Positions 1-64,000 of a stretch of 64,000 bases of DNA are shown here, in pieces; position 1 is the stretch's first letter; each line of letters opens with the position of its first letter. Source of the DNA: Pyramidobacter sp. YE332 (GTDB taxonomy: Bacteria; Synergistota; Synergistia; Synergistales; Dethiosulfovibrionaceae). The notes under the pieces were generated by a model. That model ran no database searches, had not been told where the DNA came from, and was given only the letters and a program-made list of their open reading frames with translations. The stretch is from positions 1,488,001 to 1,552,000 of the forward strand of contig NZ_CP133038.1 in assembly GCF_033060595.1 (NCBI RefSeq), written 5' to 3'. A program made the position numbers and the translations under genes.

Positions 1-783
1 TTCGCGCCGGTCGGCGGCCAGATTGCACAGCGACCAGTCGACTTCGTGCCCCACGCCGCACACGACGGGGACGGGACAGCGGGCGACTTCCCGCACCAGC
101 TCCTCGTCGTCGAACGGATTGAGATCCTCCTTGGCGCCGCCGCCGCGCACCAGAAGCACGACCTCTACCCCCGCCAGAGCCGAAACCCGTCTCATCGCCG
201 CGGCGGCGCTTTCGGCCGCACGGACGCCCTGCACGAGACAAGGAACGACGATCAGCTCGGCGGCGGGGAAACGGGTGCGGAACTGCCGGATCACGTCCTG
301 AACGGCAGCCCCCGTGTCGGAGGTGACGCAGGCCGCGCGCCGCGGATAACGCGGCAGGGAGCGTTTGCGCGCGGGAGCGAAAAGCCCTTCCTTTTCCAGT
401 TTGAGACGGAGCTCCTCTTTGGCTCTCGCGGCCGCGCCCAATCCGAGCGGATATATTTTACGCGCATAGATCTGCACGGCGCCGCGCGCCTCATAAAGCC
501 GCACGCTGCCCGAAACCACGACGCGATCGCCGACCGCCGGCCAGAGGAGCGTCCCCGCCGCGTCGCCGCGGAACATCACGCAGGGCATCGAAGCGTTCTG
601 CCCTTTCAGGACGAAATAAACGTGCCCGGAGACGTGACGTTTGAAATCGGTCAGTTCGCCTTCGACAACGAGATGGGCGAGCGTCTCGTCGTAGTCGAGC
701 AGATTTTTTACCCGCAGAGCGACCTCGTCTACGGTCAGAGGCGCGGCGTCTTTTTTGACGCGAACGGGACCGTAACGGATCAT
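1..783 (-). CDS. xseA: Exodeoxyribonuclease VII large subunit (3' end beyond window)
   Basis: Partial gene; about 261 N-terminal residues are visible and the C-terminus lies outside the window. The large subunit, with XseB, degrades single-stranded DNA to oligonucleotides. The start MIRYGPVRVKK leads into an OB-fold (VEGELTDFKRHVSGHVYFVLK), then the catalytic-region stretches RRAACVTSDTGAAVQDV, LLVRGGGAKEDLNPFDDEEL and VCGVGHEVDWSL, all typical of XseA. The ATG overlaps the nusB stop as ATGA (783-780), so the two genes are translationally coupled. A nusB-xseA order is a common housekeeping arrangement. Family assignment is firm. Confidence 0.95.
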   Translation of the reverse strand, partial: MIRYGPVRVKKDAAPLTVDEVALRVKNLLDYDETLAHLVVEGELTDFKRHVSGHVYFVLKGQNASMPCVMFRGDAAGTLLWPAVGDRVVVSGSVRLYEARGAVQIYARKIYPLGLGAAARAKEELRLKLEKEGLFAPARKRSLPRYPRRAACVTSDTGAAVQDVIRQFRTRFPAAELIVVPCLVQGVRAAESAAAAMRRVSALAGVEVVLLVRGGGAKEDLNPFDDEELVREVARCPVPVVCGVGHEVDWSLCNLAADRRE

Positions 784-1304
784 AACAGAGAAAGGCCCTT
801 GACGATACGAGACAGGACGCCGTTGACGAAACGAGGCGAATCGTCGCTGCCGTACTCTTTGGCCAGCAGCACGGCTTCGCTGAGCGCGACGCCGACCGGG
901 ACTTTTTTCGCGATCACGGCCTCGTACAGCGCCAGGCGGATGATCGTGCGGTCCACCAGGCTCATGCGCTCGGTCTTCCATTCGGTCGAGTACGTTCCGA
1001 TCAAGGCGTCGATCTCAGCAAGGGCGCCGCGCACGGAACAGGCGCGCTCGCAGGATCGGCGATAGGCCGCCAAGGGAACCCGCGATACCCCGATTTCCTC
1101 GTCGGCGCCGGCTTCCCCGCTTTCAGCTTCAGCGCCGTTTTCCGCCGCGGCTTCCGGCTCGACGAAAAGCTCTTCCAGAAACGCTTCGATCTCACGCTGG
1201 TCAAGCTTCTTTCCGCCCAGAGAATCCAGCGCGCACAGAATTTGGAAAAGGCGCACCCGCGCCGCATGAAGCGATTCCTGTATGTTGTCTTTATTCGTCA
1301 CCAT
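780..1304 (-). CDS. nusB: Transcription antitermination factor NusB
   Basis: 174 residues starting MVTNKDNIQESLHAARVRLFQ. NusB with NusE binds boxA RNA and promotes antitermination on rRNA operons. The C-terminal half is clearly NusB: SLVDRTIIRLALYEA, then VPVGVALSEAVLLAKEYGSDDSPRFVNGVLSRI. It is longer than the usual 130-150 residues because of an acidic Glu/Ala/Gly-rich insert (about residues 45-75). The same frame stays open upstream to 1805, but that extension reads as a low-information shadow of the upstream gene, so the ATG at 1304 is preferred. It overlaps the upstream gene by 7 nt and xseA by 4 nt. Confidence 0.93.
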   Translation of the reverse strand: MVTNKDNIQESLHAARVRLFQILCALDSLGGKKLDQREIEAFLEELFVEPEAAAENGAEAESGEAGADEEIGVSRVPLAAYRRSCERACSVRGALAEIDALIGTYSTEWKTERMSLVDRTIIRLALYEAVIAKKVPVGVALSEAVLLAKEYGSDDSPRFVNGVLSRIVKGLSLL

Positions 1305-1756
1305 TGGGGACCTCTTTTCAAAAAGGGCAAAAGATTCTGCAGCTTGGCCCAGCCTCCGCCGGAAATAAGCCACGACGAAAGCAGCCACGTGCCGCATCCT
1401 AAACCGACGTAAACGGCAAAGCCTCCCCACGAAAGGGCAAAAAAGGCAAACACGCCGCAGGCGCAGTTGATCCAGAACGCAGGCTGCCCGCAGAGAGAAT
1501 GCTCCAGGTAGGGCGACTCGGCGAGAAAGCGGCTCTGTCTGATCCACTGCAATCTGGGCAGCTCCATCCCCATGGCGCGCAGGTCCTCGGTGATGGCCTT
1601 GGCGCGGCGCATATCGTCCTCGCGGCTCCAGAACTCGCGCTTGTCGTTGATCACGACAAGACACAAACGATCGTGCGCGCGCAGTCTGACCGCGCTGCAC
1701 TGGACTCCCTGGGGAAGATGGCGGGAAACGAGAGAGAGCACCGCCTGCGTATCCAC
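1298..1756 (-). CDS. Small membrane protein of unknown function
   Basis: 152 residues from a GTG at 1756. The N-terminal half is soluble (HLPQGVQCSAVRLRAHD, VINDKREFWSRED); two hydrophobic segments follow (about residues 90-110 and 112-130), then a basic tail. No family is recognised. The GTG has a poor ribosome-binding site. A strong one (AAAGGAGG) precedes an ATG at 1805 in another frame, and in the gene's own frame sensible sequence (TYQDFGRTPYGFIKVDTQ) continues upstream without a start codon. The real N-terminus may therefore begin at 1805 with a one-base frame interruption. It sits between asp23 and nusB and overlaps the nusB start. Confidence 0.6.
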   Translation of the reverse strand: MDTQAVLSLVSRHLPQGVQCSAVRLRAHDRLCLVVINDKREFWSREDDMRRAKAITEDLRAMGMELPRLQWIRQSRFLAESPYLEHSLCGQPAFWINCACGVFAFFALSWGGFAVYVGLGCGTWLLSSWLISGGGWAKLQNLLPFLKRGPQW

Positions 1757-1856
1757 TTTGATAAATCCATAGGGCGTACGCCCAAAATCCTGATACGTCG
1801 CGCATGCCTCCTTTCTCTACGACAGCAGCCGGCCCGAAGACGAGCCGGCTGTTATG

Positions 1857-2360
1857 TTACTCTCCGGCAGTGGTCACCGCTGCCTTTGCTCCAGTTTCTC
1901 CCGTTCCTTGCTCTTCTTTTGGGGCCTGTTCGCCGAAATAAACTCCCTGGACAAAAATGTTCACGGCCTTGACTTCGTAGCCGGTCGAACTCTCCAGCTC
2001 CTTTTTCAGGAATTCCTGCAAATCCCAAGCCACGTCCGGAATACGAAGCCCGTAGCGAACGAGGACGTAGGCGTCGACGGAGATCTGCGACTGCGTCCCT
2101 TCTTCGAGCGAAACGCGCACGCCCTCGGGATTTTTTCGTCCCAGTCCCAGCACCGACATGCCGGCGTTCGCCGGCACCACCGAGGAAACCCGCGCCAGCG
2201 CCCGACGGGCGATTTCCTGAACGACGTCTTCGGAGATGTGGAGCAGGCCGTCGGTCGACTTCGGGTCCTCCTCGCGGGCTTCCTCTACGGCGCGTTCCAG
2301 GTCGAAATCGGATTTGTAGAGCGGCTCGGACGTCTGGTCCAGCTCGTCAATCGGCGTCAT
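1857..2360 (-). CDS. Asp23/Gls24 family envelope stress protein
   Basis: 167 residues. The core LLHISEDVVQEIARRALARV, VRVSLEEGTQSQISVDAYVLVRYGLRIPDVAWDLQ and the closing VNIFVQGV segment match the Asp23/Gls24 (DUF322) family. Members are abundant cytoplasmic proteins, membrane-associated in Firmicutes and linked to alkaline or envelope stress; the exact biochemical role is unknown. The Glu-rich N-terminus and the Gly/Thr/Ala tail are low complexity. Its ATG overlaps the upstream zinc-ribbon gene by 14 nt, and an Asp23-nusB order is common. Confidence 0.88.
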   Translation of the reverse strand: MTPIDELDQTSEPLYKSDFDLERAVEEAREEDPKSTDGLLHISEDVVQEIARRALARVSSVVPANAGMSVLGLGRKNPEGVRVSLEEGTQSQISVDAYVLVRYGLRIPDVAWDLQEFLKKELESSTGYEVKAVNIFVQGVYFGEQAPKEEQGTGETGAKAAVTTAGE

Positions 2361-2772
2361 GATCCTCCGCCTCTAAATCCACGTCGACCTTTTCCCCGCA
2401 GTCGGGACACTCAACGCAGTGATCGTCGGGGGAAAGCATGGACGTTTGGCAGTAAAAATGCAGGCCGCAGGACGGACAGGCGACTTCCGTGTAATCGTCT
2501 TCGAGAGACGCTTCGTCTTCGTCGAGTTCTTCGTCGATGCCCAGACGCGATTCGACGTCGGACAGATCGGCGTCGAGCTCGCCGCAGATCGAATAGAGGT
2601 CGTCAGCCGCGCTCCGCTGCTCCTCCAGCTGTTTTTTCAGCTCGCCGTTCTCGTCCGCCAACGCCTCCAGCGCCTCGACGACGGCATTAAAGAGAGAAAG
2701 CGCGAGCTTGTCTTCCGGCTTGCCGGCGTCGAGAAGTCCCTTGACATAGGCGATCTTTTCACGTGCGCTCAT
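2347..2772 (-). CDS. CD1247-type protein with C-terminal zinc ribbon
   Basis: 141 residues. The N-terminal helical part (MSAREKIAYVKGLLDAG) is the CD1247-type domain. A long coiled-coil-like acidic region (residues 35-90) follows, then a zinc ribbon with two CxxC pairs, CPSCGLHFYC and CVECPDCGEKV. Such proteins commonly neighbour asp23 or efp in anaerobes; the role is unknown. The start has an upstream GGAGAG. The family is recognised with moderate certainty; the zinc ribbon is directly visible. Confidence 0.75.
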   Translation of the reverse strand: MSAREKIAYVKGLLDAGKPEDKLALSLFNAVVEALEALADENGELKKQLEEQRSAADDLYSICGELDADLSDVESRLGIDEELDEDEASLEDDYTEVACPSCGLHFYCQTSMLSPDDHCVECPDCGEKVDVDLEAEDHDAD

Positions 2773-2867
2773 TGCGGATCTCTCCTTTGTGAAAAACAGG
2801 TTCGAAACAGTCTTTCCGTACAGGCTGAAAGACGCAGTTTCCAGTTCTTCTTAAATAAAATATAAAA

Positions 2868-2883
2868 TGTTCCACGTGGAACA
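2868..2883. promoter_or_regulatory. parS-type centromere site (perfect palindrome)
   Basis: TGTTCCACGTGGAACA, a perfect 16-bp palindrome in the spacer between the zinc-ribbon gene and efp. It is identical to the ParB-binding parS variant known from pseudomonads and differs from the Bacillus consensus (TGTTTCACGTGAAACA) only in the central arms. The same 16-mer recurs at 60244. Confidence 0.8.
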
Positions 2884-2889
2884 CTTCAA

Positions 2890-3465
2890 TTATTTTTTCA
2901 CTCGTTCGACGTATTCGCCGGTGCGGGTGTCGACGACGACGCTCTCGCCGTTCATGACGAACATCGGCACCGTGATGACCAAGCCCGTCTCCATCGTGGC
3001 CGGCTTGCCGCCGCCGGCGGCCGTGTCGCCCTTGAAGTTCGGCTGCGTGTCGACGATCTTCAGCACCACGCTGTTGGGCAGCGTGATCCCCATGACCTTG
3101 CCCTCGTACATGTCGAGACTGACTTCGAGATTGTCCGTCAGATAATTGAGCGCCGGACCGAGAGCTTCCTTGGTCAGATAGACTTCCTCGTAGCTTTCCA
3201 TGTCCATGAAGACGTAGTGGTCGCCGTCTTTGTAGCTGTACTGAGCGGGTTTCTCGTCAAAGACGATGCGTTCGAATTTATCGTTGCCGGACACGAAGCT
3301 GTTTTCGGAAATGCTGCCCGTGTCGAGATTGCGCAGTTTGCATTTGAGCACGGCGCCGCCGCGCCCCTTCATGTGATGCTGACAGTCCACCACTTCCCAC
3401 AGACCGCCCTGCCATTTCAGTTTCATGCCAGGGTAAAATTTACTCGTATCGACGATATCAGCCAT
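2890..3465 (-). CDS. efp: Translation elongation factor P
   Basis: 191 residues with the three EF-P domains: KOW-like N-terminus (TSKFYPGMKLKWQGGLWEVVD), middle OB domain (NSFVSGNDKFERI, GDHYVFMDMESYEEVYL) and C-terminal OB domain (LPNSVVLKIVDTQPNFKGDT, TGLVITVPMFVMNGESV). It relieves ribosome stalling at polyproline. The tip loop reads HHMKGRGGA: compared with the usual KPGKG loop it is one residue shorter and presents Arg (R35) where Lys34 normally sits. The start is preceded by GGGAGGG and a TTGCAA-N17-TAGAAT promoter. Confidence 0.95.
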   Translation of the reverse strand: MADIVDTSKFYPGMKLKWQGGLWEVVDCQHHMKGRGGAVLKCKLRNLDTGSISENSFVSGNDKFERIVFDEKPAQYSYKDGDHYVFMDMESYEEVYLTKEALGPALNYLTDNLEVSLDMYEGKVMGITLPNSVVLKIVDTQPNFKGDTAAGGGKPATMETGLVITVPMFVMNGESVVVDTRTGEYVERVKK

Positions 3466-3527
3466 TTGTTACGTACCCTCCCGAGAATCTGTTTCTCTGC
3501 CGCGAATGCAGACAGCCATGACGTTTA

Positions 3528-3556
3528 ATTCTAATGTGTTTTCACTCCATTTGCAA
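3528..3556 (-). promoter_or_regulatory. Probable sigma-70 promoter of efp
   Basis: On the minus strand TTGCAA (3551-3556), 17-nt spacer, TAGAAT (3528-3533), about 60 nt upstream of the efp start. Hexamers and spacing fit; no experimental support. Confidence 0.55.
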
Positions 3557-3945
3557 GAGCGTGTGTCGTCGTTCAACGATAATGCCGCGCGTAAGCTCCG
3601 ACGGCGGACGATTCCGCCGGGACGCACCGGGGGCCGTTCATAAAAGGGAAGCGGGCCCGTGGAAGCGCGCAGGCCCGCTTGGGAGCGCCCATGAAGGCGC
3701 GGCGTTATGGAAAAACAAAAAAACGATATCGCACAGGAACAAATCCCGTCGGCGTCAAAGGAACCGACTCGTGCCGGAAGCGTCGGCGGGCAAGATCGAT
3801 GCGGCGGCGCCCGCGCGGCTTCGCCCCGAAACCGGCCGGCGGAATTTTTTGCGCGCGGCGCCCCACGCCCATTATTTCAGCACGCGAGATCGATCAGACC
3901 CGGCTGCCGCCACACAACGCCGCGGCGAGAGCCGCCGGTGGTCGG
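3557..3945. other. Intergenic region with one GC-rich hairpin
   Basis: About 390 bp between efp and the secreted unknown. The only structure seen is a 9-bp perfect inverted repeat (AAGCGGGCC at 3649, GGCCCGCTT at 3672-3680). On the minus strand it is followed by CCCTTTTAT, so it may be a weak terminator for the upstream gene. No convincing ORF was found. Confidence 0.4.
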
Positions 3946-5223
3946 TCAGTGCCCGCAGCCGTCGTGGCCGCCGTTGTCCTTGTTTTCCCGTTTCGCGTCG
4001 CTGGCGGATTCCGCGGCGCGCTTGACGGCTTTTGCCCCTTTGCGCCCGGGAGCCTTGGGATCCTCACAAGCGTCAAGCATGTCCTCATAACTTTGCACCC
4101 AGCCTATACCATCGACGACTGCTTTTATTGCCTCGGTCTCCGAGGATATGGTTACCGCTCCTTGGACCACGTTTACGGCATTGACTGCCACGGTTATCTT
4201 TTTAAAATCCTTCCGTTCAGTGCTGCGATCTTTATCAGTCGCGACATCGACAAAACCCAGAATCGAATCGCCCGCCGCTAACCCACTCCCCACTACCCCA
4301 CTGGTAACGACAAAAACTGCACCATACGTGCCTGCAGTAGTACCCACCATTCCAGCCACCGCGGGTGCTAATGACGGAGCGCTGAGAAAGAAAAGAGCGA
4401 GGCCTGCGACAGCAGCGGTTCCGGCCGCAGCCACCTCGCCGGCTCTGGCGACGTAGCCAAGCGTACCAGAAATGGCCGCGTCCAGCCGGGCGTCCGCCAT
4501 TTCTGCTTTTATCCGGTCTTTTCGGGCCTGGGGATATTTGGCCTCCATTTCCCGCTGCCGTTTCTTCTCCTCCTTGCGGAGCCTGTCGATCTCGGCGGCC
4601 GGCACGTTGATATCCGGAGTGCCGTCCGCGATGCTGTTGAGTCCCGCCTCGATGCCGTCGAGACTGGACAGGTTGAAAGGCGCCGCATAGGCCGGAGTCG
4701 CGAACAGAAAGCTCAGCGCTTCGGCCAGCATCGTCCGCTCCTCTTCGTTCATGAAAGACACCGCCATCCTCTTCGCCACGCGGATGTTGAGGGCGTACCT
4801 CTTCGCCACGGAACTCAGTTCCTTTCTCAGCCGCGTCACCTCGTACGCCATGGCGTCCAGTTCTTCCTGCGAAGGCGTCTTTTTGCCCCGGTAGATGGCG
4901 TCGTGGATCCGTTTGCAGTAATACCTGGCGCCCATTTCCGCGTTGATGAACGCCTCGATGTACGCGTCGTGTTCCCTCAGGATCTGCGCGGCGTATTTCT
5001 TTGGAATGGTGGTTTTCTTCGGCGCTTTTTTCTTCGTTTTCGCGGCGTCTTTCTTCTTCGCGGATTTCTTCGCCGCCGGCGCTTTTTTCGCGGCAGGGGC
5101 GGCTCTCTTCGCCGCGGGCGCGGCGCCTGCCGCGACGGCCGCCGCGGGAAAGCCCGAGAATGCCAGCGCGCACATCAGAAGTATCGACGTCAGGGTTTTC
5201 GCTCTCTTTCCGATTCTCATCAT
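3946..5223 (-). CDS. Secreted Lys/Ala-rich protein of unknown function
   Basis: 425 residues from the ATG at 5223 (AAAGGA 9 nt upstream); longer starts are less likely. Basic N-terminus plus a hydrophobic stretch and an Ala cluster form a signal peptide (ILLMCALAFSGF, AAAVAAG). A Lys/Ala/Pro tract (about residues 35-80) follows, then a helical region with KKYAAQILREHDAYIEAFIN, a charged KEEKKRQREME segment, and a Gly/Ala/Val hydrophobic block (about 265-345) that could insert in a membrane. It ends in GGHDGCGH, a possible metal ligand set. No family is recognised. It is monocistronic. Confidence 0.65.
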   Translation of the reverse strand: MMRIGKRAKTLTSILLMCALAFSGFPAAAVAAGAAPAAKRAAPAAKKAPAAKKSAKKKDAAKTKKKAPKKTTIPKKYAAQILREHDAYIEAFINAEMGARYYCKRIHDAIYRGKKTPSQEELDAMAYEVTRLRKELSSVAKRYALNIRVAKRMAVSFMNEEERTMLAEALSFLFATPAYAAPFNLSSLDGIEAGLNSIADGTPDINVPAAEIDRLRKEEKKRQREMEAKYPQARKDRIKAEMADARLDAAISGTLGYVARAGEVAAAGTAAVAGLALFFLSAPSLAPAVAGMVGTTAGTYGAVFVVTSGVVGSGLAAGDSILGFVDVATDKDRSTERKDFKKITVAVNAVNVVQGAVTISSETEAIKAVVDGIGWVQSYEDMLDACEDPKAPGRKGAKAVKRAAESASDAKRENKDNGGHDGCGH

Positions 5224-5267
5224 GTCATCGTCCTTTCGATTTTCGCCTTTTTCGCGATCTGCTTTCA

Positions 5268-5640
5268 AAAGATCGCGGCGGCGCCTTCGAAATATATCCG
5301 CATCGAAAAGTATAACAGAAAAGCCGCCGTTTCACACATAAAAAAATACACGCCGCGTCCATTTTCACAGAATTGCAGATGCTTTAGGCTTTTGTAACCA
5401 CTTTGAATCTTTTCAAAAACAGCACAAAGACTCCCGCCTGCTGAAAAAGCCGCCTGTAAAAGGACATGGCAATCCGTCCGCAGCGCCTCGGCGCGGCCGG
5501 ATTGCCTTTTATATTCGCGCAGTCAGGCGCACGCGCTCCGGCCGCGCCGGCAGGTCTGCAGTCCCAGCGCAACGGACCGAAAAGTAAGACGCGGGAGCTT
5601 TCGAGCGGCTCTTTCAATGAACGGTCACAGCGACATTTTT
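5268..5640. other. Intergenic region with terminator-like hairpin
   Basis: About 370 bp. A perfect 9-bp stem GGCAATCCG (5468-5476) / CGGATTGCC (5498-5506) is followed on the plus strand by TTTTAT. It lies downstream of the minus-strand pilus operon, so it may act as its end in the reverse orientation, although the U-tract is on the other side. No supported gene. Confidence 0.35.
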
Positions 5641-7341
5641 TCAGAAGCTCTTTTCAAGGTCGGGGATTTCAAGAATATAGGGGATCAAAATCATCACGAC
5701 CTGGCTGCGCGTTTTTTTATCGAGTTTGGCTTTGAAAAGCTCGCCGATCAGCGGGATGCTGCTCAGAATCGGCACGGCGGCGCGCGTGCGCGAACGGCTT
5801 TCCTTGAACAGGCCGCCGATCACGAACGGCTCGCCGTCGCGCACGCGGATCTTCGTTTCGACGGTGCGGGAGTTCGTCTGCGGGATCTGTTCGCCCTGAC
5901 CGCCGCGGATCCACTGGATCACCTCGCCTGTCGCCAGGGAGACGCCGACGGTGATCATGCCGCCACGTCCGATCCGGGGCGTCACTTCCAGTTTGGGGCC
6001 GACTTCTTCGTCGTCGTAGGTCGGATTCTGCGCGTCGTCGCGCCGCGACACGTATTTCAGTTTTTCCACGAGCTTCACGGTCGCTTTTTCGCCGTCGAGC
6101 ACGGTCACCGTAGGATCCGCCAGGACGCGCGCTTTTTTCTGTTCCACCAGAGTGTGAAGGCGAAAATCCAGCATCCGCGTCGCCGTGCCGGCCAGCCGGA
6201 CGATGCCGCTGCCGATCTCGCCGGGAAGATTGGCGGAAGTGTCCAGATTCCCCAGCGGCCCCTCGGCCGTGCCGGGCTTGTGACCGCTCTGCGCGAATCC
6301 CGCCGAGAGCGCGCCGTTCTGGTAACTGCCCCACCACCAGTCGTAAACGGCGTTGAGGGCCGTTTCGAGCTGGTCGCTCGCGTCGTCGTTCACCTCGATG
6401 ATGCGCGCCTTGAGCATCACCTGCCGTCCCGGCGCGTCGAGCAGGCGGAGCGTTCGCCGCACTTTTTCCTGCTGAAAGGCCGTTCCCGTGACGATGATCA
6501 GATTCTGGCGCTCGTCGACCAGCACTCTGTTGGCCGGCGAAGCGAGCTCCGCCAGGTCTTTCAGCAGGGGCGCGGTCTTCTGCGCCTCCGCATAGGCGAC
6601 GTGATAACTCTTGGTCGTCAGGCGCCCCGTCAGCAGGCCCAGCGAATTTTTCGCGCCGACGACGACGGTCCGGCCAACGACGCTGAAGCCGAGATTCTGA
6701 GAACGGAGCACGAACTGAAACACGTCCGCGAAGGGGGCCTCCCTGAAGGCCAGCGTCATCCTCGCGTTCTGCGGCACCGAGGCGTCGACGACGATGTTCA
6801 CGTCCGCCATCGCGCCGAGGAGGCGGAAGACGTCCGCCAGATCGCAGTCTTTCAGGTTCATGGAGATCTTTTTCGACGAAATGCGCCCGGCGTCTCCGCC
6901 TTCCTGCAGAATCGGCGTTTGTTCCCGATCCCGGGCGCGCCCGCCTTTTGCGAAGCGGATCCGCATGCGGCCGCTCCCGGCCCCTCTGACGTCGCCGAGC
7001 TGCAAGGGCTCTTCGCAGAAAAGCGTGATCAGCGTGCTGCGGTTGGAGTCTTCCACTTTGATATGAGGGACCAGCGGCGTATCGAGATCGCGCTCGTAGT
7101 TCAGCGCGGGGAAGCGCACGCCTTCGAGCACCAGCGTCAGGGAATTTTCATTCCTGTAAGCCAGTTCTGGGCGTTTCAACGCCTGCCCCTCCAAGGACAA
7201 CACGATATGCGAATCCCCGGCCTGTTCCACGCGAAGCGCCCAGAGCCGGGGCTCCGCGCGCGTTCCTGCCGCAAGTTCCGCCGGCAGGAAAAGGGGAAAC
7301 AGGAACAATGCAAGCGCCGCGCAATGCTTCTTCGGATTCAT
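5641..7341 (-). CDS. pilQ: PilQ/GspD-type outer-membrane secretin
   Basis: 566 residues, last gene of the pilus operon. Signal peptide (ALALFLFPLFLPAELAAG), an AMIN-like region (about 30-130), an STN/N0 domain (SMNLKDCDLADVFRLLG, around 157-235), an N1/KH domain (LVDERQNLIIVTGTAFQQEKV), then the secretin core with VLADPTVTVLDGEKA, VGPKLEVTPRI and FVIGGLFKES. The C-terminus IPLIGELFKAK plus VVMILIPYIL is the secretin signature. It forms the outer-membrane pore for a type IV pilus or type II-like system, which implies a diderm envelope. Ten nt separate it from the pilP-like gene. Confidence 0.93.
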   Translation of the reverse strand: MNPKKHCAALALFLFPLFLPAELAAGTRAEPRLWALRVEQAGDSHIVLSLEGQALKRPELAYRNENSLTLVLEGVRFPALNYERDLDTPLVPHIKVEDSNRSTLITLFCEEPLQLGDVRGAGSGRMRIRFAKGGRARDREQTPILQEGGDAGRISSKKISMNLKDCDLADVFRLLGAMADVNIVVDASVPQNARMTLAFREAPFADVFQFVLRSQNLGFSVVGRTVVVGAKNSLGLLTGRLTTKSYHVAYAEAQKTAPLLKDLAELASPANRVLVDERQNLIIVTGTAFQQEKVRRTLRLLDAPGRQVMLKARIIEVNDDASDQLETALNAVYDWWWGSYQNGALSAGFAQSGHKPGTAEGPLGNLDTSANLPGEIGSGIVRLAGTATRMLDFRLHTLVEQKKARVLADPTVTVLDGEKATVKLVEKLKYVSRRDDAQNPTYDDEEVGPKLEVTPRIGRGGMITVGVSLATGEVIQWIRGGQGEQIPQTNSRTVETKIRVRDGEPFVIGGLFKESRSRTRAAVPILSSIPLIGELFKAKLDKKTRSQVVMILIPYILEIPDLEKSF

Positions 7342-7350
7342 ACGCCCCTC

Positions 7351-7824
7351 CTATTCCAGCGGCACGAAAAATTTTTGCCCGCGCCACTGACAGGTCATGC
7401 CCGTCTGCCCGATCGTCAGGATCCTCACGCCGTTCAGCGATTGCCCGGGGACGGCCAGGACCGTCCCCGCCGCCCCTTCGACGGCCACGGCTGCCCACTG
7501 CCGGCCGCCGGACGAAACGACGCCGCGCAGCGCCAAAAGGGGACGATTCAGGATCCCATCCGGCGAAGCATCGTCGCCGCCGTCCCATGATTCGTCCCAC
7601 GCCGCCGCCCGCTTCAGGACGTCGAGCCGCCGCTGCAGAATCCGTTCCAGTTCGGTGCTCCGCGCGACCGGCGCCGGTTCCTCGGGCGCCGCCGCCGCGA
7701 CGGCGATTTTCGCGGGACGAAAGAGCCGACGCTGCCAGAAGACGGTGAAAATCAACGAAAGGATCGCGCAGCCCCAACAGAAAACGCCGGCCGCCGTCCT
7801 GATCTTGCCGGGAATCGCGCTCAC
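7351..7824 (-). CDS. PilP-like pilus alignment protein
   Basis: 157 residues from a GTG at 7824 that overlaps the upstream stop (GTGA). One N-terminal membrane segment (VFCWGCAILSLIFTVFW), a linker rich in Ala/Pro/Glu, then a C-terminal beta domain (LALRGVVSSGGRQWAAVAVE, VPGQSLNGVRILTIGQTGMTC) resembling PilP/GspC HR regions. PilP links the inner-membrane PilMNO complex to the secretin. Similarity is by layout and order (M-N-O-P-Q) more than strong motifs. Confidence 0.7.
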   Translation of the reverse strand: MSAIPGKIRTAAGVFCWGCAILSLIFTVFWQRRLFRPAKIAVAAAAPEEPAPVARSTELERILQRRLDVLKRAAAWDESWDGGDDASPDGILNRPLLALRGVVSSGGRQWAAVAVEGAAGTVLAVPGQSLNGVRILTIGQTGMTCQWRGQKFFVPLE

Positions 7825-8342
7825 GACGCCGCCCCCTTCCGCAAAAAGGCCGACAGCGTCATGTCCACGCCGAACGACCGCTCGCCGGTACGGCGCGCCT
7901 CCACGCGGTCGATGCAAAAAAACTCGCGGCGCGCCAGCAGTTCGCTCAAAAAGGCGCGGATGCCCTGCCCCCGCGCCCGCAAAGCCGCCTCGAGACGCAC
8001 CGCCCCAAGCCGATCGGGATCCGGCGACAGGGACACGGCGCACTCGACCTGTGCCGCCAGCGCGCCCTGTTCCAGCGCCGCCTTCAAATCTTCGGGCGTG
8101 TCTGCCGGAACGATCGGCAGTTTGTCGAAACGATCCCGCTCTTCCCGCAAAGCGGCGATCCGAGCCGTCAGCGTTTCTGCGCGGGCTCCGCGGCGCTCGG
8201 CGAGCAGCCGCAGCTCCACCGTGCGCGTTTTCAGATCGTCGATGCGGGACACGATCCGACTCTGAGCCCACACCACGGCAAGCATCAGCGCGACGGCCGC
8301 CAGCCCGCGAAAAACGGGCGCCGTCACCGTGAGTTTTTTCAT
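7821..8342 (-). CDS. PilO-like inner-membrane pilus protein
   Basis: 173 residues from the ATG at 8342, overlapping the pilN-like stop as ATGA. Short cytoplasmic basic start, one transmembrane helix (GLAAVALMLAVVWAQ), a coiled coil (ELRLLAERRGARAETLTARI), then a ferredoxin-like periplasmic domain (SLSPDPDRLGAVRLEAALRARGQGIRAFL). Topology and position match PilO, which pairs with PilN. Sequence divergence keeps this below certainty. Confidence 0.7.
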   Translation of the reverse strand: MKKLTVTAPVFRGLAAVALMLAVVWAQSRIVSRIDDLKTRTVELRLLAERRGARAETLTARIAALREERDRFDKLPIVPADTPEDLKAALEQGALAAQVECAVSLSPDPDRLGAVRLEAALRARGQGIRAFLSELLARREFFCIDRVEARRTGERSFGVDMTLSAFLRKGAAS

Positions 8343-8872
8343 CGTCCCCGCCTCGTTCCTTCCAGACACAGGAGCAGACTTCCGCCGCTCAGAAGCCGGC
8401 GCTCCGTGATTCGCAGCGGCGCGTAGGGCAGACGCGCAAGCTTTTCGAAGACGTGATCCACGCTCTCGCGATCGGCGAACAGGATCTCGATCCGACAGCG
8501 TTCCCGGTCCGCCGCGACGGCTTCCAGCTCCCCCGTCTCCGGCAAGGCGCCGGCGAGCGCCGTCAGGATTTCAAGCGCCGGCGCCGAGCTTTGCCCGTGC
8601 TCGATCATGGCCCTGAGCTGACCGTCGTGCGCTTCAAGCTCCCCGCACACTTCGCTCAGACGCGCCGCGGCCGCCGCCGCTTCGCGCTCCGCTTCCAAAA
8701 CCGCGGCGTACTGCGACTGCAGACGCGGCCACAGCGTCAGCGCGCAGATAAAAAACTGCAAAAAACACAAAAACATCACGGCAAATGCCCCGTATTCGCG
8801 CAGAAAGCGCTTCCATCCCGGCTCGACCGGCTCGAAATAGGAAGCCGGCAGCAAATTGAATTCAGTCTTCAT
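8339..8872 (-). CDS. PilN-like inner-membrane pilus protein
   Basis: 177 residues. The start KTEFNLLPASYF carries the short N-terminal FNLLP-type motif with which PilN binds PilM. A transmembrane helix (FAVMFLCFLQFFICAL), a coiled coil and a small C-terminal alpha/beta domain follow. It overlaps the pilM-like gene by 11 nt and the pilO-like gene by 4. Assignment rests on motif, topology and order. Confidence 0.78.
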   Translation of the reverse strand: MKTEFNLLPASYFEPVEPGWKRFLREYGAFAVMFLCFLQFFICALTLWPRLQSQYAAVLEAEREAAAAAARLSEVCGELEAHDGQLRAMIEHGQSSAPALEILTALAGALPETGELEAVAADRERCRIEILFADRESVDHVFEKLARLPYAPLRITERRLLSGGSLLLCLEGTRRGR

Positions 8873-9767
8873 GAGCGAACCTCAGCAGCAAACCGACGAC
8901 GTCGTACCAGCCGGGATCGGCCGGAGGCACGAGAGCCGCCGGACAGACTCCGTCGAAATCGATCTCCCGCGCCGCCGCGCGCAGATTGCCGAACGGGAGC
9001 GCGGCCGGCGCGGAGGCGTCTTTTGCGATATAAACCGGCGGCGCGGTCCCGCCGAAGTTTTCGGAAACATAATCCAAGGTCCTGTTTATTTCCGAACACA
9101 TCTGCGAATTCCAGGCAAACTCTTCGGCCGGGAGGGCGACGCTGCGGAAGACCAAGCCGCTCCCCTCGGAGACGAACGCGCAGTGCAGCGAACCTTCGCG
9201 TGCCATGACCAGCAGGAAACGCTCTGCGGCGATGACGGAAGCGAAAGCGCGCGTCGAGGCGACGATCTGCGGTTCCGCGGCGAAAACGCGCCCCCGCGAG
9301 CCGCGCAGACTTTCGAGAAACGGCACAACCTGCGCCTTCGCACAGGCCGCGCCCACAAGGCTCAGCCGGGCGCCGGCCGGCGCGGCCGCCTCGCAGAGAT
9401 CGAACAGCGCTTCGCCGAAATCGAACGGGAAATAATCGGAAAAACACCACGCCATGGAGGCGCGCGCCTCTTCCAGATCGGCCGCCGGCAGGGAAAACAG
9501 CTGAAAAATGCAGTCGGCCGACGGGATCCCTACGGCGAAAGGGAGCCTGCCCCAGCGGAACGCCAATTTTCTGCGCAGAAACGCGCCCAGGGCCGCCCCG
9601 TCCACCAGATGTCCGCGGCTGACCACCCCGTCGGGAAGAGAGATTTTATCGGCGTTGACGAGCCGCGCCCGTCCGCCTTCCCGCAAAAGTTCGCCGTAGC
9701 ACGCACAGCGATCGCGCAGCGCCAGCGCCGCCCCCGCGCAGCGTTCAGTTCTCCGTTTCCACAGCAT
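8862..9767 (-). CDS. PilM-like actin-fold pilus assembly ATPase
   Basis: 301 residues, no membrane segments. The fold appears PilM/FtsA-like: GVVSRGHLVDGAALGAFLRRKL is the segment in which PilM proteins set up their N-terminal lobe, and FVSEGSGLVFRSVALPAEEF and INRTLDYVSENFGG (ordinary in PilM) follow. It is diverged, with the phosphate-binding motifs hard to place, so ATP binding is not asserted. PilM is the cytoplasmic partner of PilN. Position immediately upstream of pilN supports the call. Confidence 0.75.
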   Translation of the reverse strand: MLWKRRTERCAGAALALRDRCACYGELLREGGRARLVNADKISLPDGVVSRGHLVDGAALGAFLRRKLAFRWGRLPFAVGIPSADCIFQLFSLPAADLEEARASMAWCFSDYFPFDFGEALFDLCEAAAPAGARLSLVGAACAKAQVVPFLESLRGSRGRVFAAEPQIVASTRAFASVIAAERFLLVMAREGSLHCAFVSEGSGLVFRSVALPAEEFAWNSQMCSEINRTLDYVSENFGGTAPPVYIAKDASAPAALPFGNLRAAAREIDFDGVCPAALVPPADPGWYDVVGLLLRFAHED

Positions 9768-9796
9768 CGTCCCGCTCCTTCCCCGAGCACACCGCT

Positions 9797-10159
9797 TCAG
9801 CGAATCCGCCTGGACAGCCTGACTTCGCGCGTTTCTCCCCGTCCCGGCCAGGTCACCAGGACCGTACAGATCCTTCCCTCCGTCGAAGGCGACAGGTCGA
9901 CAGAAACGTCAAACGAAGCGAAGCCGCTGGAAAAATTTTCCAACAGCTTCTCTGGCGAAGGGACCTTCCCCAACGCCTCCACTTCCTCGACGCACGAAAG
10001 CGCCCCCCGCCAGGCTTCCTGACGACGGCGAAGCTCAACGGCGGCGTGCAGGTTTTCCGTAAAGGCGGAGGCCAGCAGAGGCAGAAAAACAGCCGCGAGC
10101 GCCGCGGCGATCAGGCACTCGACCAGCAGAAAACCTTTTCTCATCTCGTCCCTCGTCAT
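9797..10159 (-). CDS. Minor prepilin, PilV-like
   Basis: 120 residues. A short basic leader ends in RKG|FLLVE, a class III prepilin cleavage site with the +5 Glu. A hydrophobic helix (CLIAAALAAVFLPLLASAF) and a small beta domain with a Cys follow. The ATG at 10159 overlaps the pilC stop (ATGA). An internal ATG at 10144, with GAGG 7 nt upstream, would give a tighter leader. It is probably a minor pseudopilin that primes assembly. Confidence 0.8.
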   Translation of the reverse strand: MTRDEMRKGFLLVECLIAAALAAVFLPLLASAFTENLHAAVELRRRQEAWRGALSCVEEVEALGKVPSPEKLLENFSSGFASFDVSVDLSPSTEGRICTVLVTWPGRGETREVRLSRRIR

Positions 10160-11379
10160 GAGAACGACCGCACCGCCTGCAAAATCGGCAGAAAGATCGC
10201 CGCGACGACGACCGCGGCCGCCAGCCCGACCGCGATGATCAACAGCGGTTCGAGGACGGACGTCAGCCGTTTGATCCCCTCGTCGAGCGCTCTTTCATGC
10301 CACTCTGCGGCCCGCAGCAACATTTCGTCCATTTTCCCAGTCTGCTCCCCCGCCGCGATCAAAGTCGCCGTGACCGGCTGCAGCAGAGCCAGTTCCCGGG
10401 CCCGAGCCGCCAGGCCGACTCCCCGGGAAGCGGCGTCGTGCAGTTCCATCAGCGTCCGGGCCATCGCGGTGTTGCGAGAAGTTTCCGCGCTGAGCTCGAG
10501 CGAACGCAGCAACGGCACGCCGGATTTCAGCAGCAGCCCCAGACTGCGCAGCGAACGCGCCAGCGCCGCTTTCGCCCGCAGCGCGCCGACGACGGGGACC
10601 TTCAGCCGCAGACGGTCGATCGCCAAACGCGCCCCGGGCACCCGGCGCAGCCCCCAGAGCGCGCCGGCGGCGGCAGCCAAGCCGGCAAACAGGAAAGACA
10701 GGATCAGCGGAAGATGTCCGCTCACGTAAAAAAGCCGAGCCGTGAGCGCCGGCATGGGAATTTTCAGACGCGCGAAAATCTCGTGGAACTTCGGCAGAAC
10801 GAAAACGAACATAACCAAAAGCACCGCAAGAGAGAAGAACAACACCAGCGCCGGATAGGTCAGCGCGGAAAAAATTTGGGAGCGCAGCCGTTCACGGCGC
10901 TCGTACCGTTCCGCCACAAGCTCCAGCGATTCGGAAAGCCGCCCGGTCTCTTCGCCGACGGAGAGCATCATCCGGTCGACCGGCTCGCCAAAACGGCCGT
11001 CTCTCATCGCCCGGCTCATGGCTTGTCCGCCGTTGACTCCCCGGCACACCCGCCGGATCTTTTCGATCATCGGAACGCAGCGGCTCGTCTCCGCAAGCCG
11101 CTGCAGGGAAACGCCCAGCGGGATTCCCGCCGCGGTGAAGAGCGCCAGCTCCCGGAAAAACAACGCTTTCTGCAGCAGCGGGATCGTGCCGATAGCGCGC
11201 AGTTTACGCCAGAGCGACGCCGCGGGCCGCGCCGCTTTTTCCGAAGCGCCGGCTTCGATCGCAAGCGGCAGCAGGCTCTGCCGACGCAAAAGCCGCGCCG
11301 CTTCCCGCGCGTTCGTGCCCTCGACCACGCCCGTTCGCAGCTCTCCGGCGGAAGACCGGGCCCGATAGGAGAATTTCAT
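10156..11379 (-). CDS. pilC: PilC/GspF inner-membrane platform protein
   Basis: 407 residues. It has the two repeated GspF domains: FFRELALFTAAGIPLGVSLQRL and KAALARSLRSLGLLLKSGVPLLRSLELSAETSRN, each followed by a helix bundle. The membrane helices VLFFSLAVLLVMFVFVLPKF, LILSFLFAGLAAAAGALWGL and LLIIAVGLAAAVVVAAIFLP are evident. PilC organises the inner-membrane platform on which PilB and PilT act. It overlaps its neighbours by 4 nt on both sides. Confidence 0.93.
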   Translation of the reverse strand: MKFSYRARSSAGELRTGVVEGTNAREAARLLRRQSLLPLAIEAGASEKAARPAASLWRKLRAIGTIPLLQKALFFRELALFTAAGIPLGVSLQRLAETSRCVPMIEKIRRVCRGVNGGQAMSRAMRDGRFGEPVDRMMLSVGEETGRLSESLELVAERYERRERLRSQIFSALTYPALVLFFSLAVLLVMFVFVLPKFHEIFARLKIPMPALTARLFYVSGHLPLILSFLFAGLAAAAGALWGLRRVPGARLAIDRLRLKVPVVGALRAKAALARSLRSLGLLLKSGVPLLRSLELSAETSRNTAMARTLMELHDAASRGVGLAARARELALLQPVTATLIAAGEQTGKMDEMLLRAAEWHERALDEGIKRLTSVLEPLLIIAVGLAAAVVVAAIFLPILQAVRSFS

Positions 11380-12470
11380 GACGTCATCGACCGGCCGTCC
11401 AGAAGACGCTTCATCTCTTCGCCATCAAACGCGCCGGCAAGGGCGGCTTCCGGCGCGATGCGCTCCTGCTCGACGAGCCGCAGCAAAGACTGTTCCATCG
11501 TGTGCATGCCGTCGCGCTGCGACGTTTGCAGCATCGTCTTCAGCTGCGCCGTGCGCGACTCGCGGATCGCGCTCCGCACCGCCGGCGTGGCGACGAGCAT
11601 TTCCGTGGCCAAGCAGCGGCCGCCCGCGCGCTGCGGGACCAGCCGCATCGCGCACACGCCCGCCAGCGAAAGCGCCGTCTGCTCGCGGATCTGCGCCTGC
11701 TGCGCCGCCGGAAAGACGTCGATGATGCGTTCAACGGCCTGGGACGCGTCCGGCGCGTGCAACGTCGCCAGCACCAGATGGCCGGTTTCGGCGGCCGTGA
11801 CGGCGGCGGAGATCGTCTCGCCGTCGCGCATTTCCCCGATCCCGATCACGTCGGGATCCTGCCTCAAAGCGTCCCGCAGGCCGGCCGCGAAGCTCGGGCA
11901 ATCGCGACCGATCTGACGCTGGTGAAGCAGCGCCCGTTTGCCCTCGTGCACGAACTCAACGGGATCTTCCAGCGTCACGATGTGGACGCGGTACGTCCCG
12001 TTGAGCCAGTCGACCAGAGAGGCCAGCGCCGTGCTCTTACCGCTCCCGGACGGCCCGGTGAACAGCAAAAGGCCGTGGCCTTTCGCGCAGAGTCTTTTCA
12101 GAACCGCCGGCAAACCGCACTGTTCCGGCGCCGGGATTCGAGCGGGGATCAACCGGATCGCCGCCGCGGGCTGGCCCATGCTCCAGAAGCAGCTGAGGCG
12201 GAATCGCCTCAGCGCGGAGGGAGCGCCGAATTCATGCGCGGCGCTGACGCTTTTATTCAGTTCCCAGTCGTCCCATTCCGCCGCGGAGAGCATCCGCCTG
12301 ATGGACGCCAGCAGCCATTCCCGGCCGACCACGGCGCGCCCGCCGTCCTCGAGCCGGCCGTCGACGCGGAACAACGGCGCGCGGCCGCAGGAAAGATGAA
12401 CGTCGCTGGCCCGGCGCTCCGCTGCTTCGTCGAACAAAGCCCACAGATCAGGTTCCGGCATGGCAATCAC
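11376..12470 (-). CDS. pilT: Twitching-motility retraction ATPase PilT
   Basis: 364 residues from a GTG overlapping the pilB stop. The N-terminal domain has ASDVHLSCGRAPLFRVDGRL. Walker A is GPSGSGKST. The Asp box TLEDPVEF, Walker B DPDVIGIGEMRD and His box ETGHLVLATLHAPDA are all intact. The PilT AIRNLIRE-type retraction motif is seen diverged near the C-terminus (AAVRSAIRESRTAQL-like region). It should hydrolyse ATP to depolymerise the pilus, and its presence argues for retractile pili rather than a pure type II secretion system. Confidence 0.93.
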   Translation of the reverse strand: MIAMPEPDLWALFDEAAERRASDVHLSCGRAPLFRVDGRLEDGGRAVVGREWLLASIRRMLSAAEWDDWELNKSVSAAHEFGAPSALRRFRLSCFWSMGQPAAAIRLIPARIPAPEQCGLPAVLKRLCAKGHGLLLFTGPSGSGKSTALASLVDWLNGTYRVHIVTLEDPVEFVHEGKRALLHQRQIGRDCPSFAAGLRDALRQDPDVIGIGEMRDGETISAAVTAAETGHLVLATLHAPDASQAVERIIDVFPAAQQAQIREQTALSLAGVCAMRLVPQRAGGRCLATEMLVATPAVRSAIRESRTAQLKTMLQTSQRDGMHTMEQSLLRLVEQERIAPEAALAGAFDGEEMKRLLDGRSMTS

Positions 12471-13981
12471 CTCACGTCGATGGCGCCGAAAACTTCTTCG
12501 TAACTCGTCACGCCGGCCAGCGCTTTGGCGATGCCGCCGCGCTCCAGCGTCCTCATGCCCTTGCGGACGGCCGCCTCGCGCAGCCTGGAGACGCTTTCCT
12601 CGCGCGCGATCAGAGCGGAGATTTCTTCGTCGACGGCGAGGACCTCAAAGATCACCGTCCGTCCCGCATATCCCCGGCCGTCGCATCGCGGGCAGCCGAC
12701 AGGCCGGTAAAACACGCTGCCGCGCGGAAGCTCCAGGCGCTCGCATTCGCGTTCGGGCAGCGCGTACGGCTGCCGGCAATGAGGGCAGAGTTTGCGCACC
12801 AGGCGCTGAGCCATCACGCCGCGCAGCGCCGAGGCCACGAGGAAGGCAGGCGCGCCCATGTCGATCAGGCGCAGCGCCGCGCTGGCGGCGTCGTTGGTGT
12901 GCAGCGTGCTCAAGACGACATGACCGGTCAGCGCGGCGCGGACGGCGAGCAGCGCCGTTTCGCCGTCGCGGATCTCTCCCAGCATGACGATGTCGGGATC
13001 CTGGCGCAGGATGGAACGCAGCGCCGCGGCGAAGGTCAGCCCGCTGCGCTCGTTGACCTGCACCTGAGTGACGCCGGAAATGTCGTACTCCACGGGATCT
13101 TCCACGGTCACGGCGTTGAACTCGGCAAGGTTCAGCCGCTCCAGCATGGCGTACAGCGTCGTGGTCTTGCCGCTGCCGGTGGGGCCGGTGTTGAGGATGA
13201 CGCCGTTGGGGACCTTCAGCAGATCCTTGATCCGCGCCAGCTCTGCGGCCTCGCAGCCCAGTCCTTCGAGCCCGCGCAGCGCCCGCTCCCGGTCGAGGAG
13301 GCGCAGGACCGTTTTCTCGCCGTGGACGGAGGGAAGCGTGGAAATGCGAAGATCCACTTTGCGCCCGTCGACGTCCCGTAAAATGCGGCCGTCCTGAGGA
13401 AGACGGCTTTCGGCGATGTCCATCCCCGCCATGATCTTGACGCGCGCCGTCACGGCCCGGTGGATCGCCGCCGGAAAACGGACCGCGTCCACAAGCCGGC
13501 CGTCGATGCGGAAACGGACCCGCGACTCTTTTTCGCCCGGCTCGACGTGGATGTCGGAGGCGCGTTCGCCGATCGCCTGAGCGATCATGCTCTCCACGAT
13601 CCGGGAAACCGGCGAAGCGTCGTCCAGACGTTCCGGCGCCGCTTCGTCGTTCCTCTCGTCGTGCAGATAATCCGCGGAGAGGCGGGCGATGCGTCCCGAG
13701 AATTGATAGGCGCGGCGGATCTCGGCCGCGAGGTCGGGAACGGTCGAGGGGACCAGCTCCACCCGCCGGCGCGTCAGCGTCTGCAGTTCATCGGCACAGG
13801 GCAGGCGCCGCGGCTCCTCCGCCATGACGCGCAGATGTCCGTCGGCAGCGATCGTCAGCGGCAGGACGCAAAGCCGCGCCGCCGTTTCGAACGAGATCAG
13901 CCCCAGCGCCTCCGGCGCAGGATGCAGCCTGGCCAGCGCCACGCGGGACGGCGGCAGAGCGCCGCTTTCCCCAAGCGTCAT
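12467..13981 (-). CDS. pilB: Pilus extension ATPase PilB/GspE
   Basis: 504 residues from the ATG at 13981. The ATG at 13990 abuts the AAGGAG and is disfavoured. An MshEN-type N-domain is followed by the catalytic core: GERASDIHVEP, Walker A GPTGSGKTT, TVEDPVEYD, Walker B DPDIVMLGEIRD, and the His box LTGHVVLSTLHTNDA. A C-terminal zinc finger holds CPHCRQPY and CPRCDGRGY. It powers pilus or pseudopilus polymerisation at PilC. Confidence 0.94.
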   Translation of the reverse strand: MTLGESGALPPSRVALARLHPAPEALGLISFETAARLCVLPLTIAADGHLRVMAEEPRRLPCADELQTLTRRRVELVPSTVPDLAAEIRRAYQFSGRIARLSADYLHDERNDEAAPERLDDASPVSRIVESMIAQAIGERASDIHVEPGEKESRVRFRIDGRLVDAVRFPAAIHRAVTARVKIMAGMDIAESRLPQDGRILRDVDGRKVDLRISTLPSVHGEKTVLRLLDRERALRGLEGLGCEAAELARIKDLLKVPNGVILNTGPTGSGKTTTLYAMLERLNLAEFNAVTVEDPVEYDISGVTQVQVNERSGLTFAAALRSILRQDPDIVMLGEIRDGETALLAVRAALTGHVVLSTLHTNDAASAALRLIDMGAPAFLVASALRGVMAQRLVRKLCPHCRQPYALPERECERLELPRGSVFYRPVGCPRCDGRGYAGRTVIFEVLAVDEEISALIAREESVSRLREAAVRKGMRTLERGGIAKALAGVTSYEEVFGAIDVR

Positions 13982-13994
13982 AGACGTCATCTCC

Positions 13995-15611
13995 TTACCT
14001 GTAGAGCGTGTAATAGATCCCCGACGACGGCGCCGGCAGAACCGACGAGACGGGAACGACAGCCGGCCCGTCCGCGCCGTTTTCCAGCACCACGACTTTG
14101 CCGTCCCGGACCGCCAGAGCGGCCGCCTTGTCGGAGAGCGTTTCCGCAGCCGCGAGCCTGCCGGGCGTCAGATCGACGACCTGCAAAACGCGGCGCTCCT
14201 CCTCCCGGCCCAAGAGGTAGAGCAGCCCGTCATAGAAAAGCGCGCTGACGACGTCATGAAAACCTTTGAGCTCCAGCCACCAGCCCCAGCCGCTGCCGCG
14301 CCAGGGCGCCGCGCTCCAGCGCAGACTTTTCAGCCCCGCCGGCGCGGCCGCGACCAGAGTGTCCGCGCCGTTCCCGCCGACGAAAGCCAGCCACAGCCCC
14401 CGGGGCACAAGGCAGGGGATCGGCGCGAAACAAAAATCCAACTCATCGAAGAGCGTTATCTTTTCCAGATCGATCCGTTCGGAAAAACGAAAACCTTCCA
14501 CCTGGCGCAGAAAAATCTGCACGCCGCCGCGGCTGTCGCAGAGCGCCACACGCTGCAAGCGCCCGGAAGAATCGTTCAGGGCCAGCGGCGGCAGGCAAAG
14601 TTCCGCGTCGCCGTCGCCCTCGCTTTGCCCCGTCAGTTTCCCGCTCAAAGCGTCGTAGCTCAGCAGCCGCCCGCGCGCGCCGGCGCCGGAAGGCACCAGC
14701 AGAGACCATTTTCCGGCGAGGGGAAACGCCAGCGGCGCCGCCGCGGCATACCCGAGCGGCGAACAGCCGTCTTCGACGCCGCCCCAGCAGAGACAGTCGC
14801 CGTTTGCCAGATCCTCGCGCCCCCAAAGAAAAGAAGGCGCGAGGGGATCGGTCACGTCGAGGCAGAAAAGGGCGCGGGCCCCCGGCCCCAAACTGCCCCA
14901 CAGCAAAATCCGTTCCCGCGAGGAAACGGTCACCCGCTCCGCCGTCAAACCGCCGGCCGTCAGCCAGGGCAGCTCCGTCGGGGACCTCGCCCGCGCCAGG
15001 GCCTCCGCCCGCGTTTTCCAGCAGAGCTGCGGCGGCGCAAAAGCCCAGCGTTCTTTTCCCGTCGCCGCGTCGAAGGCGCATATCAGCCCGTCGTCGGTCT
15101 GGACGTACAGAGAGTTTTCCGCGTCGACCATGGCGGCCGGAAACGGCGCGCCCGGCGACGCGTCCCGCAGCCGGGCGCGCCACTCGTCCCAGAGCGCTTC
15201 ATCGACGCCGAAGTAATTTCCCGCCGCGGGGTCGTACCCACCAAGCGGGCGCAGCTCCCCCGCCGCCGGCCCGTCGCGCCCGCACGGCACGACGAGCACC
15301 CGGCGCGGCGATCCGACGGACGACTCCCAGATGATCCGTTCCGTTTCGAACGCGTCGCCGAAGAGACGCTTTTGTATCTTGCCCTCGTCGCCGCAGGGAC
15401 TTGGGCGTTCCCGCCGCAGCGGCACGTAACCGCCGCGGCGTCCGTTCTCCCGGAAGAGCAAAGGCGTCCCCGTCAGTTCCCACTCCGAATTCCGCGAGAA
15501 ACTGGAAAGTTCCCGCCGGTTTACCGGCAGCGCCGGCGCCTCGGCCCGCAGACTTTCCGCCGAAAACAAAAACAGGACCGCGAGAAATCCGAGAAATCCC
15601 GGCCGCATCAT
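13995..15611 (-). CDS. PilY1-like secreted beta-propeller protein
   Basis: 538 residues from the ATG at 15611 (ATGA overlap with the upstream gene). Signal peptide GFLGFLAVLFLFSAESLRAEA. The body has repeated blade-like segments with Trp/Gly/Asp turns (NSLYVQTDDGLICAFDAATGKERWAF, ALFCLDVTDPLAPSFLWG, LVPSGAGARGRLLSYDALSGK), as in the C-terminal propeller of PilY1. The usual N-terminal vWA domain of PilY1 is absent. PilY1 proteins cap or prime pili and can act as adhesins. Call from fold signature and position after the pilW- and pilX-like genes. Confidence 0.68.
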   Translation of the reverse strand: MMRPGFLGFLAVLFLFSAESLRAEAPALPVNRRELSSFSRNSEWELTGTPLLFRENGRRGGYVPLRRERPSPCGDEGKIQKRLFGDAFETERIIWESSVGSPRRVLVVPCGRDGPAAGELRPLGGYDPAAGNYFGVDEALWDEWRARLRDASPGAPFPAAMVDAENSLYVQTDDGLICAFDAATGKERWAFAPPQLCWKTRAEALARARSPTELPWLTAGGLTAERVTVSSRERILLWGSLGPGARALFCLDVTDPLAPSFLWGREDLANGDCLCWGGVEDGCSPLGYAAAAPLAFPLAGKWSLLVPSGAGARGRLLSYDALSGKLTGQSEGDGDAELCLPPLALNDSSGRLQRVALCDSRGGVQIFLRQVEGFRFSERIDLEKITLFDELDFCFAPIPCLVPRGLWLAFVGGNGADTLVAAAPAGLKSLRWSAAPWRGSGWGWWLELKGFHDVVSALFYDGLLYLLGREEERRVLQVVDLTPGRLAAAETLSDKAAALAVRDGKVVVLENGADGPAVVPVSSVLPAPSSGIYYTLYR

Positions 15612-16213
15612 CGTTCCACCAGGACAACCCGCTCGAGCGTCACGGCATGAAGCGCGTCCGCCGCCGGTAAACGAGGACGCGCCGTGACCGCAACGCGCCA
15701 GGCCCCTTTTTGAAAAAGCGGGCGTCCCGCCTGCCTCGCCTGAAGCTGCGCGTACGACTGGCGAAAAAACAGCGGCGGCTCGCCGTCCGGCCACATCCCG
15801 CCCACCGCGGGCGGATACGCGGCGACCCTTGAATTCACATTCAAAGAGGGAGAAACGGTAAAAAGGCACCACTGAACGCGACTCTCCACCTCCGCGTCAG
15901 CCGTGGAGAACCGTCCGATGTCCGGCGGCACGGCGATCTCCAGCTGTTCCGGGCCGGCCGCAGGTGAAACCGGCATCATCCCGTATCCTCCGCGCGGGTT
16001 TTCCGGTTTGCGCTGAAAAATCCACCTCGTGGCGCGTTCAAGCGCGTCCCGCGCCGCCGCGTCAAGCTTCGCCTGCAGGATGGAATCGCCGACGCTCCGC
16101 TGCAGCCCGCGCCAGCGCGCGTACTCCAGCGCCAGCATTCCGGCCAGGGCCGAGACGACGATCAGCAGGACCGCCAGAGCGCTGCCCCGCCGCTTCAGAG
16201 TCCGAGCTTCCAT
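15608..16213 (-). CDS. PilX-like minor pilus component
   Basis: 201 residues. A basic start (RTLKRRG|SALAVLLIVV) gives a hydrophobic helix like PilX proteins, which have a weak or noncanonical prepilin site without the +5 Glu. A globular domain with TARPRLPAADALHAVTLERVV at the end follows. It overlaps the pilW-like gene by 19 nt. The W-X-Y order mirrors the pilVWXYE clusters of proteobacteria; homology is inferred from this context. Confidence 0.65.
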   Translation of the reverse strand: MEARTLKRRGSALAVLLIVVSALAGMLALEYARWRGLQRSVGDSILQAKLDAAARDALERATRWIFQRKPENPRGGYGMMPVSPAAGPEQLEIAVPPDIGRFSTADAEVESRVQWCLFTVSPSLNVNSRVAAYPPAVGGMWPDGEPPLFFRQSYAQLQARQAGRPLFQKGAWRVAVTARPRLPAADALHAVTLERVVLVER

Positions 16214-17025
16214 GTCCGCGAGGCCTCCAGCGCCTTTTCTCCGGCGGCGAACTGCACTTTGACGCCGAGCAGACGCCGCTCTTCGTCAAGGCGAAACCCC
16301 AGCGCCTGCACGCCATGAAACATCGGCTGTTCATGACTGCCGTCATGATAATCGACATAGACCGTTCCATTTTTAACGAAAACCTTCATCGCCAGAAGCC
16401 GGCAGACCGGCGTTCCCCACGGCACGGCAAGGGGTGCCCGCGCCGTCACCGTCGGAGATTCGCCGGCCGCCTCGCGGACGATCCGCACCGGCACCTCCGT
16501 CCCCGGGAACAAAAGCCAGCTGACCGACAGCCTGGCGTCCGTCGTATTTTCCTCTTTGACGGCGCCGGAAAAAAGACTTTTCACCGGAACGTTCGCTTCC
16601 GCCTGGAGCTCTTTCAGCACGACATTCCCCGTCGGCATGCAGGAGACGAGACGGAGCGTGTTCCCCCAGCCGGCGCCGGCGGAGCGGAAACCGTATCCGT
16701 CAACGGAGTCGCCGACGGAAACGTTTTTTTGCCAGAGCGACCAGGCCGGCATGGAGTACAGCGGCAGCGGGGGCGAAAACAGATCCGCCTGCCAACGTTT
16801 GGGCAGTCCGACGCCGCAATGCTTCACCGGAGTTTCCAGAAAAGCGAAAACGCGTTCCGCGCTGCTCCAGCCGGCCCCTGAGACATAATCCTCGCTGCGG
16901 TGGAAGGACTCGACGGCATTCTGCATGACGAAAAGGGCGCCGCCGCTCAGCAAAACAAAAAGAGGAAGCGCCGTCAGAACCTCGACAAGCGTCATTCCTC
17001 TTCGTCTGCGTTTTCCGCTTCGCAT
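16195..17025 (-). CDS. PilW-like minor prepilin
   Basis: 276 residues. The leader KRRRRG|MTLVEVLTALPLF carries a clear prepilin peptidase site with the +5 Glu and the usual hydrophobic helix. The C-terminal domain is large, as in PilW, with several Cys. It is the first gene of the operon: GGGGAGG lies upstream of the ATG, and a sigma-70-type promoter lies 70-100 nt upstream. It probably joins the minor pilin priming complex. Confidence 0.78.
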   Translation of the reverse strand: MRSGKRRRRGMTLVEVLTALPLFVLLSGGALFVMQNAVESFHRSEDYVSGAGWSSAERVFAFLETPVKHCGVGLPKRWQADLFSPPLPLYSMPAWSLWQKNVSVGDSVDGYGFRSAGAGWGNTLRLVSCMPTGNVVLKELQAEANVPVKSLFSGAVKEENTTDARLSVSWLLFPGTEVPVRIVREAAGESPTVTARAPLAVPWGTPVCRLLAMKVFVKNGTVYVDYHDGSHEQPMFHGVQALGFRLDEERRLLGVKVQFAAGEKALEASRTWKLGL

Positions 17026-17098
17026 CGCGCCGGCCTCCCCATCACTTAAACACGACTCTCAGCCTCATTGAAACGATAAACCCAATAAGTTATTTTTT

Positions 17099-17127
17099 AT
17101 TTTATCAGAACTGTTTTTTCTTATCAA
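17099..17127 (-). promoter_or_regulatory. Promoter of the type IV pilus operon
   Basis: Minus strand TTGATA (17122-17127), exactly 17 nt, TAAAAT (17099-17104), in an AT-rich patch upstream of the pilW-like gene. Twelve genes downstream overlap or nearly abut, so one transcript is plausible. Confidence 0.7.
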
Positions 17128-17455
17128 GAGAGACCTCTTATATTTTATGAAGAAGTTCACAAAAAATACGTTCGTTTTTGAACGCCAATGATACAGTAAA
17201 TCTGCTGATCGCATATCAGCACGGCATTCTGTCTGCTCCCGCTCTTTGGCTCTCCATAAGGAAAAACCATGCACGCCGATCGCAGCGACAGGGACGCACC
17301 GTTCTACATGTGTCGGCAGCCTCCGCAAACATGAAAGCGCGAGAACGGATCGCCGAAAGAAATCAGCGTCCCATCCTCGCGCTTGCGCCATCGACCGGTT
17401 CTTCTCCGCTCCTCCAGACGTTTTCGCCGCGAAGCGATCCTTTATGACGACGCGC
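17128..17455. other. Intergenic region, no supported gene
   Basis: About 330 bp between the pilus promoter and the 3' end of the broken DUF4143 gene. Small ORFs are present on both strands, but none has a recognisable family, a good ribosome-binding site or conserved neighbours. Confidence 0.4.
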
Positions 17456-18670
17456 TCAATCCCATTCTTTCATCAGCAAAAAGTCACGGATATTGAAGTG
17501 TTTGATGCCGTCTCGCCCCATATCGAACTCGTCCGATGAAACGACATATTTGGGGAAATTGTCGGGGATCCCTTTGTACGCGCCAAACTCGCGTTCGACC
17601 GTCTCCCTGCCGGCAAGCAGATAGGCGACCTGCACGTACAGCTTGCTGGCTCCCCTGCTGGCGACAAAATCGATCTCTTTCGCACCGTTTCGGCCAACGT
17701 TGACGCTGTAGCCGCGGCGCAGCATTTCCGTACAGACGATGTTTTCCAGCACTTGATCCACGTCTCTCATATTTTGACCGTAAACAGCTTCGCGAATGCC
17801 ATGATCGGCAACGTAATATTTTTCATTGACCGAGAGAATTTTTTTACCGATAAGGTCCGCGCAGCTTATCCTGTTGAAAAGGAACGCATCCGTGCAGGCT
17901 CTGACATAGTTCAGAACCGTATCGTGAGCCGCGGCCCGTTTCTCGTTCTTGAAGTATTTGGAAATAGCGTACGCGCTGAAAGGATGTCCCACGTTGGCGA
18001 CAACGTAAGCGACAATGCGTTCCAGAAGATCCACGTCGCGAATTCGCACGCGGCTCACGACGTCTTTCAGAATCACGGAGTTGTAGAGTTCGCGAAGATA
18101 CTAAGCGCACGCCTCTCTGTTCTCGATCAGATGAGTCAGGAAAGGCATGCCTCCGAGCTGGATATAACTGCGAAAAGCTTCCGCAGCTCCCAGTCCCGGA
18201 TTTCTCTGCCGCGACATCTCGAGAAACTCCTCGAACGAGAAAGGATAGACGACAAATTCGACATAGCGACCGGCGAGATAAGTCGCCAACTCCCCCGAAA
18301 GCAATTTTGCATTGGAGCCCGTGATATAGATGTCGCAATCGAAATCAACGCGGCAGGAGTTGACGCATTTCTCCCAGCGTTCGACCTCCTGAATCTCGTC
18401 CAGAAACAGATACGCCTTGCCGCGAATCCCGGAAATCCTGCGTTTCAATTCCTCGTGAAGCGCTTCGGCGGTACAGAGTCCGGCGTTGTCCATTTGTTCA
18501 AAGTTGATTGAGACAAATTGCTCTCGCGAAGCCCCCATTCTCAGGATCTCATCCTGAATCAGCTCAAGCATGACGGACTTGCCGGAACGGCGCAAACCAG
18601 TCAAGACCTTTATAAGCTCATTGCCGATGAACGGCCGGATACGCTCCATGTACCGCTCCCGCTTGATCAT
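17456..18670 (-). pseudogene. ATP-binding DUF4143 (AAA_14) protein, in-frame stop
   Basis: A single reading frame of about 404 codons interrupted by one TAG at 18103-18101. The N-terminal part has Walker A TGLRRSGKS and the Walker B region YLFLDEIQEVERWE, with GSNAKLLSGE after it. The C-terminal part is the DUF4143 region (NEKYYVADHGIREA, NIVCTEMLRRGYSVNVGRNGAKEIDFV), ending in a nuclease-like fold. The two halves join without a frame change (REACA-stop-YLRELYNSVILKDV). Function of these ATPases is unknown; they are common accessory genes. A suppressed stop cannot be excluded. Confidence 0.85.
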
Positions 18671-18702
18671 AAGTCTATAACCTCCCTTTCATGGATAAAA
18701 TC

Positions 18703-18777
18703 ATTATAATTCAAATACAATCGCAAAGCAAAGTTCTGATTTTGATTTTGGCTAACATGTTAGTCAAAATCAAAATC
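18703..18777 (-). promoter_or_regulatory. -10 element and 40-bp palindrome upstream of the DUF4143 gene
   Basis: A minus-strand TATAAT (18703-18708) lies about 35 nt upstream of the start. The near-perfect 40-bp palindrome 18738-18777 (arms GATTTTGATTTTG and CAAAATCAAAATC around CTAACATGTTAG, one G:T mismatch pair) lies just upstream of it and could be an operator or a terminator hairpin. The -35 is weak. Confidence 0.5.
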
Positions 18778-19116
18778 AACAAGTTCAGATTCCCATGCAT
18801 CACAGACTTCTCGTCTTACTATCCATCAAGGATAACCTCATTAGATTTTCTGGCGCGACGGCAAAAACGAGAGCTTAGGACCGTTTTCCAATGATCGCTC
18901 CTCCCCGCTTTCCGCGCCGATGAAACCCTTAAAACTCGTCAGTTCGACTTTACGACCTTCACTTCATCAATACGCTCCCATCGCTCCAACGTGCGTCTCT
19001 CCGTCGTCTTCATTCCCATCGACTTTTTGGGACAGCCTCTTTTTTTCCGGCCCGGACAGCGCCCGCATTTTTGCGCGAGGGGAAAAGCCCGGATTTTGCA
19101 GGACATTGCAGTAAAA

Positions 19117-19132
19117 AGCTCCACGTGGAACA
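19117..19132. promoter_or_regulatory. Degenerate parS-like site
   Basis: AGCTCCACGTGGAACA matches the parS palindrome found at 2868 and 60244 at 14 of 16 positions; both mismatches are in the left arm. It lies 26 bp outside the IS30 element (12 bp from the target duplication). Confidence 0.5.
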
Positions 19133-19143
19133 TTACGGCCGGC

Positions 19144-19157
19144 AAATATGCACAGCG
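19144..19157 (+). repeat. Target-site duplication, IS30 copy 1 (left)
   Basis: AAATATGCACAGCG directly abuts the element and is repeated at 20846-20859 on the other side. Confidence 0.8.
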
Positions 19158-20845
19158 GGTAAATTTTCAGAGTAAATGCAACCTCGTCAAAGTAAATGCG
19201 ACGGGGTTGCATTTACTTTGACAGGACAAAAGCAGCAAGCAGTCATTACGAACACATAATAACGATCAAGATTGCGCTAACGGAACAAATTCAAGGGGAT
19301 GAAAAGCTGTTACGAGGAAATTGTCCGAAAAAAGTGCATACAAAAGTGATCCTCAACTGAAAGCAAAATTTTCAGTTCAGAGTTAATGCAATCAAGAAAT
19401 TAAAAAGGAGCCGTTATTTACCGGCGAGAAGAGTCCGCTTTAAACAGATATCCTGTGGCGGAATAAGTTCGAGTCCGAGTAAATGCAATACGTCCTCGCC
19501 ATACAGGTTGATAAAGATCTCTGCAGGAGATTTTCCGTTAAATTTTTTCCTCTCGTATGAGTTTATATGAGACATCATCAGGTTGATATCAGTTTGGGAT
19601 AAATTGTCGAAAGTTGTTCCCTTGGGAAGGATCCTTCGAATGAGAGTATGATTATTTTCAACCTTCGGTTTTTCCTGCGGTGCTTGTGGATTGCAATAGA
19701 ACATATATGATTTTCTTTCTCCGTCCAGACCTTTTTCGATAGCCGTCGGATTGGAAAACTCTGTACCGTTGTCAGCAAGAAGGACCTGAAACATGGACTT
19801 ATAGCGTTTCCTGCCCAGAAGAGTGAAGAGCATTGTAAAAATCTGCTCAACAGATTGAGCAGTATTTTTATCTCTCAAAAAAGCCAGCATAAAGTTGCAG
19901 TTTCTTAAGATGACAGTCAGAAGAACTTTTCCTCCTGTGGTGCCAACGACACTGTCGATTTCGGTAATAAGCATGTCCGGATGTTTCTCCGAAAAAGAGA
20001 GAAAATCATTGTAGGTACGGCCTTCACGACATTTTTTATCCACCTTCATGTTATTTCTTTTTCCCTTTCTCTTCTTAAAACGGACAGCTCGGGGCAAGTC
20101 TATTTTCCGTGCCTCTAAAATACCCGAAAGCAGGAGCCGTCTGGCGGTACTTTCAGAACAGGGAACAGTATCTCGATTATTACGGATAATATGATAGAGA
20201 GACTGCCCCTGTTTGATGAGAGGAGAGAAAAAAGAATCAATATCTGCAAGCTCGGCATCGGAGATATTGAAGCCTTCACGAGCCTCATGCAAAGTTTTCT
20301 CGTAAGAGTCATTTGCAGATTTAGCAGAATAGATCCGTTTTTTTAAAGTGCAGCGGTGACGGTTGGGGCAGCCGTTACAGACATACGGAGGAACCGAAAG
20401 CTGCGGGCAGACCTCCTCCTTAAAGTCAGGACACATCGTATTACATCTTGAGCACCGGAAACACAGTGAACGGCATTTCGGAGAGGTGTTACAAAGGGAA
20501 GTAACGGAGCAGTCATACCGGTGAAGGCAGCAGTTTGCTGTCCGGCCATAACAGCCTTTGAAGACAGTCTCTGCATGTTTTCTGATCTCTCTGGAGATCG
20601 TACTCGGCGACTTCAGAACTGTTGAGGCAATACTTCTGAGAGATTCTCGCCGGTTGAGGGCGCTTTCAATGGCTTTTCTTTCAGCCAGAGTCAAATGTTT
20701 GTTCATGATGATGAACTCCTTTCCGAGATCTGTTGTCTCGTAAGAAAGGTCTTTCATCAATTCAGACTAAATGCAAGCTTCTTTTAATTCAGATTTAATG
20801 CAACGGGGTACCGGATGTTGCGTTGCATTTACCTTGAAGAATTTC
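19158..20845 (-). mobile_element. IS30-family insertion sequence, intact copy 1
   Basis: 1688 bp, flanked by identical 14-bp repeats. The ends share an imperfect terminal inverted repeat built on AAATT and GTAAATGCAAC. Near the left end a subterminal 14-bp inverted repeat (GTCAAAGTAAATGC/GCATTTACTTTGAC) and further GTAAATGC motifs probably bind transposase. It carries one full-length transposase. A second copy lies at 55852-57537 in the opposite orientation. Boundaries were fixed by comparing both copies. Confidence 0.9.
19414..20706 (-). CDS. IS30-family transposase
   Basis: 430 residues from the ATG at 20706, which has AAAGGAG 9 nt upstream. The N-terminal helix-turn-helix (HLTLAERKAIESALNRRES, SPSTISREIRKHAE) is typical of IS30. 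A Cys-rich segment (residues 50-110) follows, then the DDE catalytic core with ITEIDSVVG, LLADNGTEFSNP and a region with KPKVENNHTLIRRILPKGT. This copy is uninterrupted, with six T at the site where the second copy has five. It catalyses transposition of this element. Confidence 0.93.
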   Translation of the reverse strand: MNKHLTLAERKAIESALNRRESLRSIASTVLKSPSTISREIRKHAETVFKGCYGRTANCCLHRYDCSVTSLCNTSPKCRSLCFRCSRCNTMCPDFKEEVCPQLSVPPYVCNGCPNRHRCTLKKRIYSAKSANDSYEKTLHEAREGFNISDAELADIDSFFSPLIKQGQSLYHIIRNNRDTVPCSESTARRLLLSGILEARKIDLPRAVRFKKRKGKRNNMKVDKKCREGRTYNDFLSFSEKHPDMLITEIDSVVGTTGGKVLLTVILRNCNFMLAFLRDKNTAQSVEQIFTMLFTLLGRKRYKSMFQVLLADNGTEFSNPTAIEKGLDGERKSYMFYCNPQAPQEKPKVENNHTLIRRILPKGTTFDNLSQTDINLMMSHINSYERKKFNGKSPAEIFINLYGEDVLHLLGLELIPPQDICLKRTLLAGK

Positions 20846-20859
20846 AAATATGCACAGCG
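20846..20859 (+). repeat. Target-site duplication, IS30 copy 1 (right)
   Basis: AAATATGCACAGCG, identical to 19144-19157. A preceding C is also shared, so the duplication is 14-15 bp. Confidence 0.8.
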
Positions 20860-20882
20860 ACTTTTCCCGGCTCAGGGCTCGA

Positions 20883-20912
20883 CTGGCATTTTTCCGGAAC
20901 TTTTCGTATAAT
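20883..20912 (+). promoter_or_regulatory. Promoter of the GT2 gene, copy 1 of a repeated promoter
   Basis: CTGGCA (20883-20888), 18-nt spacer containing TTTTTCCGGAAC, TATAAT (20907-20912). The same 30-bp arrangement with few changes recurs at 22664-22693 before wzm, which supports it as a real, shared promoter. Confidence 0.65.
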
Positions 20913-21004
20913 GAACAAATCTTGCAGATACTGACTTCAATCAGATACTGACTTCCACTTTGCTTTTCGTCAAAACGATTCTTGTTCGCAAAGGATGGTT
21001 CAGC

Positions 21005-21760
21005 ATGAATCCAGCGCTTTGCTCGGTCATTATTCCCGCTTCGAAGGCGGAAAGAACGATCTCGCTCGCCCTCGACAGCCTGATCGCCCAAACCTGCCCC
21101 GACTGGCGCGCGTTCGTCATCGTCGACGGCCCGGAAGGCAACGATGCAACGTTAAAGATCGCCAACGACTACGCAGTGCGTGACCGTCGTTTTGAAGTCC
21201 TGTGCAACCGGCAAAACCTCGGCGCCGCCGACTCCCGCAACCGTGGCGTCCGTGCCGCCAAGACCCCCTGGATCGCTTTTCTCGACAGCGACGACGTCTT
21301 CCATCCCGACAAGCTCGAACGGCAGCTTGCCTTGGCGGAGCAAAAAGGCGCTTCCTTCCTGTGCAGCGCCTACAACATGATTTCTTACCCGGCGCGGACT
21401 CTGTGCAAAGTGTCGCGTGTTCCCCCGCGGATCGCCCGCGGCGATCTGATCAAATGGAACTCCATCGGCTGCTCCACCGTCATGCTCCGCAGCGAACTGG
21501 CGCGAAAGTACCCCATGGACGCCCGCGCCATTCACGAAGATTACCTGTGCTGGCTCCAGTGTCTCCAAGAGTGCGACTGCTTTGCCTGCCAGGAATCGCT
21601 GACCGATACCCTGATCCTCCCCGGCTCCCGCAACCACAGCAAGCTCCGCGCCGCCAGAGGCGTATGGGAAATTTATCGGCAACATCTGGGACTGAGCGCG
21701 CTCCGATCAATAGAGTACATGTGCGGATACGCGATCCGGGGATTCTTGAAATATATCTAA
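21005..21760 (+). CDS. Family 2 glycosyltransferase
   Basis: 251 residues from the ATG at 21005 (AAAGGATGG upstream). GT-A fold signatures: CSVIIPASKAERTISLALDSL, FVIVDGPEGND, and the DxD-type motif AFLDSDDVFHPDKLERQL. It has a later CWLQCLQECD segment and a short C-terminal hydrophobic region. It probably adds a sugar to the surface glycan exported by the wzm/wzt pair just downstream. Donor and acceptor cannot be read from sequence. Confidence 0.88.
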   Translation: MNPALCSVIIPASKAERTISLALDSLIAQTCPDWRAFVIVDGPEGNDATLKIANDYAVRDRRFEVLCNRQNLGAADSRNRGVRAAKTPWIAFLDSDDVFHPDKLERQLALAEQKGASFLCSAYNMISYPARTLCKVSRVPPRIARGDLIKWNSIGCSTVMLRSELARKYPMDARAIHEDYLCWLQCLQECDCFACQESLTDTLILPGSRNHSKLRAARGVWEIYRQHLGLSALRSIEYMCGYAIRGFLKYI

Positions 21761-21849
21761 ACTCGGGGCGTCCCCGAACAGTCATCGAGCTTTTGGGCTC
21801 CGGCGTGACCGGCGCTTTTTTTAGAGTTTCACGGCCGCAGACATAAAAA

Positions 21850-21893
21850 AACGCCCGAAGCGAACGCATTGTGTCCGTTCGCCTCGGGCGTTT
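21850..21893. terminator. Bidirectional terminator after the GT2 gene
   Basis: Long hairpin: AACGCCCGA and GCGAACG pair with CGTTCGC and CGGGCGTT, with an A-run on the left and TTTG on the right. It separates the plus-strand GT gene from the minus-strand DUF2922 gene. Confidence 0.75.
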
Positions 21894-21991
21894 GTCATCG
21901 CGCGCGGAAGGAAAAACTCTCCAGCGCCTCTATTTTTATGGCGGCGCTCCGCGGAGCGCCGCTCTTGTTTTCGGTTTATCCGTTATCCGTT

Positions 21992-22207
21992 TTACTCGTT
22001 ATCCAGCAGCACCGTGGTGGTGCGCTCGGTCACTTCCGCCTTGAGCGCGCCGGTCAGCGCGTCGTCGAACGCCGCGCCGGCTCCGACGATGGCGTTCATG
22101 CAGCCGGTCACCGTCTCCGCGTTCAGATCGTCCTTCACATCGGATACCGAAATGGTGCGCTTGCCGCCGCTGGCCAGGCCGAATTTCATCGCAAGGGTCT
22201 TGGGCAT
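21992..22207 (-). CDS. DUF2922 small protein
   Basis: 71 residues from the ATG at 22207 with a perfect AAAGGAGGTGA upstream. The pattern MPKTLAMKFGLASGGKRTIS, then VTGCMNAIVGAGAAF, with a closing hydrophobic/acidic tail, matches DUF2922. These proteins almost always pair with DUF1659 genes, as here. Function is unknown. It lies on the strand opposite the polysaccharide genes. Confidence 0.82.
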   Translation of the reverse strand: MPKTLAMKFGLASGGKRTISVSDVKDDLNAETVTGCMNAIVGAGAAFDDALTGALKAEVTERTTTVLLDNE

Positions 22208-22246
22208 CCCCGTCACCTCCTTTCGTTTTTCCCGTCACAAACCGCC

Positions 22247-22471
22247 TTATTCGGCGGAAACCACGTTCTCGTCAACGCGCAGCACTTCCAGCACCGGGTT
22301 GCTGATCACCGTGCCGATCGCGCCCGCCACGTCGAGCAGCTGCTGGCCTTCGGCCCCTTCCCGGATGCCGGCCAGGGAAATGCTCTTTACCTTGTCGGCG
22401 CCGTTCTCCAACGTGCCGGCCTTAGTTTTGATCCGCAGTTTGCAGTTCGCAAGAACAATCTGTGCAGCCAT
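22247..22471 (-). CDS. DUF1659 small protein
   Basis: 74 residues from the ATG at 22471 with AAAGGAGGTGA upstream. The sequence MAAQIVLANCKLRIKTKAG, then KSISLAGIREGAEGQQLLDV, matches DUF1659. It is 39 nt upstream of the DUF2922 gene and surely co-transcribed. The very strong ribosome-binding sites of both suggest high expression. Function unknown. Confidence 0.82.
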   Translation of the reverse strand: MAAQIVLANCKLRIKTKAGTLENGADKVKSISLAGIREGAEGQQLLDVAGAIGTVISNPVLEVLRVDENVVSAE

Positions 22472-22663
22472 CGTTCTCACCTCCTTTCCCGTTACATCAC
22501 CAAGAGTGCTTTTCCATCGTCTAAATTACAACCAGTTGTCTTTTCCGAAGAGAATTTTCCCTTCCGCGCCTCGCCACTTCGCGCGGCGGTGCGCCCGTGA
22601 AACGAACCGACCGGCGGACGCCGCGCCAGCGCGCCCGACAAAACAGGATCCGATCGGTGCAAA
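22472..22663. other. Spacer between DUF1659 and the wzm promoter
   Basis: About 190 bp holding the divergent upstream regions. A promoter for DUF1659/DUF2922 must lie here on the minus strand, but no convincing hexamer pair was seen. Confidence 0.3.
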
Positions 22664-22693
22664 CTGGCATTTTTCCGGAACCTTGCGTATAAT
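22664..22693 (+). promoter_or_regulatory. Promoter of wzm/wzt, copy 2 of a repeated promoter
   Basis: CTGGCA (22664-22669), 18-nt spacer, TATAAT (22688-22693); nearly the same sequence as 20883-20912. About 185 bp of leader separate it from wzm. Confidence 0.65.
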
Positions 22694-22878
22694 GAGCACG
22701 TCGTGCCGCCTGCCAATTTAAGATCCATGCAGGCCGTCTTGAAGATTCGAAGTAAGGGAAACCGTTCGTACCGGACATATGAAGCCGCCATAAAAAGCGG
22801 CTGCGGAACAACGCCGCTCAGTTCGAAAACAGCTATCCCCATAACCGTTAGATATCATGCCAAAGCAAGGAGCGTCTC

Positions 22879-23646
22879 ATGCTTGAAAAATACAAAAAAC
22901 ACCAGTTCCTCTTTGAGGAACTGGTGAAGCGCGATTTCAAGAAAAAATACAAACGAACCGTTCTCGGAATGGGATGGAGCATTCTTTCGCCGCTCGTGAC
23001 CTTGCTGGTCATGCGGCTTGTCTTCACCCACTTTTTTGGACGCACCATGTCGCACTACACGACGTACCTTTTCTGCGGCAACCTGGTTTTTGCCTATTTC
23101 AGCGAATCCACGTCGCAGGGCATGACCTCGCTCCTCGGCAACGCCGCGATTTTTACCAAGGTCAACGTCCCCAAGTATCTGTTTCTCCTCTCCAAAAACT
23201 GTCAGACCCTGATCAATTTTGGCCTGACTCTTGTCGTCTTCTTCATTTTTTGCCTGCTCGACCACATTGTCTTCACGTGGAAATTTGCCTTTCTCCTCTA
23301 TCCCGTCGCGCTGCTGATGCTGTTCAACATCGGCATGGGCCTGGTGCTGTCGGCGCTGTACGTTTTTTTCCGCGACATTCAATATCTGTGGTCGATTTTT
23401 TCCCAGCTGCTCATGTACGTGTCCGCCATCTTTTACAGCATCGACAGCTTCAGCCCTATGGCTCAGCGCGTTTTTCTGCTGAATCCTGTTTATCTGTTCA
23501 TCCGCTACTTCCGCTCGATCGTCATCGACGCGAGGGTCCCCAACGCCGGCTTCCACCTTCTGATGGCTTTCGACGTTTCGGTCGTCGTCCTTTTCGGCTG
23601 TTGGATGTACCGCCGGTACAACGCCGAATTCCTTTATTACGTGTAG
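22879..23646 (+). CDS. wzm: ABC-2 polysaccharide exporter permease (Wzm-like)
   Basis: 255 residues with six predicted membrane segments (LSPLVTLLVMRLVFTHFF, LTLVVFFIFCLL, FLLYPVALLMLFNIGMG, LVLSALYVFFRDIQYLW and others). The N-terminal ELVKRDFKKKYKRTVLG and the LNPVYLFIRYFRS segment are typical of Wzm/TagG-type permeases. With the Wzt ATPase it should move undecaprenyl-linked glycan across the inner membrane. AAGGAG lies 7 nt before the ATG. Twelve nt separate it from wzt. Confidence 0.92.
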   Translation: MLEKYKKHQFLFEELVKRDFKKKYKRTVLGMGWSILSPLVTLLVMRLVFTHFFGRTMSHYTTYLFCGNLVFAYFSESTSQGMTSLLGNAAIFTKVNVPKYLFLLSKNCQTLINFGLTLVVFFIFCLLDHIVFTWKFAFLLYPVALLMLFNIGMGLVLSALYVFFRDIQYLWSIFSQLLMYVSAIFYSIDSFSPMAQRVFLLNPVYLFIRYFRSIVIDARVPNAGFHLLMAFDVSVVVLFGCWMYRRYNAEFLYYV

Positions 23647-23658
23647 CGGGTGATCGAC

Positions 23659-24408
23659 ATGTCAGTCATCGAATTAAACGACGTCTCGATCCGTTACAAA
23701 GTCGGGGACTTCAAAGCTATCGGGCTTAAAGAATACGTCATTCGCAGAATCAAGCGGAATTATCACGTTCAGGAGTTCTGGGCCGACCGGCATATCACGT
23801 TTTCTCTGAAAAAGGGAGATATGCTCGGCATCGTCGGAGCCAACGGAGCCGGGAAATCGACCTTGCTCAAAGCGATCGCCGGCATCATGACCCCGACGGA
23901 AGGCGCCGTGATCACGCACGGCAATATCGCCGCGCTGCTGGAACTCGCCAGCGGTTTCGACGGCGAGCTGACCGTTCGCGAGAACACGCACCTGCGCGGC
24001 GCCATGCTGGGCTACACCCGTAAGTTCATGAACGAAAAATACGAAGAGATCGTCGGCTTCGCGGAACTTGCCGACTTTCAGGACCGGCCGTTCAAGCAGC
24101 TTTCCTCGGGAATGAAATCGCGCCTCGCTTTTTCCATCGCCTCGCTCGTCGATCCCGACATCCTCATTCTCGACGAAGTGCTGTCCGTCGGCGACGGCGC
24201 GTTCCGCAAGCGCAGCGAAGAAAAAATGATGGAGATCATCCGCGGCGGCGCGACCACCATTCTGGTATCCCATTCGCTCGAGCAAGTTCGCGCCTTGTGC
24301 AACAAAGTGTTGTGGCTGCACAAGGGGCGGCAGGTCGAATTCGGGGACCGGGTAGACGACATCTGCGCGCGCTATCAAGATTTCCTCGATAAAAAAATTC
24401 AGTTATAA
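23659..24408 (+). CDS. wzt: ABC polysaccharide exporter ATPase (Wzt-like)
   Basis: 249 residues from the ATG at 23659; a GTG at 23650 is in frame. Walker A GANGAGKST, signature FKQLSSGMKSR, Walker B DPDILILDEVLSVGD, and the H-loop LVSHSLEQV are intact. It lacks the long C-terminal carbohydrate-binding domain of O9a-type Wzt, so substrate recognition probably does not depend on a terminal cap. It works with the adjacent permease. Confidence 0.93.
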   Translation: MSVIELNDVSIRYKVGDFKAIGLKEYVIRRIKRNYHVQEFWADRHITFSLKKGDMLGIVGANGAGKSTLLKAIAGIMTPTEGAVITHGNIAALLELASGFDGELTVRENTHLRGAMLGYTRKFMNEKYEEIVGFAELADFQDRPFKQLSSGMKSRLAFSIASLVDPDILILDEVLSVGDGAFRKRSEEKMMEIIRGGATTILVSHSLEQVRALCNKVLWLHKGRQVEFGDRVDDICARYQDFLDKKIQL

Positions 24409-24415
24409 CCGTCAA

Positions 24416-24465
24416 AAAACAAGGCGCTCACCCGAAAAAAATCCTGCCGGGCAAGCGCCTTGTTT
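24416..24465. terminator. Terminator hairpin after wzt
   Basis: AACAAGGCGCT pairs with AGCGCCTTGTT around a loop, with A- and T-rich flanks. It lies between converging genes (wzt plus, rmlB remnant minus) and can serve both. Confidence 0.65.
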
Positions 24466-24477
24466 GCGTTGAACTTT

Positions 24478-24675
24478 TCAGCGTTCCTCATACATCTTGG
24501 CATAGTAATTCCGATATTCGCCGCTGATGATGTGCCGCCACCATTCCTTGTGCGACAGATACCACCGTACGGTCCTGCGAATCCCCTCGTCGAACGTCGT
24601 TTCCGGCAGCCAGCCCAATTCCGCGTGGATTTTGGCCGGATCGATCGCGTAGCGCAGATCGTGCCCCGGGCGACA
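24478..24675 (-). pseudogene. 3' remnant of a second rmlB
   Basis: About 65 C-terminal codons of dTDP-glucose 4,6-dehydratase: [36 protein letters not shown] and [10 protein letters not shown]-stop. It closely parallels the C-terminus of the rmlB at 24933 but is GC-richer and diverged. It has no 5' part; at 24671 it runs into a wzt fragment on the other strand, so it is a recombination scar. Confidence 0.85.
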
Positions 24676-24783
24676 AAGTACTGTGGTTGCACGAGAGAGA
24701 GCAAATCGAATTCGGAGACCAGATAAACGACATTTGCCCCGACCACGGAAAGCTTCTGAACAGGATATGGAATTTTATACTTT
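24671..24783 (+). pseudogene. 3' remnant of a second wzt
   Basis: Reads [10 protein letters not shown], then [11 protein letters not shown], and ends WNFIL-stop. This matches the last about 35 residues of the wzt at 24300-24408 (NKVLWLHKGR, VEFGDRVDDIC). It is only a fragment, fused at its 5' end to the rmlB remnant. Confidence 0.75.
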
Positions 24784-24798
24784 AAAAAAACACTTTTC

Positions 24799-24857
24799 AT
24801 GATAAACATTGGAGTGAGGCATACGGCAAACGCCAGCCTCACTCCAATGTTTATCAT
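24799..24857. terminator. Perfect 22-bp inverted repeat
   Basis: Arms at 24799-24820 and 24836-24857 (core AACATTGGAGTGAGGC) pair perfectly around a 15-nt loop; AT-rich sequence flanks it. It sits downstream of the minus-strand rmlB and of the plus-strand wzt fragment, so it is probably a bidirectional terminator. Confidence 0.6.
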
Positions 24858-24932
24858 ACGCGCCTTTTTGTACATTGCTTCCTTGCGATGTTGTCCTGCC
24901 AGCCCCAGGAGCGTATATCAAATAACTCCATT

Positions 24933-25989
24933 TTATCTGCCCTGATACATTTTATTATAATATTTCATATAATCACCGGATGTAACATTCCTTACCCAGT
25001 CCGTATGGGTTAGATACCACCGGATGGTTTCGCGGATTCCTTGCTCAAAAGTATAAGCCGGGGACCACCCCAGCTGCGTAGTGATCTTGGTGTTGTCGAT
25101 GGCGTATCGCCGGTCGTGGCCGGGGCGGTCCTTCACGTGAGTTATCAATTCCTCGTTTTTCCCCAATTCCTTGAGAATCAAACGCACGATTTCAAGATTG
25201 GCCTTTTCGTTGTTACCGCCAATGTTGTACACCTGCCCCGCCGCCCCTTTTTCAAAACAGTGGCAATGGCGGCACAATGGTCGGACACATGGAGCCAGTC
25301 TCGGATTTGCATACCGTCACCGTAGACGGGCAGCGGCTTGTTCTGGAGAGCATTGTTGATCATTAGGGGGATCAGCTTTTCCGGGAACTGATATGGACCG
25401 TAGTTGTTGGAGCAGCGAGTAACATTTACCGGCAACCCATAAGTCTCGTGGTAGGCGCGTACGATCATATCCGCGCTTGCTTTGGACGCGGAATAGGGAC
25501 TATTCGGGGAGAGGGGCGTATCCTCAGTAAATATTCCAGTAGCCCCCAGAGCACCGTATACCTCATCGGTAGACACTTGCAAGTATCTCGTACCCCGGCG
25601 GTATTCCCTGGAATATTTGTCCCCAAGATGAAGTTTCCAACGCCTTTTTGCGACTTCCAACAGCGTCTGGGTACCCATAATATTGGTAGCAAAAAATACC
25701 TCGGGCGTTTCAATACTTCGGTCTACATGGCTCTCGGCGGCAAAATGAACAACCGTGTCAAAGTCATACTCATCGAACAGACGCTCTACCAACACTTTGT
25801 CGCAGATATTTCCCCTTACGAAGCGGTAGCGCGGGTCGGACTCCACCTTACTTAAATTTTCCAGATTACCTGCGTAAGTGAGGGCGTCCAAATTTACCAG
25901 AACCTCGATATCGGAAGAATAAGAAAGAATATGGCGTACAAAGTTGGACCCGATAAACCCTGCTCCTCCTGTAACAAGCACGGATTTCA

Positions 25990-25990
<1 letters not shown>
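24933..25990 (-). pseudogene. rmlB: dTDP-glucose 4,6-dehydratase with one frameshift
   Basis: The N-terminal 250 codons are normal: SDR NAD site VTGGAGFIGSNF, HFAAESHVDRSI, and the catalytic YSASKASAD. Near 25247 the frame changes: a G run is one base short, so VLKKG continues in another frame as [18 protein letters not shown], ending YNKMYQGR. With one extra G the protein would be about 352 residues, the normal length. It makes dTDP-4-keto-6-deoxyglucose for rhamnose or related sugars. The defect may be real, phase-variable or an assembly error. The start overlaps the rmlA stop by 1 nt. Confidence 0.88.
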
Positions 25991-26862
<872 letters not shown>

Positions 26863-26874
26863 CGTTCGCCGCCC

Positions 26875-28014
26875 CTATTCATTCAGGTGATTGATTCTGC
26901 CAAACTCATGAATCAGCCGTACCACCGTCGCTACGTCTTCCATGGAGAGGCTCTGATGAAGCGGCAGACAGAGCGTGTGCTCAGCCGCATAGTCGGCGTT
27001 GGGGAAATTGCCTTTAATTTCGTAGCGGCTGACACGATGAAGCGGGAAATAACGGAAGGTAGTATACACGCCGTGCTCTCTTAAGTACTTGGCGAGGTCG
27101 TCACGCTGCGCTTTTTTGACCTGAACATGATAGAAATAATAGGAGGAGGTACAATCAGCAGCCAGTGGGAGCGGCGTATCCAGCCAGCTTACATCGGCCA
27201 ACAGGCGGTCGTATTCCTCATGAATCGCCTTGCGCTTCGTGATGAAACCGGGAAGCTTCTTCAGCTGCTCCACAGCCATGGCCGCAGTGATGTCGTTCAT
27301 AATGGCGCGATGACCGAAGGAAGACACGTCATACTCCCACCATTTTTTGTCCACGCTGTTGGAATATCCACTTTTGCTCTCCAAGCCAAAATACAGCCAT
27401 TTTTCGGCTTTGACCTTAAGTTCCGGATCCCTAAAATACAACATAGAACCATCGCCACAGACCAGAATCTTCATCGCGTCGAAAGACCACATCCCCATAT
27501 CGCCGATGGTGCCGCAGGCTTGCCCTTTGTAAGTGGAAGAGACAGAGCAGGCGCTGTCCTCAATGACATAAAGATGATGCTTTTCGGCGAGCGCCATAAT
27601 CTCGTCCATCTCGCAGGGCACGCCGCCATAGTGAATGAGCATAATGGCCTTCGTATTGGGAGTGATCTTCGTCTCGATATCACGAGCACGCACATTGAGG
27701 GTGCGGGGGTCGACATCGCACAGCGCCAACTTCGCGCCAGAAGCGCACACGGCGTTGCCCGCGCCGACAAAGCTGATAGTGGGCATTATTACTTCGTCGC
27801 CCGGGCCGATGTCGAACATGTGCATAGAAGCAAATAACCCCTCGCTGCAGCAGTTGGTGGTAAACACATGCTTGCGGTCGACCTTAAGATGCGCCGCAAA
27901 GCCCAGCTCGAATTCATCGTTGAGCTTGCCCTTGCCCAGCCAGTTGGACTCAAAAACTCCTTTAATCCGCGCCAGTTCCTCAGCGCCAAGAGAAGGCTGA
28001 AACACATTGATCAT
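26875..28014 (-). CDS. DegT/DnrJ/EryC1/StrS-family sugar aminotransferase
   Basis: 379 residues. Fold type I PLP enzyme: TTNCCSEGLFASMHM, MPTISFVGAGNAV, IEDSACSVSST, and the region GMWSFDAMKILVCGDGSM with the PLP Lys. In many family members this is SFHxxK; here Asp replaces the His. It probably transaminates a dTDP-4-keto- or 3-keto-6-deoxysugar made by RmlAB, giving an amino sugar for the surface glycan. The exact product is not predictable. Confidence 0.88.
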   Translation of the reverse strand: MINVFQPSLGAEELARIKGVFESNWLGKGKLNDEFELGFAAHLKVDRKHVFTTNCCSEGLFASMHMFDIGPGDEVIMPTISFVGAGNAVCASGAKLALCDVDPRTLNVRARDIETKITPNTKAIMLIHYGGVPCEMDEIMALAEKHHLYVIEDSACSVSSTYKGQACGTIGDMGMWSFDAMKILVCGDGSMLYFRDPELKVKAEKWLYFGLESKSGYSNSVDKKWWEYDVSSFGHRAIMNDITAAMAVEQLKKLPGFITKRKAIHEEYDRLLADVSWLDTPLPLAADCTSSYYFYHVQVKKAQRDDLAKYLREHGVYTTFRYFPLHRVSRYEIKGNFPNADYAAEHTLCLPLHQSLSMEDVATVVRLIHEFGRINHLNE

Positions 28015-28736
28015 AATTCGATTCCACTCCCTTTGATTAAATCATATTCTTGAAGCAGGTTCTGACATTCTTCCCGAGAATTAAACATCATCACATCGAT
28101 AATAGACAGGTTAGGAACAAATTCATCATTGTATTGATGATAATGAATATCGCGCAGTTTAAGGAAGCTCAGCTCAATTCCCGACTGTTGAAACTTTTCG
28201 ACGTAAGGAACATAGAGCGGGATACCACTGATTGAGTTGTAGTATTCCGTTGCGCCTAGTTTTTTGCATATAGAGATCACCTTATGATGGGCTTTCAAAG
28301 AACAATCCTTCTCCATTTTAGAGGACATGATGAGTTCCGTGGTAATGCCCAAATATTCGCCAACTCTTCGAAAAGAGTAGAAAAGATACTCAGCTAAATT
28401 GGTTTCTGTTTGCGTAATGATATCTTCGAGTATCGGCATAACATTGGCATAATACGGCGCTTTCGAATACGACATTTCGATGGTGCGGAGCAATTTGGTC
28501 TGTAATACGCGTTGATTGTTGACCTCCACTTCGCGAATCAGTTTATTGGGGCTCGCGCCAGACAAAATCACGTTGATATTTCCGGACTTTTGTTGCATTA
28601 AAATTGCATTTCGATTGATCCTGCCCCCTTTAATGAAATTGACATCGTCGTAAACGACATATTTATCTACTGCGTTCATAAGCTGCCAGTAGCCCAGGTA
28701 GGGGAAAAAATAAGGCTGCATAATGCCAATTCTCAT
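28011..28736 (-). CDS. WbqC-like family protein
   Basis: 241 residues. The start RIGIMQPYFFPYLGYWQL, VVYDDVNFIKGGRINRNAIL and the later LGITTELIMSSKM fit the WbqC family. WbqC proteins occur in O-antigen loci and are presumed to modify or transfer groups on sugars; the biochemical reaction is unclear. The ATG overlaps neighbours by 4 nt at its 3' end. It is co-transcribed with the aminotransferase. Confidence 0.85.
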   Translation of the reverse strand: MRIGIMQPYFFPYLGYWQLMNAVDKYVVYDDVNFIKGGRINRNAILMQQKSGNINVILSGASPNKLIREVEVNNQRVLQTKLLRTIEMSYSKAPYYANVMPILEDIITQTETNLAEYLFYSFRRVGEYLGITTELIMSSKMEKDCSLKAHHKVISICKKLGATEYYNSISGIPLYVPYVEKFQQSGIELSFLKLRDIHYHQYNDEFVPNLSIIDVMMFNSREECQNLLQEYDLIKGSGIEL

Positions 28737-28758
28737 ATTCTCAACGCCTCCCTACTAA

Positions 28759-29310
28759 CTAAACTGTAAAGTTACAATCGCACGCCGCCACGTAAGGAGC
28801 GTTGGCGTCTTTTTCCGAAAGGATGGGGTTCATTCCTTCGGGCCACTCAATGCCAATGTCCGGGTCATCGTAACGAATGGAGCGCTCGTTCGCCTTGGAG
28901 TAAATATTGTCAACTTTGTACTGAACTTCGCAGTTTTCCTCCAAGGTGACAAAAACGTGTCCGAAGCCCTTTGGAATAAACAGCTGCTTTTTATTTTCCG
29001 CGGAAAGTTCGACTGCCATCCATTGCAGATAGGTTTCCGAACCTTTCCGGAGATCGACGGCATAGTCCATGATCCTCCCGCGGGTACAGCGAACCAGCTT
29101 GCTCTGCGCATAAGGATTATTTTGAAAATGAATGCCCCGAACCGTATGTTTCGGAACGGAAAGAGAATGGTTGTCTTGGATAAATTCCATGTCCAGCCCC
29201 AGACCCGTCATCTTCTTCCTGTTATAGGACTCAAAGAACCAGCCCCGGTTGTCGCCAAAGACACAGGGTTCAATAATTTTAACACATGGCAACGCGTTGC
29301 CGCTCGACAT
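28759..29310 (-). CDS. rmlC: dTDP-4-dehydrorhamnose 3,5-epimerase
   Basis: 183 residues, typical size. Cupin core with FIQDNHSLSVPKHTVRGIHF (catalytic His), QSKLVRCTRGRIMDYAVDLR, FIPKGFGHVFVTLEE, and the closing IRYDDPDIGIEWP. It epimerises C3 and C5 of dTDP-4-keto-6-deoxyglucose. RmlD is not seen in the window, so completion to dTDP-L-rhamnose depends on a gene elsewhere or on the epimerase-like gene at 30663. Confidence 0.95.
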   Translation of the reverse strand: MSSGNALPCVKIIEPCVFGDNRGWFFESYNRKKMTGLGLDMEFIQDNHSLSVPKHTVRGIHFQNNPYAQSKLVRCTRGRIMDYAVDLRKGSETYLQWMAVELSAENKKQLFIPKGFGHVFVTLEENCEVQYKVDNIYSKANERSIRYDDPDIGIEWPEGMNPILSEKDANAPYVAACDCNFTV

Positions 29311-29367
29311 TTTCCTGTTCTCCTTCTCAAAAAGTCGCGATTCTCTCGGTTGTGGTCAAGAAAGCAT

Positions 29368-30438
29368 TTAAGCCCCGATTATTTTAGAGGTCAACCGCTT
29401 TAGAGCCTTGTCGACATAGCCGCTCAAGACAAGACAGACCAAAGCGGTCAATGCGGAAAGCACAAGATAGAGGGTCAGTTCCACCCCAAAGGATACATTC
29501 AATTTCCAGACGCGAAGCGTCCGCGCCCAGACGTAATGGTTCAGATAAAGACACAGGCTATACTTTGAGATAAAAGAAATATATTTATCGTCCATTTTGC
29601 CTAACGCTCTGTTTGCATGACTCTTTCCACTGAAAGCGGCAATGATCCCCACGCAGACCAGCAAAACACACAGGAAATCAGTTTGAGACCGCGTGCCGTA
29701 AATGGAAAAGAGGATGACCCCAACAAGAGGTCCCGCTTCAAGTAACGTGAATAAGAGATTCCCTGCCTGCGACTGGCTGAACTGTCCGTTCAGCCAGTCG
29801 CACGCCCCATAGGCGGCGCACCCGGCACACAGTTCCGCAACCGCCCGCAGCAATCCAAGACAAACCATTTTATTCTCTGTAACGTGCATCGCAAAGTTAA
29901 CGTGACCGTAGGCGCGGGAAAACCACCCCAAAACAAAACAGGCCGCCAACGGCGCAATCACGTACACAAACATATTGGTATGCTTTCTAAGCAGCGGGTA
30001 TAAAGCCCCCATTGCAGGAAACAAAGCAAACAAGTACCATGAGGCGCCGACCAAGAGATTCGATTTCCCGCCAAAGCCAAAGGCGCGCAGAAACAGCAGG
30101 TCCCACAGACTGCCGCCAAGCGCGGTTACAGACCCCGAACGCAGAAAAATGAGCGCCACCGTTTCAAAAACAGCGGTAATGAAAAAGACTGTGTAAATGG
30201 GTTTTATCTTTCGCACCAAGAAGGCTATCGTTTCCTGCCCAAGAGCAATGCAAGGCTCCTTTTTCCGGCAGACAGAGCGAGCCATCAAAATGCCGGATAA
30301 AACGAAGAAAAACTCCACGCCCAACGAGTTGACGTGTAAGTTCACAGCGTTTTTATTTGTTGGGAGCAGCATGGAATGGCACAACACGATACATATGGCA
30401 AAGACCAGCCGCCAGACTTCAATCGACCGTATTTTCAT
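29368..30438 (-). CDS. Acyltransferase family 3 membrane protein
   Basis: 356 residues, about ten membrane helices. The N-terminus RSIEVWRLVFAICIVLCHSM contains the Acyltransferase_3 active His; FFFVLSGILMARSVCRKK is the second family motif. It likely O-acetylates a glycan residue from acyl-CoA. A group of transmembrane segments (LFALFPAMGALYPLLRK, FVYVIAPLAACFVLGWF) fits the family. It lies in the same operon as rmlC. Confidence 0.9.
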   Translation of the reverse strand: MKIRSIEVWRLVFAICIVLCHSMLLPTNKNAVNLHVNSLGVEFFFVLSGILMARSVCRKKEPCIALGQETIAFLVRKIKPIYTVFFITAVFETVALIFLRSGSVTALGGSLWDLLFLRAFGFGGKSNLLVGASWYLFALFPAMGALYPLLRKHTNMFVYVIAPLAACFVLGWFSRAYGHVNFAMHVTENKMVCLGLLRAVAELCAGCAAYGACDWLNGQFSQSQAGNLLFTLLEAGPLVGVILFSIYGTRSQTDFLCVLLVCVGIIAAFSGKSHANRALGKMDDKYISFISKYSLCLYLNHYVWARTLRVWKLNVSFGVELTLYLVLSALTALVCLVLSGYVDKALKRLTSKIIGA

Positions 30439-30477
30439 AAGACCCTCGCTTTAATAAAAAGGCTCGCACAAAACGCT

Positions 30478-30590
30478 AGTTCTTTGCGTAAACTTTGTCC
30501 CTGTATTCCTCGATGATTTTTACAATGACCCTAATTCCATTCATTCCTTGTTGAAGTGTTACTGACAAAAAAGCTTTAAAGCAAAAATCC
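30478..30590 (-). pseudogene. Short C-terminal gene remnant
   Basis: A stop-bounded minus-strand stretch reads FLSVTLQQGMNGIRVI, then IIEEYRDKVYAKN-stop, without a start. It looks like the tail of a lost gene, possibly an oxidoreductase of the Gfo/Idh type. Weak evidence. Confidence 0.3.
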
Positions 30591-30662
30591 TAGGCTCCTT
30601 GTATTCATTCATAGACTCGCATTTTTCCCCAAAGTTCGATTTACAAGCATTATTGCAACATA

Positions 30663-31603
30663 TCATTTATGACTATCAATATATTCATCTATCGTTTTAT
30701 CAATAGTATCCTCAATATCATACCTTGGAGTCCACCCCGTGTCCTGAAAAAAACTCGTCGCGTCCATTCCGGCATATGTGCGAATGTCATCCTTTCTTTG
30801 CAGGGAGATATCAATGCCCGAATACCCCCGCTTTTCCAATCTGCTTTTAGTAAGTTCGGCTATCTCTACTAAGGAATAGACTTTATTGTGCCAGCCCAGA
30901 TTATAGATTTTTTTCCATTGAGAATATTTAGTCTGAGAAAGAGCGACAAGCCCCGATGCGGCGTCTCTCACATCAAGCAGCGAAAAAAGCTGCTTACCAC
31001 CTATAAGTTCGATTTTTTTCTTTCGATTCCAGCACAAACAAACGTAGGAAGGAGTTTTTTATTTCCTGCAATGCTGTCGAGGCGTATATTCGTGGCCGCT
31101 GTCTCCGACTCTGTAGAAAAAACCGTTTCCAACAGAATCTCACTGGCGCACTTTGCCAAAGCATAACTTCCCAAAGGGCACAGTTTACTATTTTCATTAT
31201 GCAAGCCCGGCGAACTACCATATACACTTTGCGAGGAAATATTCATAATAGCAGGCACTCTTGCTTTTTTGACCGCAAGAAACACTTCTTTATGAAAATC
31301 CAATGTTTCGACTAATGCGCTTTGCTGTATTTCTGTGCGAGCAAATGCTAGATTTACAACAACTTTAATACGTTTCCACGGAATATTTGAAGTAAAATCC
31401 GCACTCCTGCCAACACACTGCAAACGCGCAACGTTTCTCTTTTCCAGCGCAGCCCATATCGTTTCACTGTTGCCCGAAACTGCCAGCACATTAAAATCCG
31501 TCTCCTCTAAAAGCTGCCGTATTAGCTCCAACCCGATATAACCACTTGCTCCGGTAATAAGTACGGTGTTTTTACACACTTCACCCACTCCAATGTTCGG
31601 CAT
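30663..31603 (-). pseudogene. NAD-dependent epimerase/dehydratase with A-run frameshift
   Basis: First part: VLITGASGYIGLELIRQLLE (Rossmann Gly motif), VVNLAFARTEI, and SLYALAK-type catalytic YALAKCASEIL. At 31012-31018 (seven A on the minus strand) the frame shifts, and the protein continues as KKKIELIGGKQLFSLLDVRDAASGL to a normal C-terminus (YDIEDTIDKTIDEYIDSHK). One more A would restore about 314 residues. It may supply the dTDP-4-keto sugar reductase step (RmlD-like) or another sugar modification. A homopolymer site makes slippage or sequencing error both possible. Confidence 0.82.
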
Positions 31604-31620
31604 GAACGACGCTACCTGTT

Positions 31621-32811
31621 TTATTTTTTCGAGAAGGAAGTTGCAATCGATGATTGATTTTCCTCTTGCAAACTGTCTTCTTTCTGCAAAGCGTATTTGA
31701 CAGCACTGACCAAATATTCTCTTAACACGCTTGCTCCTTTTCTAAGCGTGAGAATAATTCCATCTCGTTCTAGCACGCAGGATACTTTTTTTAGTATCGC
31801 GCGTATAAAAATAAAAATACACCGCATTTTGCCCGAAGAGTTTTTAAATATATAATATGAAGTATCAAAGTTAACCTTAGTCGGATGCCAATAAAACATC
31901 CTAAGACTCCCCAACCAATACATCTCTTTGCGTTTGCTTAAGTCCAACGATGTGTGAAGCTGTTTTTTCGCAAATCGTTCCGCTTCACATAGCCAGTCGA
32001 AATTGATTTGCAGCCAATTCGTCTTTTTAATGGCTGATGTAAAGCTTGTACTGGATTTCGTTAAAATCCGTCGTACCATAACGGGTTTTTTTTCGTGCCG
32101 AATCCTGCCGAGCGTAACCAGAAGCATATACACACGCCGATCCCCTAAAACTTGTATTTCCTCAAATTGTTGGAGCTCTTCTTCACTGTAATTGCGGAAA
32201 ACATTTCTGAAGAGCGTTGCTGATATATGAGATGGCAACAGCCATCTCTCTAAATGCTCTTTAGTATATTCATCATCCTGACAATAAGTGTCACTAAGCT
32301 TCCCCCAAGGGAATGCACAGGGAGCACCAAAATCATTGACACACACAAAGTCGCCCCCCGTAGCGATAAAATCGGGATGTTCTTCCAAGAAATTAACCTG
32401 TTTCTGCAACTTATCACTGAAAAGCCAATAATCGTCACCTTCCAGATTGGCGCGATATTTTCCTCGGCACGCCCGTCTCAAACAATTCGAATTTTTCTGC
32501 ATTCCAATATTTTTCTCATGCAGTATCAGACGGATTACCTCTGGATATTTTTTCTGATACTTCTGGACGATCTCTCGTGTATGATCTGTAGAGCAATCCT
32601 CTGCGATAACGAGTTCATAGGAGAAAGTCACCTCCTGCATCAATACACTTTCTATCGCACGGGCAATGTATTTTTCATGATTATATGTGGCCATACCAAT
32701 ACTAACTACAGGCTCGTCGGGCAAGCTCGCATCTATACTATTCACACAATGCCTCCTTACTGATAAGAATATTGTATCGATTTTCTCGTAACGTTGTAGA
32801 TTCTCTACCAA
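31621..32811 (-). CDS. Family 2 glycosyltransferase
   Basis: 396 residues. PVVSIGMATYNHEKYIARAIES opens the GT-A domain, with YELVIAEDCSTDHT, EGDDYWLFSDKLQKQVNFL (DxD region) and LGDRRVYMLLVTLG. The C-terminal third has a hydrophobic stretch and a basic segment. The first 25 residues precede the fold and the start may be internal (GTG before NSIDASLPDE). It is related to the transferase at 35354. It overlaps the upstream cupin gene by 7 nt. Confidence 0.87.
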   Translation of the reverse strand: MVENLQRYEKIDTIFLSVRRHCVNSIDASLPDEPVVSIGMATYNHEKYIARAIESVLMQEVTFSYELVIAEDCSTDHTREIVQKYQKKYPEVIRLILHEKNIGMQKNSNCLRRACRGKYRANLEGDDYWLFSDKLQKQVNFLEEHPDFIATGGDFVCVNDFGAPCAFPWGKLSDTYCQDDEYTKEHLERWLLPSHISATLFRNVFRNYSEEELQQFEEIQVLGDRRVYMLLVTLGRIRHEKKPVMVRRILTKSSTSFTSAIKKTNWLQINFDWLCEAERFAKKQLHTSLDLSKRKEMYWLGSLRMFYWHPTKVNFDTSYYIFKNSSGKMRCIFIFIRAILKKVSCVLERDGIILTLRKGASVLREYLVSAVKYALQKEDSLQEENQSSIATSFSKK

Positions 32812-33380
32812 TATCGACGCTCTATTTCTGAAAGACGAGGTGCTTTATATGTTTCCACGGAAGAGATAACTTTCGCTGGTATTATCCCGCTTCCTGCTAA
32901 AGTCTCGAAGACGTTTATTGTAATATTCTTTTTCTCTGAAATAATATTATCTGATAAAATATACAATCTTGTGTTATCTTCCAGAGATAAAAAGGCATGC
33001 GCCACCCCAATGGGAACATACAATAAGTTCCCATCACTACTCAACAAATCTCTTGAAGTATAATGCTGATACGTTTCCGTGGTATCTCTTACATCTAAAA
33101 CGATAACTCTGCACGAGCCATTTACGCATTTCATCAGGAGATTGTTTGTCCATGGAGCATTTTGGATAAAAAAGCCACGCAGAGTATTTTTAAACATAAA
33201 TTCTGTTTCATAGTGATATGAAAACACATTCTTTAACCCACTTACATTTCTAATATTTTCATGAGAATACAATACTTCAAAACCAAGATTATTGTTTATT
33301 TCTGGTCTTTCTGAAAAGAGATAAACTCCAGGAATCTTTGATTTACAACATTCCATCTTTTCACTCCATTGACTTAACAT
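32805..33380 (-). CDS. RmlC-like cupin protein, divergent
   Basis: 191 residues. The middle follows the RmlC plan: FMFKNTLRGFFIQNAPW, NNLLMKCVNGSCRVIVLDVRD, TYQHYTSRDLLS, LYVPIGVAHAFLSLEDNT. The first His of the RHxH-type motif is replaced (RGFFIQN). It may be a sugar 3,5- or 3-epimerase or 3,4-ketoisomerase on a dTDP sugar, or a degenerate paralogue. Paired with another cupin upstream. AT-rich codon use, as across this operon. Confidence 0.7.
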   Translation of the reverse strand: MLSQWSEKMECCKSKIPGVYLFSERPEINNNLGFEVLYSHENIRNVSGLKNVFSYHYETEFMFKNTLRGFFIQNAPWTNNLLMKCVNGSCRVIVLDVRDTTETYQHYTSRDLLSSDGNLLYVPIGVAHAFLSLEDNTRLYILSDNIISEKKNITINVFETLAGSGIIPAKVISSVETYKAPRLSEIERRYW

Positions 33381-33399
33381 ATAATAGCACTACAACTGC

Positions 33400-34023
33400 T
33401 TAATTTCTCTCCAGCACCTCACTCAAACGACCAGTTAGTTCATCTACCCTATTATCTTGCGCTCGCAAATCAAGAAACTCCTGAACCGTTTTCATTTCCC
33501 TACTGAAAGCATCGATAACAGAAAATTCAATGCCATCGAATAGAGTGCCCAGTTGTTCATCCAAAGGATTAATCATCTGCACCTGCGCAAAATCAACAGG
33601 CCTTGAAGTTTGAATTAGCAATATAGAATTGGGCTCAGCTTGTTCCACACCCCAAACAACGCCTTCGGGAATCAGCCCCCCCTGATATAAATTAGAGTCC
33701 ATCGACCAAGAAGAACGTAATTTTAACCTTTCTGTTTTTAAAAAAGTTTCACTATTGTTTCTGAGATCAGCCAAGAATAAGTTCATACATCCCTGAAAGC
33801 ACCTTAAAAGAATTTTTTGCTGTGGAATAGAATACAAACCTTCGACGACACAGGGGGAAGACGTGCATCTTTTAGTGTAAATCATTTCAAATATATCTTC
33901 CTCTCCGGCCTGGAACAGATCTAACCAATTATACGTGATGACTCTGATCCCCTTATGATCTACGGAAAGATTTAGTTTTTGATACTTTACTCCTGCTATT
34001 TTTTTCGATTTTATAATAAGCAC
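33400..34023 (-). CDS. RmlC-like cupin protein, more divergent
   Basis: 207 residues. Cupin-like elements are VEGLYSIPQQKILLRCFQGCMNLFLADLRNNSETF and GGLIPEGVVWGVEQAEPNS, parallel to the neighbour at 32805. Several catalytic His of RmlC are missing. The C-terminal 50 residues are helical and may pack against a partner. It is probably a structural or binding paralogue; enzymatic activity is doubtful. Confidence 0.55.
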   Translation of the reverse strand: MLIIKSKKIAGVKYQKLNLSVDHKGIRVITYNWLDLFQAGEEDIFEMIYTKRCTSSPCVVEGLYSIPQQKILLRCFQGCMNLFLADLRNNSETFLKTERLKLRSSWSMDSNLYQGGLIPEGVVWGVEQAEPNSILLIQTSRPVDFAQVQMINPLDEQLGTLFDGIEFSVIDAFSREMKTVQEFLDLRAQDNRVDELTGRLSEVLERN

Positions 34024-34050
34024 GGGGTTCTCTCCTCACCAAGAATAAGC

Positions 34051-35340
34051 TCAGTTATTCAGTGAATTCACAACGCGTTCCGTATCGAATTTCAAGAACA
34101 GCATATCATTGCCGCGGTCGTCGCGGACGCAGACAAGCTCCTGAATCTTCTTAATAACGTTCTTCAATTCATCGCAGGTGTCTGCGGCGATATAGGCGCG
34201 GAAGACTGACTGCGCCATGGAATTGTTTTCCACAACTTCAGAGCCGACAGGCAGCAAAAACTCCGCATAACAGACTCCCGGGATTTTCCGTACTTTCTCC
34301 AGGCCGCTGAGACTCCCGATGACGCCGGCGTGGGCCGTCATATTGAACGCGCAGCAGAAACAATCGGGGTTCGGATTGTCCCTGCCGAGATCGCCATGAT
34401 CCGACGTGCCTGTCAGCGCATATTCAACGGCCATTTTCATATAGTTGATACCGTTAACCGCATCCAGGTAATAGTAATCGCACAGCGCGGGAATGCGATA
34501 TCCACACTCAAAAATGTAGATCCCCTTCTCGGTGGCAATGCCTTGAAAAAACACAGTCCCGGCGTAGGCGCCGGCGCTCTTCAGCATCTTTTTGATCGCC
34601 GGATCAACCTGTTTTTTATATTGCTCATAAAACTGCGACGGGGCAATACTGGCGTCAAACTGCGCCGTTACTCCAGTGTGATCCAGCGAAGGGTACCGAT
34701 CGCGCAGTATGGACAGGCTCACTTCCCCGCCCTTGATAGTATAAACCGAGGTGATTTCCGTGCCGGTCACATAATCTTCCACGATCACAGAACCGCTTGG
34801 GGAATTCTCCCGGGCGCGACGAACCGCCGGTTCCAATTCGCCCTCTCCGCGGCAGATGGTAACGCCGCGGGCGGCGAAACCGTCTACAGGCTTTACAATG
34901 ACGGGGTAATTCACACGTTTAGCCCACTCTTTGTCGCCGTCCGCGCCGACGGCATATTCCCGCGGTACCGGAACGCCATGTTTTACGCACAGGTCTTTAA
35001 AGGTCTTTTTATTCTGAAAGGCATCCCACTGCTTTTTCGTGAAGTAACAAGGCAACCCCAGTTTTTCGCATACTGCCTGAAGGGTTATTAAATTCCCCTC
35101 GCTGACGCCGCAAAAAATGCCGTCGATGCTCTTTTCCCGGGCAAAATCACATAGAGCGCCAACATCCCGCGTACTGACCGCAGCACATTCGTCGCAAATC
35201 TGCTTTGCCTCCGACCGCTCAGGCGCCAGGTTGTCGGTGACGATCACATACGCGCCTTCCTGCCGCGCATAGCGAACCATGCTAACAGATGCAACGGACG
35301 TACCTAAAAGCAACAGCCGTTTTCCATCAAACAGTCCCAT
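34051..35340 (-). CDS. ATP-grasp family enzyme
   Basis: 429 residues from the ATG at 35340 (GGGTGAGGGCAG upstream). A pre-ATP-grasp Rossmann start (KRLLLLGTSVASVSMVRYAR), then ATP-grasp: YPVIVKPVDGFAARGVTIC, VIVEDYVTGTEI and a metal-site region FFQGIATEKGIYIFECGYRI. Carbamoyl-phosphate/biotin-type ligases of this class form amide or peptide bonds. In a polysaccharide cluster it might attach an amino acid to a sugar or make a precursor. Substrate is unknown. Confidence 0.8.
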   Translation of the reverse strand: MGLFDGKRLLLLGTSVASVSMVRYARQEGAYVIVTDNLAPERSEAKQICDECAAVSTRDVGALCDFAREKSIDGIFCGVSEGNLITLQAVCEKLGLPCYFTKKQWDAFQNKKTFKDLCVKHGVPVPREYAVGADGDKEWAKRVNYPVIVKPVDGFAARGVTICRGEGELEPAVRRARENSPSGSVIVEDYVTGTEITSVYTIKGGEVSLSILRDRYPSLDHTGVTAQFDASIAPSQFYEQYKKQVDPAIKKMLKSAGAYAGTVFFQGIATEKGIYIFECGYRIPALCDYYYLDAVNGINYMKMAVEYALTGTSDHGDLGRDNPNPDCFCCAFNMTAHAGVIGSLSGLEKVRKIPGVCYAEFLLPVGSEVVENNSMAQSVFRAYIAADTCDELKNVIKKIQELVCVRDDRGNDMLFLKFDTERVVNSLNN

Positions 35341-35353
35341 TCTGCCCTCACCC

Positions 35354-36316
35354 TTAGTCAAGATAAAAGAGCCAATAGTATATTTTTTTTACACAGATCA
35401 TGGGGATGCAGAGGAAAAATTCCCATTTTCTGTTCTCCAGTTCGAGAATCTCCCATGCCAGGCAACGCCAGCCTTTAACTCCCGTCTTCAAGTAATGTAA
35501 AACCGCAGAAACAAACAGCTCTTTCCTGTGGGCGCGAAAACCGGCGTCGACCTTTAATACTGAAGCGGCGTAGTTTTCCAGCGTACGAGTATAGGCAAGT
35601 TCCCGCCTCATGTTTTCCAGCGAAGAATTGTACATTGCCGCCGTTAAATTTCCGGATTTTTTATATCGGCGGTAGCAACTCATTTTTTCTTTAAAATGAT
35701 AAAAATCGCCCTTGGCGGCGCAAATCAATATCACCGTTCGATCGCTGATCTGCCGGTGGGCTTTATAGCAGATAGAGTAGTCCTGGGATCTGTCGGCGTA
35801 AATATTACGCTTTACAATAGTCGCCGCCTGCCCCGGCAGCATGACGCCCTGAAAATCCTTCAGGGTGTACCGGGATTTGCCGCTGATCCAACGTAAGCGC
35901 TGCCGTCTTAACGGCGCCCCGTTTTGATCGACGGCAACGTAGTCATGAGAGCAGCCGATGAAAGAAGGGTTCTTTTCAAGAAAATCAACCTGCGTCTGCA
36001 GCTTATCCTTTGACGTCCAATAGTCGTCGCCTTCACAAACGGCGATATAGGCTCCCCCGGCGCGCATGGAGAGTTCATACGCGTTTCTTGTCGCGCCCAG
36101 ATTATGTTCCCTTAGAAAAAGTCGAATTTTCTCGGGATATTTTCTTTGCAGTGACTTCAATATTTCGGGCGTGCCGTCGATAGACGCGTCATCTCCAACG
36201 AGGATCTCATAAGGAAAATTTGTGCGCTGCATTAGGATACTGGAAACCGCCTGCTCAATAAACTGCTCTTGATTATATGACATAACAATCACGCTTACTA
36301 ATACGCTATCAGACAT
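35354..36316 (-). CDS. Family 2 glycosyltransferase
   Basis: 320 residues. SVIVMSYNQEQFIEQAVSSIL, YEILVGDDASIDGTPEILK, AVCEGDDYWTSKDKLQTQVDFL (DxD) form the GT-A core; a C-terminal helical region carries WRCLAWEILELENRKWEFFLC. The domain layout mirrors the transferase at 31621, so the two may use similar donors. It overlaps nothing and ends 13 nt before the ATP-grasp start. Confidence 0.9.
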   Translation of the reverse strand: MSDSVLVSVIVMSYNQEQFIEQAVSSILMQRTNFPYEILVGDDASIDGTPEILKSLQRKYPEKIRLFLREHNLGATRNAYELSMRAGGAYIAVCEGDDYWTSKDKLQTQVDFLEKNPSFIGCSHDYVAVDQNGAPLRRQRLRWISGKSRYTLKDFQGVMLPGQAATIVKRNIYADRSQDYSICYKAHRQISDRTVILICAAKGDFYHFKEKMSCYRRYKKSGNLTAAMYNSSLENMRRELAYTRTLENYAASVLKVDAGFRAHRKELFVSAVLHYLKTGVKGWRCLAWEILELENRKWEFFLCIPMICVKKIYYWLFYLD

Positions 36317-36445
36317 TGTGACTTAACCTCATTCCTGGGCTGCAACCCTGCCTCGCTCCGGCGCGCGCGGTTCAGTTTTGACCGCCCCTCGGCCCTGGCC
36401 CCTGCGTTTCCAAATTCCCAAACGATGAAAATTTTATTCCGTCAT

Positions 36446-37501
36446 TTAACAAAGGTCCTTCCTGCGTATGGTCTTTCTCAGCCAGATATAGAGAGGGGAA
36501 TTCTTGAGCCACTCCAAATGACGAGGCGATATATGCAGAAAATGCATCGAAAGTAGAATCCGGTATCTCGGCTCGACCAATTTCAGTATTTCCGGGACGA
36601 TCTGAACGCTCTTCATTTTGACGCGCTGCGCTTCTGCTCTGCCGTGTTTCCTATCCTTGTTCCGAATCAGCATGGTGACACAGTAATTTTGCAGCGTTTC
36701 CGCCATTTTATATAAAAAATATCTTTTCGACGCACCCCGCATGTTTTCATGCTTCAGATACGCATCGGATATTTTCCAATAAACCTGTTCAAGCTGCGGC
36801 GCGCGCGCAACCTGGTTGCTGTCGGACATGCTCTGGCTTACGTTGCCTATGAGATATTCGTAGAGAAACAAGTCAAAAAACATTATCGTTTTGGCTTTCA
36901 TAAAAGGCAAGGTGCAGTACTCTTGATCTTCGTATGAAATTCCTTCGCTTAACGTTATTCCGCAGGCACGGTAAAAATCTGTTTTGTAGGTGATACCGTG
37001 AAACATGCAGCAGCTTAAGGCGCCTTTGCCTGCGTCCATCAGTTCTTCCAAAGAATAGTTTCTGCCATAACGTATGCCGGACGATTTTATCGCGGTACCC
37101 CTGCCGGAGCGCACATTGATCGTATGAAAGTGAGTAATTACGACGTCGGCGCTTGAGGTACTAAGCTGAGAAACATAACTTTCAAGGTTGTCCGTCACTA
37201 TCCAATCGTCTGAATCGACGACCTTAACATATTTCCCCGACGCAACAGGCACGGCAATGTTTATCGCCGATCCGTGCCCTCCGTTTTTTTTGTTTATCAA
37301 CTTGAAAATATTCGGGTAACGGCGTACGAATCCCTCGGCAATGTCTTTTGTTTTATCTTTTGAACCGTCGTTGACGATGATCACTTCGATCCTCTTATCC
37401 GCGCCGCCCGAAGAGACGAAAGAGGAAAGGCATTTTGTAAGGAAGCCTTCGGAGTTATAGGCAGGGACTATAAATGTAACGATTTTATTTTCCTCGCACA
37501 T
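36446..37501 (-). CDS. Family 2 glycosyltransferase
   Basis: 351 residues from the ATG at 37501, one base after the glf stop; upstream in-frame codons belong to glf. Motifs: IVTFIVPAYNSEGFLTKCLS, VIIVNDGSKDKTKDI, NGGHGSAINIAVPVASGKYV, and KVVDSDDWI (DxD). It resembles transferases often found with glf. A C-terminal basic tail may touch the membrane. Confidence 0.9.
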   Translation of the reverse strand: MCEENKIVTFIVPAYNSEGFLTKCLSSFVSSGGADKRIEVIIVNDGSKDKTKDIAEGFVRRYPNIFKLINKKNGGHGSAINIAVPVASGKYVKVVDSDDWIVTDNLESYVSQLSTSSADVVITHFHTINVRSGRGTAIKSSGIRYGRNYSLEELMDAGKGALSCCMFHGITYKTDFYRACGITLSEGISYEDQEYCTLPFMKAKTIMFFDLFLYEYLIGNVSQSMSDSNQVARAPQLEQVYWKISDAYLKHENMRGASKRYFLYKMAETLQNYCVTMLIRNKDRKHGRAEAQRVKMKSVQIVPEILKLVEPRYRILLSMHFLHISPRHLEWLKNSPLYIWLRKTIRRKDLC

Positions 37502-37502
37502 T

Positions 37503-38624
37503 TTATGACCTTTTGCCTCTCCGAAGAGAAAATATTTTTTCAGCGGTCTGCATTGCGCTGTGTATAACTTCGTCCATATTATAATATCTGTATTCTGCAA
37601 GTCGCCCGCCGAATATGACGTTTTTCTCCCTTTCCGCAAGCTGGCGATAGCGCTTATAAAGTTCGTTGTTTGAGGTATCGTTCACAGGGTAGAGTGGCTC
37701 TCTGCCCGCTTGCCATTCTCCGGGGTATTCTCTGGTGATTACTGTCGTCGGTTGTTTGCCGAATGCAAAATGCTTATGCTCTACAATCCTTGTATAGGGC
37801 GTTTCAGCGTCGGTGTAGTTTACAACGGCATTTCCCTGGAAGTTCTCAGTGTTGATTTCCTCTGTAACAAAGGTTAATGTTCTGTATTCCAGCGCGCCGT
37901 ATCTGTAATCAAAGTATTCGTCGATCATACCTGTGTAGACAACGCTATCCGCCAGCGATACGAGTTTTTTTGTGGAGAAAAAATCGGTTGAAAGCTGAAG
38001 TTCGCACCCTTTCAGCAGTTTTTCAAATATCCCATTATAGCCGCCCGCAGGTATGCCTTGATAAACGTCGTTGAAATAGTTGTTGTCATAGTTAAAGCGC
38101 AGTGGGAGTCTGTTTATTATTGCAGGAGGCAGCTCAGAGCAACGGCGTCCCCACTGTTTTTCCGTGTAGTTCTTTATTAGCTTCTCGTATATGTCCGGGC
38201 CGACGAGCGAAAGCGCCTTTTCTTCAAGATTCGAAGGCTTTTTTGTTCTGTATGGACGCGTCTGTTCAGCGATCTTTTCTTTTGCTTCTTTTGGAGTAAT
38301 AACCCCCCACAACTTATTGTACGTATTCATATTGAACGGCAGATTGTAGATTTCATTGCCGTTGCGTGCCAGCGGCGAATTAACGAAATTGTTAAACTTA
38401 GCGAAGCGCATAATAAACTGCCAGATCTTTTCTCTGTCTGTATGAAATATGTGCGGTCCGTATTTATGCACCGTTATCGCCGACTGCTTTTCACAGAAAG
38501 CAGCGCCGCCGATATGATTCTTCTTATCTATTACAAGACATTTTTTGCCGGCCGACGCTGCATAATGGGCGAAAACTGCCCCATAAAAACCAGCGCCGAC
38601 AATGAGAAAGTCGTAGACTGCCAT
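37503..38624 (-). CDS. glf: UDP-galactopyranose mutase
   Basis: 373 residues, normal length. FAD site YDFLIVGAGFYGAVFAHYA; GGAAFCEKQSAITVHKYGPHIFHT, YTEKQWGRRCSELPP and IPAGGYNGIFEKLL are Glf hallmarks. It interconverts UDP-Galp and UDP-Galf using reduced FAD. As the first gene of the operon it implies galactofuranose in the glycan; UDP-Gal could come from galE at 42861. Confidence 0.96.
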   Translation of the reverse strand: MAVYDFLIVGAGFYGAVFAHYAASAGKKCLVIDKKNHIGGAAFCEKQSAITVHKYGPHIFHTDREKIWQFIMRFAKFNNFVNSPLARNGNEIYNLPFNMNTYNKLWGVITPKEAKEKIAEQTRPYRTKKPSNLEEKALSLVGPDIYEKLIKNYTEKQWGRRCSELPPAIINRLPLRFNYDNNYFNDVYQGIPAGGYNGIFEKLLKGCELQLSTDFFSTKKLVSLADSVVYTGMIDEYFDYRYGALEYRTLTFVTEEINTENFQGNAVVNYTDAETPYTRIVEHKHFAFGKQPTTVITREYPGEWQAGREPLYPVNDTSNNELYKRYRQLAEREKNVIFGGRLAEYRYYNMDEVIHSAMQTAEKIFSLRRGKRS

Positions 38625-38649
38625 TTAAGATAACACGCTCTTTTCGTAT

Positions 38650-38678
38650 ATGATATAGCGCCTTTCGTTTGCCGTAAA
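38650..38678 (-). promoter_or_regulatory. Probable promoter of the glf-rml operon
   Basis: Minus strand TTTACG (38673-38678), 17 nt, TATCAT (38650-38655), about 25 nt upstream of the glf start. The ribosome-binding site before glf is weak. Confidence 0.5.
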
Positions 38679-38998
38679 TATTTCCCCCGCCGTTGAGCCG
38701 GATGGCGTTTTCACAGTCAGCGTGTAATATCGCCTGAACACTAACGCACTTCCAGCACAATTCTAACACATTTCTTGCGTTAGAACTGCGTTCCCAGAGG
38801 GCGCTGAGAAGCGCGAAAAGAATGAGCGCGTTTTACCGATGAAGGGAAGCCCCCATACCACGCCAGCAAAACTGAAGATGCCAAGCCCCCACCCGTCTCG
38901 TCTGGGATATTTGTTCCAAGGACGTTCTGCCGTCGTCGTTTCTTTACAAGTACTCTTTTGACACAATCCCAACACAAGCCTAGCGCGCGTCTTACGGC
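38679..38998. other. Intergenic region with operator-like inverted repeat
   Basis: About 320 bp. At 38764-38784 CTAACACA and TGCGTTAG flank a short centre, a motif shared with the promoter of the AlbA_2 gene at 45636. The remainder has no supported gene. Confidence 0.4.
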
Positions 38999-39297
38999 AG
39001 GCGAATCGGTTGCCAAGCCGCCGCCCTGCTGCCGCAACAATCCGGACACGACGCTGGCGCTGCAGGCAGTCACGGCGACGTACGGCTATAGGCGATTTCA
39101 TCGTTTCATCTTCACTTCGCCGACCACAATATACGGAATGATGAACTCCGTTCCGTTCACCGCGGACATCCCGGCCAGCGGCTGCACGAATCTCTACGGC
39201 TGGACGAAGTTCATGATCGAGCAGAACCCGCGCGACGCGACGGACGCGGAGCTGCCGCGTTACTTCAACTCGATTGGCACGCACGAATCGAGCTGAT
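38999..39297 (+). pseudogene. Internal fragment of galE, decayed
   Basis: About 300 bp collinear with galE 43117-43416 (the region coding GESVAKPLLYYRNNLDTT to [11 protein letters not shown]) but with many substitutions and small deletions. No start or end. [11 protein letters not shown] segment (active-site Tyr) is still readable. Confidence 0.85.
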
Positions 39298-39299
39298 CG

Positions 39300-39613
39300 T
39301 CAAGCAGCCAAGACTTCCTTGACAACCTGATATCCTGACAGCGAGATTTCGCATGAAATTACAGCGCGCAGATTTCGATTCCCGCCATCTGCGCCCACAG
39401 GGAGCGATGAAGGTTTGGTCAAGACGATTTCCAGCGGTTCCTTGTATGCCGAACCGTGGATAGCCCGCCATCTTTTGAAAAAAGCGAGAAATCTGAACCG
39501 AGAGCCGGTGCAGGAAGAGTGAGCGGTAGGACATGAGAGATCTCGGAGTGAAGCCGAAAAGAACGTCATGAGTCCGCTTTCTTCGGCACCGGTGAAAAAG
39601 TTCCAATCCAGTG
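39300..39613. other. Intergenic remnant region
   Basis: About 310 bp without an intact gene. On the minus strand a stretch reads IVLTKPSSLPVG, similar to IPLAKPSSFPVG of the DUF4143 ATPase at 41335, perhaps a relic. It also holds the AAAACCGAAAAGAACG-like sequence seen before the galE copy at 45892. Confidence 0.3.
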
Positions 39614-39619
39614 TATAAT
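39614..39619 (+). promoter_or_regulatory. -10 element of galE fragment
   Basis: CAGTGTATAAT; the same CAGTGTATAAT precedes the galE copies at 42861 and 45892. No clear -35 was seen in any copy. Confidence 0.5.
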
Positions 39620-39684
39620 TTATATCGAAAGTCAGGGGGCGCGTGACGTTTTACGGTTAAGAATCTCTTGAGGAGGAAACGACC

Positions 39685-39891
39685 ATGAACGATCTCCTTA
39701 CCGGCGGGGCCGGTTTTATCGGGTCGCATACGGCGGTCGAACTGATCGCGGCGAGGCACGGCGTGGTGATCGCCGACGATCTGAGCAACAGTTCGGCTTC
39801 GGTGATCGAGCGGGTGAATGACGCCAGACGTGGGAAGACAATAAAACCGACAAACACGAGCCGGTATGAACAAGGCGCCGCAACGCTTTAA
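39685..39891 (+). pseudogene. 5' fragment of galE
   Basis: The start and first 43 codons ([34 protein letters not shown]) match galE 42861. GAGGAGG lies upstream. After 39814 homology ends and the frame runs to a terminator and a stop at 39891. Not functional. Confidence 0.88.
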
Positions 39892-39915
39892 TACGCGTTG
39901 CGGCGCCTTGTTTTT
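39871..39915 (+). terminator. Strong intrinsic terminator
   Basis: Perfect 16-bp stem CAAGGCGCCGCAACGC (39871-39886) / 39895-39910, 8-nt loop, then TTTTT (39911-39915). Confidence 0.85.
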
Positions 39916-39978
39916 ACCGTTTGATCTTTTGTACTCCACTGTCAGCGTTTCTTTATGGGGCAGGATTTCAACCTTCAT
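39916..39978 (-). pseudogene. 5' remnant of an AlbA_2 gene
   Basis: Reads MKVEILPHKETLTVEYKRS, equivalent to the start MLPNKETLTIEFKSD of the AlbA_2 gene at 43968-45614. It is cut off by the terminator. Its upstream sequence also resembles that of the intact gene (AACACATTTT...GCG near 40015). Confidence 0.7.
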
Positions 39979-40385
39979 CGCAATTCCAGCGCAGAGCCAA
40001 CGCGATTTTAACACATTTTCTGCGGTTGATGGTGAAGGAACAATTTTACGCTGTGTCTATACGCAGCACGGTACATTTATAAAAAGAGACCGTCTCAAAA
40101 GTCAATCGAAACGGCCTTTTTGCTGTCCTTTGGTAATTTTTCTCCAGTATTAAAACACAACGTACACGCAGAATAAAGGAGCCGTTGATTATTTCCCCCT
40201 GAACGGGAACTTGACTTCCAAATGAATAACCTGATAGTCAAATGAATTGTCCATTCCATAGGCAAAATATGCCCTCAAACTGCCGTCGAAAGGCAGCGTC
40301 TCCGGTAAACGGAGACAGTTACGCCCTACAGGCAGAAATTCTTTCCACCGCCCCTCTCACTGCGATTTATCAGTGGCTCCTTTGA
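39979..40385. other. Intergenic region with tandem hairpins
   Basis: About 400 bp. It holds a degenerate copy of the galE terminator (AGACCGTCTCAAAAGTC near 40088) and two adjacent perfect hairpins: CTGCC/GGCAG at 40280-40296 and GTCTCCG/CGGAGAC at 40298-40316. AAAGGAGCCGTT at 40178 resembles the IS30 3' region. No intact gene. Confidence 0.35.
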
Positions 40386-40618
40386 TTATGCGAACGGATC
40401 GCTGTGCGAACCGGTGCGGCCAGCCAGTCCGGCTCGATATGGCACTCGCGGAACCCCGACCAATTGCCGCCCAAATCGTGGTCGCGGCACTCTTTGGGGA
40501 GCGCCTGCTCCTTTGCGAGCATCTCGATGATGTTTTCCAGCCGTCGAATATCGTACCCCCGTTTGCGGATACGCTTGTAGTCGCGCTTGAAGGCAGACTG
40601 ATATCTGAGATTAAGCAT
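40370..40618 (-). pseudogene. YafQ-family mRNA interferase, internal deletion
   Basis: The first 65 residues are YafQ-like: LRYQSAFKRDYKRIRKRGYD, LENIIEMLAKEQALP, RDHDLGGNWSGFRECHIEPDW. After EPDWL the expected LIY segment is missing and the frame is lost (AAPVRTAIRSHNQRSH). The true C-terminus, RTGSHSDPFA-stop, survives in another frame ending at 40386. So about 35-40 nt have been deleted out of frame, separating the catalytic His from the fold. Probably inactive. Start overlaps the antitoxin stop by 8 nt. Confidence 0.85.
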
Positions 40619-40877
40619 CGAGATCGGCCATCAGGTCTTTCACGGACGAGAAGGTCTTGCTCAGGCCGCGGCGCGCGCGGGTGTCTTCCATGGCCGCGCG
40701 CGTCGCGGCGTTGGGACGGTCGCGCGCGATGGTGAACGGGATTCGCCGCTCGTATACGACCTGACGCGCGAAGATGTTAATGGCCACCGACGTATTCAAC
40801 CCGAAATCGGCGAGCATTTCTTCGAAATCGGCTTTCAGTTTTTCGTCCATTCTTACGGTGACGTTGGTTGTCGCCAT
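40611..40877 (-). CDS. DinJ/RelB-family antitoxin
   Basis: 88 residues from the ATG at 40877 with AAGGAG upstream. The ribbon-helix-helix start TTNVTVRMDEKLKADFEEML, then FGLNTSVAINIFARQVVYERRIPF, is the RelB/DinJ plan; the C-terminal half would wrap the toxin. It is intact, while its YafQ partner is damaged, so it may persist as a DNA-binding orphan. Confidence 0.9.
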   Translation of the reverse strand: MATTNVTVRMDEKLKADFEEMLADFGLNTSVAINIFARQVVYERRIPFTIARDRPNAATRAAMEDTRARRGLSKTFSSVKDLMADLDA

Positions 40878-41334
40878 GATCATCAGCTCCTTTTCGTCTC
40901 GAATTATAGTGTGATAGATGTGCACTGTCAATACAACGCACTATTCAGTCTCGACTTCTTTTGAAGATGTATCTCAATGCTAGGGAACGAAGAAGCGTTG
41001 CGTCATTGAGCGGCTCATACTCGTTTGTACAACAACCCAGTCAAGCACCGGCTGCGTCGCCTGCAGACGGCGGCACGGCCTGTGCAGAGGTCAGGTTGGT
41101 TCTGATCGCATGACCTCCCTCGCAGCCCCCTGCAAATTATATTAATATTTTTTATCAAGAAACAGTATGAACATTACAGTTCGATATTTTAAAACCGGCC
41201 AGTTATACTGGACAATAATTCAGGATCAAAGAAAAATTGTCCAATGGAGCGGAAACGCTTCCCTCTTCCGGTTCGATAAATACATTACGTCTGCGGCATT
41301 GAACATCCACGATTTTCCATAGAGCCCATTGTGC
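40878..41334. other. Intergenic region with a lone miniature-element end
   Basis: About 450 bp upstream of dinJ and downstream of the DUF4143 ATPase. A 27-bp stretch at 41141-41167 resembles the right end of the miniature element at 60051-60208 in about 23 of 27 positions and is followed by TGA. Otherwise no gene or clear structure. Confidence 0.4.
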
Positions 41335-42678
41335 CTACGAGCTCTGGCGCTGCTCCAATGCCAAGCCAATCAGCCGATCCGTTTGGTCTGCCATGAACAG
41401 CGGGATATTCAGCATATCATCGTCCAGTTTCAGATTATCCAGAGAGAACCGCACACGGAGCTTCACCTGATCCGGGAACAGTTCCTTGAATTTCTTGAGG
41501 CTCTTGCCGGCTGTGTTGGCCTCGGATTTGACCTCTACAGGGAAAACGTCGTTCTCTCTTTGAATGAGGAAATCCACCTCATAAGGAGGATTGTTCTGGC
41601 TCCAATACCGGGGAACAACTTCAAACTGGGTGACCAAGGTCTGAAGCACAAAGTTCTCGGTCAGTGCGCCTTTGAACTCGGTGAACAGGCGATTGCCTTC
41701 GCCAAAGGCCGTAGGAGCCAGCTGCGCAAGACGGCGAAGCAGTCCCACATCGACCAAATAAATCTTAAAGGCGGAGAGGTCGTCGTAAGCAGCCACAGGC
41801 AGGCCAGGGGCGGAACTGCGATAGACCTTGTGCACCAGACGGGCATCTACCAGCCATTGCAGGGCATCCTCGTATTCACGGGCTCTTGCGCCCTCTTTGA
41901 CGACCTTGTAGATGAATTTCTTGTTTTCCCTCGCCAGCTGGGACGGTATAGACTTCCAGATCATAGAGATCTTCGGAAACTCGTTGATATTAGGATGTTT
42001 GGCAAAGTCACGCTCGTAGGCGCCGATGATCCCGGACAGGGCTTCCTGCATAGCGGATACATCTCGCGCTTCTGTCCACATCAGAACGGATTCCGGCATG
42101 CCGCCGGTCACGTAGTACATTTTGAGTTTTTCATAAAGAGGATTAAAGAAGGCGTCGGGGATTGGCTCAATAATGTTCACACTGTCCAGATACCTTGCTA
42201 AATTCTCGTCGTCGTTGGCGAGCAGGAACTCTGCAAAGGTCATGGGATCAATCTGCATAAAATTGACCTTGCCCACGGGGAACGATGAAGGTTTGGCCAA
42301 GGGGATCCCCAGCAGAGAACCGGCACAGGCGACGTGGTATCGCGGTGCATTTTCGCAGAAATATTTCATGGAATTGATGACCTTGGGGCAGTCTTGTACC
42401 TCGTCAAAAATGACGAGGGTCTTTTCAGGCGTGATCTTCTGACCGCTGGCCAGCATCAAATTTTGCAAGATACGATCGACGTCCTTTGTCGTTTCAAAGA
42501 ACTCTTTGTATTCTTCGTTCTCGTCGAAATTGAAATAAGCAACGTTTTCATAGTATCGTGTGCCAAATTCTTTGAGAATCCATGTCTTGCCTACTTGGCG
42601 AACACCTTTTAAGATTAAAGGTTTACGGTAAGGTGAATGCTTCCATTCCAGCAATTGTTTTAAAATCACTCGTTCCAT
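41335..42678 (-). CDS. ATP-binding DUF4143 (AAA_14) protein
   Basis: 447 residues from the ATG at 42678 (GAGGTG 8 nt upstream). Walker A GVRQVGKT, Walker B LVIFDEVQDCPK, sensor ACAGSLLGIPLA, and a DUF4143 C-domain with YLVDVGLLRRLAQL, LTENFVLQTLV and YEVDFLIQRENDVFPVEVK (a PD-(D/E)XK-like acidic/EVK pattern). Intact, unlike the paralogue at 17456. These ATPases are widespread accessory genes of unproven function, possibly with nuclease or regulatory activity. Confidence 0.9.
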   Translation of the reverse strand: MERVILKQLLEWKHSPYRKPLILKGVRQVGKTWILKEFGTRYYENVAYFNFDENEEYKEFFETTKDVDRILQNLMLASGQKITPEKTLVIFDEVQDCPKVINSMKYFCENAPRYHVACAGSLLGIPLAKPSSFPVGKVNFMQIDPMTFAEFLLANDDENLARYLDSVNIIEPIPDAFFNPLYEKLKMYYVTGGMPESVLMWTEARDVSAMQEALSGIIGAYERDFAKHPNINEFPKISMIWKSIPSQLARENKKFIYKVVKEGARAREYEDALQWLVDARLVHKVYRSSAPGLPVAAYDDLSAFKIYLVDVGLLRRLAQLAPTAFGEGNRLFTEFKGALTENFVLQTLVTQFEVVPRYWSQNNPPYEVDFLIQRENDVFPVEVKSEANTAGKSLKKFKELFPDQVKLRVRFSLDNLKLDDDMLNIPLFMADQTDRLIGLALEQRQSS

Positions 42679-42787
42679 ATGCAGCACACCTCACATTATT
42701 ATTGATGTTTACGTGTATTATTATCACATAATTATTGTATTCTGCTCAACAAAAAAAAGCAACGGCCGTCGTGTAATTATTTCAGTG

Positions 42788-42793
42788 TATAAT
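42788..42793 (+). promoter_or_regulatory. -10 element of galE
   Basis: CAGTGTATAAT; identical 11-mer before the decayed galE copies at 39614 and 45820. The -35 is not clear. Confidence 0.55.
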
Positions 42794-42860
42794 TTTATGG
42801 CAGCGGCCGAAATTTACGTGATGTGTGGCGGCTGGCAATCTTTTATTGGAGGGAACGACC

Positions 42861-43865
42861 ATGAACGTTTTGCTTACCGGCGGGGCCGGTTTTATCGGGT
42901 CGCATACGGCGGTCGAACTGATCGCGGCGGGGCACGGCGTGGTGATCGCCGACGATCTGAGCAACAGCTCGGCTTCGGTGATCGAGCGGCTGGAACGGAT
43001 CACGGGCGTGCGCGTGCCGTTTTACCAAATCGACGTGGCCGACACGGCGGCGCTGGAACGTCTCTTTGCGGAGCACGATCTCGACGCGGTGATCCACTTC
43101 GCGGGGCTGAAGGCGGTGGGCGAATCGGTGGCCAAGCCGCTGCTTTACTACCGCAACAATCTGGACACGACGCTGGCGCTGCTGGAAGTGATGGCGGCGC
43201 ACGGCTGCAGGCGCTTCATCTTCAGCTCGTCGGCCACGGTGTACGGGATGACGAACTCCGTTCCGTTCACGGAGGAGATGCCGACCGGCGGTTGCACGAA
43301 TCCCTACGGCTGGACGAAGTTCATGATCGAGCAGATCCTGCGCGACGCGGCCGCCGCGGACGCGGAGGTGTCGGCGGTGCTGCTGCGTTACTTCAACCCG
43401 ATCGGCGCGCACGAGTCGGGGCTGATCGGCGAGCAGCCGCAGGGGATCCCCAACAATCTGATGCCGTATCTGTGCCAGGTGGCGGCGGGCAAGCTGCCGC
43501 AGCTGCGCGTTTTCGGCGACGACTACCCCACGCCCGACGGCACGGGGGTGCGCGACTACATCCACGTGGTCGATCTCGCCAAAGGGCATGCGGCGGCGCT
43601 GGCTTACGCCGCCTCGCACCAAGGGGCCGAGGTATTCAATCTCGGCACGGGGCGCGGCAGCAGCGTGATGGATCTGATCCGTTCGTTCGAACGGGTCAAC
43701 GGCATTAAAATCCCTTACGCGATCGCGCCGCGCCGCGCCGGCGACATCGCCGCGTGCTGGGCCGACGCCTCGAAAGCCGAGCGCCTGCTGGGCTGGAAGG
43801 CGCGGAAATCGCTCGACGACATGTGCCGCGATTCCTGGAACTGGACGAAGAAGTCGCTGCTGTAG
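42861..43865 (+). CDS. galE: UDP-glucose 4-epimerase, the only complete copy
   Basis: 334 residues, normal length. NAD site LLTGGAGFIGSHT, DAVIHFAGLKAVGES, catalytic SSSATVYG and YGWTK (Tyr-x3-Lys), [36 protein letters not shown]. It interconverts UDP-Glc and UDP-Gal; UDP-Gal could feed glf. GGAGGG precedes the ATG. It sits among four broken copies, so it may be the surviving member of a duplicated set. Confidence 0.96.
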   Translation: MNVLLTGGAGFIGSHTAVELIAAGHGVVIADDLSNSSASVIERLERITGVRVPFYQIDVADTAALERLFAEHDLDAVIHFAGLKAVGESVAKPLLYYRNNLDTTLALLEVMAAHGCRRFIFSSSATVYGMTNSVPFTEEMPTGGCTNPYGWTKFMIEQILRDAAAADAEVSAVLLRYFNPIGAHESGLIGEQPQGIPNNLMPYLCQVAAGKLPQLRVFGDDYPTPDGTGVRDYIHVVDLAKGHAAALAYAASHQGAEVFNLGTGRGSSVMDLIRSFERVNGIKIPYAIAPRRAGDIAACWADASKAERLLGWKARKSLDDMCRDSWNWTKKSLL

Positions 43866-43897
43866 GATCAGCGAAAGAGTTCGTCGAGAACACGAAG

Positions 43898-43937
43898 AGG
43901 CCGTCTCGAAAGTCAATCGAGGCGACCTCTTTTTGTG
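43898..43937 (+). terminator. Terminator of galE
   Basis: AGAGG-CCGTCTCGA pairs with TCGAGGCG-ACCTCT and is followed by TTTTTG. A decayed copy of this sequence occurs near 40085. Confidence 0.7.
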
Positions 43938-43967
43938 ACGTATAGAGCCGTTACGAGCCCCAAACGC

Positions 43968-45614
43968 TCACCGCCCAACATAGCGGTATTTTGCGTAGCG
44001 GCCTTTGTTCACCGGTTCCAGAAGCCCTCGCGCCACAAGAGCCTTCAGGAGAATGTACGCCTGGGAAGCGCTGACATGCAGTAGCTGCATGACGTCTGAC
44101 CGGGAAATAAAGTCGTTGCCTTTGGCGAATTCCGCAATCGATTCATGATACTTCGTCTTGTCTCCGTCAGCTCGGCGCACGTCTTCGATTTTACCCGTCT
44201 TCGTGGCATACGCTTTAAAACGAATCGCATAGGTGCCGGTTCTACCGCTGCCATATTCCTCGACAAGTCCGGTCGCTGTCATTGAATCCAGAATAACTTT
44301 TATTGTGTTTTCTGGAATATTTATCTCTTGTGCCAGCCGTTTGACTGTCGACTTCGGACTATCCTTCAAGACGTTCAGGATCAGCAGAGCGTTGAGCGAA
44401 AGAGGGCGTCCCGATCTGTTCTGTTCCTTCGCGATCAGCTCCGCGATCCGTCTGTCGGGCTCTCCCCGCGGAATAAACAAGGATACCGTCGCCGAGGTCG
44501 ACGCAGAATAATCGGGCAACGGCTTGCCATAGAGCAACGAGCCTTCGAAGATCCGGTCGATCCCCCTTCCTGTCCGTTCTGCCAAACCGATACGTTTCAG
44601 CGCGTCCGCTAACAGAAGGTTTCTCCCATGCGGCTCGGCCGTGAGCAAATTGTTTATGGAGACGCCTTCGACAAATCCGCCGGGATTGGCGACCGTCAAT
44701 CCTTCATCGCTCAATGCGACCCGGACCCTGCCGCTTTTGGCGTAGTCTCTATGGCTGAAGGCGTTGACGACGGCTTCTCTGACCGCTCTTTTATCGAATT
44801 CCGGAATGGAGAGTCTGAAGAATCCTATGTCGAGTTCCCGATCGGGATTTCGAGCTTCCAAACCGTTATAGAGTTTCTCTATTGTCGATAAAATCGGCAA
44901 TACGTAATCATCGTTACGACGGACTTCAGTTCCTTCCAACACCTGAAATACAGCGGCATGCGTCGGCACAAAGCGCTGAATGGCTTCCAACTTTCCGATC
45001 AGGAGAATACCCGTGACCGTGGGACACAGGACGCCGTTCTGTTCCCGAACCAATCCCAACGCCTTGTACAGGTCTTCGTCCGCCAGTTCCAACAGCGTCT
45101 TGTCTCCGCTAAAGGACGAGATCGATCGCTTGAGGCGTTCTGTCTCCAGGGGATCGAAATCTTTGATGCTGCTTTGGAACAAGGGCATGGCAGAATAATC
45201 GAGCAGACGTAAATCAGAGAGCCGCGTCGCGAATTCATAAGGATACATCGCCACGTTTTCGGGTTCTCCGTTGGCTTTGAGCCGCCGGTGAAGAACTTTT
45301 CCGGATGCGGTCGCAACAATTCCGCCGAATGACTTCGGCACCGATATTTTTAGCACGGGTTTCGTATCGCCGACGATTTCCGCCCTGACAGAGACAGGTG
45401 GTACGGTATTGTTCGCAATAAAAGCGCTGACCGTCGTCACGTTCCGATGCGCTTCATGAACGCCCGTTATTTCTCCCGAATCTTCGATGCCAAGATAAAG
45501 ATCGCCGCCTTCCGTATTGGCGAACGCCACGACCGCTTCAAAAACATCGGCGTCCGGCAACTTCTTCTGATCGCTTTTGAACTCTATTGTCAACGTTTCT
45601 TTATTGGGCAGCAT
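43968..45614 (-). CDS. AlbA_2 (Schlafen-type) ATP-binding regulator with winged helix
   Basis: 548 residues. The N-terminal AlbA_2/AAA_4 domain has LPNKETLTIEFKSDQK, VAFANTEGGDLYLGIEDSG and GVHEA. A GHKL-like ATPase region follows (REAVVNAFSHRDYAKSG, LTVANPGGFVEGV, ERTGRGIDRIFEG), then winged-helix domains (STVKRLAQEINIPENTIKVI, SRSDVMQLLHVSASQAYILLK). Such proteins are annotated as predicted transcriptional regulators; related Schlafen-type proteins occur in phage defence, but no role is proven. A remnant of a paralogue lies at 39916. Confidence 0.86.
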   Translation of the reverse strand: MLPNKETLTIEFKSDQKKLPDADVFEAVVAFANTEGGDLYLGIEDSGEITGVHEAHRNVTTVSAFIANNTVPPVSVRAEIVGDTKPVLKISVPKSFGGIVATASGKVLHRRLKANGEPENVAMYPYEFATRLSDLRLLDYSAMPLFQSSIKDFDPLETERLKRSISSFSGDKTLLELADEDLYKALGLVREQNGVLCPTVTGILLIGKLEAIQRFVPTHAAVFQVLEGTEVRRNDDYVLPILSTIEKLYNGLEARNPDRELDIGFFRLSIPEFDKRAVREAVVNAFSHRDYAKSGRVRVALSDEGLTVANPGGFVEGVSINNLLTAEPHGRNLLLADALKRIGLAERTGRGIDRIFEGSLLYGKPLPDYSASTSATVSLFIPRGEPDRRIAELIAKEQNRSGRPLSLNALLILNVLKDSPKSTVKRLAQEINIPENTIKVILDSMTATGLVEEYGSGRTGTYAIRFKAYATKTGKIEDVRRADGDKTKYHESIAEFAKGNDFISRSDVMQLLHVSASQAYILLKALVARGLLEPVNKGRYAKYRYVGR

Positions 45615-45635
45615 TTCAACACCTCCATCGCAATT

Positions 45636-45656
45636 CTAACACACATTTTGCGTTAG
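45636..45656 (-). promoter_or_regulatory. Operator-like inverted repeat before the AlbA_2 gene
   Basis: CTAAC and GTTAG arms (outer CTAACACA/TGCGTTAG) 22 nt upstream of the start. The same arms recur at 38764-38784 and, degenerate, near 40015 beside the AlbA_2 remnant, so it is probably the site of autoregulation. Confidence 0.5.
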
Positions 45657-45819
45657 CATCAAATTTTCCAACGCAAAAACGCATTAAAAAAGACCTTGGC
45701 GAAGCTGTTGGCAAAAGAAGGATCTCGGGCAGTACTGCACCATGAAAGCGCCTCCGAGCAAAACCGAAAAGAACGCCGCGAGCTTTTCTCAGCGTCAGTA
45801 AAAAATAACTGATTCAGTG

Positions 45820-45825
45820 TATAAT
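45820..45825 (+). promoter_or_regulatory. -10 element of deleted galE copy
   Basis: CAGTGTATAAT, as before the intact galE. Confidence 0.5.
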
Positions 45826-45891
45826 TTTCTCACAGAAGCCAGAGTTCACATTGTGCGTTACAGCTGACGCTTTCTCAGGGAAGAAAACACC

Positions 45892-46589
45892 ATGAACGTT
45901 TTGCTTACCGGCGGGGCCGGTTTTATCGGGTCGCATACGGCGGTCGAACTGATCGCGGCGGGGCACGGCGTGGTGATCGCCGACGATCTGAGCAACAGCT
46001 CGGCTTCGGTGATCGAGCGGCTGCACGAATCCCTACGGCTGGACGAAGTTCATGATCGAGCAGATCCTGCGCGACGCGGCTGCCGCGGACGCTGAGGTGT
46101 CGGCGGTGCTGCTGCGTTACTTCAACCCGATCGGCGCGCACGAGTCGGGGCTGATCGGCGAACAGCCGCAGGGGATCCCCAACAATCTGATGCCGTATCT
46201 GTGCCAGGTGGCGGCGGGCAAGCTGCCGCAGCTGCGCGTTTTCGGCGACGACTACCCCACGCCCGACGGCACGGGGGTGCGCGACTACATCCACGTGGTC
46301 GATCTCGCCAAAGGGCATGCGGCGGCGCTGGCTTACGCCGCCTCGCACCAAGGGGCCGAGGTATTCAATCTCGGCACGGGGCGCGGCAGCAGCGTGATGG
46401 ATCTGATCCGTTCGTTCGAACGGGTCAACGGCATTAAAATCCCTTACGCGATCGCGCCGCGCCGGCGACATCGCCGTGTGCTGGGCCGACGCCTCGAAAG
46501 CCGAGCGCCTGCTGAGCTGGAAGGCGCAGAAATCGCTCGACGACATGTGCCGCGATTCCTGGAACTGGACGAAGAAGTCGCTGCGATAA
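45892..46589 (+). pseudogene. galE copy with a 302-bp internal deletion
   Basis: Nearly identical to the intact galE at both ends, but bases equivalent to 42993-43294 are missing. The break joins cggctg to cacgaatcc at a shared TG. Loss of 302 bp shifts the frame, and a further 5-bp loss near 46461 shifts it again. It ends KSLR-stop rather than KSLL-stop. The high identity implies recent duplication. Confidence 0.93.
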
Positions 46590-46611
46590 AAGTATCGAAG
46601 GGGCTCATAAA

Positions 46612-46676
46612 AAACGACGTTGCGCCCGTCATGTTTTGAAGGAACAGTTCAAAACGCGACGGGCGCAACGTCGTTT
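46612..46676. terminator. Long composite hairpin after deleted galE
   Basis: 19-bp outer stem (46612-46630 with 46658-46676, AAACGACGTTGCGCCCGTC) enclosing an inner 8-bp stem GTTTTGAA/TTCAAAAC. A diverged copy follows the galE end fragment at 49611. Confidence 0.7.
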
Positions 46677-46813
46677 ATCCCGGACTGCCGTCGGGGTCGC
46701 AAAGCCTCCGCCGGCTTTCGGTGAGAAATCTCATTTCGGCTCTATAATAAACGTTGGGGGGACACGCGTCGAACTGAAGATGTTCACCTCCTCCAACGAG
46801 TCTACTCATATTA

Positions 46814-47693
46814 GGGCTTGTTTAAAAAACATTTCAGCTTGTATTATTTCAATAAAATAACACTGGCAGCGACAAGAACAAAAGCGAAAAACGAAGCGTC
46901 AAGTTTGTCATAGCGGGTGAAAATTCTACGGAACCATTTGATTTTCTGAAAGAAACATTCAACCAAGTGTCGTTCCTTGTAAACATGCTCATCTATAAAC
47001 CACGGTTCGGGATTATCGCTCTTCGGCGGGATAGTGTAACTTCCCTCCCGAGAAGTAATGTACTCTCTGATGGCTTGCGAACCGTAAGCCTTATCGCCGA
47101 TGACGTTGCTCCCTCTGATTTCCGCTTGCCCGAGCAAGGACACGGCATGGCGGGAATCGTGGTCATTGCCGGGACTGAGCAGGAGCGCCAGCGGATTGCC
47201 TAAACCATCTACTATCGCATGAATTTTCGTATTCTTGCCGCCTCTGGACATGCCAATCGCTTGAGCCCCTTTTTTCCCCCTTCCGGGGTTTTCCCTCTCC
47301 CGTTGGCACTTTGATGTACTTTGCAGGACGTGGAGTCGATAGAGAGATTTTCCATGTCGGCATCAGCGCTTAGGGCGGCAAAGATCGCCTCGAATATTCC
47401 CCGCTGTTTCCACAGCCTGAAACGTGCGTAAACTGCCTGCCATTTGCCGTAACGCTCCGGAAGATCTCTCCATGGCGCTCCACTTCTGGCAAGCCACAGA
47501 ATCCCATTGATGATCCTGCGGTTATCGTATTTTGCCGGGCGTCCACGTTGACCTGATTTCGGGTGTTCGGGCGGCAGCATTCTCTTGATTCGATTCCACT
47601 CGCTGGAGGTCAGTTCATATCTTCTCTCTTCCATGAGAAAAGTTTAAGCGATTGGATCGATTTAGGCAACTTTGACGTTTTTTAAACAAGCCC
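46814..47693 (-). mobile_element. IS5-family element, IS427-type
   Basis: 880 bp with inverted ends GGGCTTGTTTAAAAAAC, flanked by TA duplications (46812-46813 and 47694-47695). It carries a two-frame transposase joined by a canonical -1 slippery heptamer. Confidence 0.9.
46844..47634 (-). CDS. IS5-family transposase (two ORFs, -1 frameshift)
   Basis: ORF A (47212-47634) starts MEERRYELTSSEWNRIKRML and has the IS5 N-terminal helices (GRPAKYDNRRIINGILWLAR, APWRDLPERYGKWQ). ORF B (46844-47251) holds the DDE core (GLGNPLALLLSPGNDHDS, VIGDKAYGS) and the closing ECFFQKIKWFRRIFTRYDK. The frames overlap at A_AAA_AAG (47275-47269). A -1 slip joins GGKK to GAQAIGMSRGGKN exactly as expected for an IS427-type fusion. 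Apparently functional. Confidence 0.9.
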
Positions 47694-47899
47694 TAAGATA
47701 GGCATACCCAGTCATTCCTCCCTCGCAATCTCATCAGCAGAGTTGATCGAAAGGGAAATGATGGATATGCCGCATGCTCGTTTTATCGGATTATTGTCGA
47801 GTAGGGAAAAGAGGAGCACCAAGAAGTTTTACGACCGCGGCGAGACCCACTCGATGGATTTTATTATGCCCTGTTCTGAGAACTGCAGCAAACATTTCT

Positions 47900-49237
47900 C
47901 TATTTTTCGATAACTTCCCACGTGCCGTCACGCCTGGAGCCAAGTCTTCGAATATAGCCTTTCTCTCTCAACGAATCCAGCGTACGCTGAACTGTTCTGA
48001 CTGTTTTTGATATCTTCTCAGCCATCTCGTCCCGGGTTGAATCCGGCTTGTTTTTCAATATAGCCAGCACAGCCACTTCCGTCCCCTTTAAAGTGACATT
48101 AAAAGTGACATTCTGAATGTCACTTTGAAACGCTGGTCTGTAAATAATAAACTTAAATCCGCTTTCGCCTGTCTCATACGAATATCGAATAGCCGCATCC
48201 TTGCAAAGACTGTTTATTCGCTTAAAGCCGCTTCCGAATTGCTCAATAGACTTATTCAGATACAGAACTTTCGAAATAAGAGGGTTACGTATCTCTGACT
48301 CTACATTCCTTTTAATGTAATCCTCCGGTTTATAACGGCTTGCATATCGTCCGGGACTATAGATTGTTATCTTCCCTGGGTGGATGCATATTTCATGATT
48401 TGTGGATTCGTTATATACTGCATGTGCAAAACTGTTAGCCAATGCCTCTCTAATGACCGCAACAGGGATCTCCGGGATTTCCTCTCTTTCTGTCCCGATG
48501 ATTTCGCTTCTCCATCGGACATTCTTCAAAATATAATCTTCAGATATCTTCAGCAAATTATATATATTGTCTTCATAGAGCTTCATATCAATAAAAGTAA
48601 GCTTTTCATCCGTAGCAAATACAGCAGTTTTCAATGTGACCGGATGCGTATTTCCGAAAAGGCATTCTCCAGCGTTATTCAAATGATCGTCATCCAGCAA
48701 GCCGCACCTCTTCAGAACGATTGGACATGTATATTTTCCCTCCGGTATTCTCCCCGCCGAAACAGCTTTTTGCCAAAAAGCTCTGATTGCCGTTTTGTCA
48801 ATTTGCTTGGATGTCGCCAAAGACGGTGTTTTCTCCCACTTTTCCTTATATTCATTTGATACAAAGAAGGACTTCAGCGCTTCCGGCACCACCTCACGAT
48901 CTTCATCAGCAGTTCGGAGGTAATAACGCCCAAACGCAGAATATGGGACATTACTGCCATTAAATTCGATTTTGATTACATGCCTTCCGTCAAGAACCGT
49001 TTCGTTTATAGCAGGATATATCTGAGGTCTGATGCTTTCGTATACCATTCTCGAAACATCACGAAGCGACGATTCCGAAACGGCCTGCCCGCTCACATCA
49101 CCATTCGGTTTGATCCCAAAATAAAGGGTTCCTATCCCGTGTTTATTCAAAATAGACGAAATAGAAATCATCGCCTCTCGGATCTCGGCAGTTGTCTTTT
49201 TGAATTCCAACGTTTCCGTTTCTTTTCCCAGATTCAT
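47900..49237 (-). CDS. AlbA_2 (Schlafen-type) ATP-binding regulator with winged helix
   Basis: 445 residues. AlbA_2 start LGKETETLEFKKTTAEIREAM, GTLYFGIKPNGDVSG; GHKL-like ATPase motifs VIREALANSFAHAVYNE, ITIYSPGRYASRYK, SIEQFGSGFKRINSLCKD; a winged helix near the end (DEMAEKISKTVRTVQRTLDSLREKGYI). It is a more distant paralogue of the gene at 43968. Promoter region holds TAGTGAC/GTCACTA palindrome. Probable autoregulated transcription regulator; role unknown. Confidence 0.85.
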   Translation of the reverse strand: MNLGKETETLEFKKTTAEIREAMISISSILNKHGIGTLYFGIKPNGDVSGQAVSESSLRDVSRMVYESIRPQIYPAINETVLDGRHVIKIEFNGSNVPYSAFGRYYLRTADEDREVVPEALKSFFVSNEYKEKWEKTPSLATSKQIDKTAIRAFWQKAVSAGRIPEGKYTCPIVLKRCGLLDDDHLNNAGECLFGNTHPVTLKTAVFATDEKLTFIDMKLYEDNIYNLLKISEDYILKNVRWRSEIIGTEREEIPEIPVAVIREALANSFAHAVYNESTNHEICIHPGKITIYSPGRYASRYKPEDYIKRNVESEIRNPLISKVLYLNKSIEQFGSGFKRINSLCKDAAIRYSYETGESGFKFIIYRPAFQSDIQNVTFNVTLKGTEVAVLAILKNKPDSTRDEMAEKISKTVRTVQRTLDSLREKGYIRRLGSRRDGTWEVIEK

Positions 49238-49260
49238 TCCCGCTTCCCTCGCCGTTATAA

Positions 49261-49300
49261 AGTGACGTCATCATATCATATAGTGACATTTACGTCACTA
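49261..49300 (-). promoter_or_regulatory. Operator-like repeats before the second AlbA_2 gene
   Basis: AGTGACGTCA at 49261 and the palindrome TAGTGAC-N6-GTCACTA at 49281-49300, 24-63 nt upstream of the start. Confidence 0.5.
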
Positions 49301-49365
49301 TTAACAAGGCGAGGCACCTCCCTCCTCAATGGAGAATACCCCTACGGCGACCGCCGACGGTCTGA

Positions 49366-49522
49366 TACTATTTCTCAATTAAAATGCCGAATGCAGAGGT
49401 GCTACGGGGGAGATTCACAAAGCGAGCTGTGCAGACCGCGCAGCGGTCAAGGGAGTCCTGAGCGACTGAACTCCTCCGTAGCGCCCGGAAACTATGTTAA
49501 TACTTTCTATTAAGAATTAGTC
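49366..49522. mobile_element. Miniature inverted-repeat element, copy A
   Basis: 157 bp, flanked by TGA (49363-49365 and 49523-49525). The ends TACTATTTCT and AGAATTAGTC are imperfect inverted repeats. An internal 15-bp stem (49398-49412 with 49471-49485) and an inner CTGTGC/GCGCAG hairpin fold the centre. It is about 85-90% identical to copy B at 60051. No ORF of note, so it is non-autonomous. Confidence 0.8.
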
Positions 49523-49537
49523 TGAGCAACATCAGCG

Positions 49538-49583
49538 CATGTGCCGCGATTCCTGGAACTGGGGGAAGAAGTCGCTGCGATAA
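49538..49583 (+). pseudogene. 3' end fragment of galE
   Basis: The last 15 codons of galE ([14 protein letters not shown]-stop), matching the end of the copy at 45892-46589. It is followed by the same downstream sequence and terminator. Miniature element copy A ends just upstream. Confidence 0.85.
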
Positions 49584-49610
49584 AAACATCAAGGGGCTCA
49601 TTAAGAACAT

Positions 49611-49661
49611 GTCGCGCCCGTCATGTTTTGAAGGAACAGTTCAAAACGCGACGAGCGCGAC
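49611..49661. terminator. Diverged copy of the galE composite hairpin
   Basis: GTCGCGCCCGTC (49611-49622) with GACGAGCGCGAC (49650-49661), one mismatch, enclosing GTTTTGAA/TTCAAAAC. Paralogue of 46612-46676. Confidence 0.6.
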
Positions 49662-49722
49662 GTCGTTTATCCCGGACTGCCGTCGGGGTCGCAAAGCCTT
49701 CGCCGGCTTTCGTTGCGAGATC

Positions 49723-50180
49723 TCACCAGTCAAGGTCAAGGTGGTTGCGCGCGAACTGCTCAAATATCCATGTGTCTTCGCAGTCGCACAAAAGGCTGTA
49801 AAGCTCCTGCCGAAGCTCTTCCCTGGACAGTCCGTCGATGTAGCGCCGCAGTTTTTCGTCCAGCTCTTCCCGACGCCGCTCTTCTTCCTCTTCGTATTTG
49901 ACGATGTCGTCGTAGTATTCCCGGGCTTTCTCCGGGTACGCCGCAAAGAACAGCGCGATCATGTGCTTGCAGATCACGCGCCGGCCGGCGGCATGGGGAC
50001 AGGTGCACGAAGACTTGCGCGGATGCTCCGCGTCGATGCGCACTTCGTAGACGGTGCCGCTCCCGCGCACGCTCCCGCTCGCTTCGAGATCGCCGGTCTT
50101 CTCGCACGAAAGGACCCTTCCTTATAGTATTCGTATCCTCTCCACAGCGAGGCGCCGCTGGCCAGCGTCATCAAACTCAT
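49723..50180 (-). pseudogene. SWIM zinc-finger protein, frameshifted
   Basis: Starts at 50180 (MSLMTLASGASLWRGYEYY, AAGGAG upstream). Near 50115 the frame breaks: KEG is followed in another frame by VLSCEKTGDLEASGSVRGSG and the SWIM motif CTCPHAAGRRVICKH (CxC...CxH), then a Glu/Arg-rich helix and a hydrophobic C-terminus (YSLLCDCEDTWIFEQFARN). SWIM domains bind nucleic acid or protein. About 150 residues if repaired. The motif is intact, so a sequence error is possible. Confidence 0.75.
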
Positions 50181-50624
50181 CGAGCCCTCTCCTTGTCGTT
50201 CCCATCGTCCGGCTTTTCCGGGCAACGTCTCCCGCGGCGAAAAAACGCAGCGCGCCCCGTCGCGATTGATTTTTTTACAGTCAGCATTCTTTCCGACGCA
50301 AGCCTGACACAGAAATATAATACATCAAAACACAATATCCCGCTCTCCCGTTTCGCAGCCGACGTGGCGCCAAGGGCGCGGAGCGGACTTTCGGCGACGT
50401 CGCCGCGCCTGCCGCGGCGCCCGAAGCTCCCGCGTCAACTTTGGCCTGATCGTTTATATTTTGCAAGTCCCTTATGCTCAACGTATCCCTGTCCAAGCGT
50501 GGCATCCCAGCCATGCGCCAAGAAAAAAATCCGCGCAGAAGACACTTGTTTTTCGAACAGAGGTAAAATATAATTGAATAAGTTAGCGAACAATGAATAT
50601 TATTACTGAAAGGATGGATCTTCT
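50181..50624. other. Intergenic region before the cyclase gene
   Basis: About 440 bp. Apart from the cyclase promoter at 50546-50574 no convincing feature is seen. A minus-strand stretch (MPRLDRDTLSIRDLQNINDQ) is open but has no recognisable family. Confidence 0.35.
50546..50574 (+). promoter_or_regulatory. Probable promoter of the cyclase gene
   Basis: TTGTTT (50546-50551), 17 nt, TATAAT (50569-50574), 51 nt upstream of the start. Confidence 0.55.
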
Positions 50625-51383
50625 GTGTATAAGCTTTGGAACGAGCTTCAGGAACTGAAAAAGCTGCGCTGGATAGACCTTTCGCATCCTCTCGATAATA
50701 CAAGCCCCTATTGGAGCGGCATACCGGATGGATCCGTCGAACTCTGCAAAACTGTGTTCGACTGGGACAATCCGATGCTTGAATGTCTCATTCAGACTTT
50801 TAAATTTCCTGGGCAGTTCGGAACACACATAGATTTCCCCGGGCATTTCGTTAAAGGCGCACCGCTGTCGGAAGCCTTCGGCGTGAAAGACTGCGTGTTC
50901 CCGCTCTGCGTCGTCGACATTTCGAAAAAGGTAAAAGCCGATCCCTGCTATGCCGTGACGGTAGACGACATTAAGGAATACGAAGCGAAATACGGAGCCA
51001 TACCCGACGGTGCGTTTGTGGCTCTTTATACGGGTTGGAGCAAAAATTGGCCCGACATGGATGCCCTCTCCGGAACGAAAATAAAAGAGGACGGCTCAGA
51101 AAACTTCCCGGGTTGGTCGCTGCCTGCGCTCAAATATATCTACGAGTTCCGCTCCGCGGCTGCGAACGGGCACGAGTCCCTTGACACCGATGCGTCGGCC
51201 GAAGCGGCGAAGGCTGGCGACCTAGCCTGCGAGAGATATGTCCTTCAGCAGGGCAAACTTCAGATAGAAGTGCTTTGCAATCTTGATATGCTCCCGCCCG
51301 CCGGCGCGCTCCTTTTCGCGGGGTATCCCAACATCAAGGGAGCGACGGGACTTCCTGTCCGTGTTTTCGCTATCTGCGAGTAA
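50625..51383 (+). CDS. Cyclase family (kynurenine formamidase-like) hydrolase
   Basis: 252 residues from a GTG at 50625 (AAAGGATGG upstream). The metal-binding motif FGTHIDFPGHF (HxxDxPxHF) is the hallmark of the cyclase/KynB superfamily. WIDLSHPLDNTSPYWSGIP and the later GAFVALYTGWSKNWPDMD also fit. Metal-dependent amide or lactone hydrolysis is expected; the substrate is unknown. It stands alone with its own promoter and terminator. Confidence 0.9.
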   Translation: MYKLWNELQELKKLRWIDLSHPLDNTSPYWSGIPDGSVELCKTVFDWDNPMLECLIQTFKFPGQFGTHIDFPGHFVKGAPLSEAFGVKDCVFPLCVVDISKKVKADPCYAVTVDDIKEYEAKYGAIPDGAFVALYTGWSKNWPDMDALSGTKIKEDGSENFPGWSLPALKYIYEFRSAAANGHESLDTDASAEAAKAGDLACERYVLQQGKLQIEVLCNLDMLPPAGALLFAGYPNIKGATGLPVRVFAICE

Positions 51384-51406
51384 AACTCGCGTCCGCCATT
51401 TGGCGT

Positions 51407-51453
51407 AAACGGCAAGGCGCCGCCGCGGATATTGCGGCGGCGCCTTGCCGTTT
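51407..51453. terminator. Strong hairpin terminator after the cyclase gene
   Basis: 20-bp perfect stem (51407-51426 with 51434-51453, core GGCAAGGCGCCGCCGC), 7-nt loop, then CGTTTAC. Few T follow, so it may need additional factors. Confidence 0.7.
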
Positions 51454-51506
51454 CGTTTACTCGTGCGTGAGTTGTTCTCAAGATTTCGGACATATTCCGA
51501 TACTGA

Positions 51507-51580
51507 TACTATTTCTTGATTGAAAAGCCAAACTCAAGGACGTTGCGAGCCATACCAATATTTTCTGTCGGGAATCGGTA
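51507..51580. repeat. Short derivative of the miniature element
   Basis: About 74 bp: a left end TACTATTTCTTGATTGAAAA and a right end AATATTTTCTGTC...CGGTA that match the ends of the 157/158-bp elements, but the central hairpin region is missing. Confidence 0.55.
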
Positions 51581-51620
51581 TAAATAACCGTTCCGCCACG
51601 TTACATTCAACCGGGAGATC

Positions 51621-54600
51621 ATGTTTATGCCATTCATAAAAAATCATGCGCGTTTTTTCAAGGGCGCGGCGCTGACGGGCGTTTTCGCCTTCGCGGCGGC
51701 GGGGGCGGCGGCGCTGGCGCTGATGCGCCGGGTCTGGGGGCCGGTGTCGATGGAGCAGATCCTGTTCCATCTGAACGTGCCGCTGACGGGCGGCGTCGAC
51801 GCCAACCTGCGCCGCCTCATTTTCGCCGCGGCCGCGGGCGCGGCGACGGTCACGGCGCTGTACGGACTGTTCTGCGGCTTCTGCCTGCGGCGCGGACGGC
51901 GCGGGGCGGGGCTGCTGGCGGCGTTGGCTCTGGCGGGATTCGCGCTGTACGCGGAGCGGAGCGTCGGCGTGGCCGGGTTCGTTCTGCGCCAGTTCCAGAC
52001 CACGGCGCTGTTCGACGCGGTGCCCGAGCCGCAGGACGCACGCTGGTCGTTCCCCGGCGCCAAGCGCAATCTGCTGGTGATCCACATGGAATCCATGGAA
52101 GACACGTTCAACGACGCGGCGGTCATGGGCGCCCCGCTGCTGCCCGAGCTGGCGCGGCTGCGGAAGGAGCATCTCCATTTCAAGGGTTTCCGCCAGGTAC
52201 GCGGCACGACCTGGACAACGGCGGGCGTGACGGCCTCGGACTTCGGGCTGCCGCTGCTGCTGCCGATCGGGCACAATGACTACGGCGACTACGAGTCGTT
52301 CCTGCCCGGAGCGCTGAGCATCTTCGAGGTGCTGGAGCGCAGCGGCTACGCGCTGGAGTTCATGTTTTCCAGCGACTGTTCGTTCGGCGGCATCGAAAAC
52401 CTGATCCGCACGCACGCGGCGCGCCCCGTCGTCAAGGATCTGCGCTGGTTCAGCCAGTACCGTTCCGACGTGGAACAGAACCGCGGCAACGGCTGGGGCC
52501 TGCGCGACCGCTATCTTTACGAGCGGCTCAAGGAGGATCTGGCGCTGCGCGCCGCTTCGGGCGCGCCCTACGCCTTTTTCGTCGAGACGCTCGACACGCA
52601 CGGGCCGGACACGTATTACTTCCTCGACCCCGACGTCCGCCCGGAAACGCGCTGGCACGATTTCCGCGACGTGATCCGCGCCGGCAGCCTGATGATGGGC
52701 GAATTCATCGACTGGGTGCAGGCGCAGCCGTTCGCCCGCGACCTGACGATCGTCGTTCTCGGCGACCACCTCTGGATGGGCGACACGGTCGCCGGGCGCC
52801 CGCTGGGGGACGGACGCGCCGTGTTCAACCTGTTCATCAACGCGATCCCGCGCCCGGAGCGCGGGATCGAACGACTTTTCAGCGCGCCGGATTTCGCGCC
52901 GACGATTCTCGAAGCCATCGGCGCGTCCCTGCCCGGGCGCCGCTTCGGCATCGGCACGTCGCTGTTCAGCGGGCGCCCGACGATGATCGAGGAACTGGGC
53001 GAAAAGGCTTATGTCGCCGAGCTGGGCAAGACGTCGGCGCGCTACAACCGTTTCTTCAAGCGTCCCGAGGGGAAGCCCGACCGGCGCGCGCCGCTGAAGA
53101 CGAACGACTTTTCCGCGGGCGCGCCGCGCCTCGCCCTTTCCGAACCGGAACTGTTCATGAGGACCGGCGGCAGCGGCGCTTTTCAGTGCGCGGTCTTCAA
53201 TTCAAGCGACAGCCTGTTGTCCGGCGCGGGAGATTCGCCGCTGCGGATCCGCGCGTCGGTCTGCGCCGCGGACGGCCGCAACATGCCGGAATACGCGCGC
53301 ACGTTCCCGCTGCCGCGCGATCTGCCGCCGCAGGACGCCGAATACCTGCAGGCGGCGATCCCCGTGCCGCCGGAAGGAACGTACCGTCTGCGGCTGGAAT
53401 TCGTCGACGAAAAGGACCGGCCGCTCGCCGCCGCCTTCGAAACGCCGCTGCGGACGGCGGCGCAGTGGCGGTACGCCGCCGAAGACGGCGGTGTGCCGCA
53501 GGACGAGCGTATCGTGCTGGACGGCGGCGCGCCCTGCGTCGCCTTCGCGGGCGCGATGGAAGTCTGTTGCCATCGGGACACGCTCTTCTGCAAGCTGCTG
53601 GACGGCCGACTGTCCGCAAAAGATCTGATTTTGCGCGCCCGCCGCGGCGGAGAGACGGTCGAACTGACGCCGCGCGAGCTGCGCCGCGCTTCCGACCAAA
53701 AATTCCGCTGGGCCGCCGCGCCGCTGGACGGAGCCGGTCTTGAATATCTGGAAGCGGGCTGGCGGCGCGGCGGCGCGGAAAACGTGCGTCCGTTCAGCCT
53801 CCTTCCCGCGGCGAAAAGCGCGCCGCTGCGCGAGGAGCAGGATTTTTACGCCTACGCGCGCAAACTGTCGCGGTCGAAGGCGCTGATCCTCGCCGCCGTC
53901 AACGCCCCGGAGCAAAAGCCCGGCCTACTGGCCATGCGGGACGGGCAGATCCTCACGCTTCAGCGCGGCGTGCCCGGTACGGCGCTGCACTTCGACGGCG
54001 AGGAAGGCGGCGTTTACCTCGACCTCAACACGTACGACGAGGCCACCGCCGCCCAGTCGCGCACGCGCGCGCGGCTGTCGATCCGCGTGAACGGCCTCGA
54101 ATACGCCTGCGCGCAGCAGGGAACGAACTTCGTCGTCTTCGATCCCGCCTGCGGCGAAGCGCTCGACCGCGCTGCCTGTGCCACGCCGATACCGTTGGCC
54201 GAACTGGCGGCGCTGCTCGCGGGCGCACAGCCCGAGACGGCGCGGCGGACCGGCGGCGAAGCGCCCAAACTGCTCCACTGCCCCGTCGATCACCGCGTCC
54301 CCATCGAAAAGGGGGCGTTCCTCGCCTCCTGGCCCGGCGGCCCATACGTCGCGCGCTCCGGCGGCCGCCTTTACTTCCAGACACCGTGGGAACAGGTCTT
54401 CAAAATCAAACTGCTCGGCGGTTCCGAAAGCGCGGGCATCGCGCCGCTGGACCGCGCCGTGTCGGCCGGTTTCGACGGCGTGATCTCCGCCCTGCCGGCG
54501 CGAGGGGCGTCCGCCGACGTCGGCTTCATCGACGGGCAGGGGCAAAAACACGCGCAGTCCGTCGACCTGACGCCGCTTTTTCTGGAAACGGACTTCTGCC

Positions 54601-55034
54601 GCTATCTGCGGCGGCTGGCCAATCCCGATCACGTCGTGCTGATCTCCGTGCTCGACGAGGGCGCGCGCCGCCTCACCGAAACGCACCGCAAGCTCTTCGC
54701 GCCGCTCGGGCTCGACCTGTCGTTGTCCGGCAAACGACGCTGGAGCTACGCGGCCGTCAGCGACGGCGGCAAAAAGGTCTACGAAGAATGCGCGCCCGGC
54801 CGCATCGACATAACTATCGACGCCGCGGGGCTGAAGATCGGGCTCGTCAGCACGGGCATGGAAGCCGGCTACGAGTCGTCGATCCGGATCGACGGCGCGG
54901 AATATTCCACGCAGTCGCTGGGCATGAACATCGTCGTCTACGACAAAAAGCAAAAACGCGTCGTCGACAGCGTCGCCTTCAACACCTACGCCGACCTGTC
55001 CGCTTCGCGCAAAGACCCCGCGTTCAAACGGTAA
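51621..55034 (+). CDS. OpgB-like phosphoglycerol transferase with ILEI-like C-terminal segments
   Basis: 1137 residues. N-terminal membrane helices (about 11-35, 70-90, 100-115) precede an alkaline-phosphatase-superfamily domain: LLVIHMESMEDTF (metal), TTWTTAGVTASDFGLPL (nucleophile Thr, as in OpgB), FFVETLDTHGP and IVVLGDHLWMGD (metal ligands). It should transfer phosphoglycerol onto an envelope glycan. The C-terminal half (about 520-1137) is unusual: it contains a complete ILEI-like segment (about 955-1060: VGFIDGQGQKH, VVLISVLDEGARRLTETHRK, RRWSYAAVSDGGKK) flanked by half-copies at about 820-865 (GTNFVVFDPACGE) and 1086-1125 (LGMNIVVYDKKQKRVVDSV). ILEI folds can bind carbohydrate. Monocistronic. 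Confidence 0.8.
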   Translation: MFMPFIKNHARFFKGAALTGVFAFAAAGAAALALMRRVWGPVSMEQILFHLNVPLTGGVDANLRRLIFAAAAGAATVTALYGLFCGFCLRRGRRGAGLLAALALAGFALYAERSVGVAGFVLRQFQTTALFDAVPEPQDARWSFPGAKRNLLVIHMESMEDTFNDAAVMGAPLLPELARLRKEHLHFKGFRQVRGTTWTTAGVTASDFGLPLLLPIGHNDYGDYESFLPGALSIFEVLERSGYALEFMFSSDCSFGGIENLIRTHAARPVVKDLRWFSQYRSDVEQNRGNGWGLRDRYLYERLKEDLALRAASGAPYAFFVETLDTHGPDTYYFLDPDVRPETRWHDFRDVIRAGSLMMGEFIDWVQAQPFARDLTIVVLGDHLWMGDTVAGRPLGDGRAVFNLFINAIPRPERGIERLFSAPDFAPTILEAIGASLPGRRFGIGTSLFSGRPTMIEELGEKAYVAELGKTSARYNRFFKRPEGKPDRRAPLKTNDFSAGAPRLALSEPELFMRTGGSGAFQCAVFNSSDSLLSGAGDSPLRIRASVCAADGRNMPEYARTFPLPRDLPPQDAEYLQAAIPVPPEGTYRLRLEFVDEKDRPLAAAFETPLRTAAQWRYAAEDGGVPQDERIVLDGGAPCVAFAGAMEVCCHRDTLFCKLLDGRLSAKDLILRARRGGETVELTPRELRRASDQKFRWAAAPLDGAGLEYLEAGWRRGGAENVRPFSLLPAAKSAPLREEQDFYAYARKLSRSKALILAAVNAPEQKPGLLAMRDGQILTLQRGVPGTALHFDGEEGGVYLDLNTYDEATAAQSRTRARLSIRVNGLEYACAQQGTNFVVFDPACGEALDRAACATPIPLAELAALLAGAQPETARRTGGEAPKLLHCPVDHRVPIEKGAFLASWPGGPYVARSGGRLYFQTPWEQVFKIKLLGGSESAGIAPLDRAVSAGFDGVISALPARGASADVGFIDGQGQKHAQSVDLTPLFLETDFCRYLRRLANPDHVVLISVLDEGARRLTETHRKLFAPLGLDLSLSGKRRWSYAAVSDGGKKVYEECAPGRIDITIDAAGLKIGLVSTGMEAGYESSIRIDGAEYSTQSLGMNIVVYDKKQKRVVDSVAFNTYADLSASRKDPAFKR

Positions 55035-55039
55035 AAGCA

Positions 55040-55080
55040 AAGCGGCGAACCTCGCTTCACTCGAGGCTCGCCGCTTTTTA
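55040..55080. terminator. Bidirectional terminator between the transferase and toxN
   Basis: AAGCGGCGA and CCTCG pair with CGAGG and TCGCCGCTT, followed by TTTA; converging genes on either side use it. Confidence 0.7.
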
Positions 55081-55593
55081 TCCGTCTGTGTTTTGAGTGA
55101 CCCACAACTGGCATTTGTGTTCCAACAAGAGGAAATCGCAGCTGTTGGCCACAAGTCCGGGATTCTTGCCCAACAGCACTCGTTTGTAAGTGCGCTCGGC
55201 AAGATACTGGATCCTTTCCTGATTTTTGATACAGAACCTCAATTCCTGCGCAAGCAGGGCACGATAAGCTCGATCGGGTTCGTCGTCTATGGAACGGAGC
55301 GAGAGTGCGCTTTTGGGAACAGGAAACATATAATTAAACCGAAGCGAAGCGACAATCTGACCATTGTCAGCCTGAATGAGGAAGTTATCGGGCTTTTGCT
55401 GTTTAAAAGAAGTCACAGGCACGTAATAGTTCATTTCACGCACCTGAAGCACAACGCCGCATAAAAATTTTCTCTTTCGACTTACTCCATAATCCATGTT
55501 AGGGACGCGGCTTACGCCCCTCTTTTCTATCTCTGCATTTTTCAAATAGTTGGTATAAGCAAAGTCCACGTAGTAAAAATTGAGTTTTTCCAT
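55078..55593 (-). CDS. ToxN/AbiQ-type endoribonuclease toxin of a type III TA system
   Basis: 171 residues from the ATG at 55593. The order of conserved blocks follows ToxN/AbiQ: NFYYVDFAYTNYLKNAE, RKRKFLCGVVLQVREMNYYVPVTSFKQQ (fold core with Lys/Ser/Thr around the active site), FNYMFPVPKSAL, and YRALLAQELRFCIKNQERI. ToxN toxins cleave RNA and are held by a repeated antitoxin RNA. Here three RNA repeats and an intrinsic terminator lie directly upstream on the same strand (see 55619-55780). Longer starts run through the terminator and are excluded. Likely role: phage abortive infection or locus maintenance. Confidence 0.87.
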   Translation of the reverse strand: MEKLNFYYVDFAYTNYLKNAEIEKRGVSRVPNMDYGVSRKRKFLCGVVLQVREMNYYVPVTSFKQQKPDNFLIQADNGQIVASLRFNYMFPVPKSALSLRSIDDEPDRAYRALLAQELRFCIKNQERIQYLAERTYKRVLLGKNPGLVANSCDFLLLEHKCQLWVTQNTDG

Positions 55594-55618
55594 CAATGCG
55601 GGCCTCAAAGTCAGAGAT

Positions 55619-55643
55619 AAAAAGAGAGGGGCCACAGCCCCTC
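55619..55643 (-). terminator. Intrinsic terminator between antitoxin RNA and toxin
   Basis: Minus strand GAGGGGC-TGTG-GCCCCTC (55643-55626) followed by TCTTTTT. In type III systems a terminator at this place limits toxin expression to read-through. Confidence 0.85.
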
Positions 55644-55780
55644 CTGTTTTCACTACAGCTGCGCTTCAGGCGGCAGCGCGCCTTTCATGATGATCTGCTC
55701 TCAAAGCGGCAGGGCGCTTCTCATCGATGATCTGCTCTCAAAGCGGCAGGGCACTTGCCAAAAGAGCATCGCTCTTTCTA
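55619..55780 (-). ncRNA. ToxI-like repeated antitoxin RNA
   Basis: Three tandem units on the minus strand: 55726-55762 and 55689-55725 (37 nt, 27 identical leading positions on the plus strand, GATGATCTGCTCTCAAAGCG onward) and a diverged 36-nt unit 55653-55688. A leading hairpin (AAAGAGC/GCTCTTT, 55761-55777) precedes them, and a terminator follows. Unit length equals that of the classic ToxI repeats. Expected to be processed by the toxin into units that inhibit it. Confidence 0.82.
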
Positions 55781-55786
55781 CGTGTT

Positions 55787-55815
55787 ATTTTACTCAAGTT
55801 ATGAATTTTTGTCAA
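55787..55815 (-). promoter_or_regulatory. Promoter of the type III TA locus
   Basis: Minus strand TTGACA (55810-55815), exactly 17 nt, TAAAAT (55787-55792): near-consensus, fitting high antitoxin RNA output. The IS30 element inserted 22 bp upstream leaves it intact. Confidence 0.82.
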
Positions 55816-55837
55816 ATCATTCTCACGAGGAAGACAA

Positions 55838-55851
55838 AATATATGAAAACT
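55838..55851 (+). repeat. Target-site duplication, IS30 copy 2 (left)
   Basis: AATATATGAAAACT, repeated exactly at 57538-57551. Confidence 0.85.
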
Positions 55852-57537
55852 GAAATTCTTCAAGGTAAATGCAACGCAACATCCGGTACCCCGTTGCATT
55901 AAATCTGAATTAAAAGAAGCTTGCATTAGTCTGAATTGATGAAAGACCTTTCTTACGAGACAACAGATCTCGGAAAGGAGTTCATCATCATGAACAAACA
56001 TTTGACTCTGGCTGAAAGAAAAGCCATTGAAAGCGCCCTCAACCGGCGAGAATCTCTCAGAAGTATTGCCTCAACAGTTCTGAAGTCGCCGAGTACGATC
56101 TCCAGAGAGATCAGAAAACATGCAGAGACTGTCTTCAAAGGCTGTTATGGCCGGACAGCAAACTGCTGCCTTCACCGGTATGACTGCTCCGTTACTTCCC
56201 TTTGTAACACCTCTCCGAAATGCCGTTCACTGTGTTTCCGGTGCTCAAGATGTAATACGATGTGTCCTGACTTTAAGGAGGAGGTCTGCCCGCAGCTTTC
56301 GGTTCCTCCGTATGTCTGTAACGGCTGCCCCAACCGTCACCGCTGCACTTTAAAAAAACGGATCTATTCTGCTAAATCTGCAAATGACTCTTACGAGAAA
56401 ACTTTGCATGAGGCTCGTGAAGGCTTCAATATCTCCGATGCCGAGCTTGCAGATATTGATTCTTTTTTCTCTCCTCTCATCAAACAGGGGCAGTCTCTCT
56501 ATCATATTATCCGTAATAATCGAGATACTGTTCCCTGTTCTGAAAGTACCGCCAGACGGCTCCTGCTTTCGGGTATTTTAGAGGCACGGAAAATAGACTT
56601 GCCCCGAGCTGTCCGTTTTAAGAAGAGAAAGGGAAAAAGAAATAACATGAAGGTGGATAAAAAATGTCGTGAAGGCCGTACCTACAATGATTTTCTCTCT
56701 TTTTCGGAGAAACATCCGGACATGCTTATTACCGAAATCGACAGTGTCGTTGGCACCACAGGAGGAAAAGTTCTTCTGACTGTCATCTTAAGAAACTGCA
56801 ACTTTATGCTGGCTTTTTGAGAGATAAAAATACTGCTCAATCTGTTGAGCAGATTTTTACAATGCTCTTCACTCTTCTGGGCAGGAAACGCTATAAGTCC
56901 ATGTTTCAGGTCCTTCTTGCTGACAACGGTACAGAGTTTTCCAATCCGACGGCTATCGAAAAAGGTCTGGACGGAGAAAGAAAATCATATATGTTCTATT
57001 GCAATCCACAAGCACCGCAGGAAAAACCGAAGGTTGAAAATAATCATACTCTCATTCGAAGGATCCTTCCCAAGGGAACAACTTTCGACAATTTATCCCA
57101 AACTGATATCAACCTGATGATGTCTCATATAAACTCATACGAGAGGAAAAAATTTAACGGAAAATCTCCTGCAGAGATCTTTATCAACCTGTATGGCGAG
57201 GACGTATTGCATTTACTCGGACTCGAACTTATTCCGCCACAGGATATCTGTTTAAAGCGGACTCTTCTCGCCGGTAAATAACGGCTCCTTTTTAATTTCT
57301 TGATTGCATTAACTCTGAACTGAAAATTTTGCTTTCAGTTGAGGATCACTTTTGTATGCACTTTTTTCGGACAATTTCCTCGTAACAGCTTTTCATCCCC
57401 TTGAATTTGTTCCGTTAGCGCAATCTTGATCGTTATTATGTGTTCGTAATGACTGCTTGCTGCTTTTGTCCTGTCAAAGTAAATGCAACCCCGTCGCATT
57501 TACTTTGACGAGGTTGCATTTACTCTGAAAATTTACC
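55852..57537 (+). mobile_element. IS30-family insertion sequence, copy 2
   Basis: 1686 bp, same element as 19158-20845 in the opposite orientation, near-identical except for two single-base deletions (a T in the leader near 55928 and one in a T run at about 56814). It lies between the toxIN promoter and the sigma-factor gene. Confidence 0.92.
55990..57281 (+). pseudogene. IS30-family transposase, frameshifted
   Basis: Identical to the transposase at 19414-20706 until RNCNFMLAF, where a six-T run is five T here. The frame ends at 56820, and the rest of the DDE domain (LRDKNTAQSVEQIF onward, ending RTLLAGK) lies in the next frame. Probably inactive; trans-complementation by copy 1 is possible. 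Confidence 0.9.
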
Positions 57538-57551
57538 AATATATGAAAACT
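57538..57551 (+). repeat. Target-site duplication, IS30 copy 2 (right)
   Basis: AATATATGAAAACT, identical to 55838-55851. Confidence 0.85.
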
Positions 57552-57584
57552 CAAAGCCAGCCTCGATTTTTTTCATAATCAGAC

Positions 57585-58112
57585 CTATCGAAAGCCGGCG
57601 TTCCGTCTCTTTATTTTCAGCTTGCCAGAGCGCGCCGCACCTTGTCGCGCAGGCGGCTCACGCGCTTGCTGGCTGACGGCGCAGCGGCGGGCCAGTTCCT
57701 TCTGCGTCAGGCCGGAAGCCAGACCGCGCGCCAGCTCGCGCTCGGGGGGCGGCAGGCTTTCGAGCAGTTCGAAGACGGCGTAGCCGCCCTCTTCACAAGG
57801 GACGTCGAAACCGTCGTCCTCGAATTTCTGCTCCAGCGAATCGTGGGCGCCATCCCGGCGCAGCCTCGCGGCGGCGTCGCGCACCCGGCCGCGCAGGCGG
57901 TACCAGATGAACAGGCTCAGCCGCTGGGCCGGTCGTTCCTCGTCGTAGCGCCGCACCAGCTCGAAAAGCGCGATCATGCCCTCCTGCACCAGATCTTCGT
58001 ATTCGGCGCCGCGGCCTGTATACTGCCAGGCAATTTTTCTCGCCAGCGGCAGAAAACGCAGGGCGATTTCGTTCAGCTGCTCTTTGCTCGCAGCGCATCG
58101 TTCGCATTCCAC
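57585..58112 (-). pseudogene. Sigma-70 family factor, frameshift in the C-terminal helix-turn-helix
   Basis: From the GTG at 58112. Region 2 is clear: ALRFLPLARKIAWQYTGRG, YEDLVQEGMIALFELVRRYD, FIWYRLRGRVRDAAARLRR. Region 4 starts well (ELARGLASGLTQKELARRCAVSQQ), then the frame changes near 57670; in the neighbouring frame it continues RVSRLRDKVRRALAS-stop (57617). As read, the recognition helix is followed by Pro/Arg-rich noise. Without the extra base it would be a normal 165-residue SigH-like factor. Real mutation or sequencing error. Confidence 0.8.
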
Positions 58113-58284
58113 TGACTGTGATCCTTTCTCCTCTTGTGAGGTCTTGAGCGTCGGAAGAAGGAGCCTTCTCCGACTTTATCAAAAAGAGTGCTTAAATCGC
58201 GACAAATATACAACCAGACTTCACGAAAGTCAAAAAGGACAGTTTACTTATCGTCATCATGAAGCGCTCCACGGCAAAAAACGC

Positions 58285-58326
58285 GACGGCAGAGTCGCGC
58301 TGATTCGTTCAGGCGTCTCTGCCGTC
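58285..58326 (-). terminator. Terminator after the Fe-S protein gene
   Basis: Minus strand GACGGCAGAG/CTCTGCCGTC 10-bp stem, then GCGTTTTTTG. Confidence 0.75.
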
Positions 58327-58361
58327 TTTGCTTTGCGGCGATATTTTTTTCGGCGAAAAAG

Positions 58362-59138
58362 CTATTCGATCACGCGGCCGTCCACGCCGATGGTCACGAC
58401 CTGCCAGGGGATGAACTTGCCGCTGTCCATCAGCGCGGCGCGGGCGGCCTTTTCGAGGCCGCCGCAGCAGGGCACTTCCATGCGTACGATCGTCACGCTC
58501 TTGATCTCGTTGTTTTTGATGATCTCGGTCAGCTTCTCGCGGTAGTCGCCCTCGTCGAGCTTGGGGCAGCCGATCAGCACGACGCGGTTTTTGATGAAAT
58601 CGCGATGAAAGGCGCCGTAAGCGTACGCCGTGCAGTCGGCGGCGATCAGCAGCGAAGCGTCCTTGAAAAAAGGCGCGCTGACGGGCGCCAGCTTGATCTG
58701 CACGGGCCACTGGCCGAGGCGGCTGCGCAGGTCGGCCGGAACGCCCGCCGCTTCGGGCGCTTCCGCCGCGGCGCGTTGAACGGCGCGCGTCATCGAGCCG
58801 GGGCACATGTGCGGGGCCCCGCCGGGCAGCGGCCGAAGGATGGCGCGCGCGGTCGAGCCGGGACAGCCGCCGCGTGCGGGCTCGGCATTTTTCGCGGCCT
58901 GAGCTTCCTGAGCGGCCCTGACCGCGGCCTCGTCGAAGGGAACGGCCTCTCGCTCTTCGATGGCGATGGCGCCCGTCGGGCAATGCGGCAGGCAGTTCCC
59001 CAGCCCGTCGCAGTAATCTTCGCGGACCACCGCCGCCTTGCCGCCGATCATCCGGATGGCGCCCTCCTGGCAGGCGCCGGCGCACGCGCCGCAGCCATTG
59101 CACTTGTCGCGGTCGATCTTGACGATTTTTCTCCTCAT
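58362..59138 (-). CDS. 4Fe-4S dicluster ferredoxin-type protein
   Basis: 258 residues. Two adjacent 4Fe-4S motifs: CNGCGACAGACQEGAI and CDGLGNCLPHCPTGAI. The middle is Ala-rich with extra Cys (GGCPGSTARA, HMCPGSMTRA), and the C-terminal domain ends with VEVPCCGGLEKAARAAL, a pattern of the 4Fe-4S proteins often associated with hybrid-cluster or FNR-like regulons. It probably carries electrons in the cytoplasm. It is divergent from the Crp/Fnr gene, a frequent pairing. Confidence 0.9.
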   Translation of the reverse strand: MRRKIVKIDRDKCNGCGACAGACQEGAIRMIGGKAAVVREDYCDGLGNCLPHCPTGAIAIEEREAVPFDEAAVRAAQEAQAAKNAEPARGGCPGSTARAILRPLPGGAPHMCPGSMTRAVQRAAAEAPEAAGVPADLRSRLGQWPVQIKLAPVSAPFFKDASLLIAADCTAYAYGAFHRDFIKNRVVLIGCPKLDEGDYREKLTEIIKNNEIKSVTIVRMEVPCCGGLEKAARAALMDSGKFIPWQVVTIGVDGRVIE

Positions 59139-59193
59139 GAAAATCCCCCCGGATCCATTCGTCGCGCGCCGTCCGAAAACGGGCGCTCGTCTT

Positions 59194-59222
59194 TTGACAT
59201 CGTGCGCTCAGTGTACTATGAT
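59194..59222 (+). promoter_or_regulatory. Promoter of the Crp/Fnr gene
   Basis: TTGACA (59194-59199), 17 nt, TATGAT (59217-59222): close to consensus. Confidence 0.75.
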
Positions 59223-59236
59223 GAGGCAACGATGTC

Positions 59237-59252
59237 TGTTGTTTTTACAACA
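59237..59252. promoter_or_regulatory. Palindrome in the Crp/Fnr leader
   Basis: TGTTGT-TTTT-ACAACA, perfect 6-bp arms, immediately before the ribosome-binding site (AAAGAGGTG at 59253). Its position just after the promoter suggests an autoregulatory operator. Confidence 0.55.
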
Positions 59253-59266
59253 AAGAGGTGACGAAG

Positions 59267-59941
59267 ATGAACTACGAAGCGCTCGCTCAGTGTCCGCTGT
59301 TCGCCGGGATCGCCGCGGACCGTCTGGAACGCGCCGTGGCGGCTCTGTCGCCGCGCCAGGCGGAATACGAAAGGGATCAGACCATCCTGCTTCAGGGGGA
59401 AGCGCCGCGCGGGCTCGGCATCCTGCTGTCGGGAGCCGCTCTGATCGTGAAGGAAGACTATTGGGGCGTGCGCACCGTGGTCGCAGCGCTGGCCCCCGGC
59501 GATCTTTTCGCCGAAGCGTTCTCCTGCGCCGGCGTCGCGGAAATGCCCGTCGGCGTCGTCGCCGCGGAAAAATCCCGCGCGCTCTTCGGCGATCCGGCCA
59601 GATTGCTGGAGGGAGGCGCGCCCGACCGCGAGGGGCGGCAGATCCTCGACAATCTCATGCACATCCTGGCGCGGAAAAATCTGCTGTTGCTGCAGCGCCT
59701 CGCCGTGATCTCGCGACGCACGCTCCGCGACAAGATCCTGACTTACCTGTCGTACTGCGCGCAGGAAGCGGAAGCGCGAAGTTTCCGCATCCCGCTCGAC
59801 CGGCAGGGGCTGGCCGACTATCTGGCGGCGGACCGCAGCGCGCTCTCGGCGGAGCTGTCGAGGATGCAGAAGGAAGGGCTGATCGCCTTCCGCAAAAATT
59901 CCTTCGAGCTCAAAAAGCGCTTCGAGATCGCGGAGGAATGA
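59267..59941 (+). CDS. Crp/Fnr-family transcription regulator
   Basis: 224 residues from the ATG at 59267. N-terminal cyclic-nucleotide-binding fold (CPLFAGIAADRLERAV, YERDQTILLQGEAPRGLGILLSG, VVAALAPGDLFAEAF), long dimer helix (RKNLLLLQRLAVISRRTLRDKILTYL), C-terminal HTH (IPLDRQGLADYLAADRSALSAELSRMQKEGLI). No Cys set for an Fe-S cluster is evident, so it senses something other than oxygen through 4Fe-4S. It probably controls the divergent Fe-S gene. Confidence 0.92.
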   Translation: MNYEALAQCPLFAGIAADRLERAVAALSPRQAEYERDQTILLQGEAPRGLGILLSGAALIVKEDYWGVRTVVAALAPGDLFAEAFSCAGVAEMPVGVVAAEKSRALFGDPARLLEGGAPDREGRQILDNLMHILARKNLLLLQRLAVISRRTLRDKILTYLSYCAQEAEARSFRIPLDRQGLADYLAADRSALSAELSRMQKEGLIAFRKNSFELKKRFEIAEE

Positions 59942-60050
59942 TAAGCTGAGGCAAAACGAAAGCCGCCGCGGGGACGCGGAGTCGCAAAGAAAAGCGAAAA
60001 AAAAATACTTCGCGAGGCCAATTCCCAGGAGAACGCTCGACTGCACGTCA

Positions 60051-60208
60051 TACTATTTCTCAATTAAAATGCCGAATACAGAGGCGCTGCGGAGGAGATT
60101 CACGAAGCGGGCTGCGCAGACCGCGCAGCGGTCGAGGGAGTCCCGAGCGACTGAACTCCTCCGCAGCGCCCCGGAAACTATGTTAATATTTTCTATCAAG
60201 AATTAGTA
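60051..60208. mobile_element. Miniature inverted-repeat element, copy B
   Basis: 158 bp, flanked by TCA (60048-60050 and 60209-60211). Same ends as copy A (TACTATTTCT, AGAATTAGTA). Internal perfect 15-bp stem GGCGCTGCGGAGGAG (60083-60097) / 60156-60170, with an inner CTGCGC/GCGCAG hairpin. Changes relative to copy A keep the stem paired. Confidence 0.8.
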
Positions 60209-60243
60209 TCAAAAGATCGCGCGAGATACTCACCGATCGTAAA

Positions 60244-60259
60244 TGTTCCACGTGGAACA
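60244..60259. promoter_or_regulatory. parS-type centromere site (perfect palindrome)
   Basis: TGTTCCACGTGGAACA, identical to 2868-2883. Lies in an intergenic space, 36 bp from miniature element copy B. Confidence 0.8.
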
Positions 60260-60263
60260 ACGA

Positions 60264-60311
60264 AAGCGGCCGGAAGCCGATGAGTCAGTTTTCATCGGCT
60301 TCCGGCCGCTT
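60264..60311. terminator. Hairpin terminator after the C26 hydrolase gene
   Basis: 20-bp perfect stem (60264-60283 with 60292-60311, core GCGGCCGGAAGCCGATGA), 8-nt loop, flanked by AAA and TTGTTTTC. It ends the minus-strand hydrolase gene. Confidence 0.65.
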
Positions 60312-60333
60312 CTTGTTTTCGATCTGTTTCCGA

Positions 60334-61083
60334 TCAGTTTTCGTTCCCATTCGCCCGGCGGCGGACGGCGCGGTATTTGGCCGCCTCCTCCACGAAGCGC
60401 CGGAAGAGGTTCAGGTCGGCGGGGAAATCGTGGATCATGCGCTCGGGGTGCCACTGCACGCCCATGCAGAACGAGCCGTCCTCCGCCTCGAACGCTTCGA
60501 TCACGCCGTCGGGCGCCCAGGCGGTGGCCCTGAATCCCGGCGCGAGGGCGTCCAGCGCTTGATGATGGAAGCTGTTGACGGAAAATTTTTCGCCGAAAAG
60601 AGCGCCAACCAGCGAGCCTTTTTCGGCCGTCGCCTCGTGGCTGGGCCAGCAGCCGGGCATGTTCTGCTGGTGGCCGAATCTGACCGGGTCGTTGCCGAGG
60701 TGCTGGATCAGCGTGCCGCCGAGGGCCACGTTCATGATCTGAACGCCGCGGCACACGCCGAAAACCGGCATCCGCCGCGCGCGGGCCAGCTTGATCAGCG
60801 CGATCTGATAGAGGTCGAGCCCGGGATCGAGCCGCCCCAGCTTGGCGTCCGGCCCCTGACCGTACAGCATCGGCCAGACGTCGATGCCGCCGGGCACGAA
60901 AAGCCCGCCGGCCATGTCCAGATACTGCGCCAGCAGCGCCTCGTCCGTCGAGTCCGGCACGACGAACGGCGCGCCGCCCGCCTCCGTCAGCGCTCCCGTG
61001 TAGGAATTGTACACGCCGACGATGGGCGTCGTCCCCGGACAATCAAGATTGCACGCGACCGCAATGAGCGTTCTTTCCGCCAC
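60334..61083 (-). CDS. Peptidase C26 / gamma-glutamyl-GABA hydrolase-like (PuuD-type)
   Basis: 249 residues from a GTG at 61083 (GGGGGAA upstream). Class I glutamine-amidotransferase-like fold: GGLFVPGGIDVWPMLYG, nucleophile VFGVCRGVQIMNVALGGTL, VNSFHHQAL, and the His/Glu pair VQWHPERM. It hydrolyses gamma-glutamyl bonds; in E. coli PuuD acts in putrescine breakdown. No other putrescine genes are near, so the substrate is open. Confidence 0.9.
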   Translation of the reverse strand: MAERTLIAVACNLDCPGTTPIVGVYNSYTGALTEAGGAPFVVPDSTDEALLAQYLDMAGGLFVPGGIDVWPMLYGQGPDAKLGRLDPGLDLYQIALIKLARARRMPVFGVCRGVQIMNVALGGTLIQHLGNDPVRFGHQQNMPGCWPSHEATAEKGSLVGALFGEKFSVNSFHHQALDALAPGFRATAWAPDGVIEAFEAEDGSFCMGVQWHPERMIHDFPADLNLFRRFVEEAAKYRAVRRRANGNEN

Positions 61084-61150
61084 TTCGGATTCCCCCTGTT
61101 GTGTCTGTCGTCTTACAATATATAAATTTTTGCGCGCGGCTTTTCGCCCC

Positions 61151-61573
61151 TCAGGCGGAAAAGATCGCGCTCTTCAGCCGCTCGATGAACTCGTTCCCGC
61201 CGCGGATCAGCCTGCCCTCGGCATCGGCGAAGGCGTGCTTCGTCCAGCCCTCGGCGGCCAGCCGCCCGTCGGCGTGGCGCAGATGATAGCCGAAGGTCAT
61301 GGCCGCGGCGCCGCACTCGACGGGAAAGACTTCCAGCGTCGCCAGCTCGTCGTAGCGCAGCGGCGATTTGTAGCGGCAGCGCGCCTCGACGACCGGCAGA
61401 AAAACGCCGTGCCGCTCCCATTCGGGATAGGGCACGCCGAGGTCGCGGCAGTAATCGGAGCGCCCCGCCTCGAACCAGACGAAATAGTTGCTGTGATGGG
61501 CGATGCCCATCTGGTCGGTCTCGGCGTAACGCACGCGAAACGTGTAAGACCGTTTTTCACCTTTGGCTTCCAT
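61151..61573 (-). CDS. Acyl-CoA thioesterase, 4HBT/YbgC-type hot-dog fold
   Basis: 140 residues, normal length. VRYAETDQMGIAHHSNYFVWFEAGR carries the catalytic Asp of the YbgC type. YKSPLRYDELATLEV and MTFGYHLRHADGRLAAEG follow. It hydrolyses acyl-CoA or acyl-ACP thioesters in the cytoplasm. It is followed by other small housekeeping genes on the same strand. Confidence 0.93.
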   Translation of the reverse strand: MEAKGEKRSYTFRVRYAETDQMGIAHHSNYFVWFEAGRSDYCRDLGVPYPEWERHGVFLPVVEARCRYKSPLRYDELATLEVFPVECGAAAMTFGYHLRHADGRLAAEGWTKHAFADAEGRLIRGGNEFIERLKSAIFSA

Positions 61574-61582
61574 GGCGGGCTC

Positions 61583-61879
61583 CTAGAATTTCCAGATCAG
61601 CCACACGCCCAGCGCCAGCTGGGCGATCAGGACCGCGGGAACGCCCCACACGAAGTGCCAGTGCTTGGTCTTGTGCCGCCAGACTTTCATGCCCAGCAGC
61701 GCGCCCAGCGAGCCGCCGCACAACGCCCACAGGAACAGGGCTTTTTCGCTGATGCGGCGCGCGTCCGCGTCGTCGTCGCGCAGGCCGTTGCGCTCGGCGA
61801 TCTTCTTGTCGATGCCGTAGGCCGCGAACGCGCCCAGGTTCATGACGGCCAGAAACGCCAGTACAACCCATTTCACCAT
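61583..61879 (-). CDS. DUF1294 small membrane protein
   Basis: 98 residues with three membrane segments: VVLAFLAVMNLGAFAAYGIDKKIA, FLWALCGGSLGALLGMKVWRHKTKH and FVWGVPAVLIAQLALGVWLI. The GAFAAYGIDK and MKVWRHKTKH elements are DUF1294 hallmarks. Function unknown. It overlaps the ybaK stop by 7 nt, indicating co-transcription. Confidence 0.9.
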   Translation of the reverse strand: MVKWVVLAFLAVMNLGAFAAYGIDKKIAERNGLRDDDADARRISEKALFLWALCGGSLGALLGMKVWRHKTKHWHFVWGVPAVLIAQLALGVWLIWKF

Positions 61880-62388
61880 GTTTTCTCCTCTTCTTTCGCC
61901 GCTTCGCGCGAGATCGCGCCGATCGTCGCGCCGGCGGCTCTCTGTAAATCGCGGGGATCAAGTTCCATCTGCAGGCCGCGCCGTCCCGCGCTGACGGCGA
62001 TGCGTTCGTGCCGCAGCGCCGACTCGTCGAGGAACGTGGGCAGCTTTTTTTTCATGCCCAACGGCGAGCAGCCGCCGCGGACATAGCCCGTCAGCCCGAA
62101 AAGCTCCTTCACGTGGATCAACTCCACTTTATCGTATCCCGACAGCGCCGCCAGCTTTTTCAGATCCAGCTCCATCGCGCCGGGGATCACGGCCGCGAGC
62201 AGCTCTTTGGCGCGCCCGTCGCCCCGCAGCACCAGCGTCTTGTAGATGCGTTCCAGCGGCACCCCGCAGCTGGCCGCGGCGTGAGCGGCGCTGAGGTCGC
62301 TCTCGTCGGCTTCGTACTCGATCACGAGCACGGAGATGCGCAGCCGCTCCGCCTCGCGGACGGCGTTCGTCTTCGGCGTTTTCGCCAC
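61873..62388 (-). CDS. ybaK: YbaK/EbsC-type Cys-tRNA(Pro) deacylase
   Basis: 171 residues from a GTG at 62388, preceded by GAGGTGAT 5 nt away; upstream in-frame residues (MRRHEDIARV...) are unlike the family. VAKTPKTNAVREAERLRIS, VPLERIYKTLVLRGDG, ELDLKKLAALSGYDKVELIHV, LTGYVRGGCSPLGMKKKLP and SAGRRGLQMELDPRDL are typical YbaK. It hydrolyses mischarged Cys-tRNA(Pro), a proofreading step. Confidence 0.93.
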   Translation of the reverse strand: MAKTPKTNAVREAERLRISVLVIEYEADESDLSAAHAAASCGVPLERIYKTLVLRGDGRAKELLAAVIPGAMELDLKKLAALSGYDKVELIHVKELFGLTGYVRGGCSPLGMKKKLPTFLDESALRHERIAVSAGRRGLQMELDPRDLQRAAGATIGAISREAAKEEEKTW

Positions 62389-62561
62389 TTCGATCACCTC
62401 GCGCCCCATCATACACCATCCCGCGGCGCACGGGAACTCCCCCGCCCGATGAAACGACGCGTTCGCCCCTTCAGGAGAAAAGCCGCAGGAACAGGGCGTC
62501 ACTCTGGCAATGTCTTCGTGTCGGCGCATCGTATTCCCTTCTTCATAAAGAGCGATCGCGG

Positions 62562-62945
62562 TCAGCGGCCGCCGGAGAAACGATGGCCGATGTGTTCGAG
62601 GCCGACGCGGAGCAGCGCGCTGACGTGCTCGTCGTCGAGCGAGTAATAAACCGTCTTGCCCTCGCGCCGCGCCCGTACCGCATGAGCCGCGCGCAGCAGC
62701 CCCAGCTGATGCGAGACCGCCGGCTGAGAGACGCCCATCAGGCGGGTCAGGTCGTAAACGCACAGTTCCGACGCTTTCAGCGCGCAGAGGATGCGCATCC
62801 GCGTCGGGTCGCCGAAAATTTTGAAGAATTCCGCCAGTTTCCGCAGCTTCTCTTCGTCGGGCAGCGCCCGGCGCACCGCTTCGACCGCCCGCTCACGGAC
62901 CGCGGACGGGCCGGCAGTCACTCGTTCGTCATCGTCAAAGGCCAC
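62562..62945 (-). CDS. ArsR/SmtB-family metal-responsive repressor
   Basis: 127 residues. Winged helix FFKIFGDPTRMRILCALKASE, ELCVYDLTRLMGVSQPAVSHQLGLLRAAHAV, then VYYSLDDEHVSALLRVGLEHIGH. The DxH...HxxH spacing in the last helix fits an alpha-5 zinc site (SmtB/CzrA type); the alpha-3 ELCVYDL lacks the second Cys of the CadC-type pair. It probably represses itself and the divergent efflux adaptor. Confidence 0.92.
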   Translation of the reverse strand: MAFDDDERVTAGPSAVRERAVEAVRRALPDEEKLRKLAEFFKIFGDPTRMRILCALKASELCVYDLTRLMGVSQPAVSHQLGLLRAAHAVRARREGKTVYYSLDDEHVSALLRVGLEHIGHRFSGGR

Positions 62946-62976
62946 GCAGCTTCCCCCCCTCTTCGCTCACAGCACA

Positions 62977-63005
62977 ATGGTATGGCAAGAACGCCGCTTT
63001 GTCAA
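62977..63005 (-). promoter_or_regulatory. Promoter of the arsR-type gene
   Basis: Minus strand TTGACA (63000-63005), 17 nt, TACCAT (62977-62982), 32 nt upstream of the start. Confidence 0.65.
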
Positions 63006-63075
63006 AAGGGAACGGCGTTCCCGGCGCGACCGTCCGGACGGATCCCCCCGTTTTCGGGACGCGGAGCGGCGGCCC

Positions 63076-63104
63076 TTCACAAGCGCTGCCGGTCGTGCTA
63101 GACT
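63076..63104 (+). promoter_or_regulatory. Promoter of the efflux adaptor gene
   Basis: TTCACA (63076-63081), 17 nt, TAGACT (63099-63104), about 42 nt upstream of the start. Confidence 0.6.
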
Positions 63105-63145
63105 TAGCCGTATCGACATTTCTACGGAAGAGGAGTTTCTTCACC

Positions 63146-64000
63146 ATGAAAACGAGGACGCCCTTCATCAAAACGTTTGCGGCGATCGCCGCGCTGAGTC
63201 TCCTTGCCGCTCCGACCGCCGCGGAGGAGCCGCCGCTTCCCGTGAAGACGCTGTTTCTCGGCTCGGCCCGCTCGCATCCCCAGCGCCATTATTACGGCAC
63301 CGTCCAGGGCTCGCAGCGCGTGAACCTGTCGTTCCGCGTGCCGGGGCCGCTGATGGAGTTTCCCGTCGAGATGGGCTCGCGCGTCGCGAAGGGCGATCTG
63401 ATCGGCCGCATCGACCCGCGCGACTTCCGCACGCGCCTCAGCGACGCCCAAAGCCGGCTTTCTCAAACGCAGGCGCGCTACGGCGAAGCGCTGAACAACT
63501 TCAGGCGCTACGACGAACTTTACAAAAAACAGTCCGTCTCTCAGGCCCAGTACGATCGTTACAAGACGGCGCTGGACGTGGCGCGTTCGGCGCTGAAAAC
63601 GGCGGAAGCGAGCGTCGCCGCCGCGCAGGACGCGCTCGCCGACACGGAGCTGCGCGCCCCGTTTGGCGGCGTGATCGTGGCCCGCATGGCGGAAAACTTT
63701 CAGGACGTGCAGGCCAAGCAGCCCGTAGCCAGCCTGCAGAACCTCGACACGGTCGAGATCGTGATCCGCGTCTCCGAAGAAGACATCGCCAACATCGCCG
63801 TCGCCGACGAAAAAAACAGGATGTTCCGCCTTTCCGAAAAAGTCAGCCTCGACCTGGAAGCCACGCTCGACGAACTGCCCGGGCAGTCGTTCCGCGTCGC
63901 CTTCAAGGAAGTGGGCGCGCAGTCCGACCCGCGCACGCAGACTTATCCGGTCACCGTCACCATGCCGCAGCCGAAGAGCGCCCGCATCCTGCCGGGCATG
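63146..64000 (+). CDS. RND/HlyD-type periplasmic efflux adaptor (3' end beyond window)
   Basis: 285 residues visible, C-terminus cut. Signal peptide (FAAIAALSLLAAPTAA). Adaptor plan: beta-barrel start VKTLFLGSARSHPQRHYYGTV, lipoyl half VNLSFRVPGPLMEF, MGSRVAKGDLIGRIDPRDF, a coiled coil (LSDAQSRLSQTQARYGEALN to RSALKTAEASVAAAQ), second lipoyl half LADTELRAPFGGVIV, then PVASLQNLDTVEIVIRVSE. AGAGGAG precedes the ATG. It links an inner-membrane RND pump, presumably encoded next, to an outer-membrane channel. Divergent from an ArsR regulator, so metal or toxic-compound export is likely. Confidence 0.9.
   Translation, partial: MKTRTPFIKTFAAIAALSLLAAPTAAEEPPLPVKTLFLGSARSHPQRHYYGTVQGSQRVNLSFRVPGPLMEFPVEMGSRVAKGDLIGRIDPRDFRTRLSDAQSRLSQTQARYGEALNNFRRYDELYKKQSVSQAQYDRYKTALDVARSALKTAEASVAAAQDALADTELRAPFGGVIVARMAENFQDVQAKQPVASLQNLDTVEIVIRVSEEDIANIAVADEKNRMFRLSEKVSLDLEATLDELPGQSFRVAFKEVGAQSDPRTQTYPVTVTMPQPKSARILPGM

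Follow-up and report, generated by a model that had tools for sequence, protein, structure and literature searches.

A surface-glycan cluster of Pyramidobacter sp. YE332 (Synergistota; Synergistales; Dethiosulfovibrionaceae) carries an ATP-grasp gene followed by two RmlC-like cupin genes that have lost the catalytic residues of their family, and in our sample of genomes the ligase and such cupins are distributed independently of each other, as well as differing in base composition. The reading that best accounts for these observations, to which we give a probability of roughly 0.6, is that of a mosaic glycan cluster in which an amide-forming ligase stands beside non-catalytic cupins that are not obligatory to it.

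Gene Content of the Cluster

The window, by which we mean the whole stretch of 64,000 nt that was analyzed, is the forward strand of contig NZ_CP133038.1 (GCF_033060595.1) from 1,488,001 to 1,552,000, and all coordinates below are window positions. The ATP-grasp gene (ATPG) and the two intact PF00908 cupin genes (CUP1 and CUP2) occupy 32805-35361 on the minus strand, with intergenic gaps of just 27 bp (ATPG/CUP1) and 19 bp (CUP1/CUP2), and are flanked on both sides by genes of the GT2 family (Table 1), in line with the sequence-only reading, which had placed an ATP-grasp enzyme and the cupins between glycosyltransferases. A canonical RmlC sits 3.5 kb beyond the cupins.

Table 1. Features of the glycan cluster, in window positions
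Feature	Position	Strand	Remarks
ATP-grasp ligase (ATPG)	34051..35361	-	TTG-start ORF; PF01071/PF13535
CUP1, degenerate RmlC-like cupin	33400..34023	-	GTG start, GGTGAGGAG upstream; PF00908 4.8e-9
CUP2, degenerate RmlC-like cupin	32805..33380	-	PF00908 1.8e-19
GT_b, GT2 glycosyltransferase, 5' neighbour of ATPG	35354..36316	-	PF00535
GT_c, GT2 glycosyltransferase, low GC as in cupins	31621..32811	-	GT2 family by Pfam scan
SDR (NAD-dependent epimerase/dehydratase)	30663..31603	-	frame-broken at ~31016-31020
Acyltransferase 3 family protein	29368..30438	-	PF01757 4.1e-20
Canonical RmlC (reference for catalytic residues)	28759..29310	-	TIGR01221 212 bits, above cut-off
WbqC-like protein	28011..28736	-	PF08889 4.4e-66
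DegT/WecE-like aminotransferase	26875..28014	-	PRK11706 248 bits, below cut-off 375
RmlA, glucose-1-phosphate thymidylyltransferase	25990..26862	-	TIGR01207 473 bits, above cut-off
RmlB, dTDP-glucose 4,6-dehydratase	24936..26116	-	two frames, break near 25217-25268
UDP-galactopyranose mutase (UGM), upstream part of same glycan cluster	37503..38624	-	model match

The ATG at 35340, which lies behind a purine-rich stretch, is a likelier start for ATPG than the TTG of the ORF, and CUP2 has a likely start in its second ATG, at 33356 and preceded by GGAG. Because both cupin genes are intact ORFs (207 codons in CUP1 and 191 in CUP2) with plausible ribosome-binding sites and gaps of 19-27 bp, co-transcription and a real role for the cupins are both possible.

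The ATP-Grasp Ligase

ATPG has an ATP-grasp domain with its conserved residues, and several ATP-grasp models, including PF01071 and PF13535, exceed their Pfam cut-offs, while the C-terminal match to the L-amino-acid-ligase domain LAL_C2 is weak (1.1e-5, 26 bits, under the cut-off of 29.4) and the Pfam matches include no TupA-named model. Its relatives in the PDB are 4dim and 3vot (an L-amino acid ligase), and K157, E195 and R289, which we take to be core ATP-grasp residues, are invariant in five of five aligned relatives. An ortholog that is 60.6% identical is present in genome G382 (locus L106; class of a contig titled Clostridia), where it adjoins a homologous GT2 gene, repeating the GT_b-ATPG adjacency of the window (GT_b is 41.7% identical to its counterpart), and lies one gene away from a homologous SDR, with no cupin. 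The window SDR is likewise homologous to those beside or near ATPG in two further loci (L023 and L108). Ligase matches were also obtained in 16 plasmid records, each at <60% identity, and in 3 phage records; a scan of viral contigs with the ligase alignment returned no relative.

The family of ATPG, its neighbors and a genetic precedent in Clostridioides difficile (see below) point to the decoration of a sugar with an amide or amino acid as its likeliest role. ATPG would then be an ATP-dependent carboxylate-amine ligase, most likely forming an amide bond that decorates a sugar. Its substrates would probably be an amino acid, or another small acid, and a dTDP-activated amino-deoxyhexose that accepts it on its amino group and that RmlA, RmlB and the DegT aminotransferase would provide. 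Alternatively, the acceptor could be the same sugar once it has been transferred by the neighboring GT2 enzymes.

Loss of Catalytic Residues in the Cupins

Both cupins belong to the PF00908 family, with scores of 36.6 bits for CUP1 (cut-off 27) and 70.5 bits for CUP2 (above the gathering score), but fall far below the NCBIfam rmlC cut-off of 155.75 bits (16.6 and 44, respectively, compared with 212 for the RmlC of the window). We compared their residues with 59 other RmlC-family proteins, a set that is not a random sample and consists of the hits with returned loci, the window RmlC, two proteins of L112 and a truncated chimera in L043. Residues in one-letter code are numbered as in the window RmlC (H61, Y131 and K71 are His63, Tyr133 and Lys73 of S. 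enterica RmlC). The absence of the catalytic His from both tandem cupins, noted in the sequence-only reading, is confirmed: H61 is conserved in 59/59 proteins and replaced by Y (CUP1) or F (CUP2). The catalytic Tyr (Y131) is kept in 58 of the 59 (F in one) and is I in both cupins, and K71, again present in all 59, is L in CUP2 and I in CUP1, although the latter assignment depends on the alignment (a Lys lies one column off). Asp170 of the His-Asp dyad is D in 58/59 (one gap) and S and T in the cupins, whose C-terminal alignment is poor. R58 is E in CUP1 and kept in CUP2, which also retains H118 of the RmlC site; the losses common to both cupins are Q45 to Y and Y131 to I. Structure predictions made without an alignment gave a mean pLDDT of 32.1 and 32.7.

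Judged by these residues, CUP1 and CUP2 are unable to run the known RmlC epimerase mechanism. With none of His, Tyr and Lys retained, the suggestion that the cupins act as an isomerase is unlikely to hold, and we reject them as active epimerases on the residues. We likewise reject a single active site complemented by the two proteins, since the same His and Tyr are missing from both and a CUP1/CUP2 heterodimer would not restore the site. A caution on rejecting epimerase activity from residues comes from C. jejuni DdahB and MlghB, for which the available text of PMC7949155 reports that part of the C3 activity on heptose survives mutation of His67, and that mutation of Lys74 abolishes DdahB activity. 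CUP1 and CUP2 are, most probably, RmlC-fold binders of sugar nucleotides that are either dead or repurposed and were added by mosaic transfer.

Distribution of the Ligase and the Cupins

The genomes searched were drawn as even samples from the class and the phylum of genome G149, from the order of G382 and from the phylum of G150; these samples partly overlap (G149 recurs), such that the counts are not additive. A ligase profile built from two sequences matches, at E<=1e-20 and with distant members counted, 56 of the 391 genomes sampled in the class of G149 (titled Clostridia), and we read the ligase neighborhoods of 20 of these 56, mostly the best-scoring; of 23 other genomes of the order Synergistales, 4 were read as putative orthologs. 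The resulting 24 neighborhoods do not include three loci with more distant ATP-grasp matches (L040, L041 and L042), two with RmlC matches (L038 and L039), or L037, which has both but is partly hidden by overlapping ORFs.

The sequence-only reading had itself made its trio depend on the three genes traveling together in other genomes, and in our sample they do not: a His-less cupin occurs in 0/24 ATPG neighborhoods, several of which lie on short contigs. The partial exception is L122, in which a PF00908 cupin (L122:2983-3453) lies 6 kb from the ligase, keeping the His but with Tyr replaced by I and Lys by D; this neighborhood counts against our preferred reading. The L122 protein lies outside the set of 59, in which His and Lys are canonical in every cupin relative. 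No second degenerate cupin pair was found in the genomes sampled, a result behind which one search lacked a known positive and is uninformative alone. Four same-genus genomes contain no ATPG (E<=1e-10), no CUP1 and no CUP2, and the ATPG-cupin stretch is therefore accessory. Among plasmid records there was no match to CUP1, and 31 matched CUP2, of which the best 20 are <=33.1% identical and carry an RmlC or rfbC name wherever the feature is named; viral contigs scanned with each cupin yielded no relative.

What does recur near the ligase is a DegT aminotransferase, found no more than 10 kb away in 17/24 neighborhoods. This agrees with an amino-deoxy sugar being decorated by an amide, although genes of the DegT type are frequent in glycan clusters. 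RmlA or RmlB is present in 9/24, and a further ATP-grasp ORF (best match X_ATPG1) in 11/24. Thus, of the earlier proposal that the trio makes an amide-linked or amino-acid-decorated sugar, the part concerning the ATP-grasp enzyme is retained as its likeliest role, whereas the trio as a unit is not, and on present evidence is a chance or lineage-specific juxtaposition.

Base Composition and Frame Breaks

The GC/GC3 contents are 53/61% for ATPG, 39/37% for CUP1, 34/30% for CUP2 and 40.5/41% for GT_c. We note that GC is also low in WbqC (40%) and UGM (45%), which counts against our preferred reading. RmlB is split over two frames, with a partial second copy of its C-terminus, and the genome, which is 97.5% complete, shows no other RmlB copy at E<=1e-20. 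As both RmlB and the neighboring SDR are frame-broken, this may be a decaying locus or a misassembled one, and since the broken RmlB is the only one at this threshold, the sugar-nucleotide supply may be dead. Both breaks fall at short homopolymer runs, and could be assembly errors.

Comparison with Known Systems

By family and gene content, one of the closest likenesses is to the flagellin glycan locus of C. difficile type B (CDR20291_0242-0247; rml genes at 0223-0226), which according to the available text of PMC5207246 and PMC5207245 comprises GT2 genes, a PF13535 ATP-grasp gene, an FdtB-like DegT-type sugar aminotransferase and RmlA/B/C; the window shares with it an ATP-grasp, a DegT, Rml and GT2 genes in one cluster, albeit with a frame-broken RmlB. 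As far as PMC5207246 could be consulted, the ATP-grasp mutant lacks the peptidyl-amido sugar, the precise step is left open, the rml genes are thought to make rhamnose, a FemAB gene stands beside the ATP-grasp gene, as in the ATPG-related loci L108 and L124, and no degenerate cupins are named. A scan of window proteins that took in the cluster genes, though not every window ORF, found neither FemAB nor the ornithine cyclodeaminase of C. difficile. The window DegT (WecE/PRK11706-like) is unlike the DesI-like type of the one neighbor tested in a related locus, an observation that also counts against our preferred reading. The earlier statement that no such pathway has been described is thus too strong for the ATP-grasp part, whereas for the cupins it agrees with our search of the openly licensed PMC literature, in which we found no paper describing degenerate RmlC proteins paired next to an ATP-grasp gene.

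In the C. jejuni HS:2 capsule, the available text of PMC11800379 describes Cj1438, in which a C-terminal ATP-grasp amidoligase tied to a GT2 amidates a capsule sugar; it differs from ATPG in being a TupA-like ATP-grasp fused to the glycosyltransferase and in acting on the GlcA carboxylate to give a GlcA amide. The bacterial L-amino-acid ligases (PDB 3vot, BL00235; Pfam LAL_C2) share with ATPG the ATP-grasp core and the weak C-terminal match, but overall similarity is low and the context of ATPG is a glycan cluster. As in the cupins, PF00908 spans most of RmlC (dTDP-4-dehydrorhamnose 3,5-epimerase) and of DdahB/MlghB (PMC7949155, available text), from which CUP1 and CUP2 differ in the replaced catalytic His, Tyr and Lys.

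Competing Explanations

The broken RmlB and SDR, the partial second RmlB C-terminus, the lack of another RmlB and the residues lost from the cupins could all be explained by a decaying island, in which RmlB and SDR are pseudogenes and the cupins are former epimerases drifting without function. We consider this possible but doubtful: beyond the prospect of assembly errors at the homopolymer runs, the cupins and all three GT2 genes have uninterrupted frames, and in AT-rich DNA two frames as long as 191 and 207 codons would hardly stay open under drift alone. It is also conceivable, if unlikely, that the cupins have changed function and now serve as another kind of sugar enzyme or binder, one that works with GT_c and not with the ligase, as their common low GC, the shared Q45 and Y131 replacements and a tree that groups CUP1 with CUP2 (support 91/99) would suggest. 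However, both members of the grouping sit on very long branches (6.65 and 3.35) and long-branch attraction may have brought them together, there are no homologs with known function, and other genes of the cluster are low in GC as well.

That ligase and cupins form one functional unit, with the cupins as scaffold or isomerase for a decorated sugar, would be in keeping with their tight spacing on the same strand, the intact cupin frames, the R58 and H118 kept in CUP2 and the partly altered cupin of L122. We nevertheless regard it as improbable, considering the absence of His-less cupins from all 24 neighborhoods and of a second degenerate pair from the sampled genomes, and the strong difference in GC3 between the ligase (61%) and the cupins (30-37%). 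The mosaic reading is the one we prefer: the cluster would have been assembled horizontally, and the cupins, most likely non-catalytic sugar-nucleotide-binding relics or helpers, would have arrived with the low-GC GT_c segment.

Implications

A more speculative scenario, in which we place little credence, is that the common ancestor of CUP1 and CUP2 lost epimerase catalysis and that the two were then recruited as a sugar-nucleotide-binding helper pair that presents an amino-deoxy sugar to ATPG or GT_c. If true, glycan decoration would here involve a cupin partner without catalysis, something for which we found no description in the openly licensed PMC literature. The cupins themselves pose a small, clean puzzle, that of epimerase-family proteins without epimerase residues. 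The ATPG family, in turn, occurs widely in glycan clusters across the class of G149 (titled Clostridia), and is a candidate for producing amide-decorated surface sugars other than the few already characterized.

Gene Order, Base Composition and Intactness of the Cluster

The sequence-only reading had placed an ATP-grasp gene (ATPG) beside two degenerate RmlC-like cupins (CUP1 and CUP2) among glycosyltransferases, and this arrangement is confirmed, with all genes of the cluster on the minus strand. Neither ATPG (E ≤ 1e-10) nor CUP1 nor CUP2 was found in any of the 4 same-genus genomes searched.

Features of the glycan cluster in transcription order, its flanking genes, and selected genes near ATPG relatives in other genomes
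Feature	Position	Strand	Remark
UDP-galactopyranose mutase	38624-37503	minus	
GT2 glycosyltransferase, first	37639-36446	minus	
GT_b, second GT2	36316-35354	minus	
ATPG, ATP-grasp gene	35361-34051	minus	
CUP1	34023-33400	minus	PF00908
CUP2	33380-32805	minus	PF00908
GT_c, GT2	32811-31621	minus	
SDR	31603-30663	minus	frame-broken
Acyltransferase 3	30438-29368	minus	
Canonical RmlC	29310-28759	minus	
WbqC	28736-28011	minus	
DegT aminotransferase	28014-26875	minus	
RmlA	26862-25990	minus	
RmlB	within 24481-26116	minus	frame-broken, last in order
RmlB C-terminus, partial second copy	24696-24481	minus	
HTH_38 protein	within 19414-20760		flanking; presumably transposase-like
DUF4143 AAA ATPase	41335-42687		flanking
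SDR (a different one)	42825-43865	plus	flanking
Schlafen/AlbA_2 protein	43968-45614		flanking
Transporter-type neighbors	L107:11231, L112:10721, L117:7254, L119:7887, L121:7962, L122:10854, L125:8387		
~315-aa family	L043:8371-9324, L111:10475-11419		counterparts in L116, L121, L023
PF14397 ATP-grasp genes	L109:2995, L116:7910, L118:10571, L118:11605		

The closest locus in another genome is L106 (genome G382), where a GT_b counterpart (41.7% identity) is followed directly by the ATPG counterpart (60.6%), then by one gene and an SDR. Between ATPG and the SDR, the window thus carries CUP1, CUP2 and GT_c, whereas L106 carries a single fusion of a Glyco_transf_56-like part to a PglD/hexapeptide-like part. 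Third-position GC is 61% in ATPG and 55% in GT_b, as against 37% in CUP1, 30% in CUP2, 41% in GT_c and 39-42% in the SDR. Because both gene order and base composition differ in this way, the locus reads as a mosaic, and we infer that the cupin-GT_c stretch would be of other origin than the ligase; low GC is, however, not confined to that stretch, as WbqC has a GC content of 40% in a window of 55% overall.

Two genes of the cluster are frame-broken. RmlB is split over two frames, with the break near 25217-25268 in a region that has short homopolymer runs (five A, four G), and the whole genome, when searched with an RmlB query from Clostridia (E ≤ 1e-20), returned no RmlB beyond the pieces in the table. 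The SDR likewise lies in two frames, with its break at a run of seven A (~31016-31020), which could be an assembly error, a pseudogene or a slippage site. Taken together, the two breaks are either assembly indels or the mark of a broken pathway.

Catalytic Residues and Kinship of the Cupins

The catalytic residues described for S. enterica RmlC (His63, Lys73, Tyr133 and Asp170; PMC7949155) align with H61, K71, Y131 and D168 of the window's canonical RmlC, at an offset of two throughout. When CUP1 and CUP2 were aligned with 59 other RmlC-family proteins, the His and Lys were present in 59/59 of the latter and the Tyr in 58/59, while the His/Lys/Tyr columns hold Y, I and I in CUP1 (a Lys is found one column off) and F, L and I in CUP2. 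The alignment at the Asp170 column is unreliable for both cupins. R58 and H118 (window RmlC numbering) are retained in CUP2 and are E and W in CUP1. With the His, Lys and Tyr replaced, neither protein can run the known RmlC mechanism. Pairwise identities are low (24.6% between CUP1 and CUP2, and 27.7% and 23.5% to the window RmlC for CUP2 and CUP1, respectively). The two group together in the tree (support 91/99), but since both branches are extremely long, loss of catalysis in a common ancestor is possible rather than established.

Searches in other genomes sampled these only partially, in overlapping sets. Among 149 genomes of the window's order, the sole CUP1 match was its own genome (E ≤ 1e-4). 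Weak matches in 5 of 391 Clostridia genomes (E ≤ 1e-3) were all canonical RmlC, a search of 153 genomes in the phylum of the Paludibacteraceae, run without a positive control, gave none, and in one of six further genomes there were two matches of marginal strength (best E 0.0067), both within larger open frames. CUP2 matched 17 of the 149 genomes at E ≤ 1e-6, its own included, and 23/299, 9/147 and 12/158 genomes in three further searches at E ≤ 1e-10. Every cupin relative for which a locus was returned was put into the alignment, and all keep the His and Lys, including one in L150 in which Tyr is F and R58 is Y. No second degenerate pair was found in any of these partial, overlapping samples, and a literature search, mostly of bibliographic entries, found no description of one.

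The ATPG Family and Its Neighborhoods

ATPG resembles PurD-like and L-amino-acid-ligase ATP-grasp proteins, and holds the residues that are invariant among its relatives. A two-sequence profile (ATPG and a Synergistaceae relative) matched 56 of the 391 Clostridia genomes at E ≤ 1e-20; 20 of these, with 4 from the window's order, provided 24 neighborhoods, each covering genes within 10 kb of the ligase where the contig permits (several contigs are short). Neighbors were counted by best-matching query per ORF (E ≤ 1e-6), and the counts are descriptive only. On this basis, a DegT aminotransferase occurs in 17/24 neighborhoods, a further ATP-grasp ORF (best match X_ATPG1) in 11, weakly in two of them (L025 and L114), a glycosyltransferase that resembles a window GT likewise in 11, and an SDR counterpart in 3 (L023, L106 and L108). 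Nine neighborhoods have RmlA or RmlB, with the match in L113 being a weak one (9e-7).

The reading of the three genes as one set is not supported by these neighborhoods, CUP1 or CUP2 being the best match in 0/24. The RmlC-family HMM found ORFs in three loci. L112 has two, and the His, Lys and Tyr are present in both. The ORF in L107, which covers the region of L043, is a truncated chimera with its His retained (L043:12786-13274), in which an RmlC-like N-terminal part precedes an unrelated LicD-like C-terminal end; a weak match in L024 is a LicD protein that matches this non-RmlC end. The third, L122:2983-3453, is a PF00908 protein (1.7e-17; FdtA and Polysacc_synt_C also match) 6 kb from its ATPG, with H, D and I at the His/Lys/Tyr columns. 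Thus, one neighborhood of 24 holds a partly altered PF00908 cupin, but it is of another type and keeps the His; it is possibly intermediate between RmlC and non-epimerase cupins. The L122 cluster also holds two DegT genes, RmlB and the ATPG relative.

Other neighbors recur. A transporter or substrate-binding gene (SSF, DctM, CitMHS or NMT1-like) lies beside the ATP-grasp gene in at least 7/24 loci, a count from Pfam runs on the neighbors of some loci; an acid or amine substrate of the ligase may be imported. A ~315-aa family, DegT/PLP-like by eye, lies beside or near ATP-grasp genes, with no Pfam hit for the L111 copy and no NCBIfam hit for the L043 copy. PF14397 "sugar-transfer associated" ATP-grasp genes share clusters with the ATPG family, and several ATP-grasp types are therefore stacked.

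Probable Role of the Ligase and Known Systems

Given its family and neighbors, ATPG probably acts on an amino sugar by forming an amide. In L106, the DegT close to the ligase is best matched by a DesI-type model (dTDP-4-dehydro-6-deoxyglucose aminotransferase; 254 bits, below cut-off) and that of the window by a PRK11706/WecE-type model (248 bits, below cut-off), and because these best models differ, the sugar probably differs between clusters.

Comparable systems have been described. In the C. difficile type B flagellin locus, FemAB-like, PF13535 ATP-grasp, ornithine cyclodeaminase-like and FdtB-like aminotransferase genes lie beside GT2 and GT3, and mutants in the GT3, ATP-grasp or cyclodeaminase gene retain only the core trisaccharide and lose the terminal peptidyl-amido sugar, with the exact gene roles left open by the authors (PMC5207246); the glycan bears Fuc3N capped with taurine, alanine and glycine (PMC5207245). 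FemAB proteins likewise adjoin ATPG relatives in L108 and L124. Cj1438 of C. jejuni HS:2 has a C-terminal ATP-grasp domain that converts glucuronic acid to its amide (PMC11800379). We liken ATPG to these ATP-grasp proteins in kind. By these cases, glycan clusters in which an ATP-grasp enzyme takes part in amide decoration are of a known kind.

The suggestion of an amide-linked or amino-acid-decorated sugar is partly supported for the ligase, through its family, its neighbors and these known systems, and is not supported for the trio. The oddity of the cupins is real, though isolated, and the ligase is of a kind already known, in a lineage that is new for it.
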